Shown piece after piece: positions 1-53,611 of a stretch of 53,611 nucleotides of DNA (within the stretch, counting starts at the first letter, position 1; every line of letters starts with the position of its first letter). The position numbers and the translations under genes were made by a program. The DNA lies in the NCBI RefSeq assembly GCF_006912135.1, contig NZ_VIRS01000046.1, forward strand, positions 1-53,611. The letters run 5' to 3'. Below the pieces are notes generated by a model. It was not told where the DNA came from. It saw only the letters and a list, made by a program, of their open reading frames with translations, and did no database searches. Origin of the DNA: Cryptosporangium phraense (lineage in GTDB: Bacteria > Actinomycetota > Actinomycetes > Mycobacteriales > Cryptosporangiaceae).

Positions 1-15
1 CCCCAGAGACCCCCG

Positions 16-36
16 AAAACCCGTGAATCGGCGGGT
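16..36 (-). terminator. possible terminator of the kinase/GGDEF gene
   Basis: On the minus strand, just past the TGA of the large signalling gene, ACCCG and CGGGT (plus-strand positions 19-23 and 32-36) can pair around an 8-nt loop. Four T residues follow in the direction of transcription. The 5-bp stem is short, so this is only a plausible intrinsic terminator. Confidence 0.4.
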
Positions 37-40
37 CTTA

Positions 41-3000
41 TCAGCCGACGTGTACTCGGTTCCGGCCCGCGTGCTTCGCCAGGTACAGGCACCGGTCAGC
101 CCGCCCCAGCAGCGCGCTCACCAGCGCATCCGCGCTCGGGTCGGACTCCAGATCAGCATCCCGCAGATATGTCACACCCAAACTGATCGTCACCGACAGC
201 GGCCCGGCCGACGTCGGCACCGGTTCCTCCTCGATCGCCGCCCGGAGCCGCTCGGCGACCCGGGCCGCCTCCACCGCTCCAGCCCTCAGCAGCAGCACGA
301 ACTCCTCGCCGCCGTAGCGGCCGAGCAGCCCCAGCCCTCGGCCGTTCTGGCGCAGCCGGGCCGCGACGACCTGGATCACCTCGTCGCCGATCTGGTGACC
401 GTGCGCGTCGTTGACCCGCTTGAAGTGGTCGATGTCGATCATCATCGCGGCGATCGGCCAGGCCGCCGCGCTGTCCCGGCGGCTGATCCCGACGTCCTGC
501 GTGGCCAGCTCGAAGAAGTGCCGCCGGTTCGCGACGCCGGTCAGCCCGTCGATCGTGGCCAACCGGCGCACCTCGGTGAACAGCCGTGCGTTCTCGTACG
601 CGACCATGCCCTGCGCCACCAGTGCCCCGGCGATCTCGGCCACGCCGTCGTCGTACCCGTCCGGCGAGTCGGTGGCGAACAGCAGGACGCCCAGCCGCTC
701 CTCCCTCGCGACCAGCGGCAATGCCAGCCACGACCGCACACCCGGCAGCGACCGGGTCACCAGCGCGGGAGCATTCGCCGACGACAACACCGGCGAAGGC
801 GTCTCCAGCAGCGCGGTCAGCCGCTCGTCGGGATCCTGGGCCATCGGGTGCGAGCCGGTCGGCATCCGGAAGCCCGGCCCGTCGGTCTCGGCGTCGAGCC
901 CCTCGGCGGCCGCGACCGCGGCGACGATGCCGGCCAGGTCGTCGGTGCGGTGGTGCCGCCCGGTGCGGGTCGTCGACGTGACCCACACCAACGACTGATC
1001 GGTCGAGGTCTGCACCAGCCAGCCGTGATCCCCGCCGACCACTCCGAACACGACGGTCAGCAGCCGGCGCAGCACCTGCTCGGGCGCCGGCTCCAGAATC
1101 CCGGTGATCGCGGCCAGCGCGTCCCTCAGCATCTCGGCCAGATCGCGCCGCCGGTTCGCGTCCCCGACCGCGGCCTCGAGCTGCGCCGCCCTGGCGGTCT
1201 CCAGCGCGACCGCCACGTGCGACGTGATCGCGGTGAGCACCCCGACGTCGTCCGGCGTGAAGATCCCTTTCGCGACCCGGCTGTCGAGGTAGACGACGCC
1301 GAGCAGCCGGCCGTCGAGCAGGATCGGCGCAACCATGATGCTGCGCAGCCCGTGCAGGACGACGCTCTCGGCGCCGAGCGCGGCCCCCTCCTCGGTGCCG
1401 GTCATCACCAGCGCGGCCCGGCTCTGCCAGACCCGCTCGACCAGCGTCGCGCTGTACCCGGTCAGGGTGGGCAGGTCGTCGCGGGACGCGTTCCGCCCGC
1501 CGTGCGGACGCAGGTGCCCGGACTCGTCGACCAGGAACAGGAACGCCCGCTCGGCGCCGAGGATCCGGATCGTCTCGTCCAGCGCGACCGCGGCCAGCCG
1601 GGCCGGGTCGAGCACCCGCGACGCGGCCAGCCCGACCTGCGCGATCGCGTCCAGCCGCTGCCGGTACAGGCTGACCGCGACCCCGTCGCTGGAGCGGGCC
1701 TGGTGCACGGTGAACCGGGACGCGCCCTCCAGCCCGAACTCGGTCGCGAGCTGCCGGGCCCGGTGCGGCCAGCGCTGCTCGACGGCCAGCGCCAGCGCAT
1801 AGCGGGCCTGACGGTCCCGTTCACCGGGAACACCGGTCAGCGCCCGGGCCCGCGTCCGGGCCGCCTCGAACGCGACCAGCGGAGCGTCCACCGCCCGGAT
1901 GAAGGGCTCGGCCGAGTTCAACGCGCGCAGTGCCCGGTCGGCCCGGCCCTCGGCCAGGCGGAGACCGGCGAGCGCGACCCGGTGGTGCGCGCGGAGCAGC
2001 GGGGTGTTGGCGACCAGCCGCAGCGTCCGCACCGCGGACCGGGCCTGCCGGAGCCGCTCCGGCCGCGTCGCGGCCGTCGCCGACCGGACCTGCTCGATCC
2101 GGCCGTAGGCCTGGTAGACGTAGAGCCCGCGCTGGATCGGGATCAGCGCCCACCACTGGACGCCGGACGCGGTGAGCGCGCCGGCGGCCTCGTCGAACGC
2201 GGGCCCGACGTCGCCCTGCTCGACCGCGGAGAGCATTTGGGCGTAGCTGAGGTCGACCTGCTCCCAGCGCTCGGTGCCGTTCGTGGCCCGCATTCGGGCG
2301 AGCTGCGCGGCGGCCTCGGCCGGACGCCCCTGCAGCGCGAGCAGCCCGACCTGGCAGGCGTGCACGGTGGTGTTCAGCGTGCCGTCGCTGGAGTCGACCA
2401 GCACCTGCCGACGGGCGAACACGTCCTCGGCGCCGGTCAGGTCGCCGCGCATCAGCGTGTCCCAGCAGAGCACCGACAGCAGGTCGATCCGGTACCCGGC
2501 GTCGAGCCAGCGGGCCCGCCCGGCCAGCACCTCGCGGACCCGCTCGCCCTGGTCGAAGCCGAAGAACTGGCAGTCCATCGCCTCCAGCCAGTCGACGAAC
2601 GCGATCAGCTGCGGGTCGCCGACCGACTCGGCGGTGCGGTGCGCCCGGCGCGTGAGCCACCGCCCGTACCGGCGCAGCCCGACGATGAACGACAGGTGGG
2701 CCGCGGTGACGTTCAGGCGGGCGCTCTCCGGGCCGCGTCCGATCCGGGCGGTCAGGTAGATCCGGCGCAGCGTGTAGGCCAGCGAGACGTCCGGACGCAG
2801 CTGCCGGGCGTAGGCCAGCGCGCCGATGTCGTAGAGCTCGGTGAGCAGGCAGTACAGATCCCGCTGCGCGCCCCGGGCGGTGCCGTACCCGATCCGGACG
2901 ACGCTCATCAGCGTGCCGAGCAGCGCCAGGCCGAGCGTCGAGGCGATCAGCACGAACTTGTTGGCGGGCAGCGGGCGGCCGAGCTCGGCCAGCGCGGACT

Positions 3001-5602
3001 CGATCGCGAACGACTGCCGGCCGGTGGCCCAGGTGCTGTCGTGGACCTGGGCGGTCAGCGCGAGCAGCCGGGCCCGCTCCATCGGGTCGTGGGTGGCCCG
3101 GCGGGCGGCCTCGAGCGTGGCCAGCGCGTCCCGGAACCGGCCCATCCGGTGCTGGGCCCGGGCCAGCGTCTGCAGGAACGCCGAGTCGGGGCTGATCCGG
3201 GCCCGTGCGGCCGCGGCCGCGGCCTGCTCCAGGAACCCGGCCGCCTCGGACGGCGCCTGCTCGGCCAGCGCCAGCCGGCCGGCCGCGGCGCAGGCCTCGT
3301 ACAGCCCCGGGCTCGGACGTCCGTCGTCGGCCTGCTGCCGGTGCCGGGCCAGCGCGTACACGGTCGCCGGGGACGGGTCGTCGGACGCGGCGAGCACGTC
3401 GGCGATCCGGGCGTGCACGCTGCGCAGCGTCGCCGGGTCGAACTGGGCCAGCAGCGCCTCGCGGATGCGGTCGTGCAGGAACTGGAAGTTGTCGCCGTCC
3501 CGACGTTCGAGCAGGTGACGCCAGGCGGCCGCGCTGGCCACCTCGATCGCCCGGCGGCGGGCGATGCGCCCGACCTCGGCGACCAGGCCGGGGTCGAAGT
3601 GCGGGCCGAGCGCGGCGGCCACCCCGAGCAGCTGCCTGCTCTCGGCGTCGAGCCCGCGCAGCCGCTCGAGGACCAGCTCGACCGCGTCGACCGGCAGCTC
3701 GACGTCGTGCAGCAGGTCGGAGTCGATCTGCCAGGTGCCCCAGGACGGCCGGGCCAGGCCCGCGTCGACGATCGCGTTGAGGAACTGCAGCAGCGTGAAC
3801 GGGTTGCCGTCGCTGCGGGCGGCGAGCGCCGCCGCCGCGCCCGGGCTGATCGTGATGCCACCGGTGATGCCCCGCACCAGCTCGGCGATCGCGTCGGCGG
3901 GCAGCGGCTCGAGGCGGATCGTGGTGTCCAGCGCCGGCCCGAAGACGGCCGCCGGCTTTTCCCGGGCGGTCATCAGCACGAGGATCGGCGCGGCCGGTAA
4001 CTCGTCGGCCAGCTGGCGCAGCACCCGGCCGGTGGCGTCGTCCATCCAGTGCACGTCGTCGAGGTGCAGGATCAGGCCGCCGGCCGAGCGGGCGAGCCCG
4101 GCCAGGAACCCGGCCACCGCGCCCGGCAACGGCTGGTCGCGGTCGTCGGGGACGACGTCCAGCAGCTCGCCGAGACGGGGGGAGAGCGCGTGCAGCAATG
4201 AGGCGGCCGGCCCGGCGGCCGCGGTGAGGTCGACCGACGCGGCCACCCGCCGGGCCGGGGGCAGCGCGTAGATCTCGGCGACGTACCGGTCGAGCGCGGC
4301 CCGCAGTGGCGCCAGCGGCACCGGTGCGTCCACATCGCACTTGCCCGAGAGCACCAGGCCGCGGCCGGCGGTCACCGCCGCGGTGAGCTCGGCGGTCAGC
4401 CGGCTCTTGCCGCTGCCGGTCGGTCCGGTGACCAGCACCGCGCCGCCCGCGCCCTCGTCGAGCACCCGCTGCCAGCGCGCGGCCAGCGCGCCGAGTTCGG
4501 CCTCCCGGCCGACGAACGGCGCTTCGGTGGACGACTCGGCCGTGCGGTCGGCGGTGCCCAGCGCGAACCGGGTCTCGCCGGCGACGAGCCGGCGCAGGTC
4601 GGCGGCCAGCCCGGCGCCGCTGCGGTACCGGTCGTCGGGGTCCTTCGCCAGCAGCGTCGAGATGATCGCGCCGAGCAGCGGCGGCAGGTCCCGGCGGGCG
4701 GCCAGCGGGTCGGGCGGCGGCACGCTCGCGTGCATGCGCAGCAGCGAGCCGACGTCGTCGGAGTCGAACGGCGGCGCGCCGGTCGCGCACTCGAACAGCA
4801 CCGCGCCGAGCGCGTAGAGGTCGGCCCGGCCGTCGACCGGACGGTTGAGCATGCCGGACTGCTCGGGAGCGCAGTAGAGCATCGTGCCGGCGACCGTGCC
4901 GTCCTGCGGTGCGCCGAGCCGGGCCGCCAGCCCGAAGTCGATCACCTTCGCCTGCGGGGCCCACTGACCGGTCTTGACCAAGATGTTCTCGGGTTTGATG
5001 TCCCGGTGCACGAGCCCGGCCCGGTGCGCGGCGGCCAGCGCGTCGGCCACGTCGATGCCGATCGCCAGCAGCGTGCCGACGTCGAGCGGCCCGTCGGCCA
5101 GGACGTCGGTCAGGCGGTCGCCCTCGACCAGGTCCATCACCAGGTACGGACGCCCGTCGGTGGTGCCGACCTCGTGGATCCGGGCCAGCCCGGGATGGGC
5201 GACGCAGGCCAGCAGCGCGGCTTCCCGGCGGAACGCCCGAGCGTCCTGCTCGGCGCCCTCGGCCGACCACTCGCGGGGAACTTTCATCGCGTAGACGCCG
5301 TCGCCGCGCCGGACCCGGTAGGCGATCGTGCGGCTGCCGCGTCCGAGTTCCCCGAGGATCTCGTAGCCCGCGGAGGCCTGCGCGGCCTTCGCCGACGCCG
5401 CGGCTCTGGCGTCCACCACGGTCTCGACGGAGGGGACCTCCGGCGGTCCGACGGCGGCCGGGCGGTCGCCGAGCACGACGGTGATCCGTGCGTCGTCGGC
5501 GGCCTCGGAGAGCAGGGCCGAACTGTCGGCGGTCCCGGCGATCGCACGCAGTCGGTCGAGCCCGAAGAGGACGCTCGCGTCGTCGTGGCGGTCGAGCGAC
5601 AC
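41..5602 (-). CDS. Ser/Thr protein kinase - AAA ATPase - GAF - GGDEF fusion protein
   Basis: Giant cytoplasmic signalling protein of about 1853 aa. The kinase domain (about residues 80-345) has a glycine loop (GRGSRT), catalytic Lys in YAMKV, HRDIKPEN, DFG and an APE-like motif, so it should be active. A STAND/AAA ATPase follows (about 360-640) with Walker A GPTGSGKS and Walker B LILHLDD. Next comes a long Ala/Leu-rich helical, TPR-like stretch, then two GAF-like domains (about 1380-1690). The C-terminal GGDEF domain carries the signature RYGGEEF, which predicts c-di-GMP synthesis. At the usual inhibitory I-site the sequence is RGLG instead of RxxD, so product inhibition may be lost. A TTG at 5623 would extend the frame, but GTG at 5602 is preceded by GGAG at good spacing and is preferred. 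Kinase-AAA-GAF fusions are known; ending one with GGDEF joins phosphorylation to second-messenger signalling (inference). No transmembrane segment is evident. Confidence 0.93.
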   Translation of the reverse strand: MSLDRHDDASVLFGLDRLRAIAGTADSSALLSEAADDARITVVLGDRPAAVGPPEVPSVETVVDARAAASAKAAQASAGYEILGELGRGSRTIAYRVRRGDGVYAMKVPREWSAEGAEQDARAFRREAALLACVAHPGLARIHEVGTTDGRPYLVMDLVEGDRLTDVLADGPLDVGTLLAIGIDVADALAAAHRAGLVHRDIKPENILVKTGQWAPQAKVIDFGLAARLGAPQDGTVAGTMLYCAPEQSGMLNRPVDGRADLYALGAVLFECATGAPPFDSDDVGSLLRMHASVPPPDPLAARRDLPPLLGAIISTLLAKDPDDRYRSGAGLAADLRRLVAGETRFALGTADRTAESSTEAPFVGREAELGALAARWQRVLDEGAGGAVLVTGPTGSGKSRLTAELTAAVTAGRGLVLSGKCDVDAPVPLAPLRAALDRYVAEIYALPPARRVAASVDLTAAAGPAASLLHALSPRLGELLDVVPDDRDQPLPGAVAGFLAGLARSAGGLILHLDDVHWMDDATGRVLRQLADELPAAPILVLMTAREKPAAVFGPALDTTIRLEPLPADAIAELVRGITGGITISPGAAAALAARSDGNPFTLLQFLNAIVDAGLARPSWGTWQIDSDLLHDVELPVDAVELVLERLRGLDAESRQLLGVAAALGPHFDPGLVAEVGRIARRRAIEVASAAAWRHLLERRDGDNFQFLHDRIREALLAQFDPATLRSVHARIADVLAASDDPSPATVYALARHRQQADDGRPSPGLYEACAAAGRLALAEQAPSEAAGFLEQAAAAAARARISPDSAFLQTLARAQHRMGRFRDALATLEAARRATHDPMERARLLALTAQVHDSTWATGRQSFAIESALAELGRPLPANKFVLIASTLGLALLGTLMSVVRIGYGTARGAQRDLYCLLTELYDIGALAYARQLRPDVSLAYTLRRIYLTARIGRGPESARLNVTAAHLSFIVGLRRYGRWLTRRAHRTAESVGDPQLIAFVDWLEAMDCQFFGFDQGERVREVLAGRARWLDAGYRIDLLSVLCWDTLMRGDLTGAEDVFARRQVLVDSSDGTLNTTVHACQVGLLALQGRPAEAAAQLARMRATNGTERWEQVDLSYAQMLSAVEQGDVGPAFDEAAGALTASGVQWWALIPIQRGLYVYQAYGRIEQVRSATAATRPERLRQARSAVRTLRLVANTPLLRAHHRVALAGLRLAEGRADRALRALNSAEPFIRAVDAPLVAFEAARTRARALTGVPGERDRQARYALALAVEQRWPHRARQLATEFGLEGASRFTVHQARSSDGVAVSLYRQRLDAIAQVGLAASRVLDPARLAAVALDETIRILGAERAFLFLVDESGHLRPHGGRNASRDDLPTLTGYSATLVERVWQSRAALVMTGTEEGAALGAESVVLHGLRSIMVAPILLDGRLLGVVYLDSRVAKGIFTPDDVGVLTAITSHVAVALETARAAQLEAAVGDANRRRDLAEMLRDALAAITGILEPAPEQVLRRLLTVVFGVVGGDHGWLVQTSTDQSLVWVTSTTRTGRHHRTDDLAGIVAAVAAAEGLDAETDGPGFRMPTGSHPMAQDPDERLTALLETPSPVLSSANAPALVTRSLPGVRSWLALPLVAREERLGVLLFATDSPDGYDDGVAEIAGALVAQGMVAYENARLFTEVRRLATIDGLTGVANRRHFFELATQDVGISRRDSAAAWPIAAMMIDIDHFKRVNDAHGHQIGDEVIQVVAARLRQNGRGLGLLGRYGGEEFVLLLRAGAVEAARVAERLRAAIEEEPVPTSAGPLSVTISLGVTYLRDADLESDPSADALVSALLGRADRCLYLAKHAGRNRVHVG

Positions 5603-5797
5603 CGAACGCTCCCGTGGGGTCAAGGTGGCCGTCGGAGCCTACCGACTCCTCGACGGTGAGTGAGTTGCAGACGATGAACTTCGATGAAGTTGCCCCCGTT
5701 TCTTACCCGAGCGCCCGAGAACGCCCTGACCGCGATGCGGAGGGAGCGGTCTTGACAATAGGATCCGGTAACTCTCGTCCTCCGTGGAGCGGCCCAG

Positions 5798-7609
5798 ATG
5801 GCGCGTGGTCGGCACCGTAGTGCGGCTGTCCTCCGGCAGCAGGCATCCCTCTCGTCCGCGGCGCGTCCGCGTCGTCGCTGGCTGCCCCCGCCCTGGCTGG
5901 CCGCGACGATCGTGATCGTGGTGGTGCTCGCCTCGTTCGGGGTCGGGTACGCGTTACGGGCCGGGGACTGCTCCGGCGATCCGGTGGTGCTGTCGGTGGT
6001 GACGTCACCGGACCAGCAGAACGTCGTCCGCGGGCTGGCGTCGTCGTGGGAACGCGAGAAGCACTCGTTCGACGGGCACTGCGGCGCGATCGCCGTGCGC
6101 GGCGAGGAGTCGGCGACGGTCGGGCAGTCGCTCTCGCCGACCCAGAACGGCGCCGCGACGAGCCAGCGGGTCGACGTCTGGATGCCCGACTCGTCGACCT
6201 GGGTGACGGCCACCGCGGCCCGCAGCGGCATGGCCAAGCTGTTCGCCTACGACCGGCCGAGCATCGCGACCTCGCCGATCGTGATGGCCGCTCCGCGGCC
6301 GATGGCCGACGCGCTGGGCTGGCCCAACCGGCCGATCTCGTGGATGCAGCTCGCGCTGCAACGGATCGGCGGCCGGACCTGGAAGGACTACGGGCACCCG
6401 GAGTGGGGCGCGCTGCGCCTCGGGATCGGCGATCCCCGGCAGTCGATGGCCGCGCTCGGCACGCTGCTGTCGGTCGTCGACGCGGACACCGACACCCAGG
6501 TTGACGAGAACGAGCTGCACAACGCGCTGCTGCTGGCCCGGGCCGACACGCTGCAGAAGGCGACGTCGGCGGCGTTCGTGCAGACGCTGCGCACCAGCGC
6601 CGACCCCGACGGCATGCTCGCCGCGTCGGGCCCGTTCCCGGCCACCGAGCAGCAGGTCGCCGCGTACGACGTCGACAACCCGGCGGTGCCGCTGACCGCG
6701 ATCCATCCCACCGAGGGGACGATCTTTGCCGACTACCCGTACGTGACGCTGGCCGCGTCCTGGGTCGACCCGGTCCGGCAGGAGATCGCGGGCAGCTTCC
6801 TCGAGCTGCTGCAGGGCCGCACCGGCCGGGAGGCGTACGGAAAGGCCGGGTTCCGTGACCCCGAGCGCACGACCCGGTACGTCCAGGGGTTCGAGCCGGT
6901 GCAGGGGATGGGCAGCCCGGCCGGTGACGCCCGCCCGCTGCCGAACGACGAGGCGATCGTCAAGACCGTCGTGTTCTGGACCGCTCTGCAGCGCAAGGCG
7001 AACGTGCTGGCGACCGTCGACACGTCCGGGTCGATGGCCGATCCGGCGCCGGACAGGTCGGGCCCGCGGATCAAGGTCGTGCAGGAGGCCTGCATCCGGG
7101 CGATCACGCTGTTCAGCCCGGAGTCGGGCGTCGGGCTGTGGAAGTTCTCGACCGACCTCAAGGGCAAGCAGGACTACCAGCAGCTCGTGCCGATGGGGCC
7201 GGTCGGCGGGACGCTGCCGGGCTCCACGACCCCGCGCCGGGTCGCGCTCGAGACCGCGATCCGCCGCGATCTGAAGCCGCACGGCTGGACCGCGCTCTAC
7301 AACACGATCGACGCCGCCTACCGGCAGGTGCAGGCCAACTACCAGCCCGGCCGGCTCAACCTGCTGGTGCTGCTCACCGACGGCAAGAACGAGACGCCGG
7401 GCGGCCTGACCCGTCCGCAGCTGGTGGCCCGGCTGCGGGCCGCGATGAAGCCCGACCGGCCGGTCCAGGTGATCGCGATCGGCTTCGGCGCAGGCGCCGA
7501 CCTGCGAGAACTGCGCGAGATCACGTCGGCTGTCGGAGGTAAGGCCTACTCTGCCGACAGTGGGAGCGACATCGACCAGATCTTCCTTTCGACGTTGACG
7601 GGGCGGTAG
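5798..7609 (+). CDS. membrane-anchored substrate-binding and VWA domain protein
   Basis: 603 aa. After a short basic N-terminus there is one transmembrane segment (about residues 31-50), which places the rest outside the membrane. The middle resembles an extracellular solute-binding fold. The C-terminal third is a von Willebrand A domain with a complete MIDAS start (DTSGSM) and a later LLTDG strand, so divalent-metal-dependent ligand binding is likely. Proteins with this SBP plus VWA layout occur widely in actinobacteria without an assigned ligand. The gene is divergent from the kinase gene and stops 44 bp before the next plus-strand frame. A GGAGCGG upstream of the ATG may serve as ribosome binding site. 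The function is not known. Confidence 0.88.
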   Translation: MARGRHRSAAVLRQQASLSSAARPRRRWLPPPWLAATIVIVVVLASFGVGYALRAGDCSGDPVVLSVVTSPDQQNVVRGLASSWEREKHSFDGHCGAIAVRGEESATVGQSLSPTQNGAATSQRVDVWMPDSSTWVTATAARSGMAKLFAYDRPSIATSPIVMAAPRPMADALGWPNRPISWMQLALQRIGGRTWKDYGHPEWGALRLGIGDPRQSMAALGTLLSVVDADTDTQVDENELHNALLLARADTLQKATSAAFVQTLRTSADPDGMLAASGPFPATEQQVAAYDVDNPAVPLTAIHPTEGTIFADYPYVTLAASWVDPVRQEIAGSFLELLQGRTGREAYGKAGFRDPERTTRYVQGFEPVQGMGSPAGDARPLPNDEAIVKTVVFWTALQRKANVLATVDTSGSMADPAPDRSGPRIKVVQEACIRAITLFSPESGVGLWKFSTDLKGKQDYQQLVPMGPVGGTLPGSTTPRRVALETAIRRDLKPHGWTALYNTIDAAYRQVQANYQPGRLNLLVLLTDGKNETPGGLTRPQLVARLRAAMKPDRPVQVIAIGFGAGADLRELREITSAVGGKAYSADSGSDIDQIFLSTLTGR

Positions 7610-7653
7610 GTATCAACAGACGGGCGCTGAACCGGGCCTCGCTGGCTCGGCAG

Positions 7654-8694
7654 TTGCTGCTCGAGCGGTCGCCGATGCCGATCGTCGAGGCGGTGGAGCA
7701 CCTCGGCGGGCTGCAGGCGCAGACGCCGCACTCCTGGTACCTCGGGCTGGGCGCGCGGCTGTCCGGCATCACCCCGCTCGACGTCTCGGCGTTGCTGGAA
7801 GACCGCAGCCTGGTGCGGGTCGCGCTGCACCGGTCGACGATCCACCTGGTCTCGGCGCGGGACTGCCTGGCCTGGCGGCCGCTGATCCAGCCGGTGATCG
7901 TCCGGTCGACGGCGACGATCTACGCCCGCCGGCTCGCGGGCGCAGACGTTGCCGAGCTCACCGACGTCGGGCGGGCCGCCCTGGAGGAGCAGCCGCTGAC
8001 GTTCGCGGCGCTGGAGAAGATCCTGGCCGAGCGCTGGCCGGAGGCCGACCCGCACGCGCTCTCGGCCACGGTCCGGGCCCAGCTCCCGCTGATCCAGGTG
8101 CCGCCCCGCGGCACCTGGGGTCCGGCCGGCCCGGTGAGCGGGCCGATCGCGCACACGACGGCCGCGGCCTGGCTCGGGGATCCGCCGGCCCCGGCGGGCC
8201 CGGAGGAGCTGATCCGCCGCTACCTGGGTGCGTTCGGTCCGGCCGGGGTCAAGGACGCGCAGACCTGGACCGGTCTGACCCGGCTCCGCGAGGTGTTCGA
8301 CCGGCTGCGGCCGTCCCTGGTGACGTTCACCGACGACGACGGCCGGGAGCTGTTCGACCTGCCCGACGCCCCGCGGCCCGGCGCCGACACCCCGGCGCCG
8401 GTGCGGTTGCTCTACGACTTCGACAATGTGCACCTGTCGTACGCCGAGCGCACCCGGTTCGGGACCGTGCCGAAGCTCGGCGGCAAGAACGGGGTGCTGC
8501 CCGGCACGATCCTGGTCGACGGCGTCGTCCAGGGCATCTGGACGCTGACCCGGTCCCGCTCCGGTGCGACGCTGACCGTGCGTCCGGTGACGAAATGGGC
8601 GCGCGGGGACGCGTCCGCCATCGAAGCGGAGGCCACGACGATGCTGAAGTGGGCCGCCGACGGCGGCACCTATGAGGTGGGTGAGCCGCTCTAA
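7654..8694 (+). CDS. winged-helix DNA-binding domain protein (HTH_42 family)
   Basis: About 346 aa from a TTG start. It resembles the HTH_42 (PF06224-type) actinobacterial winged-helix family: an N-terminal HLGGLQAQTP motif and a C-terminal segment around LLYDFDNVHLSYAERTRF. Members are annotated as DNA-binding; some relatives act in DNA repair (interstrand crosslink glycosylases), but nothing here fixes the activity. Family-like residues (RALNRASLARQL) are encoded in frame upstream of the TTG, reaching back to the stop of the VWA gene, yet I see no ATG/GTG/TTG in that stretch. The true start is therefore uncertain. The stop overlaps that of the convergent phosphoesterase by 4 bp (CTAA). Confidence 0.85.
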   Translation: MLLERSPMPIVEAVEHLGGLQAQTPHSWYLGLGARLSGITPLDVSALLEDRSLVRVALHRSTIHLVSARDCLAWRPLIQPVIVRSTATIYARRLAGADVAELTDVGRAALEEQPLTFAALEKILAERWPEADPHALSATVRAQLPLIQVPPRGTWGPAGPVSGPIAHTTAAAWLGDPPAPAGPEELIRRYLGAFGPAGVKDAQTWTGLTRLREVFDRLRPSLVTFTDDDGRELFDLPDAPRPGADTPAPVRLLYDFDNVHLSYAERTRFGTVPKLGGKNGVLPGTILVDGVVQGIWTLTRSRSGATLTVRPVTKWARGDASAIEAEATTMLKWAADGGTYEVGEPL

Positions 8695-9635
8695 CGCCCG
8701 GCGCCGACGGCCCGGGGCGCGCTGACCGCGTCGATGATCTCGGCGAGCACCCGCTCGGAGTCCTCGTGCGGAACCTGGCAGGTGCCGGCCGCGACGTGGC
8801 CGCCACCGCCGTACTTGAGCATCACCGACCCGATGTCGACCGGCGAGGTGCGGTCGAGGATCGACTTGCCGCAGGCCAGCACCGTGTTCTGCTTCTGCCG
8901 CCCCCACATCACGTGAATCGAGACCCGGGCCTGCGGGTACAGCGCGTAGACCAGGAAGCGGTTGCCCGCGTAGATCGTCTCCTCCTCGCGCAGGTCGAGC
9001 ACGACGACGTCGCCGTGCATGGTCCCGACCCGGTTGAGCTGGTCGACGAAGAACTTGTGGTGGGCGTTGAACAGGTCGGCGCGCTCGGCGACGTCCGGGA
9101 GGTCGAGGATGTCCTCGACGTCGGTGTGCTCGATGCAGGCGTCGATCAGCTTCATCATCAGCTGGTAGTTCGAGATCCGGAACTGGCGGAACCGCCCGAG
9201 CCCGGTGCGGCTGTCCATCAGGAAGTTGAGCAGCGTCCAGCCGGTCGGGTCGAGCACCTCCTTGATGTCGTACTGGGCCGAGTCGGCGCGGTCGACCGCA
9301 TCCATGATCTCGTCCGAGACGTCGGGGAACCGCTCCTTGCCCCCGTAGTGATCGAAGACGACCCGGGCGGCCGAGGGCGCGTCCGGGTCGATGATGTGGT
9401 TCGCGGCGGTGCCGCCGGTGCGTAGCGTCTCCGAGTGGTGGTGGTCGAAGACCAGGTGCGCGCCGGGCGCGTACGGCAGGTTCGTCAGGATGTCCCGATC
9501 GGTGATCTCGACCGAGCCGTCCTGGACGTCCTTGGGGTGCACGAACGTGATCTCGTCGACGAGATCGAGCATGCGCAGCAGCACCGCGCAGACCAGGCCG
9601 TCGAAGTCGCTGCGGGTCACCAGGCGGTACGACAT
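8691..9635 (-). CDS. DHH family phosphoesterase (exopolyphosphatase-like)
   Basis: 314 aa. The N-terminal SDFDG motif (D10, D12) and the DHHHSE motif are the metal-binding signatures of the DHH superfamily. The C-terminal GGGGHVAAGT is the glycine-rich substrate loop of the DHHA1 domain. Relatives hydrolyse short oligoribonucleotides, pApA/pAp or polyphosphate; this branch is often annotated as exopolyphosphatase, and sequence alone does not decide the substrate. The ATG at 9635 has a GAGG about 9 nt upstream, and the upstream in-frame extension does not look like protein. It could conceivably degrade linear dinucleotides derived from cyclic dinucleotides, but there is no direct link to the nearby GGDEF protein. 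Confidence 0.9.
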   Translation of the reverse strand: MSYRLVTRSDFDGLVCAVLLRMLDLVDEITFVHPKDVQDGSVEITDRDILTNLPYAPGAHLVFDHHHSETLRTGGTAANHIIDPDAPSAARVVFDHYGGKERFPDVSDEIMDAVDRADSAQYDIKEVLDPTGWTLLNFLMDSRTGLGRFRQFRISNYQLMMKLIDACIEHTDVEDILDLPDVAERADLFNAHHKFFVDQLNRVGTMHGDVVVLDLREEETIYAGNRFLVYALYPQARVSIHVMWGRQKQNTVLACGKSILDRTSPVDIGSVMLKYGGGGHVAAGTCQVPHEDSERVLAEIIDAVSAPRAVGAGR

Positions 9636-10065
9636 GAGAGCCCCTCGAGGTGGCTGTTCCGATCTTCGACCAGATCGGCAGCGAGGGGCGCGGCCTGAAT
9701 GTTCCGGCGTACCGGTTTCCGGGCCGCGCTGCGAATGCAATTCCCGCAGGCGGGGAATAGAGGGCTCGGTGGGACTCGTGAATTGCGGTGCACCATTTAG
9801 CGCTGAGTAACAGGAAACGTGAATCAGGTCGTTCATCCGTCGTTGTTTCCTGAGGATATATGGTGCTTCGGCGGGCGAATCGGCGCGCTCACATCAGCCG
9901 TACGGGCTGCTACGACGCCGACATCGCGCGGAGAATTGCGCGCCGAACAGGGGAACTGATCGCGGCGCGAGCGAGCCATTCGGCGCCATAAGCTGCCGCG
10001 GGTCGGCTCGGCAATTCCCTGGTCAGCCGGCCCACCCCTCACTTCTGTACCCGTATTGGTCGTCC
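9636..10065. other. 430-bp intergenic region, no gene recognised
   Basis: This lies between the divergent phosphoesterase and cutinase-like genes. It is less GC-rich than its flanks (for example the stretch around 9790-9860). It should contain both promoters. I find no convincing small gene, tRNA or known riboswitch pattern. A short minus-strand open frame (9833-10042) has no recognisable features. Confidence 0.5.
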
Positions 10066-11979
10066 ATGTCTGTGTCCACCCGTGTGTCGAGGCTCTGGTG
10101 TCTCAGCCTGCTGTGCCTGTGCTGGGTCGTGCCGGTCGGCGCCGTGCCGGCGGCGGCCACGGACTCCGGCTGCGGCGACGTCACGGTCGTGTTCGCGCGG
10201 GGCTCGGGGCAGCGGCTCGGCCAGCGGGAGAGCGCCGCGTTCCTGACGTCGTTCTCGGCCCGGCTGGGCGTGGACGTCCGGGCGACCGCGTACGAACTCG
10301 GTACGGCGAGCTACGGCGGCGCCCGGTACCCGGCCGTCGGCGTGGGCGTGAACAGCAGCGACGCGTTCGCGAACCTGCTGGACGCGGCCTCGTTCTGGAC
10401 CGGCAACGAGGGCGGGCGGTACCGGGCGTCGGTGGCGTCCGGGGTGGCCGAGCTGCGGGCCTACGTGGGGTCGCGGCTGGCCGCCTGCCCGGGCGAGCGG
10501 GTCGTGTTGGCCGGGTACTCGCAGGGTGCGCAGGTGGTCGGGGACGCGTTGCCGGGGTTGCCGCGGGACCGGGTGGCGTACGTCGGGCTGTTCGGGGACC
10601 CGAAGCTGTCGCTGCCCGAGGGGCGGGGCGTGTTCCCGGCGGCGTGCCGGGGGCGGTCGCTCTCGCCGTGGCGCCGGGGGAGCGTGGGTTGCTACACCGA
10701 CAACGGGGTGCTGGACGCCCGCTCGCCGTACGTCCCCCGGGACGTCGAGGGGCGGGTGGGGTCGTGGTGCGACCGGGACGATCCGGTGTGCAACAGCAAC
10801 CTGGCCGACTTCCGGCACTCGACGCACGGGTCGTACGCGAGGCCGGGGAACGCGGTGGACCAGGCTGCTCGCGAGTCGGCGGTGGCGGTGCGGGCCGCGC
10901 TCGGGAAGCGCGGCCAGAAGATCGACGTGACGGTGAGCGGCCCGTCCCCGGCCCTTTCGGCCCGGCCGGGGACGGCCGTGGTTCCGGTGAGTGCGGCTCG
11001 CCGTGGTGAGGGTCCGACGGCGAGTGCTGCGCCTTCGCCGCCGGGGAGCGGGCCGGCGACCCCTTCGCCGTCGGGGTCGCCGGCGCCGTCCGGATCGCCG
11101 GGTCCCGCGGTCGGCGGGGCGGATTCCGGGGCGTCGGGTGAGCCGGGGGAGGCCGGCGCGCGGCGGGGTCGCGCCGGTCGGCCGGCCGCCGCGCTCGCGA
11201 TCGACGAGTACTGGGCCGCGCCGGGCACGTCGGTGCGGTTCGACGCGTCGGCGTCGGAGCTGCCGGTCGGCGCGTACCGCTGGGACTTCGACGGCGACGG
11301 CGTCGTCGACCGCACGACCACGACCCCGGTCGTCGACCACGTCTACCTCCGGGCGTTCAGCGGCCGGGCCTGGCTCCGCTTGACCGCGGCCGACGGCGCC
11401 GAGCTCATGACGTCGGCACGAATGCACGTCGACCGGGCCGGACTGGCGCCGCGGCTGCCGTCCGCGCCGGACGCGGTGACGGTCCGGGCCGCGCACGGCG
11501 AGCGGGGCGCGGTGGTCCGGTGGGAGGCGCCGGCGGCGCCGCGGGCCGCCGCCTGGCGGATCCACGACGCGGACGGCCGGCTCCTCGCGCACGTGCCGCC
11601 GTCGGTCCGGCAGGTCGACCTGGCCGCGCTCCCGGACCGGACCACGACGCTGACCGTCGAGGCGGTCAACGAGTACGGCAGCAGCGCGCCCTCGCCGGCG
11701 GCGCCCCGCGGCGCGGGGTCCTCCCGCTTCGGGAAGGCGGTCCCGGCGGCCGACGTCGGTGGCGGCCTCCGCGGCTCCGAGGGTGGCGGTCCGGCTGCGG
11801 CCGCGGCCCCGGCCCCGGCCGGCCCGCCTCCGCGGCTCACGACCGGTCTGGTCGCGGTTGCGGTCGCGTTCCTGCTGACGACGACCGGCGCGCTGTGGTT
11901 CTGGCTCCTGCGGACGCGATTCGAGCCGTGCAGCGCAGCCGGGCGGCATCGGCGAAAGCGCTGGCAAAAAAGTCAGTGA
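10066..11979 (+). CDS. surface-anchored cutinase-family hydrolase with PKD and FN3-like domains
   Basis: 637 aa. A signal peptide (residues 1 to about 31, ending PAAA) precedes a cutinase-type alpha/beta hydrolase (about 35-285). The nucleophile sits in GYSQG; candidate triad Asp and His are in CDRDDPVC and the later STHGSY. A Pro/Ser/Gly linker leads to a PKD-like module with the typical WDFDGDG strand, then an FN3-like module. A C-terminal transmembrane helix (about 593-613) ends in a basic tail, so the enzyme is probably held on the outer face of the membrane. Cutinase-family enzymes hydrolyse cutin, lipid or polyester esters; the substrate is unknown. No clear Shine-Dalgarno lies before the ATG. 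Confidence 0.88.
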   Translation: MSVSTRVSRLWCLSLLCLCWVVPVGAVPAAATDSGCGDVTVVFARGSGQRLGQRESAAFLTSFSARLGVDVRATAYELGTASYGGARYPAVGVGVNSSDAFANLLDAASFWTGNEGGRYRASVASGVAELRAYVGSRLAACPGERVVLAGYSQGAQVVGDALPGLPRDRVAYVGLFGDPKLSLPEGRGVFPAACRGRSLSPWRRGSVGCYTDNGVLDARSPYVPRDVEGRVGSWCDRDDPVCNSNLADFRHSTHGSYARPGNAVDQAARESAVAVRAALGKRGQKIDVTVSGPSPALSARPGTAVVPVSAARRGEGPTASAAPSPPGSGPATPSPSGSPAPSGSPGPAVGGADSGASGEPGEAGARRGRAGRPAAALAIDEYWAAPGTSVRFDASASELPVGAYRWDFDGDGVVDRTTTTPVVDHVYLRAFSGRAWLRLTAADGAELMTSARMHVDRAGLAPRLPSAPDAVTVRAAHGERGAVVRWEAPAAPRAAAWRIHDADGRLLAHVPPSVRQVDLAALPDRTTTLTVEAVNEYGSSAPSPAAPRGAGSSRFGKAVPAADVGGGLRGSEGGGPAAAAAPAPAGPPPRLTTGLVAVAVAFLLTTTGALWFWLLRTRFEPCSAAGRHRRKRWQKSQ

Positions 11980-12061
11980 CCGTTCTGAACACTCGTTGCG
12001 TCTGCGACGTAACTAAGTGATGAGGGACGGTCAAGAGACGGATGACCTGGCAGGAGAAGTC

Positions 12062-12535
12062 ATGAGCCCGGCTCGACACGCGATCGAGGAGAGGCGGCGC
12101 CCCGGCGTCTGGACGCTCGCCGCCGCCGTAGCCGTGGTCGTCGTGGTGGTGGGCGCGGTGGCCGCGGTCATCACGCTACGCACCCCCGGCGACCCGGACG
12201 TCGCGACCGAAGCGAACCGCTTCCGCCCGCTGGCCGGGTGGTGGCAGGTCGAGATCGAGGACCGCTCGGGCGCCGGCTGCCTGGAGGCCGGCTGTCCGTC
12301 GTCGTACCGGCGCTGGCAGGTCGACAACGCGCCGACGCCTGACGACCTGCGGAAGTCGTTCGAGGCGGCCGGCTGGCCGGCCCCGGCGGTCGAGGGCACG
12401 TGCCAGGCGGTGGACGGGCGCACGGGCTCGTTCCCGCTGTGCACGGCCTCGGCGACCGGGGACGACATGCGGTTCACGGTGACAGTCACCGAGGACGACG
12501 CCTACCAGGTCGCGCTCACGGTCGAGTCGGTCTGA
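12062..12535 (+). CDS. small membrane-anchored protein of unknown function
   Basis: 157 aa. It has a short basic cytoplasmic N-terminus, one valine-rich transmembrane segment (about residues 17-39) and an exported domain of about 115 residues with four cysteines that could form disulfides (CLEAGC, then C in EGTC and PLC). I do not recognise the family. The ATG at 12062 is chosen over upstream GTG/ATG codons at 12017-12022 because GGAG stands 5 nt before it. It follows the cutinase-like gene on the same strand by 82 bp and could be co-expressed. Confidence 0.75.
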   Translation: MSPARHAIEERRRPGVWTLAAAVAVVVVVVGAVAAVITLRTPGDPDVATEANRFRPLAGWWQVEIEDRSGAGCLEAGCPSSYRRWQVDNAPTPDDLRKSFEAAGWPAPAVEGTCQAVDGRTGSFPLCTASATGDDMRFTVTVTEDDAYQVALTVESV

Positions 12536-12624
12536 ACCCCTGAACCGGTCCCTCACCCGAACCGTCAAGAGATAGGGCAAGGCGGTCAATCCGCCGACTG
12601 CTCGGCGTTCGCACGGAGGCGACC

Positions 12625-12786
12625 ATGGGCTTCACCGGCACTGTTTCGCGGCCCCGCGCGGGCTCCGACCCGCTCTGCCGCTGCACCGCGTTGTCGGTCA
12701 CGTTCGACCTGCGGAGAGTTTTCGCAGGTCAGAAGCCTGTCGCGGCGCCGGTGGCAACCGGGCCGCAACCGGCCCGCTCCCGGTAG
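12625..12786 (+). CDS. candidate small protein (53 aa) with strong ribosome binding site
   Basis: An ATG at 12625 is preceded by GGAGG with 5-nt spacing, one of the better ribosome binding sites in this window. It opens a 53-codon frame ending in TAG. The peptide is Arg/Pro/Ala-rich with one CRC motif and no recognised domain. It lies in the gap between the anchored protein and the glycoside hydrolase, on the same strand, so it could be a small protein or a leader peptide. A hairpin (12706-12730) falls inside it. The evidence is the start context only. Confidence 0.35.
   Translation: MGFTGTVSRPRAGSDPLCRCTALSVTFDLRRVFAGQKPVAAPVATGPQPARSR
12706..12730. other. hairpin upstream of the glycoside hydrolase gene
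   Basis: GACCTGCG (12706-12713) and CGCAGGTC (12723-12730) form a perfect 8-bp stem around 9 nt. Further G-T/A-T pairs could shrink the loop to 3 nt. It lies inside the candidate small ORF and about 170 bp ahead of the hydrolase start. It could be an attenuator or an operator; no poly-T follows directly. Confidence 0.35.
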
Positions 12787-12898
12787 AGCCGCCGGAAAAC
12801 CCCGCAACCGTCCTGCACCCGGGCTGCTTCCGTTCCCGCTACCGACGCTGCCGAACTTGGTTGTCGAGAGGCACCGAGGGACGACGTGAGGGGCGAGG

Positions 12899-14104
12899 AT
12901 GAAGCGCACGATTCTGGTAGCAGCCGTCATGGCGGTGGCCGGCCTGGTCTGGCTCGCTATCGGAGGTGGCACCGCGCAGGCGGCGACGACGGCGCTGGCC
13001 GCCAAGCCGACCGAGACCTCGGCCAAGAAGAAGAAGAAGGTGGCCGCCGCCGCGGTGGCCACCACCGCCACTCCGGCCGCCGCCGCGGTCCCCGCGCTGG
13101 GCGTGCAGATGCACGCGATGTGGGAGATGTACTGGAACGGCCAGACCCCGAACGCGATGTTCGAGAAGCACCTGAACGCGCTGGCCGCCAACAAGGTGCA
13201 GGTCGTCCGCGTCGACATGGGGTGGTCCGCGAGTCAGCCGACGCCGGCCGCGCCGAGCGTCGACTCGTGGCACAACAAGCGCCTGAGCATCGCGATCGAC
13301 CGGATCCGGGCCAAGGGCATGAAGGTCTTCATCACCGCGCACCAGTCGCCGGACTGGTCGCGTCCCGGCACCGGCAGCAACCTGATGCAGTTCCCGACCG
13401 ACCCCAACTCGATCAAGCCGTGGATGACGTTCCTGGCCAAGAACTACGGGTCGCGGATCGCCGGCATCGAGGTCTGGAACGAGCCGAACCTGGTCGAGTT
13501 CACCGGTGTCGCCGACCCGGCGCTGCGGGTCAAGAAGTTCGTCGCGGTGCTGAAGGCGTCGTACGCCGCCATCAAGGCCGGCAACAAGTCGGTTCCGGTG
13601 ATCTTCGGTGGCACCGCGCAGACCGACGACGTCTTCATCAAGCAGGCCTACGCCGACGGCGCCAAGGGCGCGTTCGACATCATGGCCGTGCACCCCTACC
13701 AGGGCAACCAGACCAAGGCTCCGGAGTCGACCGACATCGTCGGCAAGTCGCGGATCACGAACATGCCGGCGATCATCGCGGCGATGAAGGCCAACGGCGA
13801 CCAGGCCAAGCCGATCTGGTGGACCGAGTTCGGGACTTCCGTGCACTCCAACGCCGGTATCACCCAGCCGTGGCTGTTCGGTGTCGCGTCCGACGCGATC
13901 GCCGGTGACTACATGGTCCGCTCGTTCAAGCTGGCCGCCGCCCGTTACCCGCAGGTCAAGGTCGGCACGATCTACACCGCGTACCGTCCGTCGGCCGGGA
14001 TCTCGGCCCACCAGTACGGCTACCGCCTGCTCGACGCCGACGGCACCGTGCACGCGCAGCTGACGATGCTGAAGAAGATGCGGGACACGACGCCGTCGCG
14101 TTGA
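12899..14104 (+). CDS. secreted clan GH-A glycoside hydrolase
   Basis: 401 aa. The signal peptide ends near TAQA (residue 28). A lysine run and an Ala/Thr-rich linker precede a TIM-barrel hydrolase domain from about residue 65. The acid/base Glu is in VWNEPN (about residue 195) and the nucleophile Glu in WWTEFG (about residue 310), the pattern of clan GH-A families (GH5/GH39-like). The substrate cannot be assigned, though beta-linked plant or fungal polysaccharides or glycosides are likely. GAGGGGCGAGG just before the ATG serves as ribosome binding site. The gene ends in a strong terminator and has no linked transporter. Confidence 0.85.
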   Translation: MKRTILVAAVMAVAGLVWLAIGGGTAQAATTALAAKPTETSAKKKKKVAAAAVATTATPAAAAVPALGVQMHAMWEMYWNGQTPNAMFEKHLNALAANKVQVVRVDMGWSASQPTPAAPSVDSWHNKRLSIAIDRIRAKGMKVFITAHQSPDWSRPGTGSNLMQFPTDPNSIKPWMTFLAKNYGSRIAGIEVWNEPNLVEFTGVADPALRVKKFVAVLKASYAAIKAGNKSVPVIFGGTAQTDDVFIKQAYADGAKGAFDIMAVHPYQGNQTKAPESTDIVGKSRITNMPAIIAAMKANGDQAKPIWWTEFGTSVHSNAGITQPWLFGVASDAIAGDYMVRSFKLAAARYPQVKVGTIYTAYRPSAGISAHQYGYRLLDADGTVHAQLTMLKKMRDTTPSR

Positions 14105-14116
14105 TGTTCTGACCGG

Positions 14117-14152
14117 AACGGCGGGCGCTCCTGGCGGAGCGCCCGCCGTTTC
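14117..14152 (+). terminator. intrinsic terminator of the glycoside hydrolase gene
   Basis: A perfect 15-bp GC-rich stem (14117-14131 with 14136-14150) around the loop TGGC, followed by TTT, starts 12 bp after the stop codon. Confidence 0.85.
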
Positions 14153-14190
14153 ATGTTTGGGAGTGGCGGCCGTAGGCCAAAGTTGTCGAC

Positions 14191-14397
14191 GTGACGACTG
14201 ACTATGCGACGACGTTCGACCTGATGGACCTCGACAAGGACGGCAAGATCTCGGCCGCCGAACTGGTCCAGGTAGCTGCCGCCCTCGGCGACGAGGTGTC
14301 CGAAGAGGACGCGGCCGCCGGGGTGGCCCGGGTGGACGAGGACGGCGACGGCCTGATCAGCCTGGCCGAGTTCACCGCCTACATGGAGTCCCGGTGA
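14191..14397 (+). CDS. small EF-hand calcium-binding protein
   Basis: 68 aa, GTG start. It contains two complete EF-hand loops, DLDKDGKISAAE and DEDGDGLISLAE, separated by about 24 residues, with Asp at positions 1, 3 and 5 and Glu at 12. It should bind two Ca2+ ions. There is no signal peptide, so it is cytoplasmic. Such calmodulin-like miniproteins are common in actinomycetes as Ca2+ buffers or sensors; no partner is apparent. It stands alone behind the terminator of the hydrolase gene. Confidence 0.85.
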   Translation: MTTDYATTFDLMDLDKDGKISAAELVQVAAALGDEVSEEDAAAGVARVDEDGDGLISLAEFTAYMESR

Positions 14398-14530
14398 TCT
14401 GTCGCCAGGTGAACTTTTCTTGCGTCAGGTAGCCGATCAAATCCGTTGCGTGAGGGCGTCATCCTGAAGGAGCCCGATCGACGACGGCGGGAAGACGCAC
14501 GATGACGCAGCTGGAGCACTCCGAGCCGCA

Positions 14531-14559
14531 GGCCGGGGACGTCAAGGGACTCCCCGGCC
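14531..14559 (-). terminator. terminator-like hairpin downstream of the permease
   Basis: GGCCGGGGA (14531-14539) and TCCCCGGCC (14551-14559) form a 9-bp stem with an 11-nt loop, 14 bp beyond the stop of the minus-strand permease gene. There is no T-tract, which is common for actinobacterial terminators. Confidence 0.5.
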
Positions 14560-14572
14560 CGCAGGCGCGTTC

Positions 14573-16165
14573 TCAGAGGGCGCCGGGCGTCGACGGTTCG
14601 GCGAGCGGAGCCTCGTCGATCGTCCGCCGTGGACCGGTGAACCACCGCCTCGCGGAGGCGAACCACCAGATCGTGATCCCGAGCAGCACCGCGCCGGTGA
14701 TGATCGGCGCGTAGTTGACGTCGTACCAGGTGAAGGTGTCGCTGAACGGGACGCCGCTCGGCAGGATCGGCAGACAGAAGTAGATGCTGATGACGATGAT
14801 CTCGACCGCGGCGACGACGTTCATCCAGCGGTAGTGCCGGCCGAGGTTCCACGGACCGGGCTTGAACGCGTCGCCGGCCCGGAGCCGGTAGATGATCGGG
14901 ATCACGAACGCGAGGTAGAGCCCGATCACCGCGACGCTCACGACGGCGTAGAACGCGACCGGGATCCCGGCCGGGCTCTTGTAGAGCGCGGGCAGCGTGA
15001 TGACGACGCCCGCCGCCGCGCCGCCCAGCACCGCGTTCACCGGCACGCCGGTGGTGGGGGAGACCTTGCTCCAGAGCCGGCGGCCGGGCACCGCGCCGTC
15101 CCGGCTGAACGCGTAGCTCATCCGCGAGAGGCTGGTCATCGCGGCGATGCCGCAGAAGACCTGCCCGATCGTCGCGATCACCATGACCAGCTTGAACAGC
15201 GCCGGTGACAGCGCGGACGAGAAGATCGCGATGACGCTGCCGACCCCGTAGCCGTTGTCGGGCGAGTTGATGAACCCGACGTCCTTCGCGGCCCAGAGGA
15301 ACGCGAGGAGCAGCAGCCACCCGCCGATCGCCGAGTAGAAGATGCTGCGCCAGATGCCCTGGGCGACCGCCTTGGAGGCGCCCGCCGTCTCCTCGGACAT
15401 GTGCGCGGACGCGTCGAAGCCGGTGATCGTGTACTGGGTCAGCAGGAAGCCGAGCGGGAGTACGTAGAACCAGAAGCTCAGGCCGCTGTCGGAGAAGCCC
15501 GAGTTGTTGATCCGCTCGGTGAAGATGAAGCTCGCGTCCTGGTGCCCCTTGGAGGCCACGAGCAGGACGACGATGATCACGGCCGCGCCCACGACGTGCC
15601 ACCCGGCGGAGACGTTGTTGATCAGCGCGAGCAGGTGAGAGCTGAAGATGTTCAGCACGCTGACCAGCACCATCAGCACGATGAACCAGAAGAACTGCTG
15701 GTTCAGCGCGTCGCCGCCGAACGTGTCGGCCCACCCGGACCAGAACAGCGTCAGCGTGATGTTCCAGAAACCGGCGCAGGCGTAGACGACGGAGGCCGTG
15801 ACCGCGATCAGCCCGACCAGGTTGAGCCAGCCGGTGTAGAACCCGGCGGCCGGCCCGCCGAGCCGGGCGGCCCACCAGTAGATGCCGCCCGCGGTGGGGT
15901 AGGCCGAGCCCATCTCGGCCAGGCAGAGCCCGATGATCAGGATGAAGACGCTGATCAGGGGCCAGCCGAGCGAGATGGCGATCGGCCCGCCGTTGTTCCA
16001 GGCCTGGGCGAACGTGGTGAAGCAGCCGGCCAGGATCGAGATGATCGAGAACGAGATCGCGAAGTTCGAGAAGCCTGACCAGGTGCGGTGGAGTTCCTGA
16101 CGGTAGCCGAGCTCGGCGAGCCGGTCTTCGTCGGACAGAGATGCACTTTCGTCGGCGACTGCCAT
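14573..16165 (-). CDS. APC family amino acid permease
   Basis: 530 aa with about 12 hydrophobic helices. The N-terminus (ELGYRQELHRTWSGFSNFAI) and the AYPTAGGIYWWAARLGG motif of TM2-3 match the amino acid-choline-GABA permease (BAT1/GabP-like) branch of the APC superfamily. It probably imports an amino acid, GABA or amine by proton symport, but the substrate cannot be read from sequence. ATG at 16165 is chosen because GAGGAGG stands just upstream; the frame remains open far beyond it but without protein-like content. There is no catabolic enzyme next to it. Confidence 0.92.
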   Translation of the reverse strand: MAVADESASLSDEDRLAELGYRQELHRTWSGFSNFAISFSIISILAGCFTTFAQAWNNGGPIAISLGWPLISVFILIIGLCLAEMGSAYPTAGGIYWWAARLGGPAAGFYTGWLNLVGLIAVTASVVYACAGFWNITLTLFWSGWADTFGGDALNQQFFWFIVLMVLVSVLNIFSSHLLALINNVSAGWHVVGAAVIIVVLLVASKGHQDASFIFTERINNSGFSDSGLSFWFYVLPLGFLLTQYTITGFDASAHMSEETAGASKAVAQGIWRSIFYSAIGGWLLLLAFLWAAKDVGFINSPDNGYGVGSVIAIFSSALSPALFKLVMVIATIGQVFCGIAAMTSLSRMSYAFSRDGAVPGRRLWSKVSPTTGVPVNAVLGGAAAGVVITLPALYKSPAGIPVAFYAVVSVAVIGLYLAFVIPIIYRLRAGDAFKPGPWNLGRHYRWMNVVAAVEIIVISIYFCLPILPSGVPFSDTFTWYDVNYAPIITGAVLLGITIWWFASARRWFTGPRRTIDEAPLAEPSTPGAL

Positions 16166-16606
16166 GAACGCCTCCTCATACAGCGGGGGACTGCGAGGGG
16201 TACCGGTGGCGGGCAGCCAGAACCGGACAGCACCGCTCAGAGGGTTATAGCTGTTCGCAGGTCTGCTGGGAAGCGAGGTGGGCCCCATGGATCCGTTGGG
16301 TGCGGGGCCAGGACTTGTTCGGTGACCGGCCGGTGGTTCGAGCGTCGGTGGCTCGCCGGGTGTTTGTAGGGCCCGATTTGAGAGGGCTTCCGGGCCTCCG
16401 TGCCGTGGGAAATCTGCGCTGCGTGAGACAGGGACCGGAGCGCGGAATCCGTATCCGCGTGAACGGAAATGTGCCCCGACCAACGGTGAGTTCGCGGTCA
16501 GGGCCGCGCACACGCCGGGCCCGGCCGGCTCCGGCGCGTCGATCTCGCCTGGGCCGACGACCCGAGGCGTCACCGTCGAGTGCGTCCCGCCGGACAACGG
16601 CTCCCG
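16166..16606. other. intergenic region upstream of the permease, no gene recognised
   Basis: About 440 bp between the permease start and the transposase remnant. Open frames cross it on both strands, but their composition is that of non-coding GC-rich DNA. A minus-strand phrase (AALTANSP) faintly recalls glutamate-cysteine ligase-like proteins but has no supporting context. It should contain the permease promoter. Confidence 0.4.
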
Positions 16607-16858
16607 CTACCGGATGCGGTCGGTTTGCTCGGGGATGGTGGCGCGGATTCCGGGTCGGCGCCGGTAGACGCGGTCGGCGCGGGATCCGTAGGCATTGTCG
16701 GCCAGGACCTGGGCCGGTCGAGTTCTGGGCCTGCCGGCCCCGGCGGTGATCTGTTGGTGTGCGGCCCCTTTGCGCGCGTCCGCGGCGTGCTGGTGGGCCC
16801 GGACCATGGTCGAGTCGACCGACACATCCCAGGTGATCAGCCGCCGGGTTCCGTCGCA
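16607..16858 (-). pseudogene. remnant of an IS5-family transposase
   Basis: Reading on the minus strand from about 16858, the frame encodes CDGTRRLITWDVSVDSTM, then VRAHQHAADARK, the catalytic-Asp region of IS5-like DDE transposases. A few residues later it jumps to GRPRTRPAQVLADNAYGSRA and ends RRRPGIRATIPEQTDR, which in intact proteins lies some 70 residues further on. The N-terminus, the middle and the C-terminal Glu region are missing. This is an internally deleted relic that cannot be active. No terminal inverted repeats are visible. Confidence 0.75.
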
Positions 16859-16915
16859 CGGGCGGGACCGAGCCGCGCATCACCGGGCCGCAGCGGGCCA
16901 GTACGAGGATGCCCC

Positions 16916-17716
16916 TCAGGTGAAGAAGCGGCGTAGGGACGGGGCCAGGGCCTTGGCGTCTACGTCGTGGGTCTGGCCGTCCAGGGTTTCACGGGTCGCG
17001 TCCAGCAGCACGGCGGCCAACGCGTCGGCGCCCGCGTGCATCCAGTCGGGGCTGGCGCCACCGTCCACCACCAGGACCGGCACCGTCACCGCGGCCCAGC
17101 GGTGCGGGGACAGCGGGGCGCCGGTCTGGGTGCCCTCCAGCAGCGCGATGTCGTACGGGTACGTGTGCGAAACCGCCTCCAGGGCGGCCCAGTGCGGCGT
17201 CCGCTTCAGGCCTTCGACCGCCTCCGGCGGCACTCCGGCCGCCTCGGTGAGGAACAGCTCGACCGCGCCGTCGCGCTGCTCCGTGAGGATCAAGCGCTCC
17301 AGGCGGGGCTGGAGGTCGGTCCGGATCGGCGTCCGGCTGTCGTCGACGATGAACGGCGGCTCGTAGACCGCCACTTTGGTGACGGCCGGGCGGCGGGCGG
17401 CGGCGTCCAGGGCCAGGGCCGCTCCGGACGACATGCCGTAGAGCGCCGCATTGCCCCCGGCGTGCTCGATCAGCGCGGCGATGTCCTCGATCTCGCGCTC
17501 GGGCCGGTACGGCTCCCAGCTCAGCCCGCTGTCGCCGCGGCCGCGGCGGTCGTAGTGGTAGACGGTGAGGTCCTCGGCCAGCAGCCGGGCCAGGTCGCCG
17601 GTGCCGGGGTCGATCGCGCGGTGCTGGGACGCACCACCGACCAGGATCAGGGCCGGTCCGCTGCCGTAGCGGTCGAACGCGATCCTGGTTCCGTCGGCTG
17701 AGGTGACGGTGTCCAT
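16916..17716 (-). CDS. alpha/beta hydrolase
   Basis: 266 aa, near the usual length for the fold. The oxyanion-hole region is LVGGASQ, the nucleophile is the central Ser of GMSSG, the acid is probably Asp in VVDGGAS, and His is in GQTHDV. Cytoplasmic; substrate unknown. Its first 70 bp overlap the end of the upstream MFS gene in another frame, so translation of the two is probably coupled and the hydrolase may act on a compound handled by that exporter (inference). AAGGA lies just before the ATG. Confidence 0.88.
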   Translation of the reverse strand: MDTVTSADGTRIAFDRYGSGPALILVGGASQHRAIDPGTGDLARLLAEDLTVYHYDRRGRGDSGLSWEPYRPEREIEDIAALIEHAGGNAALYGMSSGAALALDAAARRPAVTKVAVYEPPFIVDDSRTPIRTDLQPRLERLILTEQRDGAVELFLTEAAGVPPEAVEGLKRTPHWAALEAVSHTYPYDIALLEGTQTGAPLSPHRWAAVTVPVLVVDGGASPDWMHAGADALAAVLLDATRETLDGQTHDVDAKALAPSLRRFFT

Positions 17717-19251
17717 GAGTCCTTCTCTCCGGTCGGCGGCGTGCGTCGCAGGGCCACCAGGACGAGGACGGCCAGTCCGGCGAGCAACGCGGCCGAGACT
17801 GCGGCCGCGGCCTGCATGCCGGTGGTGAACGCCTGGTGAGCGGCGGTGAGTACGTCGCTCCCGAGCTTGTCAGGCAAACCCGCCGCTACCTGCGCAGCCT
17901 CGGTGAGCGTGTCGCGGGCCCGGGCGGCGTCGACCGGGGTCAGACCGGCCGGCAGGTCGATCGTGGCCCGGTAGACGGCGACGCCCAGGCTGCCGAGGGT
18001 GGCGATGCCGAGCGCGAACCCGAACTCCCCGCTCGTCTCGTTCAGCGCCCCGGCCGAGCCGGCCTCGGACGGCGGGACCGCACCGAGCACGAGACCGGTC
18101 GCGAGCGAGACCAGCGGTCCGGCCCCCAGGTTGGTCAGCGCGAAGCAGGCCGCGATCCGGCCCGGACCGGCGTCGGCCGGGAGCAGGGCCAGGGCCGCTT
18201 GCGCGGCCACCGAGATCGCGAGGCCACCGGCGATGAGGTAGGCCGGACGTACCCGGCGGGCCAGCAGCGGAGCGACGACGACGCTGACCGCGGACGTGGC
18301 GGCCGCGGGCAACATCCAGAGGCCCGAGCGGAGCGCGGAGAGTCCGGCGACGAGTTGGAGCCGCTCGGTGATGAACAGCATCATCGCGCCCATCAGCAGG
18401 GTGCCGAGGAACAGGCCACCGAGGGCGGTCGCGCAGGCCGGGTCGCGGAGGATCTTCAGGTTGAGGAGAGGGCGGGGCAGGCGGTGCTGGCGCCGCAGGA
18501 AAATCGTGCCGGCGACGAGCCCGAGCACGATCGCGGCCAGTGCCGTGACGCCGGGTCCGTCTTTGGCCAGTTGCTTCAGCCCGTAGACGATCGGGAGCAC
18601 CGCGGCCAGCGACAGGGCGACGCTGGCCGGGTCGATCTTGGCGGGCGCGACGTGTATCCCGCCCACGGCGTCCCCATGCTCAGCGTAAGAAAAAGGACGA
18701 AGGACCGGCGCGCAGGCCAGAAGCACCACCATGGCGGGGACGCCGAGCAGGAAGACCGAGCCCCACCAGAAGTGCGCGAGCATCGCGCCGCCGACGACCG
18801 GACCGATCGCGGTACCGCCCATGAAGCAGACGAACCAGACGCCGATCGCGAGCCCGCGCTCCTTCGGATCGCGGAACATCGCGCTGATGAGCGCGAGGAT
18901 CGACGGCGCGAGCGTCGCTCCGGCGACGCCGAGGACGGCGCGGGCGACGATCAGCAGGACGGGGTTGGGCGCGTAGGCGGCCAGGGTGGACGTGACGCCG
19001 AAGGCGGTCGCGCCGATCAGCAGGAGTTTGCGGGGGCCGATCCGGTCGCTGACCGCGCCCATCGTGATGAGGAAGCCGGACAGCAGGAACGGATAGGCGT
19101 CCATGATCCAGAGCTGCTGGGTGCTGTCGGCGTTCAGGGCGACGCTCAGGTGCGGGAGGGCCAGGAGCATCACGAAGACGTCGATCGAGACGAGGAGGGT
19201 GGGGAGCGCGAGGACGGCGAGGCCGAGCCATTCGCGGCGGCTGGCTTTCAT
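17647..19251 (-). CDS. MFS transporter, DHA2-type drug exporter
   Basis: 534 aa with about 14 hydrophobic segments, as in the DHA2 (QacA/EmrB) group. SDRIGPRKLLL matches the loop 2-3 motif, and VARAVLGVAGATLAPSILALIS matches the TM4-5 motif of drug/H+ antiporters. It probably exports a lipophilic compound. ATG at 19251 begins the conserved N-terminus (MKASRREWLGLAVLALP); the frame stays open upstream but is not protein-like. It is divergent from the YCII/ECF sigma pair and overlaps the hydrolase downstream, so export, hydrolysis and sigma control may form one locus. Confidence 0.9.
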   Translation of the reverse strand: MKASRREWLGLAVLALPTLLVSIDVFVMLLALPHLSVALNADSTQQLWIMDAYPFLLSGFLITMGAVSDRIGPRKLLLIGATAFGVTSTLAAYAPNPVLLIVARAVLGVAGATLAPSILALISAMFRDPKERGLAIGVWFVCFMGGTAIGPVVGGAMLAHFWWGSVFLLGVPAMVVLLACAPVLRPFSYAEHGDAVGGIHVAPAKIDPASVALSLAAVLPIVYGLKQLAKDGPGVTALAAIVLGLVAGTIFLRRQHRLPRPLLNLKILRDPACATALGGLFLGTLLMGAMMLFITERLQLVAGLSALRSGLWMLPAAATSAVSVVVAPLLARRVRPAYLIAGGLAISVAAQAALALLPADAGPGRIAACFALTNLGAGPLVSLATGLVLGAVPPSEAGSAGALNETSGEFGFALGIATLGSLGVAVYRATIDLPAGLTPVDAARARDTLTEAAQVAAGLPDKLGSDVLTAAHQAFTTGMQAAAAVSAALLAGLAVLVLVALRRTPPTGEKDSWTPSPQPTEPGSRSTATAADRP

Positions 19252-19258
19252 GTGGGGT

Positions 19259-19285
19259 TGTCGGAGGGGGGCTCTATCGTTCGAC
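19259..19285 (+). promoter_or_regulatory. candidate ECF42-type promoter for the YCII/sigma pair
   Basis: TGTCGG (19259-19264), 17 bp, then CGAC (19282-19285) lies about 90 bp before the YCII-like gene. It resembles the TGTCGA / CGA-C elements that I recall being described for ECF42 sigma factors. With one mismatch and no experiment, it is only a suggestion of autoregulation. Confidence 0.3.
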
Positions 19286-19377
19286 GCGATCTGGGTGTGG
19301 GCCGGGTCACAGGCTTTTCGGGTCGAGGGTTGAAGATCAGCTCCGACTACCGGGTGCTGACCCTCGAGGAGATGGTG

Positions 19378-19740
19378 ATGAAGTACCTGCTGCTGATCCA
19401 CATGAATCCGGCTGTTTTCGACACGCTCTCCGAGGAGGAGAAGAACGAAGTGTTCGCGGGGCACAACGAGATCTCTGAGGAGCTTCGAACGACCGGCGAG
19501 CTGCTCGGGTTCGTGGCGCTGGCCGAGCCGGCCGCGTCGACGACCGTGCGGGTGCGGGGCGGGGTGGTGGACGCGACCGATGGTCCGTACGTGGAGACGA
19601 AGGAGTTCCTGGCCGGGTACTACGCGGTGGATTGCGAGACGCACGAGCGGGCGGTCGAGCTGGCGGCGAAGATCCCGGACGCTTCGTTCAACGCGATCGA
19701 GGTGCGCCCGGTGATGAACGAGGCCGGGCTGGAAATGTGA
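19378..19740 (+). CDS. YCII/DGPF-domain protein
   Basis: 120 aa. It starts MKYLLLIHMN and contains the DGPYVETKEFLAGYY signature (DGPF family) and a C-terminal IEVRPVMN strand. These small dimeric ferredoxin-like proteins are commonly encoded beside ECF42 sigma factors; their biochemical role is unresolved. ATG at 19378 is favoured because GGAG stands 6 nt before it; the frame also has an ATG at 19372. The stop overlaps the next start as GTGA, indicating translational coupling to the sigma factor. Confidence 0.88.
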   Translation: MKYLLLIHMNPAVFDTLSEEEKNEVFAGHNEISEELRTTGELLGFVALAEPAASTTVRVRGGVVDATDGPYVETKEFLAGYYAVDCETHERAVELAAKIPDASFNAIEVRPVMNEAGLEM

Positions 19741-20918
19741 GTTCGTCGCTCGAGGACCTGCTGCGCGCGTCGGCGCCGCAGGTCCTGGGGGTGCTGGTGC
19801 GCCGGTACGGGCAGTTCTCGGAGTGCGAGGACGCCGTGCAGGAGGCGTTGCTGGCGGCTTTCCGGCAGTGGCCGTCCGAGGGGGTTCCTGCTTCGCCGCA
19901 GGCCTGGCTGGTCTCGGTGGCCGCACGGCGGTTGACGGATGCGTGGCGGTCGGAGTCGGCGCGTCGGCGTCGGGAGTCGGCGTTCGAGCCGGAGGCTCCG
20001 TCCGTGTCGGGGGTCGACGACACGCTGACGTTGTTCTTTCTGTGCTGCCATCCGGCGTTGACGCCGAACGCGCAGGCTGCGCTGACGTTGCGGGCCGTCG
20101 GAGGGTTGACGACGGCGGAGATCGCCGCGGCCTTCCTCGTGCCGGAGGCGACGATGGCGCAGCGGATCTCGCGCGCGAAGGCGCGCATCCGCGGGGAGGC
20201 CTTCAGCCTGCCCGCGGACCGGTCGTCTCGGCTGACGGTCGTGCTGCGGGTGCTGTACCTGATCTTCAACGAGGGGTACGTGGCGACGGCCGGGCCTTCT
20301 CTCTCGCGCCCGGATCTGACCGCGGAGGCCATTCGGCTGACGAGGGCCGTACGGGGGCTGGTGCCGTCGTCCGGCGAGGTCGCCGGACTGCTGGCGCTGA
20401 TGTTGCTGACCGAGGCGCGGCGGGCCGCCCGGCTCGAGGCCGACGGTTCGCTGGTGCCGTTGGAGGCCCAAGACCGATTGTCGTGGGACGGTTCCCTGAT
20501 CTCCGAAGGGGTCGCGCTGCTCGAGGAGACGCTGCCGGTGGCGCCGCTCGGGCCGTACCAGTTGCAGGCGGCGATCGCGGCCGTGCACGCCGAGGCCCCG
20601 TCGGCCGCCGAGACCGACTGGGCCCAGATCGTGGGGTTGTACCTGCTACTGGAGAAGTTCGAGCCGGGGCCGATCGTGACGCTGAACCGCGCGGTGGCGG
20701 TGGCGCAGGTGTCGGGGCCGTTGGCGGGTTTGGCGCTGTTGGAGACGGTGGAGTCGGAGTTGGGCCGGCACCATCGGTGGCATGCCGTGCGGGCGCATCT
20801 GCTGGAGTTGGCGGGGGATGCGGTGGGGGCGCGGGACGCGTACCGGGAGGCGGCGCGGCTGACCGCGAGCCTCCCGGAGCGTCGGTACCTCACGAACCGC
20901 GCGGCCCGCCTCGCCTGA
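19737..20918 (+). CDS. ECF42-type RNA polymerase sigma factor with C-terminal extension
   Basis: 393 aa, about twice the length of an ordinary ECF sigma factor. The N-terminal region 2 (ECEDAVQEALLAAFRQW) and region 4 HTH (TAEIAAAFLVPEATMAQRIS) are followed by a roughly 200-residue helical, TPR-like domain ending in DAVGARDAYREAA. This layout plus the coupled YCII gene defines the ECF42 group, which lacks a classical anti-sigma factor; the extension is thought to take part in control. GTG at 19737 overlaps the YCII stop by 4 bp. The natural regulon is unknown; the divergent MFS exporter is the obvious local candidate. Confidence 0.9.
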   Translation: MSSSLEDLLRASAPQVLGVLVRRYGQFSECEDAVQEALLAAFRQWPSEGVPASPQAWLVSVAARRLTDAWRSESARRRRESAFEPEAPSVSGVDDTLTLFFLCCHPALTPNAQAALTLRAVGGLTTAEIAAAFLVPEATMAQRISRAKARIRGEAFSLPADRSSRLTVVLRVLYLIFNEGYVATAGPSLSRPDLTAEAIRLTRAVRGLVPSSGEVAGLLALMLLTEARRAARLEADGSLVPLEAQDRLSWDGSLISEGVALLEETLPVAPLGPYQLQAAIAAVHAEAPSAAETDWAQIVGLYLLLEKFEPGPIVTLNRAVAVAQVSGPLAGLALLETVESELGRHHRWHAVRAHLLELAGDAVGARDAYREAARLTASLPERRYLTNRAARLA

Positions 20919-21417
20919 CCACCTCGATCGTCACGAGATGGCTGTGCCGGCTGTTGCCGGTCACCCGGACATCGCGCGCCCAGCAGGCCGATCGCAGCAC
21001 GTCGGTCGCGGCGACGAGGTGCTCGACCGAGACGCCCGCCGGGCACCAGACCAGTACCTCCTCGCCGTGTCCGGTCATCCGCGTACGCAGGAGGGTGGGC
21101 AGACGCCCGCGCCGGTTGTGGACCCAGGCTTGCGCCATACCGAGCCGGATCCGATGCGGTGTCGCCAGCCAGTAGAGACGCCGCCGCACCGCCCGCCGCG
21201 TCGGGCGGATCGCCGCCGTGATCAGGACGCTCGCTCCGACGAGAAGCGCCGCGTAGCCGCCGCCGAGGTTGTGGATGAGCGTCCAGCCGCCCCAACTGGT
21301 TGATGCGAGCAGGCCGAGTTCGTAGCGCCATCGCCAGATCACCGTGGTCGGGAGCGGGGTCGCCACGCTCGGGGGCAGCGGCCCGAACTCGGGCGCGGCC
21401 CGGTCCATCGTCACCAT
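20890..21417 (-). CDS. conjugative-element (AICE-like) accessory membrane protein
   Basis: 175 aa. A predicted pair of membrane helices (about residues 30-70) follows a WRWRYELGLLAS segment. A soluble part then contains TPHRIRLGMAQAWVHNRRGR and ends VTGNSRHSHLVTIEVVRR. This pattern resembles the small protein usually encoded just before the FtsK/TraB-like DNA translocase in actinomycete integrative conjugative elements. That match is from memory of the family. The translocase is absent: the 3' end instead overlaps the convergent sigma gene by 29 bp. It overlaps the upstream gene by 7 bp. It is probably a relic of an element. Confidence 0.65.
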   Translation of the reverse strand: MVTMDRAAPEFGPLPPSVATPLPTTVIWRWRYELGLLASTSWGGWTLIHNLGGGYAALLVGASVLITAAIRPTRRAVRRRLYWLATPHRIRLGMAQAWVHNRRGRLPTLLRTRMTGHGEEVLVWCPAGVSVEHLVAATDVLRSACWARDVRVTGNSRHSHLVTIEVVRRGGPRGS

Positions 21418-21692
21418 CCGATCGACCGGAACGACGACGACAGCTCGGTGACCATCAGCCTGAGCAGGTCATCCTCCGCGGTGGCGTCGAGGGCGCTCAG
21501 GCCGGTGGTAGCGCGATGGGCGAGACGGGGGTCTCGGTAGGTTCGACCCCAGCCTCGATGGGTCACGACGATGTCCCAGCCATGTCGTCGCGCTATTTCG
21601 TCCTGCCGGCGGTACAGCCGGGCCGCCGACAGCCGAGACCTGTAATGGAGCCAGTGTAGAAATTGGCTTACCGAGTGGGTACAGTTGTCCAT
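21411..21692 (-). CDS. small AICE-type hypothetical protein
   Basis: 93 aa from the ATG at 21692. It contains LSAARLYRRQDEIARRHGW and GRTYRDPRLAHR, phrases I associate with short proteins in actinomycete conjugative elements. No function is known. It overlaps the next minus-strand gene slightly, consistent with an operon. A frame extends upstream to 21821, but the stretch before the ATG crosses a large hairpin and does not look coding. Confidence 0.6.
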   Translation of the reverse strand: MDNCTHSVSQFLHWLHYRSRLSAARLYRRQDEIARRHGWDIVVTHRGWGRTYRDPRLAHRATTGLSALDATAEDDLLRLMVTELSSSFRSIGW

Positions 21693-22025
21693 GGTGTTCC
21701 GCCTGTCCGTGATCCGGCCTGAAAGATCCGATGGACGCGACACCTCTGACTGGGCCAATGTTGCAGCATTGGCCCAGTCTTTTTGGGGCTGACGAAGCGT
21801 CGCGATGACGATGTGATTCACGAGGACTCGTCATTCATTGCGCAGGACTCGCGCCAGTCATCACCCCCGGAACCCGCTCCGCGCTCCTCGCCCGTCGCGA
21901 AGATTGCGCGTACCCTCAGCTCATGGTGGCTCCGCACACATGCCATTGCAAGCCCCGTGGAAAGTGTCTTGTCAATTGCCGGCTAGCCAACTCGACATCC
22001 GGGACTTTGACGTCGGGAACCGCCC
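21693..22025. other. 333-bp intergenic region with one strong hairpin
   Basis: This lies between the divergent AICE-like gene and the XRE regulator. Apart from the hairpin at 21748-21784 I see no gene. Both promoters should lie here. The sequence is visibly less GC-rich than the chromosomal flanks, consistent with transferred DNA. Confidence 0.45.
21748..21784 (+). terminator. 13-bp perfect hairpin followed by T-tract
   Basis: GACTGGGCCAATG (21748-21760) pairs perfectly with CATTGGCCCAGTC (21767-21779) around TTGCAG, followed by TTTTT on the plus strand. It has the form of an intrinsic terminator for plus-strand transcription, yet no plus-strand gene ends nearby. On the minus strand it lies 56 bp before the AICE-like gene, so it could instead be an operator or leader structure. 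Confidence 0.5.
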
Positions 22026-22880
22026 ATGACAGAGCCTTCGGCAGCCCCAGCACTGCGGCGACGGGAACTAGCGCATGCTCTACGGCAACTTCGCGAGGAC
22101 ACCGGCCTTCGCGCGACTGAGGTCACTAGTCAGCTCGGATTCTCTCCCTCCAAACTCAGCCGTATCGAAACCGGCAACCGCCCCATCGGGCTCGACGACC
22201 TCCAACGTCTCTGTCGTCTCTATCAGGTGGACGAGGCCGAATATCAGCGGCTGGCGGAGCTGGCGATCGCCAGTCGGCAGGAAAGCCGGTGGCGCAAGCT
22301 CGGGGAAATGGACCCCGTCACAGTGGAATTCGCCGACCTGGAGGATGCGGCGACCAGTATCAAGGACTACAAGACCTCGGTCATCACCGGCTTGCTGCAG
22401 ACGCCGGCCTACACGAGTGCGCTGATGCGTGGATTCCAGCCGCATCTACCGGAGTACGAGATCCGAGATCGCGTCCGGGCGCGCGCGCTCCGACAGGAGA
22501 TCGTGCTCGCGCGCACCGACCGTCAACTGGAGTTCGTGCTGGACGAAGCGGCTATCCGCCGTGTGGTCGGAGGCGCTCAGGTCATGCGGGAGCAACTACT
22601 GCATCTGATCGAACTCTCCCGGGAGTCGATGGTTTCGATCAGGGTCGTTCCGTTCTCGGCCGGAGTACATCCCGGGATGGACAGCCTTTTCACGATTCTG
22701 TCGTTCGCCGAGGAGGTGCGAGACATCGTCTACGTCGACAGTCTGGCCGGAATTGTCACCCGGTCGGAGACCGCAGAGATTCAGCGCTATCGAGCGGCGT
22801 TTTCGCGGATCGATAGTCTGGCGCTCACGGCCTCCGACACTCGGCTGCTGCTCACCCGAGCGGCTCACGAGATGAACTGA
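22026..22880 (+). CDS. XRE family regulator with DUF5753 domain
   Basis: 284 aa. The N-terminal HTH (ATEVTSQLGFSPSKLSRIETG) is followed by the DUF5753 (Scr1-like) domain, from about residue 100, with LLQTPAYTSALM, RVRARALRQEI, and the VVPFSAGVHPGMDSLFTI segment. Streptomycetes and relatives carry many such regulators, usually paired with DUF397 proteins, acting in development and antibiotic control in a toxin-antitoxin-like way. Here the DUF397 partner follows on the opposite strand. There is only a weak ribosome binding site (GGGA). Confidence 0.88.
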   Translation: MTEPSAAPALRRRELAHALRQLREDTGLRATEVTSQLGFSPSKLSRIETGNRPIGLDDLQRLCRLYQVDEAEYQRLAELAIASRQESRWRKLGEMDPVTVEFADLEDAATSIKDYKTSVITGLLQTPAYTSALMRGFQPHLPEYEIRDRVRARALRQEIVLARTDRQLEFVLDEAAIRRVVGGAQVMREQLLHLIELSRESMVSIRVVPFSAGVHPGMDSLFTILSFAEEVRDIVYVDSLAGIVTRSETAEIQRYRAAFSRIDSLALTASDTRLLLTRAAHEMN

Positions 22881-22899
22881 CCCGGGCCCACCGCGATCG

Positions 22900-23151
22900 T
22901 CATGACGCCAACCTCGCTCGGAGTAGCGCAGCGCGAAGCAGGAGGAAAATGCGCTGGATGGTGAATTCGGCGGTCTTCGCGGCGACGAGGAAGTTGCGCC
23001 AGGCCTGCTTCGGGAATTGTAGCGACGGTCCGCTCGGATTCTTCGAGTCACGGACCGCGACACTGTCGGGAAGGGTTGCGACCTCGACGCACTGGCCATG
23101 AGAGCAGTGCGTCGATCGACGCCACATCATCGGAGTGACTGAACTGGACAT
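22900..23151 (-). CDS. DUF397 domain protein
   Basis: 83 aa. The core MWRRSTHCSHGQCVEVA, VAVRDSKNPSGPSLQF and AWRNFLVAAK is the full DUF397 signature. A C-terminal tail of about 30 residues rich in Leu and Arg extends beyond the usual end of the domain. DUF397 proteins are usually partners of XRE/DUF5753 regulators. This one is convergent with its partner (19 bp between stops) rather than downstream in the same operon. ATG at 23151 begins the conserved region. Confidence 0.85.
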   Translation of the reverse strand: MSSSVTPMMWRRSTHCSHGQCVEVATLPDSVAVRDSKNPSGPSLQFPKQAWRNFLVAAKTAEFTIQRIFLLLRAALLRARLAS

Positions 23152-23525
23152 TTCGACTCTTTCTGCTAAATAAGGTTCCCCCCTCGATTTCATCCGGTCG
23201 ACCAGACCGCAGCCGAGTCAGGTTTCTCTGATCTCGCACGAGCATCCTCAGGTCCAGCGGATAGCCAGACGTTACAACATGTTAGATCGAGTGGGTTAGT
23301 CGCCGACCGGGCGAGAAACGTGAATTCGTTGTTCATGCCGGTCAAGGAGAACTGGCGCTAGGTGTCAAAACCTGCGCGCATTTTTTTATGAGTGAAGTAT
23401 CAACTAGATCGGTTGTCTGGTTGCGGCCCGTAATGCCTCGGAAATGCGATCGGTGTTCGCATTGTGTCGCGGGGTAGGCCCGGGATGGCCGAGTAGCGGT
23501 AGCTCCTTGGGAGCCGTCTGGTCGG
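23152..23525. other. AT-richer intergenic region, no gene recognised
   Basis: About 370 bp between the DUF397 gene and the TetR operators. It includes AT-rich patches (around 23160-23175, 23270-23290 and 23375-23410, with a run of seven T). I see no coding sequence or RNA gene. Composition suggests the edge of the accessory segment. Confidence 0.4.
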
Positions 23526-23559
23526 TTTGCAGGGTCTGCATATTTGCAGGGGCTGCAAG
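23526..23559. promoter_or_regulatory. two adjacent 17-bp palindromic operators
   Basis: TTTGCAGGGTCTGCATA (23526-23542) is followed immediately by TTTGCAGGGGCTGCAAG (23543-23559). Each is a dyad with TGCAG/CTGCA arms around three bases. They lie 20 bp before the TetR start codon. Spacing and symmetry fit two TetR dimers bound side by side, predicting autoregulation and control of the downstream efflux genes. Confidence 0.6.
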
Positions 23560-23578
23560 TTTGGTTTACGGTGGGTCC

Positions 23579-24391
23579 GTGAACGAGACCGGGTTGCGGC
23601 TGCGTAAGAAGCAGCAGACGCGGGCGGCTCTGGCTGATGCGGCGCTTCGGCTGGTCGTCGAGCGAGGGCTCGACCAGGTGACCGTCGAGGAGATCAGTGC
23701 CGCCGCCGACGTGTCGCCGCGGACCTTCTTCAACTACTTCGCGTCCAAGGACGACGCGGTGTTCGGGTCGATGCTCGACGGGAGTGAGCGGGTTCGGGCC
23801 GCGGTGGTCGGCGCGCCGGCTGGGACTTCGGTCTGGGATGCCGTGTGGGCGGCGTTTCGGGCCGAGGCCGAGATCCTGGCCGGTGACGCCGAGCGGCTTC
23901 GGGCGCTGATGACGATCTGCAGCGAGAACCCGGCGATCCTGGCTCGGATGGTCGAGCGCGGTACTGCGGACGAGCTCGCGCTCGCGGGCGTCGTCGCCGA
24001 GCGGCTGGGGCTCGACCCGGCTGACAACGGTTACCCGTTGTTGGTCGCCGCCTCGGCCGGCGCTGCCCTCCGAGTAGCGATGATGCGCTGGGCCACCTCC
24101 ACCGCGGCGCCGACCGCGGCGCCCACCGCGGCGCCCACCGCGCCCGCCGCGCCCGTCGGGTCCTCCATGGCCACCGCGCCAGCTGGGCCCTCCGCGGCCA
24201 CTCCGGCCGGTGGGCCCTCTGCGGCCGCGCCCGGCGCCGTTCCTGCCGGGGCCGCGTCGGGCGCCGCGCCGACTGCGGCCGGTGTCAGCCGCCCCGGCGC
24301 CCCGGCCGACCCTTCGTTTCCCGACCTCATCGACGACGCCTTCGCGCGCCTCGCCGCCGGCCTCGCCGAGCCCCCCGCACCTCGAAACTGA
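23579..24391 (+). CDS. TetR family regulator with Ala/Pro-rich insert
   Basis: 270 aa from the GTG at 23579. The HTH is in TVEEISAAADVSPRTFFNYFASKDD, typical for TetR. The ligand-binding part is ordinary up to about residue 175 (MMRWATS). There follows a roughly 70-residue segment almost entirely Ala, Pro, Gly, Thr and Ser, with repeats of TAAP, before the normal final helix (LIDDAFARLAAGL). The insert is encoded partly by a 12-bp tandem repeat. It is probably the repressor of the two exporters that follow 15 bp downstream; two palindromes precede it. The upstream in-frame ATG (23444) would run through the operators and is rejected. Confidence 0.88.
   Translation: MNETGLRLRKKQQTRAALADAALRLVVERGLDQVTVEEISAAADVSPRTFFNYFASKDDAVFGSMLDGSERVRAAVVGAPAGTSVWDAVWAAFRAEAEILAGDAERLRALMTICSENPAILARMVERGTADELALAGVVAERLGLDPADNGYPLLVAASAGAALRVAMMRWATSTAAPTAAPTAAPTAPAAPVGSSMATAPAGPSAATPAGGPSAAAPGAVPAGAASGAAPTAAGVSRPGAPADPSFPDLIDDAFARLAAGLAEPPAPRN
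24101..24148. repeat. 12-bp tandem repeat within the TetR gene
   Basis: About four copies of a 12-bp unit close to ACCGCGGCGCCC run in frame and encode the TAAP repeats. Copy number may vary between strains without shifting the frame. Confidence 0.7.
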
Positions 24392-24406
24392 ACGAGAGAG
24401 ACCCGC

Positions 24407-25984
24407 GTGACCACCACCACCCCGGACGAACACACCGAGCCCGCCCAGGACTCCGCCCCACCCACCCGGATGTCCCGCCGGAACGTGCTGCAAGCGCTGT
24501 CCGGCCTGATGATGGGACTCTTCGTCTCGATCCTGGCCTCGACGATCGTCTCCAACGCGCTCCCGCGGATCATCGCCGACCTGCACGGCAGCCAGTCGGT
24601 CTACACCTGGATCGTCACGACCGAGCTCCTTGCGATGACCGCCACCACCCCACTCTGGGGCAAGCTCGCCGACCTCTTCAGCAAGAAACTGCTGATGCAG
24701 CTGTCGCTGTGCATGTTCGTGGCCGGTTCGCTCATCGCCGGGTTCACGCCGAACGTCGAGCTGCTGATCCTGAGCCGTGCGGTGCAGGGCATCGGCGCCG
24801 GTGGGGTCACCGCGCTGGCTCTCATCGTGATGGCGGCGATGATCCCGCCGCGTGAGCTGGGGCGTTACTCGGGCATCTTCGGCGCGGTATTCGGCGTCGG
24901 GACGATCGCCGGGCCGCTGATCGGCGGCGTCCTGGTCGACACGTCCTGGCTGGGGTGGCGGTCGTGCTTCCTGGTCGGGGTCCCGTTCACGCTGATCGCG
25001 ATCTTCCTGCTGCAGCGCACGCTCAACCTGCCGACCACGAAGAAGACCGTCAAAATCGACTGGCTCGGCGCCTTCCTGATCACCGCCGGCGTCTCCACCC
25101 TCCTCATCTGGTCCACGCTGGCCGGCGACAAGTTCGCCTGGGCCTCGGGCTGGACCGCCGGCCTGGTCACCCTCGCGGTCGTGCTCCTGGTCCTGTTCGT
25201 GCTCACCGAGGCCCGCGCGGCCGAGCCGATCATCCCGCTGCGGGTCTTCCGCAACCGCACGGTCACGCTGACGACGCTGGCCAGCGCGCTGGTCGGCGTC
25301 GCGATGTTCGGCGGGACGGTCTTCCTGAGCCAGTACTTCCAGGTCGCGCTGGGCAAGTCGCCGACGGTCGCCGGGCTGATGAGCCTGCCGCTGATCTTCG
25401 GCCTGCTCGGCTCCTCCACGGTCGCCGGCGCGATGATCACGAAGTACGGCCGCTGGAAGGCCTACCTGCTGGCCGGGGGAGTGATCATGGTGGCGGGCAT
25501 GGGCCTGCTGGGCACGATCGACGCCCGTACCAGCGTCGTGATGCTCTCGCTGTACATGTTCGTGCTCGGCGTCGGCGTCGGGCTGCTCATGCAGAACCTC
25601 GTGCTGGCCGCTCAGAACGACGTTCCGGCCCGCGACCTGGGCACCACGACGTCCGTCCTGACGTTCTTCCGCAGCCTCGGCGGCGCGATCGGCGTCAGCG
25701 CGCTCGGCGCGGTGCTGGCCAGCCGGGTCACCTCGCTGCTCAGCGAAAAGCTGGGAACCGGCGGCGGCGACTCCTCGGTACCGGACGTTTCGGCCCTGCC
25801 GCCGGCGGTACTCCGCGTCGTGCAGGACGTCTACGGCGAGGCGACCGCCGACCTGTTCCTGATCGGCGCGCCGATCGCGTTGTTAGCGCTGTTCGCCGTA
25901 CTGTTCGTCAAGGAGAAGCCGCTGGCCACGCTGAGCGGCGACGAGCGCCTCGCTCGCGAGCAGGCCGGTCTGGGGAGTCACTGA
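24407..25984 (+). CDS. MFS transporter, EmrB/QacA (DHA2) family
   Basis: 525 aa with about 14 transmembrane segments. Recognisable pieces are LPRIIADLHGSQSVYTWIVT in TM1-2, GKLADLFSKKLLM in loop 2-3 and SRAVQGIGAGGVTALALIVM in TM4-5. This predicts proton-coupled multidrug or metabolite efflux. It begins with GTG 15 bp after the TetR stop and is followed by an RND exporter, so the three probably form one operon controlled by the TetR. Confidence 0.92.
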   Translation: MTTTTPDEHTEPAQDSAPPTRMSRRNVLQALSGLMMGLFVSILASTIVSNALPRIIADLHGSQSVYTWIVTTELLAMTATTPLWGKLADLFSKKLLMQLSLCMFVAGSLIAGFTPNVELLILSRAVQGIGAGGVTALALIVMAAMIPPRELGRYSGIFGAVFGVGTIAGPLIGGVLVDTSWLGWRSCFLVGVPFTLIAIFLLQRTLNLPTTKKTVKIDWLGAFLITAGVSTLLIWSTLAGDKFAWASGWTAGLVTLAVVLLVLFVLTEARAAEPIIPLRVFRNRTVTLTTLASALVGVAMFGGTVFLSQYFQVALGKSPTVAGLMSLPLIFGLLGSSTVAGAMITKYGRWKAYLLAGGVIMVAGMGLLGTIDARTSVVMLSLYMFVLGVGVGLLMQNLVLAAQNDVPARDLGTTTSVLTFFRSLGGAIGVSALGAVLASRVTSLLSEKLGTGGGDSSVPDVSALPPAVLRVVQDVYGEATADLFLIGAPIALLALFAVLFVKEKPLATLSGDERLAREQAGLGSH

Positions 25985-26088
25985 ACCACGCAGCTGAGGC
26001 TGCGCTGAGGACAGATGCGGGTAGCAACCAAGGATGTGGCTGACTACCCGCCGGAGCCCTACGTCGTCCACTCAGGAGACAGACCGCC

Positions 26089-29000
26089 ATGTCGTTCCTG
26101 GCCAGGTTCAGCCTCGCCAACCGGGCCCTGATCGCGCTGATCACGATCGCGGTCACGGTGTTCGGGCTGATCGCGATCCCGTCGCTCAAGCAGCAGCTGC
26201 TGCCCTCGCTGGAGATCCCGGCGGCGTTCATCACCGCCCAGTACGCCGGCGCGTCGCCGGACGTCGTCGAGAGCCAGGTCACCGAGCCGATCGAGGACGC
26301 CGTCCGCGGGGTCGCGGGCGTCACCGGGACGACGTCGACCTCGCTCGAGGGCTTCGCGACCGTCCAGGTCGAGCTCGAGTACGGCACCGACATCGGGGCC
26401 ACCGTCAACAAGCTGCAGCAGTCGCTGGACCGCGCGCAGCTGCCCGCCGACGTCGACCCGTCGATCCTCTCCGGCGGCACCGACGACCTGCTCCCGGCCG
26501 TCGTCCTCTCGGCGTCCGGAGGTGACACGGCGGCGCTGGCGCAGAAGCTGCAGAAGACCGTCCTGCCCGACCTGGGCAGCATCGACGGCGTTCGGGAAGC
26601 GTCGCTGACCGGCGCGCCGGAGAGCGCGGTCGTGATCACGCCGAAGCCGGCCGCGCTGGCGGCCGGGCTGACCCCGCAGGCGATCGCGACCGCGATCCAG
26701 AGCAACGGGGTCGCGGTCCCGGCCGGCGCGGTCACCGACGGCACCAAGTCCCTGACGGTCCAGGTCGGTGGGGCCTACACCTCGCTCGACGACCTGAAGA
26801 ACCTCTACCTGTCGCCGTCGGCCAAGCTCGGTGACGTCGCCACGGTCGAGTCGGTCCGCGGCGCGGCCACGTCGGTGACCCGCACCAACGGCAAGGACAG
26901 CCTCGGCATCAGCGTGACGATGACCCCCGACGGCAACGCGGTCGACATCTCGCACGCGATCGAGGACAAGCTCAGCGACTGGACCGACGAACTCGGCGAC
27001 GGCGCCGAGCTCACGGTCGTGTTCGACCAGGCGCCGTTCATCGAGAAGTCGATCAGCGGGCTGGCCACCGAGGGCGGGCTCGGCCTGGTCATGGCCGTCG
27101 TCGTCATCCTGGTCTTCCTGCTCTCGCTGCGCTCGACGCTGGTCACCGCGGTCTCGATCCCGCTGTCCGTGCTGATCGCGCTGATCGTGATGTGGACGGA
27201 CGGCCTGTCGCTCAACGTCCTCACGCTCGGCGCGCTGACGATCGCGATCGGCCGGGTGGTCGACGACTCGATCGTGGTGCTGGAGAACATCAAGCGGCAC
27301 CTCGGGTACGGCGAGGAGAAGATCGCCGCGATCTTCACCGGCGTCCGCGAGGTGGCCGGTGCGGTCACCGCGTCGACGCTCACCACCGTCGCCGTCTTCC
27401 TGCCGATCGCGCTGGTCGGCGGCCTGGTCGGCGAGCTGTTCCGGCCGTTCGCGATCACGGTGACGGTCGCGCTGCTGGCCTCGCTCGTCGTCGCACTGAC
27501 GATCGTCCCGGTGCTCGCGTACTGGTTCCTCCGGCAGCCGAAGAACGCCGAGAACGCCGACGAGGCCCGGCAGAAAGCGGAGGAGAAGGAGCGCGACGGG
27601 CTCCTGCAGCGGATCTACATCCCGGTCATCGGGTTCGCGGTGCGCCGCCGGTGGGTCACGATCGCGATCGCGGTCGTCATTCTCGTCGCGACGCTCGGCA
27701 TGGTGCCGTTGCTCAAGACGAACTTCCTCGACCAGTCCGGCCAGAACACGCTGAGCATCACCCAGACGATGCCGGTCGGCTCGAGCCTGGCCACGACCGA
27801 CGCGGCCGCGAAGCAGGTCGAGGGTGTCCTGGCCGGCGCCCGGGACGACGGCGACCTGGAGTCGTACCAGGTGACGATCGGCGGCGGCCAGTTCGGCTTC
27901 GGCGGCTCGGCCAACGAGGCGACCTACCAGGTCACGGTCAACGAGGACGAGGACACGGCCGCGGTCCAGGACCAGCTCGAGGAGAAGCTGAACGCGCTGA
28001 CCGGCGCCGGGGAGATCGAGGTCGGCGCGGCCCAGTCGGGCGTCGGCGGCAGCGAGCAGCAGGTCGTCGTCCAGGCGCCGGACGAGGAGACGCTGCGCAC
28101 CGCGACCACCGCCGTCACCGCCGCGATGAAGAGCGTCGACGGCCTCGACGACGTGAGCAGCGACCTCGCCGAGAGCACGCCCCGGGTCGAGGTGACGCTC
28201 AAGGACCAGGCGGCCGCCCGGTACGGGCTCACCGAGGCCACGCTCGGCCAGATCGTCGCGGCCGCGTTCCGCGGCACCCAGGCCGGCCAGGTCGTCATCG
28301 ACGGCGTCCAGCAGCAGATCTCGGTGCTGTCGTCGGCCCCGCCGGTCAGCGTGGCCGCGGTGAACGCGCTCCGGATCCCGACCGCCTCCGGGGTGGTTCC
28401 GCTCACCCAGGTCGCCGACGTCCGGTCGGAGCCCGGCCCGGTCTCGATCACCCGTATCGACGGCGCCCGCAGCGCCACGGTCAGCGGAACGCCGAGCGCC
28501 GACAACCTCGGTGAGACGACGAGCGCGCTGACCAAGAAGCTGAAAGACCTCGACCTGCCGGCCGGTGCCAGCTACTCGCTGGGCGGTGCCTCCGACGACC
28601 AGTCCGACGCGTTCTCGCAGCTCGGGCTCGCGCTGCTGGCCGCGATCGTGATCGTGTTCATCGTCATGGTCGCGACGTTCCGGAGCCTGATCCAGCCGCT
28701 GATCCTGCTGGTGTCGATCCCGTTCGCGGCGACCGGCGCGCTGCTCCTGCTGCTGGTGTCCGGCACCGCGCTGGGCGTCCCGGCGCTGATCGGCATGCTG
28801 ATGCTCGTCGGGATCGTCGTCACCAACGCGATCGTGCTGATGGACCTGGTGAACCAGTACCGGCGCGAGGGCATGCCGGTGGTCCAGGCCGTGGTCGAGG
28901 GCGGACGGCACCGGCTGCGTCCGATCCTGATGACCGCGGCGGCGACGATCTTCGCGCTGATCCCGATGGCGCTCGGGATCACCGGCGAGGGCGGGTTCAT

Positions 29001-29196
29001 CTCGCAGCCGCTGGCCGTCGTCGTGATCGGCGGTCTGATCAGCTCGACGCTGCTGACGCTGGTGCTCGTCCCGGCGCTGTACACGCTGGTCGAGGGTCGG
29101 AAGGAGCGTCGAGAAGAGAAGCGCCGCCGCAAGACCGAGGCCGAGGAGGCCGCCGCGCAGGCGGAATCCCCGGAGCCTCAACCCGCCAACCCCTGA
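26089..29196 (+). CDS. RND efflux permease, HAE1/AcrB-like
   Basis: 1035 aa, typical for the family. It has TM1 near the N-terminus (LIALITIAVTVFGLIAIPSL), a first large periplasmic-type domain (to about 320), a helix bundle containing GRVVDDSIVVLENI with the paired Asp residues of the proton relay, a second large loop and a final bundle ending about residue 1010 with a charged, Lys/Glu-rich tail. Energised by proton influx. No membrane-fusion protein or outer-membrane channel is encoded nearby, as expected for a monoderm. It lies 104 bp after the MFS gene and ends in a strong terminator. Confidence 0.93.
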   Translation: MSFLARFSLANRALIALITIAVTVFGLIAIPSLKQQLLPSLEIPAAFITAQYAGASPDVVESQVTEPIEDAVRGVAGVTGTTSTSLEGFATVQVELEYGTDIGATVNKLQQSLDRAQLPADVDPSILSGGTDDLLPAVVLSASGGDTAALAQKLQKTVLPDLGSIDGVREASLTGAPESAVVITPKPAALAAGLTPQAIATAIQSNGVAVPAGAVTDGTKSLTVQVGGAYTSLDDLKNLYLSPSAKLGDVATVESVRGAATSVTRTNGKDSLGISVTMTPDGNAVDISHAIEDKLSDWTDELGDGAELTVVFDQAPFIEKSISGLATEGGLGLVMAVVVILVFLLSLRSTLVTAVSIPLSVLIALIVMWTDGLSLNVLTLGALTIAIGRVVDDSIVVLENIKRHLGYGEEKIAAIFTGVREVAGAVTASTLTTVAVFLPIALVGGLVGELFRPFAITVTVALLASLVVALTIVPVLAYWFLRQPKNAENADEARQKAEEKERDGLLQRIYIPVIGFAVRRRWVTIAIAVVILVATLGMVPLLKTNFLDQSGQNTLSITQTMPVGSSLATTDAAAKQVEGVLAGARDDGDLESYQVTIGGGQFGFGGSANEATYQVTVNEDEDTAAVQDQLEEKLNALTGAGEIEVGAAQSGVGGSEQQVVVQAPDEETLRTATTAVTAAMKSVDGLDDVSSDLAESTPRVEVTLKDQAAARYGLTEATLGQIVAAAFRGTQAGQVVIDGVQQQISVLSSAPPVSVAAVNALRIPTASGVVPLTQVADVRSEPGPVSITRIDGARSATVSGTPSADNLGETTSALTKKLKDLDLPAGASYSLGGASDDQSDAFSQLGLALLAAIVIVFIVMVATFRSLIQPLILLVSIPFAATGALLLLLVSGTALGVPALIGMLMLVGIVVTNAIVLMDLVNQYRREGMPVVQAVVEGGRHRLRPILMTAAATIFALIPMALGITGEGGFISQPLAVVVIGGLISSTLLTLVLVPALYTLVEGRKERREEKRRRKTEAEEAAAQAESPEPQPANP

Positions 29197-29200
29197 GCGG

Positions 29201-29240
29201 AAGCGGATCGGGCTCGCCCTGACGAGCCCGATCCGCTTTC
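29201..29240 (+). terminator. strong intrinsic terminator after the efflux operon
   Basis: A perfect 16-bp stem (29201-29216 with 29223-29238) with a 6-nt loop, followed by TTC, lies 4 bp after the RND stop codon. Confidence 0.88.
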
Positions 29241-29253
29241 GTACGCTGACGTC

Positions 29254-29652
29254 ATGCGGATCGCGTTCGCGGCTGACGATACGAACGAATGTGTCGAGGC
29301 GGTGCGGGCCTACCTGAGCTCGGAGCACCAACTCGTCCTCGTCGAGGGCTCCTGGCCGGTGATGTCGAAAGGAGTCGCTCAGGCGGTCGTCGAGAGGCGC
29401 GCCGAGTTCGGCGTCCTCATGTGCTGGACGGGGACCGGGACCGCGATCGCGGCGAACAAGGTGGCCGGGGCCCGGGCGGCCACGGTGGCCGACGCCTGGA
29501 CCGCGCGGGGCGCGCGGCTCTGGAACGACGCGAACGTCGTCGCGCTGAGCCTCAAGCGGCTGGCGCCGGACGTGGCGGTGGAGTGCGTCCGCGCGTTCCT
29601 GTCCGAGCCGGAGCCCGACCCGGACGAGGCCGACAACATCGCCCAACTGTGA
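29254..29652 (+). CDS. RpiB/LacA/LacB-family sugar-phosphate isomerase-like protein
   Basis: 132 aa, slightly short for RpiB (about 145-160). The catalytic Cys is retained in MCWTGTGTAIAANK, which also provides the glycine-rich phosphate loop, and WNDANVVAL matches the conserved C-terminal helix region. The N-terminal ADD replaces the usual ADHAG, so the active site is divergent. Likely an aldose-ketose isomerase acting on a phosphorylated sugar; the substrate is unknown. It sits between two terminators and is therefore transcribed alone. Confidence 0.82.
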   Translation: MRIAFAADDTNECVEAVRAYLSSEHQLVLVEGSWPVMSKGVAQAVVERRAEFGVLMCWTGTGTAIAANKVAGARAATVADAWTARGARLWNDANVVALSLKRLAPDVAVECVRAFLSEPEPDPDEADNIAQL

Positions 29653-29654
29653 AA

Positions 29655-29680
29655 CCGCCCGGGGCCGAAGCCCCGGGCGG
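29655..29680. terminator. bidirectional terminator between convergent genes
   Basis: CCGCCCGGGGC (29655-29665) and GCCCCGGGCGG (29670-29680) form an 11-bp stem with a CGAA tetraloop. It lies 3 bp after the isomerase stop and 15 bp from the end of the convergent secreted-protein gene, so it can serve both. Confidence 0.75.
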
Positions 29681-29695
29681 CCGATCACGCCGTTA

Positions 29696-30289
29696 CTACA
29701 ATCCGAGCAGACCCAGCAGGCCGAGAATCTGGTTCAGCGTCGCGACGAGCTGAGCCAGCGGACCGCCGTCGAGCAGCCCGGCCACCGCGCAGAGCAGGTT
29801 GCCGAGAAGGTTCCCGGCGCCGCTCTCGGCGACGATGTGCAGAACAACCTGGTTGAGGTGCACGGTCAGCCCGAGCAGGTTCAGGTCCAGCGGACCCAGC
29901 ACCAGATCGAGGATGGAGCAGCTGGCCAGCGCCGCCTGGGTCGTGGCCTGGGTGCCGTCGCTCGTGGCGCTCTGCACCACGAAGCTCGCCGGCTCGCTCA
30001 CCGTGCCGACGACCGCTCCGGTGGAGTCGGTCAGCGTGCCCGCGAGCGTCCCCTGCGCGACGGCGTGGCCGTCGGACTCCACGAACTTGTTCGGCGTGAA
30101 CGTACCGGCGAACGTCCCCTGGCCACCCTGGGCGTCGGTGAACGCACCCGCGACCGTCGACGTCAGCGTCCCCTCGGCCGCGGCCGGAGCCGCGTTGGCC
30201 GGAGAGCCGATCAGGGCGATACCACCCATGAGAACCGCCAGGACTGCGGCGAGAGCTGCTGCTGTTGCTTTCGACCGTGCTAACTGCAT
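29696..30289 (-). CDS. secreted protein of unknown function
   Basis: 197 aa. A clear signal peptide ends near SPANA (residue 33). The mature part begins with a Thr/Gly-rich beta-like segment (GTLTSTVAGAFTDAQGGQGT) and ends with a Leu-rich half containing two cysteines that could pair (ASCSILDLVLGPLDLNLLG and LLCAVAGLLDGG). I recall similar Leu-rich ends in actinobacterial exported proteins, but no role is known. GGGAG 6 nt before the ATG is a good ribosome binding site. Confidence 0.8.
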   Translation of the reverse strand: MQLARSKATAAALAAVLAVLMGGIALIGSPANAAPAAAEGTLTSTVAGAFTDAQGGQGTFAGTFTPNKFVESDGHAVAQGTLAGTLTDSTGAVVGTVSEPASFVVQSATSDGTQATTQAALASCSILDLVLGPLDLNLLGLTVHLNQVVLHIVAESGAGNLLGNLLCAVAGLLDGGPLAQLVATLNQILGLLGLLGL

Positions 30290-30502
30290 AGATCTCTCCC
30301 TTCTGGACGTTCCTTGACGTACGACTGTGAGAGTTGACGCTCGGTAATTGATCGAAACCCGCGCCTAACAAATCGGTGGCTTTTGTCGACTAATTCGCCC
30401 CCCAAGTAGGGGTCCTACCGGCGTGTCTGATTACCCAGCGTTTCCGCAGCTCGCGGCGGCGCGCCGCTGGCGGTGATACGCGAGCGGTGAAAGGGTCGGG
30501 GT

Positions 30503-31177
30503 ATGCGGAAGTACGTGATCATGGGCGTCCAGGGCAGCGGTAAAGGCACCCAGGCGGCAATGCTCGCCAACGACTTCGACCTCGTGCAGATCAGCGTCGG
30601 CGACATGCTCCGGTGGCAGGTGCAGCACCACACGAAGATCGGCGCCCAGGTCCGCCGCATCGTGGCCGCCGGCGAACTCGTCAGCGACGACCTGGTGGGC
30701 TCGCTCGTCGCCACCCGCCTCGATCAGCACGACTGGAACTACGGCTTCATCATCGACGGGTTCCCGCGCAACCGGCCGCAGGCCGAGTTCTTCCTCGAGA
30801 GCTACGACATCGACGGCGTCATCCACCTCGAACTCCCGGACGACGAGGTCCGCCGCCGGGTGCTCAACCGGCGGCTCTGCACGCGCTGCGGGATGGACTA
30901 CAACCTGATCGCTCACCGGCCCCAGGTCGAGGGCCGGTGCGACGTCTGCGGCGGCGAACTCGCCACCCGCGAGGACGACGCCGAGCACGCGCTCGAGGCT
31001 CGGCTGCGTGACTACCACTCGAAGACGAACCCGGTGCTCGACCTGTTCCGACGCAAGGAGTTCGTGGTTTCGATCGACGCGCAGCCGGACAAGGTGATGG
31101 TGCAGCGTCAGATCCGCACCGAGCTCGGCCTCCCGATCACCCGCGGCCCGGAATCGAGCCAGCGGCCGGGCTCATAG
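30503..31177 (+). CDS. adenylate kinase-family nucleotide kinase
   Basis: 224 aa. The P-loop is GVQGSGKGTQ. The NMP-binding region contains ISVGDMLRW, and DGFPRNRPQAEFF is the substrate-side signature. The LID carries four cysteines (CTRCG and CDVCG), as in zinc-binding long-form adenylate kinases. It should interconvert AMP and ATP with 2 ADP. It is not in the usual secY-adk-map ribosomal context, so it may be a second adenylate kinase or a specialised nucleotide kinase. It is convergent with the SDR gene, overlapping by 6 bp. Confidence 0.88.
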   Translation: MRKYVIMGVQGSGKGTQAAMLANDFDLVQISVGDMLRWQVQHHTKIGAQVRRIVAAGELVSDDLVGSLVATRLDQHDWNYGFIIDGFPRNRPQAEFFLESYDIDGVIHLELPDDEVRRRVLNRRLCTRCGMDYNLIAHRPQVEGRCDVCGGELATREDDAEHALEARLRDYHSKTNPVLDLFRRKEFVVSIDAQPDKVMVQRQIRTELGLPITRGPESSQRPGS

Positions 31178-31921
31178 CGCCTCGGGGTCGTGCCCGAGCG
31201 CGGTACGGCCGCCGTCGACCGGCAGCACGACGCCGGTGATGAACGTGGCGTCCGGCCCGAGCAGGAACGCGACCGCGGCCGCGACCTCGGCCGCCTGTGC
31301 GACCCGCCCGAGCGGGTGCAGCCGGGCCATCTCGGCCTCGACCGCCGGGTGCTGCCCGACGTACTCCCGGTACCGGGCGGTGTCGACGGAGCCGGGCGCG
31401 ACGACGTTCACCCGGATCCCGTCCGGGCCGTACTCGACCGCCAGCGCCCGGGTGAGCCCCTCGATCGCCGCCTTCGCGGTGCTGTAGGTCAGCGCGCCCG
31501 GCACGGCCAGCTTGGCCTGCCAGGACGAGAGGTTGACGATCGACCCGCCGTGGCCTTGGGTTCTGAACCGGCGGACCGCGACGGTCGAGCCGGTGACCGC
31601 CAGATCGATGTTCCGCCGGATCGCGGCCGAGACGTCGTCGATCGGCGCCGTGTGCACGGACAGGTCGTGGAAGGCGGCCGCGTTGTTCACCCAGCCGAAG
31701 AGCGTCCCCAGATCGGTGGCCGCCGAAGCGGCGAACTCCATCGCGTCCTCGTCGGTCGCGTCGGCGGCGACCGGGATCACCCGGTCGCGGTCGTCGGTCC
31801 AGGCCAGGGCCTCGTGCGACCGGTCGACGGCGGCCACCGCGCCGCCGTCGTCCAGCAGGCGTTCGACGATCGCCCGGCCGATCCCGCCGCCGGCCCCGGT
31901 CACCACGTAGGAGAGCGTCAT
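31172..31921 (-). CDS. SDR family oxidoreductase
   Basis: 249 aa, classical short-chain dehydrogenase length. The cofactor motif is TGAGGGIG; NNAA, the catalytic Ser in LSSW and the YSTAK active-site motif are all present. Asp after the second beta strand (AVDRS) suggests NAD(H) preference. The substrate is unknown. It lies 4 bp downstream of the acyl-CoA ligase gene on the same strand, so it probably belongs to the same acyl or alcohol catabolic operon. Confidence 0.9.
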   Translation of the reverse strand: MTLSYVVTGAGGGIGRAIVERLLDDGGAVAAVDRSHEALAWTDDRDRVIPVAADATDEDAMEFAASAATDLGTLFGWVNNAAAFHDLSVHTAPIDDVSAAIRRNIDLAVTGSTVAVRRFRTQGHGGSIVNLSSWQAKLAVPGALTYSTAKAAIEGLTRALAVEYGPDGIRVNVVAPGSVDTARYREYVGQHPAVEAEMARLHPLGRVAQAAEVAAAVAFLLGPDATFITGVVLPVDGGRTALGHDPEAL

Positions 31922-31925
31922 GCGC

Positions 31926-33458
31926 TCAACGGTATTGCCGTCGCAGCTCCCGCTTGAGCACCTTCAGGCTCGGTCCGAGCGGTAACTGGTCGACGACCTC
32001 GACCCGGCGCGGGTACTTGTGCCGGCCCAGGTGGTCCTGCGCGAACGCGATCAGCTCGTCGACGTCCAGCGGCCCGGCGGCGGCCGGGTCGGGCACGACG
32101 ACCGCGCAGATCTCCTCGCCGTGGACCGGGTCGGGGATCCCGATCACCGCGGCCTCGCTCAGCCCGGGATAGCGCAGCAGCACCTCCTCGACCTCGCGCG
32201 GGTACACGTTGAACCCGCCGCGGATGATCAGGTCCTTCTTGCGGTCGACGATCGTGACGAACCCGTCGGCGTCTTTCGTGCCCAGGTCGCCGCTTCGGAA
32301 CCAGCCGTCGACCAGCGCCTCCGCGGTCGCCTCGGGATTGCCCAGGTAGCCGGTGAACACGTTGTGGCCGCGGATCACGATCTCGCCGAGTTCGCCGACC
32401 GGCAGCAGCTCGATCCGCTCGTCGATCTCGGCCCGGGCGATCTCCACGTCGATGCCCCAGAGCGCGTGCCCGACCGACCCCGGCCTGGTGCCGAAGTGCG
32501 GCTGGTTCACCGACGCGCTCGGCGACGTCTCGCTCAGCCCGTACCCCTCGTAGATCGGCGTCCCGAACGTCTTCTCGAACGCTTCCAGGACCGGGACCGG
32601 CAGCGACGCACCCCCGGAGACCGCGATCTTCAATCGCGGCAGCTCCGGCGCGTCCCGCGCCGCTTCCACCAGGCGGACGTACATCGTCGGGACGCCGTGG
32701 AACGTGTTGACGTTCTCGCGCACCATCAGCGCGATCGCGTCGGCGGCCTCGAACCGGGGGAGCAGCACGACGGTCGCGCCGACCCGCCAGGTGGTGTTGA
32801 GGCTGACCGTCTGGCCGAACGAGTGGAACAGCGGTAGCGCGCCGAGCGCGACGTCGTCCGGCCGGGCGTCGTTGGCGTCGAACGCGTTGACGGTGGCGTT
32901 CATGACCATGTTCAGGTGGCTGAGCACCGCGCCCTTCGGGCGTCCGGTGGTTCCGCTGGTGTAGAAGATGACCGCCGGGTCGTCGGCCTGGGTCGTCCGG
33001 TGCAACGGCAACGGTGTTGCCTGGTTCTCTTCCAGCCTCTTGACGGACGCCAGGGCAGGAACCTCCGGGCCGAGGGTGAGCGTCCTGACGCCGACGGCCA
33101 GGCCGGCGGCGACGCCGGTCTGGGCAACGGCCACGTGGCAGAGCAGCAGCGTCGCGCCCGAGTCGCGCAGGACGTGCTCGACCTCCTCGGCCGAGAGCAG
33201 CAGGTGGACCGGGACGACGACCGCGCCGGCGGCCAGGATCGCGTAGTAGGCCCGGGGGAACTCGGCCGTGTTGGGAGCCATCAGCGCGACCCGGTCGCCG
33301 GGCCGGACGCCCTCGGCTTCGAGCGCGGCGGCCTGGCCGCGGACCTGGTCCCACATCTGCGCGAACGTGATGCGCTGCTCGCCCTCGATGAGCGCGAGGT
33401 GATCGGGACGGCGTCGTGCCGATTCGGCCAGGACGCTGGCCAGCGAGAGGGTCGTCAT
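31926..33458 (-). CDS. acyl-CoA synthetase (AMP-forming)
   Basis: 510 aa. Adenylate-forming signatures: YTSGTTGRPKGA (P-loop), YEGYGLSETSP, then GWFRSGDLGTKDADGF and DRKKDLIIRGGFNVYP. The C-terminal catalytic Lys is probably in LKVLKRELR. It activates a carboxylic acid to its CoA thioester; the chain length cannot be assigned. ATG at 33458 begins the conserved part; an upstream open frame covers the divergent promoter and the TetR start, so it is rejected. Divergent from a TetR gene with only 49 bp between, implying local repression relieved by an acyl-type ligand. Confidence 0.92.
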   Translation of the reverse strand: MTTLSLASVLAESARRRPDHLALIEGEQRITFAQMWDQVRGQAAALEAEGVRPGDRVALMAPNTAEFPRAYYAILAAGAVVVPVHLLLSAEEVEHVLRDSGATLLLCHVAVAQTGVAAGLAVGVRTLTLGPEVPALASVKRLEENQATPLPLHRTTQADDPAVIFYTSGTTGRPKGAVLSHLNMVMNATVNAFDANDARPDDVALGALPLFHSFGQTVSLNTTWRVGATVVLLPRFEAADAIALMVRENVNTFHGVPTMYVRLVEAARDAPELPRLKIAVSGGASLPVPVLEAFEKTFGTPIYEGYGLSETSPSASVNQPHFGTRPGSVGHALWGIDVEIARAEIDERIELLPVGELGEIVIRGHNVFTGYLGNPEATAEALVDGWFRSGDLGTKDADGFVTIVDRKKDLIIRGGFNVYPREVEEVLLRYPGLSEAAVIGIPDPVHGEEICAVVVPDPAAAGPLDVDELIAFAQDHLGRHKYPRRVEVVDQLPLGPSLKVLKRELRRQYR

Positions 33459-33507
33459 GGTTCGGAAGTTAGCAGCGCTAGTTTTGACTCCGCTAGGGTG
33501 AGCGGCT

Positions 33508-34176
33508 GTGGGGCGCCCTCGCCGACCTCTGCTCAGCCGTGACCGCATCGTCGCCACGGCGCTCGCCGTCGTGGACGCGGACGGGCTCGACGCGCTCTCG
33601 ACCCGTCGGCTGGCGGCCGAACTCGGGGTGAGCGGGCCGTCGCTCTACAACCACGTGTCGACCATGGAGGACCTGGTCGACGCGGTGGTCGACACGATCC
33701 TCGGGGAGGTCGATCTGTCGATGTTCGCGACGCCGGTCGCGGACTGGCGCACGGCGCTGCGCGAGTGGGCCCGGTCGTACCGGGCCGCGCTGGCCGAGCA
33801 CCCGAACATCGTCCCGGCGCTCGCGCACGGCATGGGGCACCGGCCGAACTCGCTGAAGATCGCCGACGCGGTGTTCGGATGCCTGGTCGACGCCGGCTGG
33901 CCGCGGGGCCAGGCGACGCGGATCGGCGCGCTGATGCGCTACTTCGTGACGGGTTCGGCGCTGGGCTCGTTCGCCCGCGGATTCCCCGACGACGCGAGCG
34001 TGTACGCGGGCCGGTATCCCCACCTGTCCGAGGCCCACCTGCTGGCTGAACACCAGCGGGAGATCGACGAGGGCGCGTTCGAGCTGGGCCTGGAGTCGCT
34101 GCTCGACGGGCTGGCCGCGCGGACCGTCACCGCGCGCGGCGCCTCAGGGCGCGCGGGCGGTACTCCACGATGGTGA
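33508..34176 (+). CDS. TetR family regulator
   Basis: 222 aa, GTG start. The HTH LSTRRLAAELGVSGPSLYNHV is followed by a TetR_C-type ligand domain. It is divergent from the acyl-CoA ligase gene; the 49-bp gap contains TAGC-AGC-GCTA (33470-33480), a dyad that could be its operator, and TAGGGT about 8 bp before the GTG, which hints at a nearly leaderless transcript. Its 3' end overlaps that of the convergent second TetR gene by 50 bp. Confidence 0.87.
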   Translation: MGRPRRPLLSRDRIVATALAVVDADGLDALSTRRLAAELGVSGPSLYNHVSTMEDLVDAVVDTILGEVDLSMFATPVADWRTALREWARSYRAALAEHPNIVPALAHGMGHRPNSLKIADAVFGCLVDAGWPRGQATRIGALMRYFVTGSALGSFARGFPDDASVYAGRYPHLSEAHLLAEHQREIDEGAFELGLESLLDGLAARTVTARGASGRAGGTPRW

Positions 34177-34747
34177 GCGCCAGGTCCGAGTAGCGCTCGA
34201 TGAGGTCGTGCGGCTGGATGCTTCCGTCCGGGCGCCACCACTGGGCGATCGCGTTGCAGGCGGCGATGATCGCCCGGCGGGCGTCGTCGGGTTCCGGCGT
34301 CCGGAAGATGCCGGAGCCGACGCCGTCGGCGATGACCTCGCGGAAGCGGCCGGTCGCGACCGCCTGGCGGGTGCGCAGGGCCGCGTGCTGCTCGGGGCTG
34401 AGGCTGCGGAACTCGGTGAGTTCGAGCTGGCTGCTGCCGCGCGGGCCACAGCGGAACCGCACCAGGGCCTCGACCAGCGCCTCGAGCCGCTCGGCCGGGT
34501 CGTCGCCGGTCCGGCCCAGCGCCTGCAGGCTGATCTGGTCGTAGACGTCCATGCCCTCGTCGAGCAGCGCGTACAGCAGCTCCTGCTTGCTGCCGTAGTA
34601 GTGGTACAGCGCGGCCAGGCTGACCGCGGCCCGCTGGGCGATGTCGCGGATCGACGCGCCGCCGTAGCCGCGCTCGGCGAACTCCTCCCGGGCCGCGGCG
34701 AGAAGCGCCTGGTGACCTGGGGTTCGGAGCGGTGCGGTGCTCGTCAC
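34127..34747 (-). CDS. TetR family regulator of acyl-CoA degradation (predicted)
   Basis: 206 aa. The HTH is GASIRDIAQRAAVSLAALYHYYGSK. The C-terminal region around FRCGPRGSSQLELTEFRSLSPEQ looks like the ligand domain of regulators of fatty acid or steroid breakdown (KstR2-like group, by memory). It is divergent from an acyl-CoA dehydrogenase operon; the intergenic dyad at 34757-34773 is a likely operator. The inducer is probably an acyl-CoA (inference). Confidence 0.87.
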   Translation of the reverse strand: MTSTAPLRTPGHQALLAAAREEFAERGYGGASIRDIAQRAAVSLAALYHYYGSKQELLYALLDEGMDVYDQISLQALGRTGDDPAERLEALVEALVRFRCGPRGSSQLELTEFRSLSPEQHAALRTRQAVATGRFREVIADGVGSGIFRTPEPDDARRAIIAACNAIAQWWRPDGSIQPHDLIERYSDLALTIVEYRPRALRRRAR

Positions 34748-34756
34748 GTGGGCAGC

Positions 34757-34773
34757 CTAACGTTTGTTCGTTC
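34757..34773. promoter_or_regulatory. candidate TetR operator in the divergent promoter
   Basis: CTAACGTTTGTTCGTTC contains AACG and CGTT arms separated by six bases, 10 bp before the TetR start codon. Position and symmetry suit repression of both this TetR gene and the acyl-CoA dehydrogenase operon. Confidence 0.4.
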
Positions 34774-34871
34774 CCGCGCCCGGTTTACAGTGATAAGCAC
34801 GGCTGGACAGGGCCGAGTACCCCTGAGTAACTTAACGATCGTCCAGCGGGTGAGCTGAGAGGACGACGCGC

Positions 34872-36029
<1,158 letters not shown>

Positions 36030-36038
36030 GCTGCCCGC

Positions 36039-36398
36039 ATGGGCCTGTTCACGGTGGATGAAGCGCGCGACGAGCTTTCGACGTTGCTGCCGGTGCTCGA
36101 CGAGATCGTCGCGCTGCGGGCCGACGCCGCCGAGCTGGCCGCCGCGGTCGCGCTGAACGGGCCGCCGACTGAGCTGGGAGGACTCCCGGAGCTGAAGGCG
36201 GCCCAGGCCCGGCTGGACGAGCTGATGACGACCGTGCAGGAGACCGGTGCCGAGCTGAAGAGCCTGGCGCCGTTGCTGATCGACTTCCCGTCCGACCTGG
36301 ACGGGATCCCGGTGCTCCTCTGCTGGCTGGAGGGGGACCGCTCGCTGGATTGGTACCACCGCACCGACCTGGGTTTCGCTGGGAGGCGTCCGCTCTGA
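36039..36398 (+). CDS. DUF2203 family protein
   Basis: 119 aa. The N-terminus (FTVDEARDELSTLLPVLDEIV) and the C-terminal DFPSDLDGIPVLLCWLEGD match DUF2203. It is mostly helical, probably a coiled coil in the middle, with no signal peptide. Function unknown. It is embedded between two acyl-CoA dehydrogenase genes: 9 bp after the first, and its stop overlaps the next start (TGATG), so it is translationally coupled and may belong to this pathway. Confidence 0.85.
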   Translation: MGLFTVDEARDELSTLLPVLDEIVALRADAAELAAAVALNGPPTELGGLPELKAAQARLDELMTTVQETGAELKSLAPLLIDFPSDLDGIPVLLCWLEGDRSLDWYHRTDLGFAGRRPL

Positions 36399-38146
36399 TG
36401 TCACTGCTGCTCTCGAGGCGGGACCTCGACTTCCTGCTCTACGAGTGGCTCGACGTCGAGCAGCTGACCAAGCGTCCGTACTTCGCCGAGCACTCGCGGG
36501 AGACGTTCGACGGGGCGCTCGATCTCGCCGAAGAGGTCGCGACCGAGCACTTCGCCACCCACAACAAGCGCGCCGACGCGAACGAGCCGACGTTCGACGG
36601 CGAGCGGGTCACGATGATCCCCGAGGTCAAGCGCGCGCTCGACGTGTTCGCCGGTACCGGGCTGATGGGCGCCGCGCTGCCCGCGTCGGTGGGCGGCGCC
36701 CAGTTGCCCGGCGTCGTCGCCCGGGCCTGCTTCGCCTGGTTCCAGGCCGCGAACGTCGGCACCGCGGCCTACCCGTTCCTCACCCTCGGCGCGACGAACC
36801 TACTGCTCGCGCACGGCTCGCCGGAGCTCGTCGAGCGGTACGTGAAGCCGATGGTCGACGGCCGCTTCCACGGGACGATGTGCCTGTCCGAGCCGCAGGC
36901 CGGGTCGTCGCTGGCCGACATCGTCACCCGGGCGGTCCGGCAGGACGACGGCACGTACCGGGTGGTCGGCAACAAGATGTGGATCTCGGGCGGCGATCAC
37001 GAGCTCGGCGAGAACATCGTCCACCTGGTGCTGGCCAAGATCCCCGGCGGTCCGGCGGGCGTCAAGGGGATCTCGCTGTTCGTCGTGCCGAAGTTCCTCC
37101 CGGACGGCGCGCGGAACGACGTCCGGCTGGCCGGTCTGAACCACAAGATGGGCTACCGCGGGACCACGAACACGATGCTGAACTTCGGCGAAGCCGGAGA
37201 GGGCGCGGTCGGGTACCTGGTGGGGGAGCCGCACCGCGGGCTGACCTACATGTTCCACATGATGAACGAGGCGCGGGTCGGTGTCGGCGGGGGCGCGACC
37301 GCGCTCGGGTACACCGGCTACCTGAAGGCGCTCGACTACGCGCGGAACCGCCCGCAGGGGCGGCCGGTGGCCGCCAAGGACCCGAACGCGCTGCAGGTGC
37401 CGATCATCGAGCACGCGGACGTCCGGCGGATGCTGCTGGCCCAGAAGTCCTACGTGGAAGGCGCGCTGGCCCTCAACCTGTACTGCGCCCGGCTCCTCGA
37501 CGACGAGCACACGCTGCCCGGCTCGGACGCCCACCTGCTGCTGGACGTGCTGACGCCGATCGCCAAGAGCTGGCCGTCGCAGTGGTGCCTGGAGGCCAAC
37601 GACCTGGCCATCCAGGTGCACGGCGGGTACGGGTACACCCGCGAGTACGACGTCGAGCAGCACTACCGGGACAACCGGCTGAACCCGATCCACGAGGGGA
37701 CGCACGGGATCCAGGGGCTGGACCTGCTCGGACGCAAGGTCGTGATGCAGGGCGGGGCCGGGCTGGCGCTGCTCGGCTCGGTGATCGGTACGACCGTGGC
37801 CTGCGGCGCGGCGGCCGGCGGGGAGCTCGCGACCTGGGCGGCCTCGCTGGGAGCGGCGGTGACCCGGATCGGCGAGGTCACGGCGGCGCTCTGGGGTCCC
37901 GGTGACCCGGAGATCGCGCTCGCGAACGCGTCGATCTACCTGGAGGCGGTGGGGCACACGGTGGTGGCCTGGCTCTGGCTGGAGCAGGCGCTCGCCGCCG
38001 GCGAGCGGGAGGGTGCGTTCTACGCGGGCAAGCGGCAGGCCGCGCGGTACTTCTTCCGCTACGAGCTGCCGAAGACCGGCCCGCAGTTCGACCTGCTGGA
38101 GTCCCGGGACCGGACCACGCTGGAAGCCGACCCGGCCTGGTTCTAG
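36398..38146 (+). CDS. acyl-CoA dehydrogenase, long C-terminally extended form
   Basis: 582 aa, longer than ordinary enzymes, with the N-terminal extension and C-terminal domain of the DmdC/FadE5-like branch. Motifs: MCLSEPQAGSSLADI for flavin and substrate binding, QVHGGYGYTREY, and HEGTHGIQGLDL, whose Glu is the usual catalytic base. Substrates of this branch include methylmercaptopropionyl-CoA and fatty acyl-CoAs; which applies here is open. ATG at 36398 overlaps the DUF2203 stop. The stop overlaps that of the convergent DUF6308 gene by 4 bp (CTAG). Confidence 0.9.
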   Translation: MSLLLSRRDLDFLLYEWLDVEQLTKRPYFAEHSRETFDGALDLAEEVATEHFATHNKRADANEPTFDGERVTMIPEVKRALDVFAGTGLMGAALPASVGGAQLPGVVARACFAWFQAANVGTAAYPFLTLGATNLLLAHGSPELVERYVKPMVDGRFHGTMCLSEPQAGSSLADIVTRAVRQDDGTYRVVGNKMWISGGDHELGENIVHLVLAKIPGGPAGVKGISLFVVPKFLPDGARNDVRLAGLNHKMGYRGTTNTMLNFGEAGEGAVGYLVGEPHRGLTYMFHMMNEARVGVGGGATALGYTGYLKALDYARNRPQGRPVAAKDPNALQVPIIEHADVRRMLLAQKSYVEGALALNLYCARLLDDEHTLPGSDAHLLLDVLTPIAKSWPSQWCLEANDLAIQVHGGYGYTREYDVEQHYRDNRLNPIHEGTHGIQGLDLLGRKVVMQGGAGLALLGSVIGTTVACGAAAGGELATWAASLGAAVTRIGEVTAALWGPGDPEIALANASIYLEAVGHTVVAWLWLEQALAAGEREGAFYAGKRQAARYFFRYELPKTGPQFDLLESRDRTTLEADPAWF

Positions 38147-38799
38147 TGCACGGTGCTCTCCATGCCGTGCATCCAGATGGCGGAGTCGAGGATTCTCAGC
38201 AGACTGATGTCGGAGATCCCGCCGATCTCGTCGCGCATGGCGGCGAGCGTCTTGGCCCGCTCGGGGTCGGCGTGGAACCAGCCGTGCAGGCAGTGGGTGA
38301 TGTCCCGCGGCTTGCCGAGGACCCGGGCCACCACGATGTCGTAGGTCGGCAGCAGGTGCGGGCGCTTGCGGGCCATCAGCTTGGTGGCGGTCATCCGGCC
38401 CAGGTGCGGGAAGTCGTCGCTGATCAGCATGCTCGCGAGCGTGCCGGCGGCGGACGAGCCGTCAATCTCCGACTTCGGGGCGTCGTGGAGCGGCGTGTGC
38501 GGGATCCGCCGGAGCAGGGCCGAGAGCCGGTTGCCGTGCATCTCGAGGATCGCGATCGCCGCGACCGGCTTGACGTCGGTTCCCAGACAGCGGACCGCCA
38601 TGATGTCGGACGCGGTGAACTGGTGGGCGACCTCGGGGCGATCGCCGCCGCCGTCCAGGCGTTCGAATCGCGCGCCGGGGTACAGGTCGGTATTGAAGTA
38701 CCGGCCGACGTTGATCACGGCGGCTTGCCGCAGGTCACCGTAGACGAAGCGGTCCAGTGTGTGGTGCGCGAACTGGTAGTCGGGGGCGGTCTCGGTCAC
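38143..38799 (-). CDS. DUF6308 family protein
   Basis: 218 aa, cytoplasmic, no recognised catalytic motif. The region MTATKLMARKRPHLLPTYDIVV resembles helix-hairpin-type DNA glycosylase folds seen in DUF6308 proteins, but no activity can be assigned. GTG at 38799 is favoured because GAGAGG stands 8 nt upstream; another GTG lies at 38808. It is divergent from the GST-like gene. Confidence 0.75.
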   Translation of the reverse strand: MTETAPDYQFAHHTLDRFVYGDLRQAAVINVGRYFNTDLYPGARFERLDGGGDRPEVAHQFTASDIMAVRCLGTDVKPVAAIAILEMHGNRLSALLRRIPHTPLHDAPKSEIDGSSAAGTLASMLISDDFPHLGRMTATKLMARKRPHLLPTYDIVVARVLGKPRDITHCLHGWFHADPERAKTLAAMRDEIGGISDISLLRILDSAIWMHGMESTVH

Positions 38800-38843
38800 G
38801 CTTGTCACCTCTCGCGTACTGAACCGGCTGCGTCAGGTTATCA

Positions 38844-38859
38844 ATATAGGTGCTTATAT
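38844..38859. promoter_or_regulatory. AT-rich inverted repeat between divergent genes
   Basis: ATATA-GGTGCT-TATAT stands out from the GC-rich surroundings, about 30 bp before the GST-like start and 45 bp from the DUF6308 start. It could be a promoter -10 region or an operator for a small repressor (MarR/HxlR type). No such gene lies next to it. Confidence 0.35.
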
Positions 38860-38888
38860 CCCTTTTAGGGGAGAACGGGAGAGCTCTC

Positions 38889-39872
38889 GTGGAGGATGGC
38901 GAGTTCGAGCGGGCGCCGAGTCATTTCACCGATCGGATCGGGACCGGCGACTGGCCGCTGGAAGCCGGGCGGTACCGGCTGGTCGTGAGCCGGGCGTGTC
39001 CGTGGGCGTCCCGGGCGGTGATCGTGCGCCGGCTGCTCGGGCTGGAGTCGGCGCTGTCGATGGCGGTCGCGGATCCGATCCAGGATTCGCGGTCGTGGCG
39101 GTTCACGCTGGATCCGGGGGATCGGGACCCGGTGCTCGGGATCCGGTACCTGGGGGAGGCGTACGCGGCGCGGGACGCGTCGTACTCGGGCGGGATCAGC
39201 GTGCCGGCGATCGTGGACGTGCCGAGCGGCCGGCTGGTGACGAACGACTATCCGGAGATCACGCTCAACCTCGAGCTGGAGTGGGCGCCGCTGCACCGAC
39301 CCGGAGCTCCGTCGCTGTATCCCGAGGCTCTCCGGGACGAGATCGACGCGGTCAACGAGGACGTGTTCCGGGACGTCAACAACGGGGTGTACATGGCCGG
39401 GTTCGCGACCCGGCAGCGGGCGTACTCACGGGTGGTGGCCCGGCTGTTCGCGCGGCTGGACGCGCTGGAGTCGCGGCTCTCGTCGCAGCGGTACCTGGTG
39501 GGGGACACGATCACCGAGGCGGACATCCGGCTGTGGGTGACGCTGGTGCGGTTCGACGTCGTGTATCACGGTCACTTCAAGTGCAACCGGCGGAAGATCA
39601 CCGAGTACCCGGCGCTGTGGGCGTACAGCCGGGATCTGTTCCAGACGCCGGGGTTCGGCGACACGGTGAACTTCGATCACATCGCTCGGCACTACTACGA
39701 GGTGCATCGGAACATCAATCCGACCGGGATCGTGCCGATCGGGCCGGATCTGTCGTTGTGGCTGACTCCGCACGGGCGGGAGGAGTTGGGCGGTCGTCCG
39801 TTCGGGGACGGGACACCGCCTGGGCCGGTGGCCGAGGGGGAAGAGGTTCCGTCGGTGGCGGCCGCGGCCTAG
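38889..39872 (+). CDS. glutathione S-transferase-family protein (hydroquinone reductase-like)
   Basis: 327 aa. The thioredoxin-like N-terminal domain has the active-site motif ACPWASRA, and the all-helical C-terminal domain has DVNNGVYMAGFA and the YLVGDTITEADIRLW helix. This is the Xi-class pattern of glutathionyl-hydroquinone reductases (YqjG/ECM4). Actinobacteria mostly use mycothiol, so the natural thiol may differ. It reduces conjugated hydroquinones or detoxifies quinones (family knowledge). GTG at 38889 with GGGAG 8 nt upstream is chosen over the GTG at 38850, which lies in the AT-rich promoter region. Confidence 0.85.
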   Translation: MEDGEFERAPSHFTDRIGTGDWPLEAGRYRLVVSRACPWASRAVIVRRLLGLESALSMAVADPIQDSRSWRFTLDPGDRDPVLGIRYLGEAYAARDASYSGGISVPAIVDVPSGRLVTNDYPEITLNLELEWAPLHRPGAPSLYPEALRDEIDAVNEDVFRDVNNGVYMAGFATRQRAYSRVVARLFARLDALESRLSSQRYLVGDTITEADIRLWVTLVRFDVVYHGHFKCNRRKITEYPALWAYSRDLFQTPGFGDTVNFDHIARHYYEVHRNINPTGIVPIGPDLSLWLTPHGREELGGRPFGDGTPPGPVAEGEEVPSVAAAA

Positions 39873-39885
39873 CCGCGGCGGCGGC

Positions 39886-40827
39886 TCAGCCTCGGCGGTG
39901 GCGGGGTTTGGGGCGGTAGTGGAGGGCCAGCAGGCCGATCGCGCCGAGGACGGCGAGCGTGAGCCCGATGCCCGCGATCAGCGGCCAGCGGCTCCCGTTC
40001 ATCATCCCGGCCGGCTCCTGAACGGCCGCGGCCGACGGCTCGACCTGGTCGGGCGCCGTGCTCGGTGCGGCGTCGTGGTGGTGGTGCGTCGCCGCCGGGG
40101 ACGCGCTCCCGCTGGCCGCGGCCGGGATCCCGCCGCTGCCGCCCTGCGCTGCCGACACCGGCGACGGAGACTTGGTCTTGGCGGGCTCGGTCCCGGCCCC
40201 GAACAGCACGTCCGAGCAGGAGTAGTACGTGTCCGCCGTGCTGGAGTTCTGCCAGATCCCGTAGATGACGTGGTGCCCGGTCAGGCCCTTCGGCATCGTG
40301 CCGGGTAGCACGTACGCGCCGTTCGAGATGCGCGGATCGGTGATCGTCAGGAACGGCTTCGTGTTCAGGTCGGCCCACCGCAGTGCCCGGCCCGGCCGGT
40401 AGCTCGCCTTCGTCACGAAGAGCTTGAACGTCCCCTGGTGCGGGATCGTCGTCGCATACCGGAACGTGAACCTGGCGCCGGGCGTCACCGTCGTCGTCGG
40501 CCAGTCGGTGCGCGGGAGGTCGAGCCCGGCGTACTGGTCCAGCCCGCCGCTGCAGAGCTTTCCGTCCGGGATGACCGACCGGTCGCGTCCGTCGACGCCG
40601 GCGACCCGGAGGTTGTCCCAGGCCTCGGCCGCGCCGGGCTGACTGGCGGCGACCGCCGCCCGGCAGGCCGCGGACCGCGCGGTCGCTCCGCCCTCGGTTC
40701 CGCACGCGGCCGTGCGGGAGATCGGAGAGGTGAGCGTGCCGTGCGCCGACGCTGGAGCGGTCGGCGCGAACAGCGCGACCAGAACCCCGACGAGCGTCCC
40801 GGCGGCCGCTATCCGGAGTGGTTTCAC
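39886..40827 (-). CDS. lytic polysaccharide monooxygenase (AA10) with membrane anchor
   Basis: 313 aa, GTG start. The signal peptide ends ASA, so the mature protein begins at His29 (HGTLTSPISR); with His130 (PHQGTFKLF) it forms the copper histidine brace of AA10 enzymes. GHHVIYGIWQ and DTYYSCSDV are further family motifs. After the catalytic domain (to about residue 210) come a Ser/Ala linker with HHHH and a transmembrane helix (about 281-303) with a basic tail. It is thus tethered to the membrane, whereas most AA10 enzymes are released. It cleaves chitin or cellulose oxidatively. Divergent from a LacI regulator. Confidence 0.92.
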   Translation of the reverse strand: MKPLRIAAAGTLVGVLVALFAPTAPASAHGTLTSPISRTAACGTEGGATARSAACRAAVAASQPGAAEAWDNLRVAGVDGRDRSVIPDGKLCSGGLDQYAGLDLPRTDWPTTTVTPGARFTFRYATTIPHQGTFKLFVTKASYRPGRALRWADLNTKPFLTITDPRISNGAYVLPGTMPKGLTGHHVIYGIWQNSSTADTYYSCSDVLFGAGTEPAKTKSPSPVSAAQGGSGGIPAAASGSASPAATHHHHDAAPSTAPDQVEPSAAAVQEPAGMMNGSRWPLIAGIGLTLAVLGAIGLLALHYRPKPRHRRG

Positions 40828-40902
40828 CGATGAACCCCTTGGTGCGTTTGGGTGGCTGCCTACTGTGGGTACGCAGGCGGGCTACGTCGGGTTCAGCCGG
40901 GC

Positions 40903-40918
40903 GGGAAATCGCTGTTTG
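40903..40918. promoter_or_regulatory. operator-like site near the LPMO promoter
   Basis: GGGAAATCGCTGTTTG is 76 bp before the LPMO start. It matches the second site (40973-40988) at 12 of 16 positions, so it may be a weaker binding site for the divergent LacI protein. Confidence 0.35.
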
Positions 40919-40972
40919 TTGCGGCGGTATCGACAGCACGGAGAGTGGCGCGCGGTACTGTTGCCCTCGCGT

Positions 40973-40988
40973 GGGAAAGCGCTCTCTG
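40973..40988. promoter_or_regulatory. LacI-type operator near the lacI start
   Basis: GGGAAAGCGCTCTCTG is centred on AGCGCT, the CpG-centred imperfect palindrome typical for LacI-family sugar regulators. It lies about 40 bp before the preferred start codon of the LacI gene, so it may mediate autoregulation. Confidence 0.5.
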
Positions 40989-41027
40989 CTATCGCTGGAT
41001 CGCGCGCTCGAGATCGGGGGTCTGGCG

Positions 41028-42065
41028 GTGCCGAACGGGGTGCGATCCGGCTGGGGTCCGCGTCCGACGCTGGATGCGGTCGCCGAGCTCGCGGGCGTCT
41101 CGCGGGCCACGGTGTCGCGGGTGGTGAATCAGTCCTCGAAGGTCGGTCCCGAGGTGAGAGCCCGCGTCGAGGACGCGATCCGGACGCTCGGCTACGTGCC
41201 CAACCCGGTCGCCCGCAGCCTGGTGACCCGCCGTACGGACGCGGTCGCGCTCGTCGTCGGCGAGCCGTCGGACATGATGATGACCGACCCGTTCCTGTCC
41301 CAGCTGATCCTGCAGACCAGCCGCGAGCTCGGCGACGCCGGCCGTCAGGCCGTGCTGCTGCTGACCGGTGGCGACGACGACCACGACCGGATCACCCGCT
41401 ACCTCGCCGGTGGCCACGTCGACGGGGCGATCGTCCTGTCCGTGCACCGCACCGACCCGCTCGGGCAGCAGCTCCGGCACCTGCCGGTCCCGGTCATGTT
41501 CGGCGGCCGCCCCTTCGGGGACGACCTCGGCTTCGCCGGTTCGGTCGACGTCGACCAGCGCGACGGTGCCCGCCGCGCCGTCGAGCACCTGGTCGATCTG
41601 GGCCGACGTCGCATCGCGACGATCACCGGGTCGCTGGACCACCGGGCCGCGATGGAGCGTCTGGACGGCTACCGCAGCGTGCTGGAGGAGACGCTCGGGC
41701 CGGTCGACCACGATCTGATCGCGCACGGTGACTTCACCCGGGGTGGCGGCGAGCGGGCGATGACCGAGCTGCTGGCCCGGGTGCCCGATCTGGACGCCGT
41801 GTTCGCGGCCAGCGACCTGATGGCCGCCGGTGCCCTGGGCGCTCTGCGCCGGGCCGGGCGCCGGGTGCCCGAGGACGTCGCGGTGATCGGGTTCGACGAC
41901 CTGGAGGACGTCGCGGCCTGGACCGAGCCGCCGCTGACGACCGTGCACCAGCCGGTCGGGTCGTTCGGCCGCCGCCTGGTGGAGGCGCTGTTGGAGATGC
42001 TCGCCGGCGGCGAGCCGGTGCGCGAGATCCTGCCGGTGCACCTGGTGGTGCGTGGGACCGCGTAG
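41028..42065 (+). CDS. LacI family transcriptional regulator (sugar-type)
   Basis: 345 aa from the GTG at 41028. The HTH TLDAVAELAGVSRATVSRVVNQ and hinge helix (NPVARSLVTRRT) are followed by a periplasmic-binding-protein-like effector domain ending IGFDDLEDVAAWTEPPLTTVHQP. An in-frame GTG at 40971 is possible, but it would place the operator-like palindrome inside the coding sequence. Divergent from the LPMO gene, so it probably controls polysaccharide use with an oligosaccharide as inducer (inference). Confidence 0.9.
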   Translation: MPNGVRSGWGPRPTLDAVAELAGVSRATVSRVVNQSSKVGPEVRARVEDAIRTLGYVPNPVARSLVTRRTDAVALVVGEPSDMMMTDPFLSQLILQTSRELGDAGRQAVLLLTGGDDDHDRITRYLAGGHVDGAIVLSVHRTDPLGQQLRHLPVPVMFGGRPFGDDLGFAGSVDVDQRDGARRAVEHLVDLGRRRIATITGSLDHRAAMERLDGYRSVLEETLGPVDHDLIAHGDFTRGGGERAMTELLARVPDLDAVFAASDLMAAGALGALRRAGRRVPEDVAVIGFDDLEDVAAWTEPPLTTVHQPVGSFGRRLVEALLEMLAGGEPVREILPVHLVVRGTA

Positions 42066-42082
42066 CGCGGGTAGCCCGTCGC

Positions 42083-42412
42083 ATGGCGGATGATCGGCAG
42101 GAGACGTGGGACGAGTTCCGCGATGCGGTGAACATGGCGCCGGCGAAGCTCGAGAAGTGGCTCGAGAGTGACGAGTCGAAGTCGGTGGGCCAGAAGGCGG
42201 GCGGTTCGTCGGAGTCGGTGGGGCACGATTCGGGGCGCCATATCGTGAGGATTCTGCGGGCGAAGAAGTCTGAGCTGGGGGATGACGATTACGCCCACAT
42301 GCGGAAGGTCGTCGGGTATGTGCACAGGCACTTGGCGCAGCGTCCGGAGGGGGATGTGGGGGATACGAAGTGGCGATATTCGTTGATGAATTGGGGTCAT
42401 GACCCGGTTTAG
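42083..42412 (+). CDS. DUF3140 family protein
   Basis: 109 aa. MAPAKLEKWLESDESKSVGQ, SVGHDSGRHIVRIL and the end YVHRHLAQRPEGDVGDTKWRYSLMNWGHDP match DUF3140, a small actinobacterial protein of unknown function, possibly DNA-binding. It follows the LacI gene by 17 bp. The downstream IS110 remnant begins right at its stop codon. Confidence 0.85.
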   Translation: MADDRQETWDEFRDAVNMAPAKLEKWLESDESKSVGQKAGGSSESVGHDSGRHIVRILRAKKSELGDDDYAHMRKVVGYVHRHLAQRPEGDVGDTKWRYSLMNWGHDPV

Positions 42413-42790
42413 TCGGTTTGCCCCGGCGGGTGGCCGGATGCGTGCGGGGCGGGCGGTGTTGTGGCGTTTGTCTTCGGCGCGTTGCCAGAGGTGGGCAAGG
42501 GCGCTGGCGTCGCCGACTTCGAGCAAGATCCGGGCGGCGGTCCTGACGTCGGCGGCCGGCTGCGCGCAGGCCGGTCGGTGTCCGTCGAATCGAGACAGGA
42601 GTTCGACGACGACCGGGTGCGCGGCTCGTGAGCCGAGAACGCCTTCGAGGGCGGGTGGATCTGGGTGAGCAGTCCGCGCCCAGTCGTGTGATGCCCGTCG
42701 TTCCCGATGTCCAGCCCGAGAAACACCTGGTATCCGGCCGTTGCCCCAATGACTTGGTTCCGGTCGCCGGTCAGGCCACGTGACCATAAG
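42413..42790 (-). pseudogene. degenerate IS110-family transposase
   Basis: On the minus strand, GYQVFLGLDIGNDGHHTT is the N-terminal catalytic Asp region of IS110 DEDD transposases. In another frame there follow VVVELLSRFDGH and DVRTAARILLEVGDASAL, the C-terminal helix-hairpin region. In a third frame a degenerate ATRRGK-like end remains. Most of the centre (about 200 residues) is deleted and the pieces are frameshifted, so it is inactive. It abuts the DUF3140 stop codon. Confidence 0.7.
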
Positions 42791-42860
42791 AACAACCAGG
42801 CGACCGCGAGGTCCCCAACCGGGAACCGCGAAAAGGTAGCGGGGGGCGGTCGGGCTCTCG

Positions 42861-42936
42861 GGGTGGGCGGTCCCGCTCCGCGCAGGTGGCTCCGACCAGG
42901 AGGGGGTGGCCCCGCCTTCCGCAGGTAGCTCCGGTA
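42861..42936. repeat. two imperfect direct repeats of about 36 bp
   Basis: 42861-42897 and 42902-42936 share a pattern like GG-CCCGC-CCGCAGGT-GCTCCG, with roughly three quarters of positions matching. They lie between the IS110 relic and the unknown HTH-like gene. They may be a dispersed intergenic repeat. Confidence 0.45.
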
Positions 42937-42968
42937 GACGCCTCCCCGCCTCCGGCGTGGCTGGTGGG

Positions 42969-43763
42969 TCAGGCAGCTCGGTGGGAAGGGATTTCGCCGG
43001 CGGTGTCGGGGTGGCCCAGGCCGTAGGCGGCGGCGTCGAGGCCTCGGCCGACCAGGCGCCAGCTGGCCGGGGGGACCGAGAGGCGACGGGTCACGGCGGT
43101 GGCTCGGTGGGTGGACGTGAGGCGCTCGAGCGTCATGGCCGCGGCGCCTCGGCTGGAGTGGACACTGATGTGGTCGACCACGGTGCCGTACTGGTCTAGC
43201 AGGCCGTTGATCGTGAGCACCCAGACAGCGGAACGATATTCGTCCCGAGCTACCAGGTAGCGGGCCTCCAGGTCGCCGCCGGGAGTGCAGCCCAGCCGGT
43301 CGACGGTATCGAGCACGCTGTGCGAGAGGTGGAGCTGGACCAGGCGGCGGTGGGTGTGCAGCTCGGTGGCGCCGACGGTGGCGGCGAGCTCGCCGAGGGG
43401 CGTGCCGCGGCGCCAGGCTTCGATGAGGATCGCGTCGGCGGACGGCGTCCAGTAGGTGCCGTTGCTGTGCGCGCGGCGGGAGGCTCGCCAGTCGTAGGCC
43501 GGGGTGGCCGCGAGCTGTTCGCGCAGCCAGGATTCGGCGGCCGGGCCGCGGAGGGCGAGTGAGGGCGGGGTGAGCAGGCGTAAGGCGCCGCGGACGGCGC
43601 CGGGCGTCCGCTGGAGTTCCTTGGCGATCTGGTCGACCGGGGTGCCGGTGGCCAGCTCGGCGACGACCGCGGCGTACTCCGCGTCGGTCCAGGGTTCGCC
43701 GGAGCGCCGGGCGAGCACGCGGATCGGGGTGGCGACGTCGTCGATGGTGCCGGGAGTCGTCAT
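42969..43763 (-). CDS. unknown protein with two HTH-like segments
   Basis: 264 aa, cytoplasmic. Two regions resemble Myb/SANT-like or HTH repeats: WTDAEYAAVVAELATGTPVDQIAKELQ followed by RTPGAVRGALRLL (about residues 25-65), and YWTPSADAILIEAWRRGT followed by PLGELAATVGA (about 103-135). The C-terminal half (from DRLGCTPGG) is unrecognised. A DNA-binding role is plausible. ATG at 43763 has GGAGG 10 nt upstream. It stands alone beside an insertion-sequence relic. Confidence 0.7.
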   Translation of the reverse strand: MTTPGTIDDVATPIRVLARRSGEPWTDAEYAAVVAELATGTPVDQIAKELQRTPGAVRGALRLLTPPSLALRGPAAESWLREQLAATPAYDWRASRRAHSNGTYWTPSADAILIEAWRRGTPLGELAATVGATELHTHRRLVQLHLSHSVLDTVDRLGCTPGGDLEARYLVARDEYRSAVWVLTINGLLDQYGTVVDHISVHSSRGAAAMTLERLTSTHRATAVTRRLSVPPASWRLVGRGLDAAAYGLGHPDTAGEIPSHRAA

Positions 43764-43847
43764 GGGAGCCGTCCCTCCGTCTGTGTAGGACCAGTGACCG
43801 CCGGATGAGGCCACTGACCTCTACTTTAGAACACAGGTACGACAAAT

Positions 43848-44984
43848 TCAGAGGTGAAGATCGCCGAATCCGGGCTCGATCACGTCGGCGATCAGCGCCG
43901 TTCGGTCGGCCAGCGGCAAGAACGCGGCTTCGGCGGCGTTCCGGGTCACCTCGAGCAGGTCGGCCGCCCCGAAGCCGAACGTCTCGACCGCGCGGCGCAT
44001 GTCCCGGGTCAGGCTCGTCGCGGACATCATCCGGTTGTCCGGGTTCATCGTGACCGTGAAGCCCAGCGCCTTCAGCAACCCGAGCGGATGGTTCGCCCAC
44101 CCGTCCACCACGTTGCCCTTGGAGTTCGACGACAGGCAGACCTCGAGCGGGATCCGCCGGTCGCGCACCCACCTGGCCAGCGGGCCCAGCGTCAGCGAGT
44201 CGATCCGGGAGCCAACGGTGGCCACCGCGCTCCGGATGTCCAGGGCCACCCCGTCCAGAAAGATGTCCTCGACGATGCGGACGCCGTGACCGAGGCGCAG
44301 CGCGTGGCAGTCGTGAACGGTCGAGGCAATACTCGAGACGCCGTCGTGCTCGCCGGTGTGGAACGTGAACGGCACGTTCGCAGCCTCGAGCAGGCGGCAC
44401 GCCTCGACGTGCTCGGACGCCGGGAAGCCCTCCTCCACGCCCGCCACGTCGAAGCCGGCGACCGAATCGCCGTAGTGCTGGATCGTCAGCTTCGCGATCT
44501 CCGTGCTGAGGTCGGACGTCCGCATTCCGCAGAGCAACTGCCGCACCCGGATCGGACGACCGGCCGCCGCCGCGGCCTGCTCGCCGGAGGCCAGCCCGGC
44601 CGCGACCGCCTCGACGGTCTCCGAGAGCGACATCCCCTTCCCGACGTGTTTCTCGGGCGCCCAGCGGGTCTCGCCGTAGACGACTCCGTCGGCGGCCAGA
44701 TCGAGCACGAACTCGTGGGCGACCCGGACGATGCTGTCGGGGTCCTGCATCAGGCGGGTGGTGACGCCGAACTTCTCGTCCCAATTGTCGACGACGGGCT
44801 CGGCGACCGTGCCCTGGAACCATCCGGCCAGGGTGTCCGGGTCGGCGTAGGGCAGCGACTGCCCCTGCGCGTCGGCCAATTCGAGCATCGTCTCCGGCCG
44901 CAGCGAACCGTCGAGATGGTCGTGCAGGGTCACCTTCGGCAGCGCCAGCAGCGGGTCGCCGGCGTCGGCCCAGCGTGGATACAT
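43848..44984 (-). CDS. adenosine deaminase-family protein
   Basis: 378 aa. Metal and substrate motifs are in order: LHDHLDGSLRP (His21, His23), FHTGEHDG (metal His and catalytic Glu region), LGHGVRI, CLSSNSKGN and TMNPDNRMMS (final metal Asp). So a zinc-dependent purine deaminase is expected, converting adenosine to inosine or acting on a related purine. It is the last gene of the ABC importer operon, 12 bp after the second permease, with GAGGAGAG before the ATG, so it should act on the imported compound. Adenine or aminodeoxyfutalosine deaminases belong to the same superfamily and remain alternatives. Confidence 0.92.
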   Translation of the reverse strand: MYPRWADAGDPLLALPKVTLHDHLDGSLRPETMLELADAQGQSLPYADPDTLAGWFQGTVAEPVVDNWDEKFGVTTRLMQDPDSIVRVAHEFVLDLAADGVVYGETRWAPEKHVGKGMSLSETVEAVAAGLASGEQAAAAAGRPIRVRQLLCGMRTSDLSTEIAKLTIQHYGDSVAGFDVAGVEEGFPASEHVEACRLLEAANVPFTFHTGEHDGVSSIASTVHDCHALRLGHGVRIVEDIFLDGVALDIRSAVATVGSRIDSLTLGPLARWVRDRRIPLEVCLSSNSKGNVVDGWANHPLGLLKALGFTVTMNPDNRMMSATSLTRDMRRAVETFGFGAADLLEVTRNAAEAAFLPLADRTALIADVIEPGFGDLHL

Positions 44985-44996
44985 CAGAAACTCTCC

Positions 44997-45815
44997 TCAG
45001 GAACCGAAGGCCCCGGCGTTGGGCCCCCACAGGGCCAGGGCCGGGGCCTCGACGAAATCGACGACGTTGTAAACGACGATCGAGACCGCGGCCACGATCA
45101 CCGCGATCGCCCAGGTCTCGGCGTAGAGCGAGTGCGCGTTCGCGACGCTGATCTCGCCGCCGAGGCCCTTGAGGCTGAACAGCCACTCGTAGAGCATCGC
45201 GGCGACCAGCGAGAGCGGGATCGCGATCTTGACCGACGCGAACAGGTTCGGCAGCGCGCTGGGGAAGGCGACCATTCGCAGCGTCGTCCACCGGTTGCCG
45301 CCGTAGACGCGGACCAGGTCCGCGGCCTGCGGGGACGCCGAGCGCAATCCCAGCGCCAGGTTGATCAGCACCGGGAAGAACACGATGATCGTGCCGATCA
45401 GCGCGACCGTCGGCGTCCCGTTGCCGAAGACGAGGTAGATGATCGGTGCGAAGCCGACCAGTGGAACCGTGCGCATCAGCATCGCCAGCGGGAGGAACGC
45501 CAGCTCGAGCTGCGGCACCAGGAAGAACACCGAGGCCAGCGCGGTCGAGGCCAGGCTCCCGGAGACGAACCCGACCCCGGCGTCGCGGAGCGTCACCCCG
45601 AGGAGCCCGATCAGCTTGGCGCGGTTCTCCGCCGCGCTGGGTCCGAACCGTGCGTCGGTGAACAGGTACTGCCACACCTCGAGCGGGCTCTTCCCGATGT
45701 ACGGGCTCACGTCCAGCACGTGCAGAGCCATCTCCCACAGCAGCAGGATGACCACCGACGAGGCGACCAGGGCGACCAGCGTGCGACCGGCGCGCCGGGC
45801 GAGCAGCCCGGTCAC
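44997..45815 (-). CDS. ABC transporter permease 2 (NitT/TauT type)
   Basis: 272 aa with about six transmembrane helices and the BPD_transp_1 EAA-like loop (AADLVRVYGGNRWTTLRMVAFPSALPNLFASVKIAIP). GTG at 45815 overlaps the stop of permease 1 by 4 bp. It is clearly different from permease 1, so the channel is probably a heterodimer. The N-terminal helix is VALVASSVVILLLWEMAL. Confidence 0.9.
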   Translation of the reverse strand: MTGLLARRAGRTLVALVASSVVILLLWEMALHVLDVSPYIGKSPLEVWQYLFTDARFGPSAAENRAKLIGLLGVTLRDAGVGFVSGSLASTALASVFFLVPQLELAFLPLAMLMRTVPLVGFAPIIYLVFGNGTPTVALIGTIIVFFPVLINLALGLRSASPQAADLVRVYGGNRWTTLRMVAFPSALPNLFASVKIAIPLSLVAAMLYEWLFSLKGLGGEISVANAHSLYAETWAIAVIVAAVSIVVYNVVDFVEAPALALWGPNAGAFGS

Positions 45816-46645
45816 CGGGGGACCCCCCAGGGTGCGACGACCCGCGCCAGCAGGGTCATCGCACCGTAGGCGAGCCCGGCCACCGCGGCGCAGATCATCG
45901 CCAGCGCCCAGAGCGGCCGAGGTCCGTAGTGGATCTGCGCGGCCTGGAGCATGATCCCCAGCCCGCTGTCGACGCCGGACAGGAACAGCTCGCCGAGGAT
46001 CGCGCCGACGAGAGCGGCCGGTGCCGCGATCCGCAGAGCGGACAGCACGCTCGGCAGGGCGTACATCAGCCGGACCTTGCGCAGCTGGGTCCACCGGCCG
46101 CCGCCGTACGCGGCGACCAGGTCCAGCGTCGTCCGGTCCGAGCTCTTCAGGCCGGCCAGAGTGCCCACCACCGTGGTGTAGAAGACGCTCATCCCGGCCA
46201 GCACCACCGACGTCGTGCGGCTGCCGGTGTCGGACATGAGGACGATCAGCGGCGCGATCGCGGTCAGCGGGATGCACGACGCGATCACCGCGAACTGGGT
46301 CGTGGCCTGCTCCAGCACCGGCACCACCAGGACGAGGCCGGAGAGCAGCAGAGCCAGCAGGTTGCCCCAGAGGTAACCCTGCAGCGCCGACCAGCAGGTG
46401 ACGCCGATCGCCTTCCAGTAGGTGGCGTCGCCCAGGTCGCCGACGAACTGGACGAGCGTCGCCCAGGGCGTCGGCACCGAGCCGGTGTCGCGGAACGCGA
46501 ACACCGAGACCAGCCACCAGATCAGCACCAGGAACAGCGTCCCGCCCGCCACCCACGCGGCCCGGCCCGGGCGGGGGAGCGCCGGGCCGGAGCCGGCGTC
46601 GGCCACCGTGCCCAGCGGGACCTCGGTGGTGGGCGGCGCCGTCAT
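45812..46645 (-). CDS. ABC transporter permease 1 (NitT/TauT type)
   Basis: 277 aa with about six helices. The EAA-like loop is [39 protein letters not shown] at 46645 overlaps the stop of the ATPase gene (ATGA), and its own stop overlaps permease 2 (GTGA), so the operon is fully coupled. Most NitT/TauT-type importers use one permease as a homodimer; a second, divergent copy resembles hydroxymethylpyrimidine or nucleobase-related systems (inference). Confidence 0.9.
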
Positions 46646-47412
46646 GCCGGTTCCTCGCGGCCGGCGAAGAGCAGCTCGGAGATCCGGTCGACATAGGCGT
46701 GGAACTCCGGCGTCCGCTGCATCTCCGCGGTGCGGGGCCGCGGCAGGTCGATGTTGACCAGCGCGGCGATCCGGCCCGGCCGCGGCAGCATCACCGCGAC
46801 CACGTCGGACACGAGGACCGCTTCGTCGATACCGTGGGTGACCATCAGCGTGGTGGCCGGGCGTTCGGTCCAGATCCGCAGCAGCTCCAGGTTGAGCCGG
46901 CGCCTGGTCATGTCGTCGAGAGCGCCGAACGGCTCGTCGAGCAGCATCATCGTGGGCCGCACGGCCAGGCAGCGGGCGATCGAAACCCGCTGCCGCATGC
47001 CGCCGGACAATTGGGCGGGTTTGGCCTTCTCGAACCCGCTGAGACCCACGAGCTCGATCAACCCGGCGATCCGGCCGGGCTCGGGCGTGAGGCCGGCGAT
47101 CTCCAGCGGCAACCGGATGTTCTGCTCCACCGTCCGCCACGGCAGCAGCGCGCTGTCCTGGAACGCGATCCCGAGCTCGTGCGCGCCCTGGATCTGCGCG
47201 GGCGAGTGGCCGTTCAGGCTGACCGTGCCGCTGCTCGCCGTCTCCAGTCCGGCCAGGATCCGCAGGATCGTCGACTTTCCGCAGCCGGACGGCCCGATCA
47301 GCGAGAGGAACGAGCTCGCCGGGGTAGTCAGGCTGACGTCGTCCAGCGCGTGCACGACTCGGCGACCGACCCGAAAATCCTTGCTCAGGCCGTCGAGGAC
47401 GATCCCGCTCAT
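46642..47412 (-). CDS. ABC transporter ATP-binding protein (NitT/TauT type)
   Basis: 256 aa. Walker [11 protein letters not shown]-loop [10 protein letters not shown], signature LSGGMRQR, Walker [14 protein letters not shown] and H-loop VTHGIDEA are all intact. LLPWRTV after the Q-loop is typical for the SsuB/TauB group. It powers the importer formed with the two following permeases and the lipoprotein encoded just upstream, whose stop overlaps its ATG (ATGA). Confidence 0.93.
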
Positions 47413-48536
47413 GACGACGCCGACGGCGACGGAGTGGGGTCGGTGGGCGCGGTGATCGATGCTTTCAGATCCGGGTTCTCCTGGTAGACCTCCGTGATCA
47501 GAGAAAGATCGAACAGGTCGTCGGCCTTGACCGGGTAGCCCATCGTGTTGAGCGACTTGATGTTGTCCGCGATCAGCGCGTCGGTCATCGTGAACAGCCC
47601 GTTGGCGTTGGTGTCGTCGCTGACGATCAGCCGGTCGGCGATCTCCACCGCGCCGCCGTACTCGTCGGCGTAGGTGAGCTTCTGGTCCTTGCCGTACTTC
47701 TCGACGGTGAGCGTCGCCGCGGTGGCCGGGTCCTTGATCGCGTGCGTCCAGCCCTTGATCTCGGCGACCAGGAACGCCTTGAGCATGTCCCGCTTCTTCG
47801 TGATCGTGTCCTGTAGCACGGTGAACGTCTCGGCGACGAACGGCAGCCCGTTGTCGGCGAACGACATGATCACCGGCTTGTACCCGGCCAGCGAGAGTTG
47901 GAGGTCGTCGGTGATGTAGGTCATGAAACCGTCGACCTTGCCGGCCTTGAGAATCGAATCGTCGTACTGCACGCCGACGATTTCCACCTGCGACTTGTCG
48001 ATGCCGTTGGCCGCGAGCAGCCCCTCGAACAGCGTCTGATTGCCGCCGGCCTGCACGCCGATCCGCTTGCCGATCAGGTCCTTGGCGGTCCGGATCGGGG
48101 TCATCGTCTCGATCGAGCCGATCGCGAACGGGTTCTTCTGATAGGTGGCGCCGATGATCTTGAGCGGCGCGTTCGAGTTGACCAGGGTCGCCGCGGTGAT
48201 CGGCGGGGACGAGAGACCGATCGTCACCTTGCCCGCCAGCACCAGTGATTCGGCCGTGGTCTGCGTGCCGCCGGCCACCAGCATGACGTCCTTGAACCCG
48301 GCCGCGGTGTAGTAGCCCTTCTCGGTGGCCAGGTACTCACCGACGAACTCGTGGTTCTTGATCCACGACAGGTTCAGCGAGATCGTCCCGTAGTCACCCT
48401 TCGTACCCGACGACGAGCCGGATGCGTCGGACGAATCGTCGCCGCAGGCCGCCAGCACGCCGGCGGCACCGAACGCGAGACCGCCCAGGGCGCCGGCCCG
48501 GAGGATGGATCGCCGGGAGAACCGGGCGCTGTTCAT
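47409..48536 (-). CDS. ABC transporter substrate-binding lipoprotein (NMT1/THI5-like)
   Basis: 375 aa. The N-terminus [15 protein letters not shown] looks like a twin-arginine signal, followed by a lipobox LAAC, so a Tat-exported lipoprotein is likely. The mature part ([44 protein letters not shown]) is the NMT1/THI5-like fold used for pyrimidine precursors, sulfonates and similar ligands. The genes around it suggest a purine nucleoside or base. AAGGAG 5 nt before the ATG is an excellent ribosome binding site. First gene of the importer operon, behind an 18-bp operator. Confidence 0.92.
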
Positions 48537-48653
48537 GGTTTCTCCTTGTACGCGTGCGCGAAGTCGTCCGATCCGGACTCGGACAGGCCGACAGAGGGGC
48601 TCCGAGCCGGGGAAACACGACAGTGTGCGGGTCGGCGGCGGTCGATCGCCGGT

Positions 48654-48672
48654 CACTTCACGCTAGGAAGTG
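48654..48672. promoter_or_regulatory. dyad around the -10 region of the importer promoter
   Basis: CACTTC (48654-48659) and GAAGTG (48667-48672) flank ACGCTAG. Reading on the minus strand the centre holds TAGCGT, the proposed -10 hexamer. A second protein or the same LacI might bind here. Confidence 0.35.
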
Positions 48673-48688
48673 CAAAACGTTTTGGGCA
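48671..48688. promoter_or_regulatory. 18-bp LacI operator, importer promoter
   Basis: TGCAAAACGTTTTGGGCA, with the perfect 12-bp palindrome CAAAACGTTTTG centred on CG. The same 18 bp, inverted, stands at 51301-51318 before the LacI gene. On the minus strand it lies 5 bp upstream of TAGCGT, which would be the -10 region, so bound repressor would cover the -35 region. ATG of the lipoprotein gene is 135 bp downstream. Confidence 0.8.
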
Positions 48689-48727
48689 GCACTCGGCTGA
48701 ATAAATAACCCACCCGAAGCAACGAAA

Positions 48728-49429
48728 TCAGAGCGACAGCGTCTTCACAGCGAGATCGAGCATCCGTTCGTACCGGCGCTCGCGCTCGTCCGACGACATG
48801 GCCGCGCGCGTCTTCACGTGATCGCTGACCGTGAGGATCGCCAGCGCCTCGGCCCCCTCGGCCATCGCGGTCGCGTACAGACCCGCGGCCTCCATTTCGA
48901 TCGCCAGCGTGCCGAGTTCCCCGAGTGCGTCCACGACGCCGGGCCGGGTCAGATAGAAGAAATCGGTCGAGAGCACCGGTCCGACCCGTACGTCGGCCCC
49001 GGAGGCGGTGAGCGCCGAGCGGAGCAGGTGCGGGGAGGGCGCCAGCGAGAGCGAGACCCCGGGGACCCGCACCGTTCCGGTCGTCGACTCGGTGTGTGCG
49101 GCCGACGCGACGACGACGTCGCCGACGGCGAGGTCCTCGGGGATCCCGCCGCAGGTGCCGACCCGGATGATCCGGCGGACGCCGTAGAAGCGGTACAGCT
49201 CGGTGGCGTAGATGCTGATCGACGGGTTGCCCATGCCGGAGGCCATCACCGAGAGCGGGCGTCCGCCGATCGTGCCGGTGAACCCGGAGATCCCGCGGAC
49301 GTCGGTGACGAGAGTGGCGTCGGTCAGCAGGTCGGCGGCGATTCGCGCGGCCCGTTTCGGGTCGCCCGGCATCAGCATGTCCGGCGCGAACTCGCCCGAT
49401 CCGGCCGAGATGTGGGGGGTCGGCGTCAT
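48728..49429 (-). CDS. deoD: purine-nucleoside phosphorylase, DeoD type
   Basis: 233 aa, standard for the hexameric DeoD type. MLMPGDPKRAARIA carries the phosphate-binding Gly-Asp-Pro, followed by MGNPSISIYATEL, RVGTCGGI, the EMEAAGLY nucleoside-binding motif and the catalytic Asp in LTVSDH. It phosphorolyses purine (deoxy)ribonucleosides to base and (deoxy)ribose-1-phosphate. ATG at 49429 lies 2 nt after the stop of the amidotransferase-like gene, so both belong to the LacI-headed operon. Confidence 0.93.
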   Translation of the reverse strand: MTPTPHISAGSGEFAPDMLMPGDPKRAARIAADLLTDATLVTDVRGISGFTGTIGGRPLSVMASGMGNPSISIYATELYRFYGVRRIIRVGTCGGIPEDLAVGDVVVASAAHTESTTGTVRVPGVSLSLAPSPHLLRSALTASGADVRVGPVLSTDFFYLTRPGVVDALGELGTLAIEMEAAGLYATAMAEGAEALAILTVSDHVKTRAAMSSDERERRYERMLDLAVKTLSL

Positions 49430-49431
49430 GG

Positions 49432-50166
49432 TCAGCTCTCCTTGTGCAGCCAGCGGACCACGCCGTCCCAGAGCTGACCGTATCCTGGCCAGCTCACGAA
49501 CTCGGGCGGAGCCCAGTGCGGGGCGATGTCGGACGTGAAGGCGGCGGTGCGTCCGGAGCCGTACTCGCCGGTGATCAACAGGGGGTGGCCCGCGCACTCG
49601 ACCAGCACGTCGGCGCGCGCGGTGACCTGATTCAGCCCGAGCAGTGCGGGCCAGACGCCGGCGACGGCGGACACCGCTGGATGGCCGGGCGCGCGGACCT
49701 CCGGCACCGCCCCAGCGGGCAGCTCGACCCGGTCGTCGCGGTCGAGCACCTCGACCGGCAGGGCCGCGGCCAGCGGCGTCCGGCCCCATCGGGCCTTCGC
49801 GTCGATGCCGCTGAAGCTGAGATAGCCGCCGATCGTCAGCAGTGCCCCGCCGTTCTCGACGTAGGCCCGGATGGTCTCGGTGCGATCCGGCGACGGCTGC
49901 GACCGGGTGAACGTCCGGCTGGCGAGCTGGAACGTGTTGGCGCCGACGTCACTGATCGCGACCACGTCATACGAAGCCAGCTCGTCCGGGAACTCCCGGT
50001 CGACGAGATGCGACGGGAGGTAGCTGGTCTCGTGGCCGTACTCGCGGAGGGCGTCGAGGAAACTGGCGCCTCCCTCGGTGTATTCGGCCGAGGCGAAGGC
50101 GTCGAAGCCCTTCTGGTGAGTGGTGTAAGTGAACCACGATTCGCCCACGAGGAGCACATGGGCCAT
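49432..50166 (-). CDS. glutamine amidotransferase-like protein
   Basis: 244 aa. Starts MAHVLLVGESWFTYTTHQKGFDAF and contains GGALLTIGGYLSFSG, matching a class I glutamine amidotransferase-like (PF07090) family. The nucleophile position in GGYLSF is Tyr rather than Cys, so glutaminase activity is doubtful; ThuA-like proteins share this fold. The substrate is unknown, but the position between the LacI gene and deoD links it to nucleoside breakdown. GGAGG before the ATG is an excellent ribosome binding site. Confidence 0.85.
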   Translation of the reverse strand: MAHVLLVGESWFTYTTHQKGFDAFASAEYTEGGASFLDALREYGHETSYLPSHLVDREFPDELASYDVVAISDVGANTFQLASRTFTRSQPSPDRTETIRAYVENGGALLTIGGYLSFSGIDAKARWGRTPLAAALPVEVLDRDDRVELPAGAVPEVRAPGHPAVSAVAGVWPALLGLNQVTARADVLVECAGHPLLITGEYGSGRTAAFTSDIAPHWAPPEFVSWPGYGQLWDGVVRWLHKES

Positions 50167-50229
50167 GAGGACCTCCTATTGGAGCGCACGGATGAGGGAC
50201 GGCCGACGCTGGCCGGGACGACGAGAAGC

Positions 50230-51285
50230 TCAGGCGGGAGCGGGCCCGGTACTGGCTCGGACCTCGAGGTGGACCGGCAGGAGGTGCCGCGATGTCGGCG
50301 GCTCCTCCCCGTTGGCCACGTACTGCAGCAGTTGCGCGGTCGCGGTCCGGCCGATGTCGTAGGCGGGCTGGTGCACGGTGGTCAGTGGTGGGGCGCACAA
50401 CGAGGCGACCCGGATGTCGTCGAAGCCGACCAGTGAGATGTCGCCGGGCACGGCCAAGCCTCGCTCGTGCAGGACGGCCAGCGCACCGAGGGCCATCTGA
50501 TCGTTCGCGGCGAACACTGCGGTCCGGTCGAATCCGTCCGAGTCCAGGCACTGGAGCATCAGTTCCGCGCCGGACTGCTCCAGCCAGGTGCCTTCCAGCT
50601 GGATGACGTCGCCTTCGAACGCCTCTCGGAAGCCCCGGGCGCGCTGCGCGGCACTCGGCAGCAGCGCCGGGCCGGTCAGCACCGCCGCACGGCGATGCCC
50701 GAGTTGCCGCAGATGCTCACCGGCCAGGCGTCCGCCCTGGTAGTGGTCGGCCATCGCGGAGAGCGACTGGGGAAGTCCGGTGACGTCCTCGTCGACGACC
50801 GCGATCGGGAAGCGGCCTAGCAGCGATTCCAGCCGGGCCTCGGTCGGAGGAGTGCCCGCGGCGTAGACCATCCCGTCGATGAACCGGCCGCGGATCAGGT
50901 CGAGATAGTGATCTTCGCGCGCGGGGTCGAACTCGGTGTTGCAGAGGATCACGCTGTAGCCGATGTGGTGGGCCGCGTCTTCGACGCCCTTGGCCAGCTC
51001 GGCGTAGAAACCATTGGTGATGTCGGGGATCAGTAGGCCGATGACCGAGGTGGAACCGGCCTGAAGGCTGCGCGCCAGCGAGGCCGGTACGTAACCCATC
51101 CGGTTCACCGCCTGCCGAACCCTCGCGGCGGTGGCGGCATTGACCGGTCGCCGGCCCGACAAGACGTGCGAAACCGTGGTGGGACTGACGCCGGCCGCGT
51201 CGGCGACGTCGTGAATCGAGACCGGCCGCCGGGTCCGGCGCGGCCGGCGCTGCGGCACCTCCGGATCGGGCTGTTCGTCGGTCAC
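50230..51285 (-). CDS. LacI family regulator of the purine regulon (predicted)
   Basis: 351 aa from the GTG at 51285. HTH SIHDVADAAGVSPTTVSHVLSGRRPV, hinge helix PASLARSLQAG, then a ribose-binding-like effector domain (IGLLIPDITNGFYAELAKG to VGFDDIRVASLCAPPLTTVHQP). TAGCGT lies 8 bp before the GTG, so the transcript is probably nearly leaderless. The 18-bp operator sits immediately upstream of that element. The inducer is probably a nucleoside, base or ribose derivative (inference). It heads the operon with the amidotransferase-like and phosphorylase genes. Confidence 0.92.
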   Translation of the reverse strand: MTDEQPDPEVPQRRPRRTRRPVSIHDVADAAGVSPTTVSHVLSGRRPVNAATAARVRQAVNRMGYVPASLARSLQAGSTSVIGLLIPDITNGFYAELAKGVEDAAHHIGYSVILCNTEFDPAREDHYLDLIRGRFIDGMVYAAGTPPTEARLESLLGRFPIAVVDEDVTGLPQSLSAMADHYQGGRLAGEHLRQLGHRRAAVLTGPALLPSAAQRARGFREAFEGDVIQLEGTWLEQSGAELMLQCLDSDGFDRTAVFAANDQMALGALAVLHERGLAVPGDISLVGFDDIRVASLCAPPLTTVHQPAYDIGRTATAQLLQYVANGEEPPTSRHLLPVHLEVRASTGPAPA

Positions 51286-51300
51286 GCGTCGGACGCTAGG

Positions 51301-51318
51301 TGCCCAAAACGTTTTGCA
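51301..51318. promoter_or_regulatory. 18-bp LacI operator, regulator promoter
   Basis: TGCCCAAAACGTTTTGCA is the exact reverse complement of the site at 48671-48688. It is 2 bp upstream of the minus-strand TAGCGT -10-like hexamer of the LacI gene. Confidence 0.8.
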
Positions 51319-51348
51319 CAACGGTGACCGGCACGCCTCCGTACCCGT

Positions 51349-51377
51349 CCGGGTCGCGCCGGCGAGGCGCGACCCGG
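51349..51377 (-). terminator. terminator-like hairpin after the CoxG-like gene
   Basis: CCGGGTCGCGCC (51349-51360) and GGCGCGACCCGG (51366-51377) form a perfect 12-bp stem with a 5-nt loop, 26 bp past the stop of the minus-strand gene. No T-tract. It separates the Cox-like genes from the LacI promoter. Confidence 0.65.
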
Positions 51378-51403
51378 TTCGGACGGTGCGGGTGACGTTC
51401 GAG

Positions 51404-52387
51404 TCAGGCGCGGCGGCGACCGGCGCGGCGGCCGAGTAGGTACGCGAAGAAGGCGACGATCGCGAGCAGGCCGAGCGCCTTTCGGGGCTCGCGAAGCTGG
51501 GCTTCGGCGACCGCCCGGGCCAGCGCGAGTGCGTCCAGAGCGCTGTCGTCCGCGGCGGGTTCGAAAGCAGGCGTCGAGGCGAAGGTGGTCGGGGCAGCGA
51601 CCGGGGGCGCGTCGGAGGCCGGAGCCGTGCCGGTTGCGGCCGCGGCGGCGGGCTCGCCGCCGGCGGAGACCGGCGCCGAGGACACGGCGGTGCCGTTGGC
51701 CGCGTCCACTTCGGCCGGCTCAGCGGTCACCGGAGCCGCCTTCACGGCCCGCTTCCGCGGTGCGGCCTTCCTCGCCTTTGCCCGATCTTCGGTGGCGGCC
51801 TCGGCCGCATCGCTGGAGACGCTCGCGGAGGCGGTGTCGCTCGCAGATACAGCGGCGATTTCGGGCCCGGGGCCGGCAGCGTCCGCGGCGGCAGCGTCCG
51901 CGGCGGTGGGGTCCGCGGCGGTGGGGTCCGCGGCGGTCGGGTCCGCGGCCAGGAGGGCCTGCAGGTTCCTCGCGAACTGGGTCATCATCTGCTCGGTCAC
52001 CGTGTTGATCACACCCTGACCCATCGCCGCCGCGCGTCCCGACAGGTTCACGTCCGCCGAGACCGTGCCGTGCGTCGTGATGCCGTCGGACGTCAGCGCC
52101 AGCTGCGCGGTCGCCTCCGCGGTGCCCTGGCCGCGCGCCTCTTTCGCCTTACCGCGCAGGACGGCCCGGTGGCCGGACGCGTCCCGCTCCACCACCTCTA
52201 ACTGTCCCTTGTACTGCATCGTCACCGGGCCGAGCTTGACCTTCATCCCGACCTGGTACGCGTCCTCGGACAGCGTGTTGAGCACCTGCGCGCCGGGCAG
52301 ACACGCGGCTACGCGCTCGAAGTCCATCAGCGTCGACCAGACCTGGTCGATCGGGGCGGTCACGTCGAACGCGCTGTCGAGCTGCAT
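51404..52387 (-). CDS. CoxG-like SRPBCC protein with long Ala-rich tail and membrane anchor
   Basis: 327 aa. Residues 1 to about 145 are the SRPBCC/CoxG domain: MQLDSAFDVTAPIDQVWSTL, CLPGAQVL, LGPVTMQYKGQLEV. A roughly 145-residue low-complexity region of Ala, Asp, Pro and Thr with AADPT repeats follows, then a hydrophobic helix (LGLLAIVAFFAYLLG) and a basic end. CoxG anchors or helps CO dehydrogenase-type molybdenum hydroxylases at the membrane (family knowledge). ATG at 52387 overlaps the stop of the CoxE-like gene by one base (TGATG). Confidence 0.88.
   Translation of the reverse strand: MQLDSAFDVTAPIDQVWSTLMDFERVAACLPGAQVLNTLSEDAYQVGMKVKLGPVTMQYKGQLEVVERDASGHRAVLRGKAKEARGQGTAEATAQLALTSDGITTHGTVSADVNLSGRAAAMGQGVINTVTEQMMTQFARNLQALLAADPTAADPTAADPTAADAAAADAAGPGPEIAAVSASDTASASVSSDAAEAATEDRAKARKAAPRKRAVKAAPVTAEPAEVDAANGTAVSSAPVSAGGEPAAAAATGTAPASDAPPVAAPTTFASTPAFEPAADDSALDALALARAVAEAQLREPRKALGLLAIVAFFAYLLGRRAGRRRA
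51881..51950. repeat. 15-bp tandem repeat within the CoxG-like gene
   Basis: About 4.6 copies of GTCCGCGGCGGTGGG-like units, encoding the in-frame AADPT repeats on the minus strand. Two copies are identical; the others differ at one to three bases. Confidence 0.8.
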
Positions 52388-53604
52388 CAATTCGATCCCT
52401 TCCGGTCAAACGAGACCGCGGCGGCGACCTCGCTCAGTGCGGCCAGGCTATGCCCGCTCACGAACGCGTCGCAGTACGGGAGCGCCGCGGCCATCCCGCC
52501 GACCTTCGGCGCGAACCCCGGAGCGGCCTTGCGCGGGTTGATCCAGACGATCCGGTAGGCGAGCCGCCGTAACCGCGCCATCTGCAACGCGACCTCCGAA
52601 GGCTCGTCCTGCGCCCAGCCGTCGGAGAGGATGACGACGACCGCACCCCGGGCGAGGCCGCGGCGGCCGTAGTCGTCGAGGAACCGGTGCAGCGACCCGG
52701 CCAGCCGGGTCCCGCCCGACCAGTCCGGCGCCGCCGACGCGGCTCGGGCCAGCGCCAGGTCCGGGTCGCGCCGGGCGAGCGGCCGGGTGAGCCGCGTCAG
52801 CCGCGTCGCGAACACGAACGCCTCGGCGCGCGCGCCGGCCACCGACCCGTGCAGCAGCGCCAGGAACACCCGCGTGTACGGCTCCATCGACCCCGACACG
52901 TCGCACAGCAGGACCAACGGCCGAGGCCGTCGCCTACGGCGCCGATGCACCAGTTCGACCGGATCCCCTCCGGTCTTCCGCGCGTTCCGTACGGTCTTGC
53001 GGACGTCGATCCGCTCGCCGTTCCTGGTGGACGCCCGGGAGCGGCGCGTCCGTCGGCGGGGCGTCGCCAGCACGACCTCGCGGACGACCCGGCGCACGGC
53101 CTCGATCTCGACGTCGGAGAGCTCGGCGAACGCGGTGTGCTGGAGCCGCTCGGCGGACGAGGCCAGAGCGGGCACCGCCCGGGGGTCGCCCGGGGCGCCG
53201 GCCCCTGCGCCCGAGTGCGTGCCCGAGCCGGACGGGGCCCGGTCGGCCGGCCGGTCGTCGGGCGGGGTCGGGCGCGTCTCGGACGGGACGTTGGGCAGCG
53301 GCGGGGCGGTGGGGTCGCCCCGGGAGTCGGCCAGGTCGACCGGGGGCTGGTCGTCGCCGAAGATCCGGGCGAAGACCGCGTCGAAGGGGGGAAGCTGGGT
53401 GCTGTCGGAGGCTAGCGTCGTGCGGGCGGTCCAGTAGAGACGGTCGCGGGTGTCCGGCGGGATCAGGCGCAGCGCCGCCGCGAAGCGGGCCGCCCGGTCC
53501 GGTCCGACCGGCACACCGGCCTCGTGCAACGCCCCCGCGAACCGAGCCGCCAGCACCGCCGGCTCCACCGAGATCCCGCGCCCCCGCCCACCCGCGCCCG
53601 CCAA
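52387..53604 (-). CDS. CoxE-like VWA domain protein (5' end uncertain, at window edge)
   Basis: At least about 400 aa. The N-terminal region (ARFAGALHEAGVPVGPDRAARF) is typical for CoxE. A Pro/Asp-rich middle leads to an Arg-rich segment and a VWA domain with the MIDAS sequence CDVSGSMEPY and later VVILSDGWAQDEP. CoxE, with the AAA protein CoxD, inserts the sulfurated Cu-Mo centre of CO dehydrogenase; relatives serve other Mo hydroxylases. Its stop overlaps the CoxG-like start, so they are coupled. The frame stays open to the window end; TTG at 53604 or a later GTG may be the start, or it may lie outside. Confidence 0.85.
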   Translation of the reverse strand: MAGAGGRGRGISVEPAVLAARFAGALHEAGVPVGPDRAARFAAALRLIPPDTRDRLYWTARTTLASDSTQLPPFDAVFARIFGDDQPPVDLADSRGDPTAPPLPNVPSETRPTPPDDRPADRAPSGSGTHSGAGAGAPGDPRAVPALASSAERLQHTAFAELSDVEIEAVRRVVREVVLATPRRRTRRSRASTRNGERIDVRKTVRNARKTGGDPVELVHRRRRRRPRPLVLLCDVSGSMEPYTRVFLALLHGSVAGARAEAFVFATRLTRLTRPLARRDPDLALARAASAAPDWSGGTRLAGSLHRFLDDYGRRGLARGAVVVILSDGWAQDEPSEVALQMARLRRLAYRIVWINPRKAAPGFAPKVGGMAAALPYCDAFVSGHSLAALSEVAAAVSFDRKGSN

Positions 53605-53611
53605 GCCCGGC

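Follow-up and report, generated by a model that had tools for sequence, protein, structure and literature searches.

NupABC is a nucleoside importer of the ABC type, and in the RbsR, PurR and CytR operons a LacI-family repressor is combined with a palindromic operator and with genes for the catabolism of ribose or nucleosides. ABC import linked to nucleosides has also been described for BmpA (PMC13325309) and PnrA (PMC11620282), and a report on SAR11 purine clusters places ABC transporter genes among their contents (PMC11698098). The locus of the actinomycete Cryptosporangium phraense described here, contained in a window of 53,611 nucleotides (the whole stretch of DNA that was analysed), shares with BmpA, PnrA and NupABC a binding-protein-dependent ABC importer in a putative link with nucleosides, but differs from them in its NMT1/THI5-type lipoprotein and its pair of BPD_transp_1 permeases. 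Its likeness to the SAR11 clusters, drawn by description only, consists of ABC genes within a purine-use cluster. In this line, the LacI-family repressor (with model matches under cut-off), the palindromic operator and the catabolic genes recall the RbsR, PurR and CytR operons, whereas the block studied here is a local regulon confined to two sites and includes an importer of the NMT1 type. Altogether, we regard it as probably an accessory, LacI-repressed locus that would import purine nucleosides and cleave them to hypoxanthine and ribose-1-phosphate.

The block comprises eight genes on the minus strand (43848-51285), in the order lacI, PF07090, deoD, lipoprotein, ATPase, permease, permease and adenosine deaminase (ADA), so that the regulator, DeoD, importer and deaminase genes announced by an earlier note on this DNA are all in place. 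Neighbouring genes overlap or are separated by 2-12 bases except at two junctions: lacI stands 63 bases from the PF07090 gene, and an operator-bearing gap precedes the lipoprotein gene. Ribosome-binding sites are visible upstream of four genes, namely those for the PF07090 protein, DeoD, the lipoprotein and ADA. The regulator (50230-51285, minus strand) contains both the LacI helix-turn-helix and the sugar-binding-like domain (Pfam LacI and Peripla_BP_3), and its closest PDB relatives are CcpA, RbsR and PurR. A first 19-nt operator occurs upstream of lacI (51301-51319, minus strand; palindromic core CAAAACGTTTTG at 51305-51316), followed by a -10-like CCTAGCGT (51293-51300) and, 7 nt further on, by the GTG start of lacI, which is likely leaderless. 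This start was preferred since the TTG at 51321 precedes the operator and would place it inside the gene. The same 19 nt are found inverted upstream of the transport unit (48670-48688, minus strand; core at 48673-48684), with CCTAGCGT again close by at 48660-48667, so that the promoter layout is alike in both units.

The two transcription units proposed in the earlier note are thus marked by two copies of one operator. The 12-bp core appears at only these two places of the 8.46-Mb assembly, where about 0.03 occurrences are expected by arithmetic from the base composition, and its confinement to two promoters supports the predicted common control of both units, a co-regulation that had also been anticipated. 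Beyond these two sites, a looser 16-mer search for further regulon members, allowing 3 mismatches, yielded one additional site, but the reversed control gave as many matches as the real sequence. No sigma-70 consensus site was found by the promoter scan.

The ADA (43848-44984, minus strand) scores above the equivalog cut-off of NF006847 (435.8 bits, cut-off 412) and just under that of the older TIGR01430 (204.5 vs 216.55), and it carries the metal-site motifs of adenosine deaminase (HxH, HTGE, GHG and the D of NPDN). The DeoD-type purine nucleoside phosphorylase (48728-49429, minus strand) passes NF004489 (244.0 bits, cut-off 230) and, barely, TIGR00107 (232.3 bits, cut-off 232.25); its active-site stretches SDH, EMEAAG, PGDP and RVG align with solved DeoD, and it is the sole match of its kind in the assembly. 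A 46-47% identical copy of the ADA is present elsewhere in the same genome and in the three genus mates analysed, so that the ADA of the block is an additional copy beside one shared with them. In these three genus mates, the genes flanking the block stand together and the block is missing, from which we take it to be accessory. CoxE and CoxG were considered as members of the block and rejected, since in all three genus mates they adjoin the far-side gene (81-86% identical) without the block. An accessory and self-regulated block with its own ADA on top of the shared copy, and with a divergent binding protein, could also be expected if the genes served detoxification or the use of a niche nutrient, with a rare or modified nucleoside as substrate, either an antibiotic or RNA-derived. 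We consider this very unlikely, because the ADA meets the ordinary adenosine deaminase equivalog, DeoD meets ordinary DeoD models and nothing points to any specific modified nucleoside.

The second gene of the block encodes a PF07090 protein ('GATase1_like'; 49432-50166, minus strand; 300.5 bits, cut-off 27), with PDB relatives 2gk3 and 3soz. The earlier label of amidotransferase-like holds for the fold but not for the chemistry, as the nucleophile cysteine is absent: among 22 aligned PF07090 proteins there is no cysteine common to all, two lack any cysteine, and the presumed elbow, placed by eye, has a Tyr in 21 and a Trp in one. A class I glutamine amidotransferase was consequently rejected. 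Among 21 loci of PF07090 relatives, 11 contain a nucleoside hydrolase (vs 0 of 85 loci of lipoprotein relatives) and 12 contain PfkB (vs 3 of 85). Among the literature matches listed for this family and nucleoside hydrolase, none contained the terms PF07090, STM1381 or GATase1-like, which leaves a published account possible.

The importer is formed by a substrate-binding lipoprotein (47409-48536), an ABC ATPase (46642-47412; PF00005, with SaoA/NtrCD-type matches under their cut-offs) and two permeases (45812-46642 and 44997-45812; PF00528 in both), all on the minus strand. Read by eye, the lipoprotein has a twin-arginine signal and a lipobox (LAAC), and 47412-48401 would encode its mature form. 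Its only Pfam match at E <= 0.001 is PF09084 (NMT1; 127.6 bits, cut-off 20.5), with no Bmp-type binding protein at that threshold, and in the tree it sits on a long branch with no firm placement. Its structure model (mean pLDDT 93.4) has as best Foldseek matches 4nmy, a thiamin-bound protein, and 3ix1, which is ThiY (TM-score by query length 0.74-0.78, identity 20-23%), and matches TauA more poorly (0.62-0.63). The modelled fold is thus closest to that of heteroaromatic binders, and sulfonate binders lie further from it than the thiamin/ThiY branch does. The NitT/TauT type assigned in the earlier note stands as a broad family, which SsuABC and TauABC share with the block through weak permease and ATPase matches, but the block misses the equivalog cut-offs (the TauC, SsuC, NtrB and SsuA-family NCBIfam matches listed fall far under them) and the fold is more distant than that of the thiamin/ThiY branch.

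Such structural matches could suggest an importer of thiamin or thiamin-pyrimidine, and ThiY and the thiamin-binding protein of C. difficile are indeed alike in fold and sequence family. At 20-23% identity, though, the block differs from both in having purine enzymes as neighbours and no TPP riboswitch: neither this nor any other Rfam family reached the gathering score within the window, and the one match in the leader was at chance level, for which riboswitch control was also rejected. Moreover, Pfam and NCBIfam scans revealed no thi gene within the block, and purine genes lie beside the relatives of the lipoprotein, so that thiamin transport seems extremely unlikely. Taken together, fold, RNA scan and neighbours do not favour the unrelated ligands, sulfonates or thiamin precursors, that had been named as the alternative to nucleosides.

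Strong purine markers were found near relatives of the lipoprotein (39-54% identical) in 63 of 85 loci, or in 57 of 79 when the six loci that supplied marker queries were left out. Nocardia accounts for 32 of the 63 marked loci, and the 22 without a strong marker include a paralogue in the same genome. Another NMT1 protein of this genome, intended as control, gave no relatives beyond its own genome at E <= 1e-50, and a family-wide set of 20 NMT1 loci was used for this reason: a purine or nucleoside gene occurred in all four family members, and 2 of the 16 loci outside the family had one weak match each. Most marked relatives adjoin genes of base breakdown (xanthine-dehydrogenase-type, 8-oxoguanine deaminase, uricase, OHCU decarboxylase, adenine-deaminase-like and allantoinase) rather than nucleoside enzymes, which is what the main rival explanation would predict. 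The importer would then take a purine base such as hypoxanthine, adenine, guanine, xanthine or urate, leaving ADA and DeoD to process internal or otherwise-imported nucleosides. We judge this possible, if unlikely, since the enzymes of the block act on nucleosides and some relatives are close to adenosine deaminase, including those of Rathayibacter and Saccharopolyspora, or to a nucleoside hydrolase, directly behind which the relative of locus L202 is encoded. A candidate ligand loop points the same way with exceptions. Of 34 relatives, 28 keep its motif TNE, which is replaced by TDD in the lipoprotein of the block and by TAG/TSG in the two relatives near an adenosine deaminase, those of Rathayibacter and Saccharopolyspora. 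However, L098 lacks TNE as well although it has no adenosine deaminase marker, and the motif persists in three loci with a 33-38% ADA-like match (L076, L088 and L089). The gene order of the block, whose conservation the earlier note had proposed as a check, is as a whole absent from the other loci examined; the complete set was sought in 80 named loci and in further loci fetched, and neither DeoD nor PF07090 had a match in the loci of lipoprotein relatives.

The importer, deaminase and phosphorylase route for purine nucleosides proposed before is supported by the enzyme families and by the purine-gene context of the relatives, although 'catabolism' may suit this use of purine nucleosides better than the original term 'salvage'. 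In the scheme that we infer, the lipoprotein would capture a purine nucleoside outside the cell, most likely adenosine and/or inosine, which the ATPase and the two permeases would carry inward. ADA would then convert adenosine to inosine, and DeoD would use phosphate to release hypoxanthine and ribose-1-phosphate, with the PF07090 protein performing some step in nucleoside or ribose breakdown. LacI would occupy the two identical operators over both promoters until a nucleoside, ribose or purine signal freed it.

No publication linking NitT/TauT to hypoxanthine was found, and among the publications listed none was recognised by title or start of abstract as describing the importer family, which leaves absence unproven; the family appears to be little described, and its members stand beside purine-degrading genes in many actinomycetes. 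A wider reading, to which we give an even chance, is that a distinct NMT1/THI5 branch comprises actinomycete purine importers, with nucleoside binders in the block, in the Rathayibacter and Saccharopolyspora adenosine deaminase loci and in L202, and that the cysteine-less PF07090 proteins fill the place of an enzyme missing from the catabolism of nucleosides or ribose. Purines thereby become a testable class of ligands for actinomycete importers that best match nitrate, sulfonate or taurine family models, and the orphan family PF07090 gains a testable pathway. If true, these readings of the importer and of PF07090 would set right both the annotation of genomes and the prediction of nitrogen sources for soil actinomycetes.

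The minus strand of the window, which is the whole of contig C46 (53,611 bases) in an assembly of 8.46 Mb and 87 contigs, carries at 43848-51285 a block of eight genes in the order lacI, a PF07090 gene and deoD, followed by genes for an NMT1-type lipoprotein, an ABC ATPase, two permeases and an adenosine deaminase (ADA). DeoD lies above the NF004489 cut-off and barely passes TIGR00107, while ADA is above the NF006847 cut-off and slightly below the older TIGR01430 one. Gene junctions are overlaps or 2-12 bases, except for 63 bases 3′ of lacI and the gap 5′ of the lipoprotein gene, where no terminator-like site was found, so that transcription of the first unit may also run on into the second, the transport unit. 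For the lipoprotein start, the ATG at 48536 with its AAGGAG is preferred over an in-frame GTG at 48656, which would place 40 more residues before the signal peptide and lies just 3′ of the likely -10 region.

A repeat search (pair I18) revealed a 19-nt sequence in two copies of opposite orientation, with arms 100% complementary, one before lacI (51301-51319) and the other before the lipoprotein gene (48670-48688). Its palindromic core, CAAAACGTTTTG, occurs in the assembly at these two places only, where about 0.03 sites are expected by our estimate from base composition, and the reversed control pattern occurs at none. This identical pair at both promoters supports the co-control of the two units that the earlier note had proposed, for which repression and an inducer are what we infer from the LacI family. 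At both promoters CCTAGCGT follows the core by 4-5 nt and is likely the -10 region; the GTG start of lacI comes 7 nt beyond it, a layout that would resemble leaderless transcripts. A sigma-70 consensus scan of the promoters returned no site. With 3 mismatches allowed, a 16-mer search gave one extra site elsewhere and the control pattern equally many matches, so a wider regulon is not claimed.

The PF07090 protein, previously described as amidotransferase-like, is related to 2gk3 and 3soz, for which the depositors named no function. No cysteine is common to 22 aligned PF07090 proteins, two proteins having none at all, and the position judged by eye to be the nucleophile elbow holds Tyr and once Trp; invariant residues include D144, D145, R146, H162, D213 and H217. 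Within the stretches examined, PF07090 loci outside the window contain a nucleoside hydrolase in 11 of 21 cases (the hydrolases of L156, L158 and L159 being near-identical) and a PfkB kinase in 12 of 21 (9/19 and 11/20 without query-source loci), in comparison with 0 and 3 of 85 lipoprotein loci, neighbours that suggest an involvement in the use of nucleosides or ribose. No DeoD turned up in any of the 21, and two (L150, L161) have another NMT1-type protein. A recurring set of BtpA-family, phosphotriesterase-family and ABC transporter genes was also observed near PF07090 relatives (L149, L153, L154, L121).

Regarding the importer, a model of the mature lipoprotein (mean pLDDT 93.4) comes closest among solved folds to 4nmy, a protein with bound thiamin, and to 3ix1, the pyrimidine-binding ThiY, with TauA and SsuA proteins behind. 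On this modelled fold, the name NitT/TauT used in the earlier note would hold as the label of a broad family but not as a specific name. Relatives were examined at 85 loci (the best 80 of 85 from a genome scan, plus L014 and L127-L130), 5-21 kb long and with unequal flanks, using 15 purine-marker queries. A marker matched in 67 loci, and in 63 when urease-only, amidohydrolase-only and M20-only matches were left out (57/79 without the six query-source loci). At least one marked locus occurs in 16 of 27 genus-like labels, Nocardia alone reaching 32/32; no marked locus was found in Actinoplanes (0/3), Actinomadura (0/3) and Williamsia (0/2), nor among the PF07090 loci taken as control (0/21). Among chosen neighbours, Pfam and NCBIfam identified XdhC, OHCU decarboxylase, urate oxidase, 8-oxoguanine deaminase and a molybdenum hydroxylase in Nocardia (L037); a urease alpha subunit and an adenine-deaminase-domain protein below the NCBIfam adenine deaminase cut-offs in Pseudofrankia (L048); adenosine deaminases in Rathayibacter (L092, passing TIGR01430 only) and Saccharopolyspora (L043); and allantoinase at L129. 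The same genome holds a second importer of this family (L014, G000:C19:131729-132799), its lipoprotein 48% identical, with no purine marker within the 19.5 kb examined.

Because the marker queries stemmed from lipoprotein loci themselves, a second sample was drawn by a PF09084 search in 60 genomes of the class, which may overlap in species with the first set. From the first 32 places on the list we kept 20, leaving out five of the own genome, two used loci, one partial match and four from genomes already represented. Four of the 20 carry a lipoprotein of the family found in the window (43-47% identical to it). Purine markers accompany L205, L206 and L210; in L202, whose contig spans 3 kb, the gene immediately upstream of the lipoprotein gene, transcribed in the same direction, encodes a nucleoside hydrolase (PF01156, 201.6 bits). 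Of the other 16 loci, 14 gave no match to the marker queries, one matched the 8-oxoguanine-deaminase query at 30% and one the allantoinase query at 31%. Gene neighbourhoods in this way tie the family to purines, and several of its members to nucleosides.

The many relatives lying in base-breakdown clusters speak for a purine base as the imported substrate. However, nucleosides are the substrates of the block's enzymes, in which no signal peptide was seen by eye; adenosine or inosine would therefore be the simplest candidate for import, in agreement with those relatives adjoining adenosine deaminase or nucleoside hydrolase. In an alignment of 35 proteins, 28 of 34 relatives carry a TNE loop motif, which aligns with INHE of ThiY, a region that we take to be ligand-binding. 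The window lipoprotein has TDD, and the Rathayibacter and Saccharopolyspora members TAG/TSG; TNE is also missing in L098, without ADA marker, and kept in L076, L088 and L089 despite ADA-like matches of 33-38%. The tree gave the window lipoprotein no firm position.

In all three genus mates, counterparts of coxE (79-82% identical) and coxG (92-93% over the first 147-149 residues) are followed by that of the window gene at 42969-43814 (81-86%) without the block. In one mate (L118) the two sides are separated by roughly 0.7 kb that may hold a short gene, and in the others by less than 0.25 kb. The conserved sequence ahead of the far gene starts at most a few bases from where the ADA reading frame stops. 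In the 20 kb examined per mate, block proteins found only LacI- and ATPase-family matches (32-34%), and elsewhere in the mates no match covering most of the lipoprotein exceeds 32%. A further ADA in the own genome (47% identical to the window ADA, besides weaker family matches) has counterparts in all three mates (46-47% to the window ADA), and no second DeoD was found in the own genome at E ≤ 0.001. On these findings, the block looks like a self-contained module, either acquired in this genome or lost from those of the mates.

Other genes of this high-GC actinomycete contig deserve mention. CoxG and CoxE are encoded at its end (51404-53604), and the counterpart cluster of the mates also contains molybdenum hydroxylase subunits and XdhC. 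A second LacI-family gene lies on the plus strand (40818-42065); all three mates have a LacI-family gene near the counterpart site, and in two of them its beginning looks very much like that of the window gene. An AcrB-type (RND) transporter gene (26089-29196) was also noted, as were cutinase-like and cellulase-like (GH5) genes a short distance from each other (10066-11979 and 12899-14104).

Altogether, the genes, enzyme cut-offs, operator pair and purine-linked relatives uphold, at the sequence level, the predicted co-controlled set for purine nucleoside uptake and breakdown. The suggestion that the importer falls outside the known nucleoside families is likewise sustained by its NMT1-type lipoprotein and the modelled likeness to 4nmy and ThiY; the available portions of PMC11698098, PMC9309504 and PMC4222082 do not describe its family. 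Beyond that first reading, our analysis adds the operator pair, the accessory nature of the block, corrections of how the importer and the PF07090 protein are named and of the folds assigned to them, and a purine link, second sample included, across the importer family.
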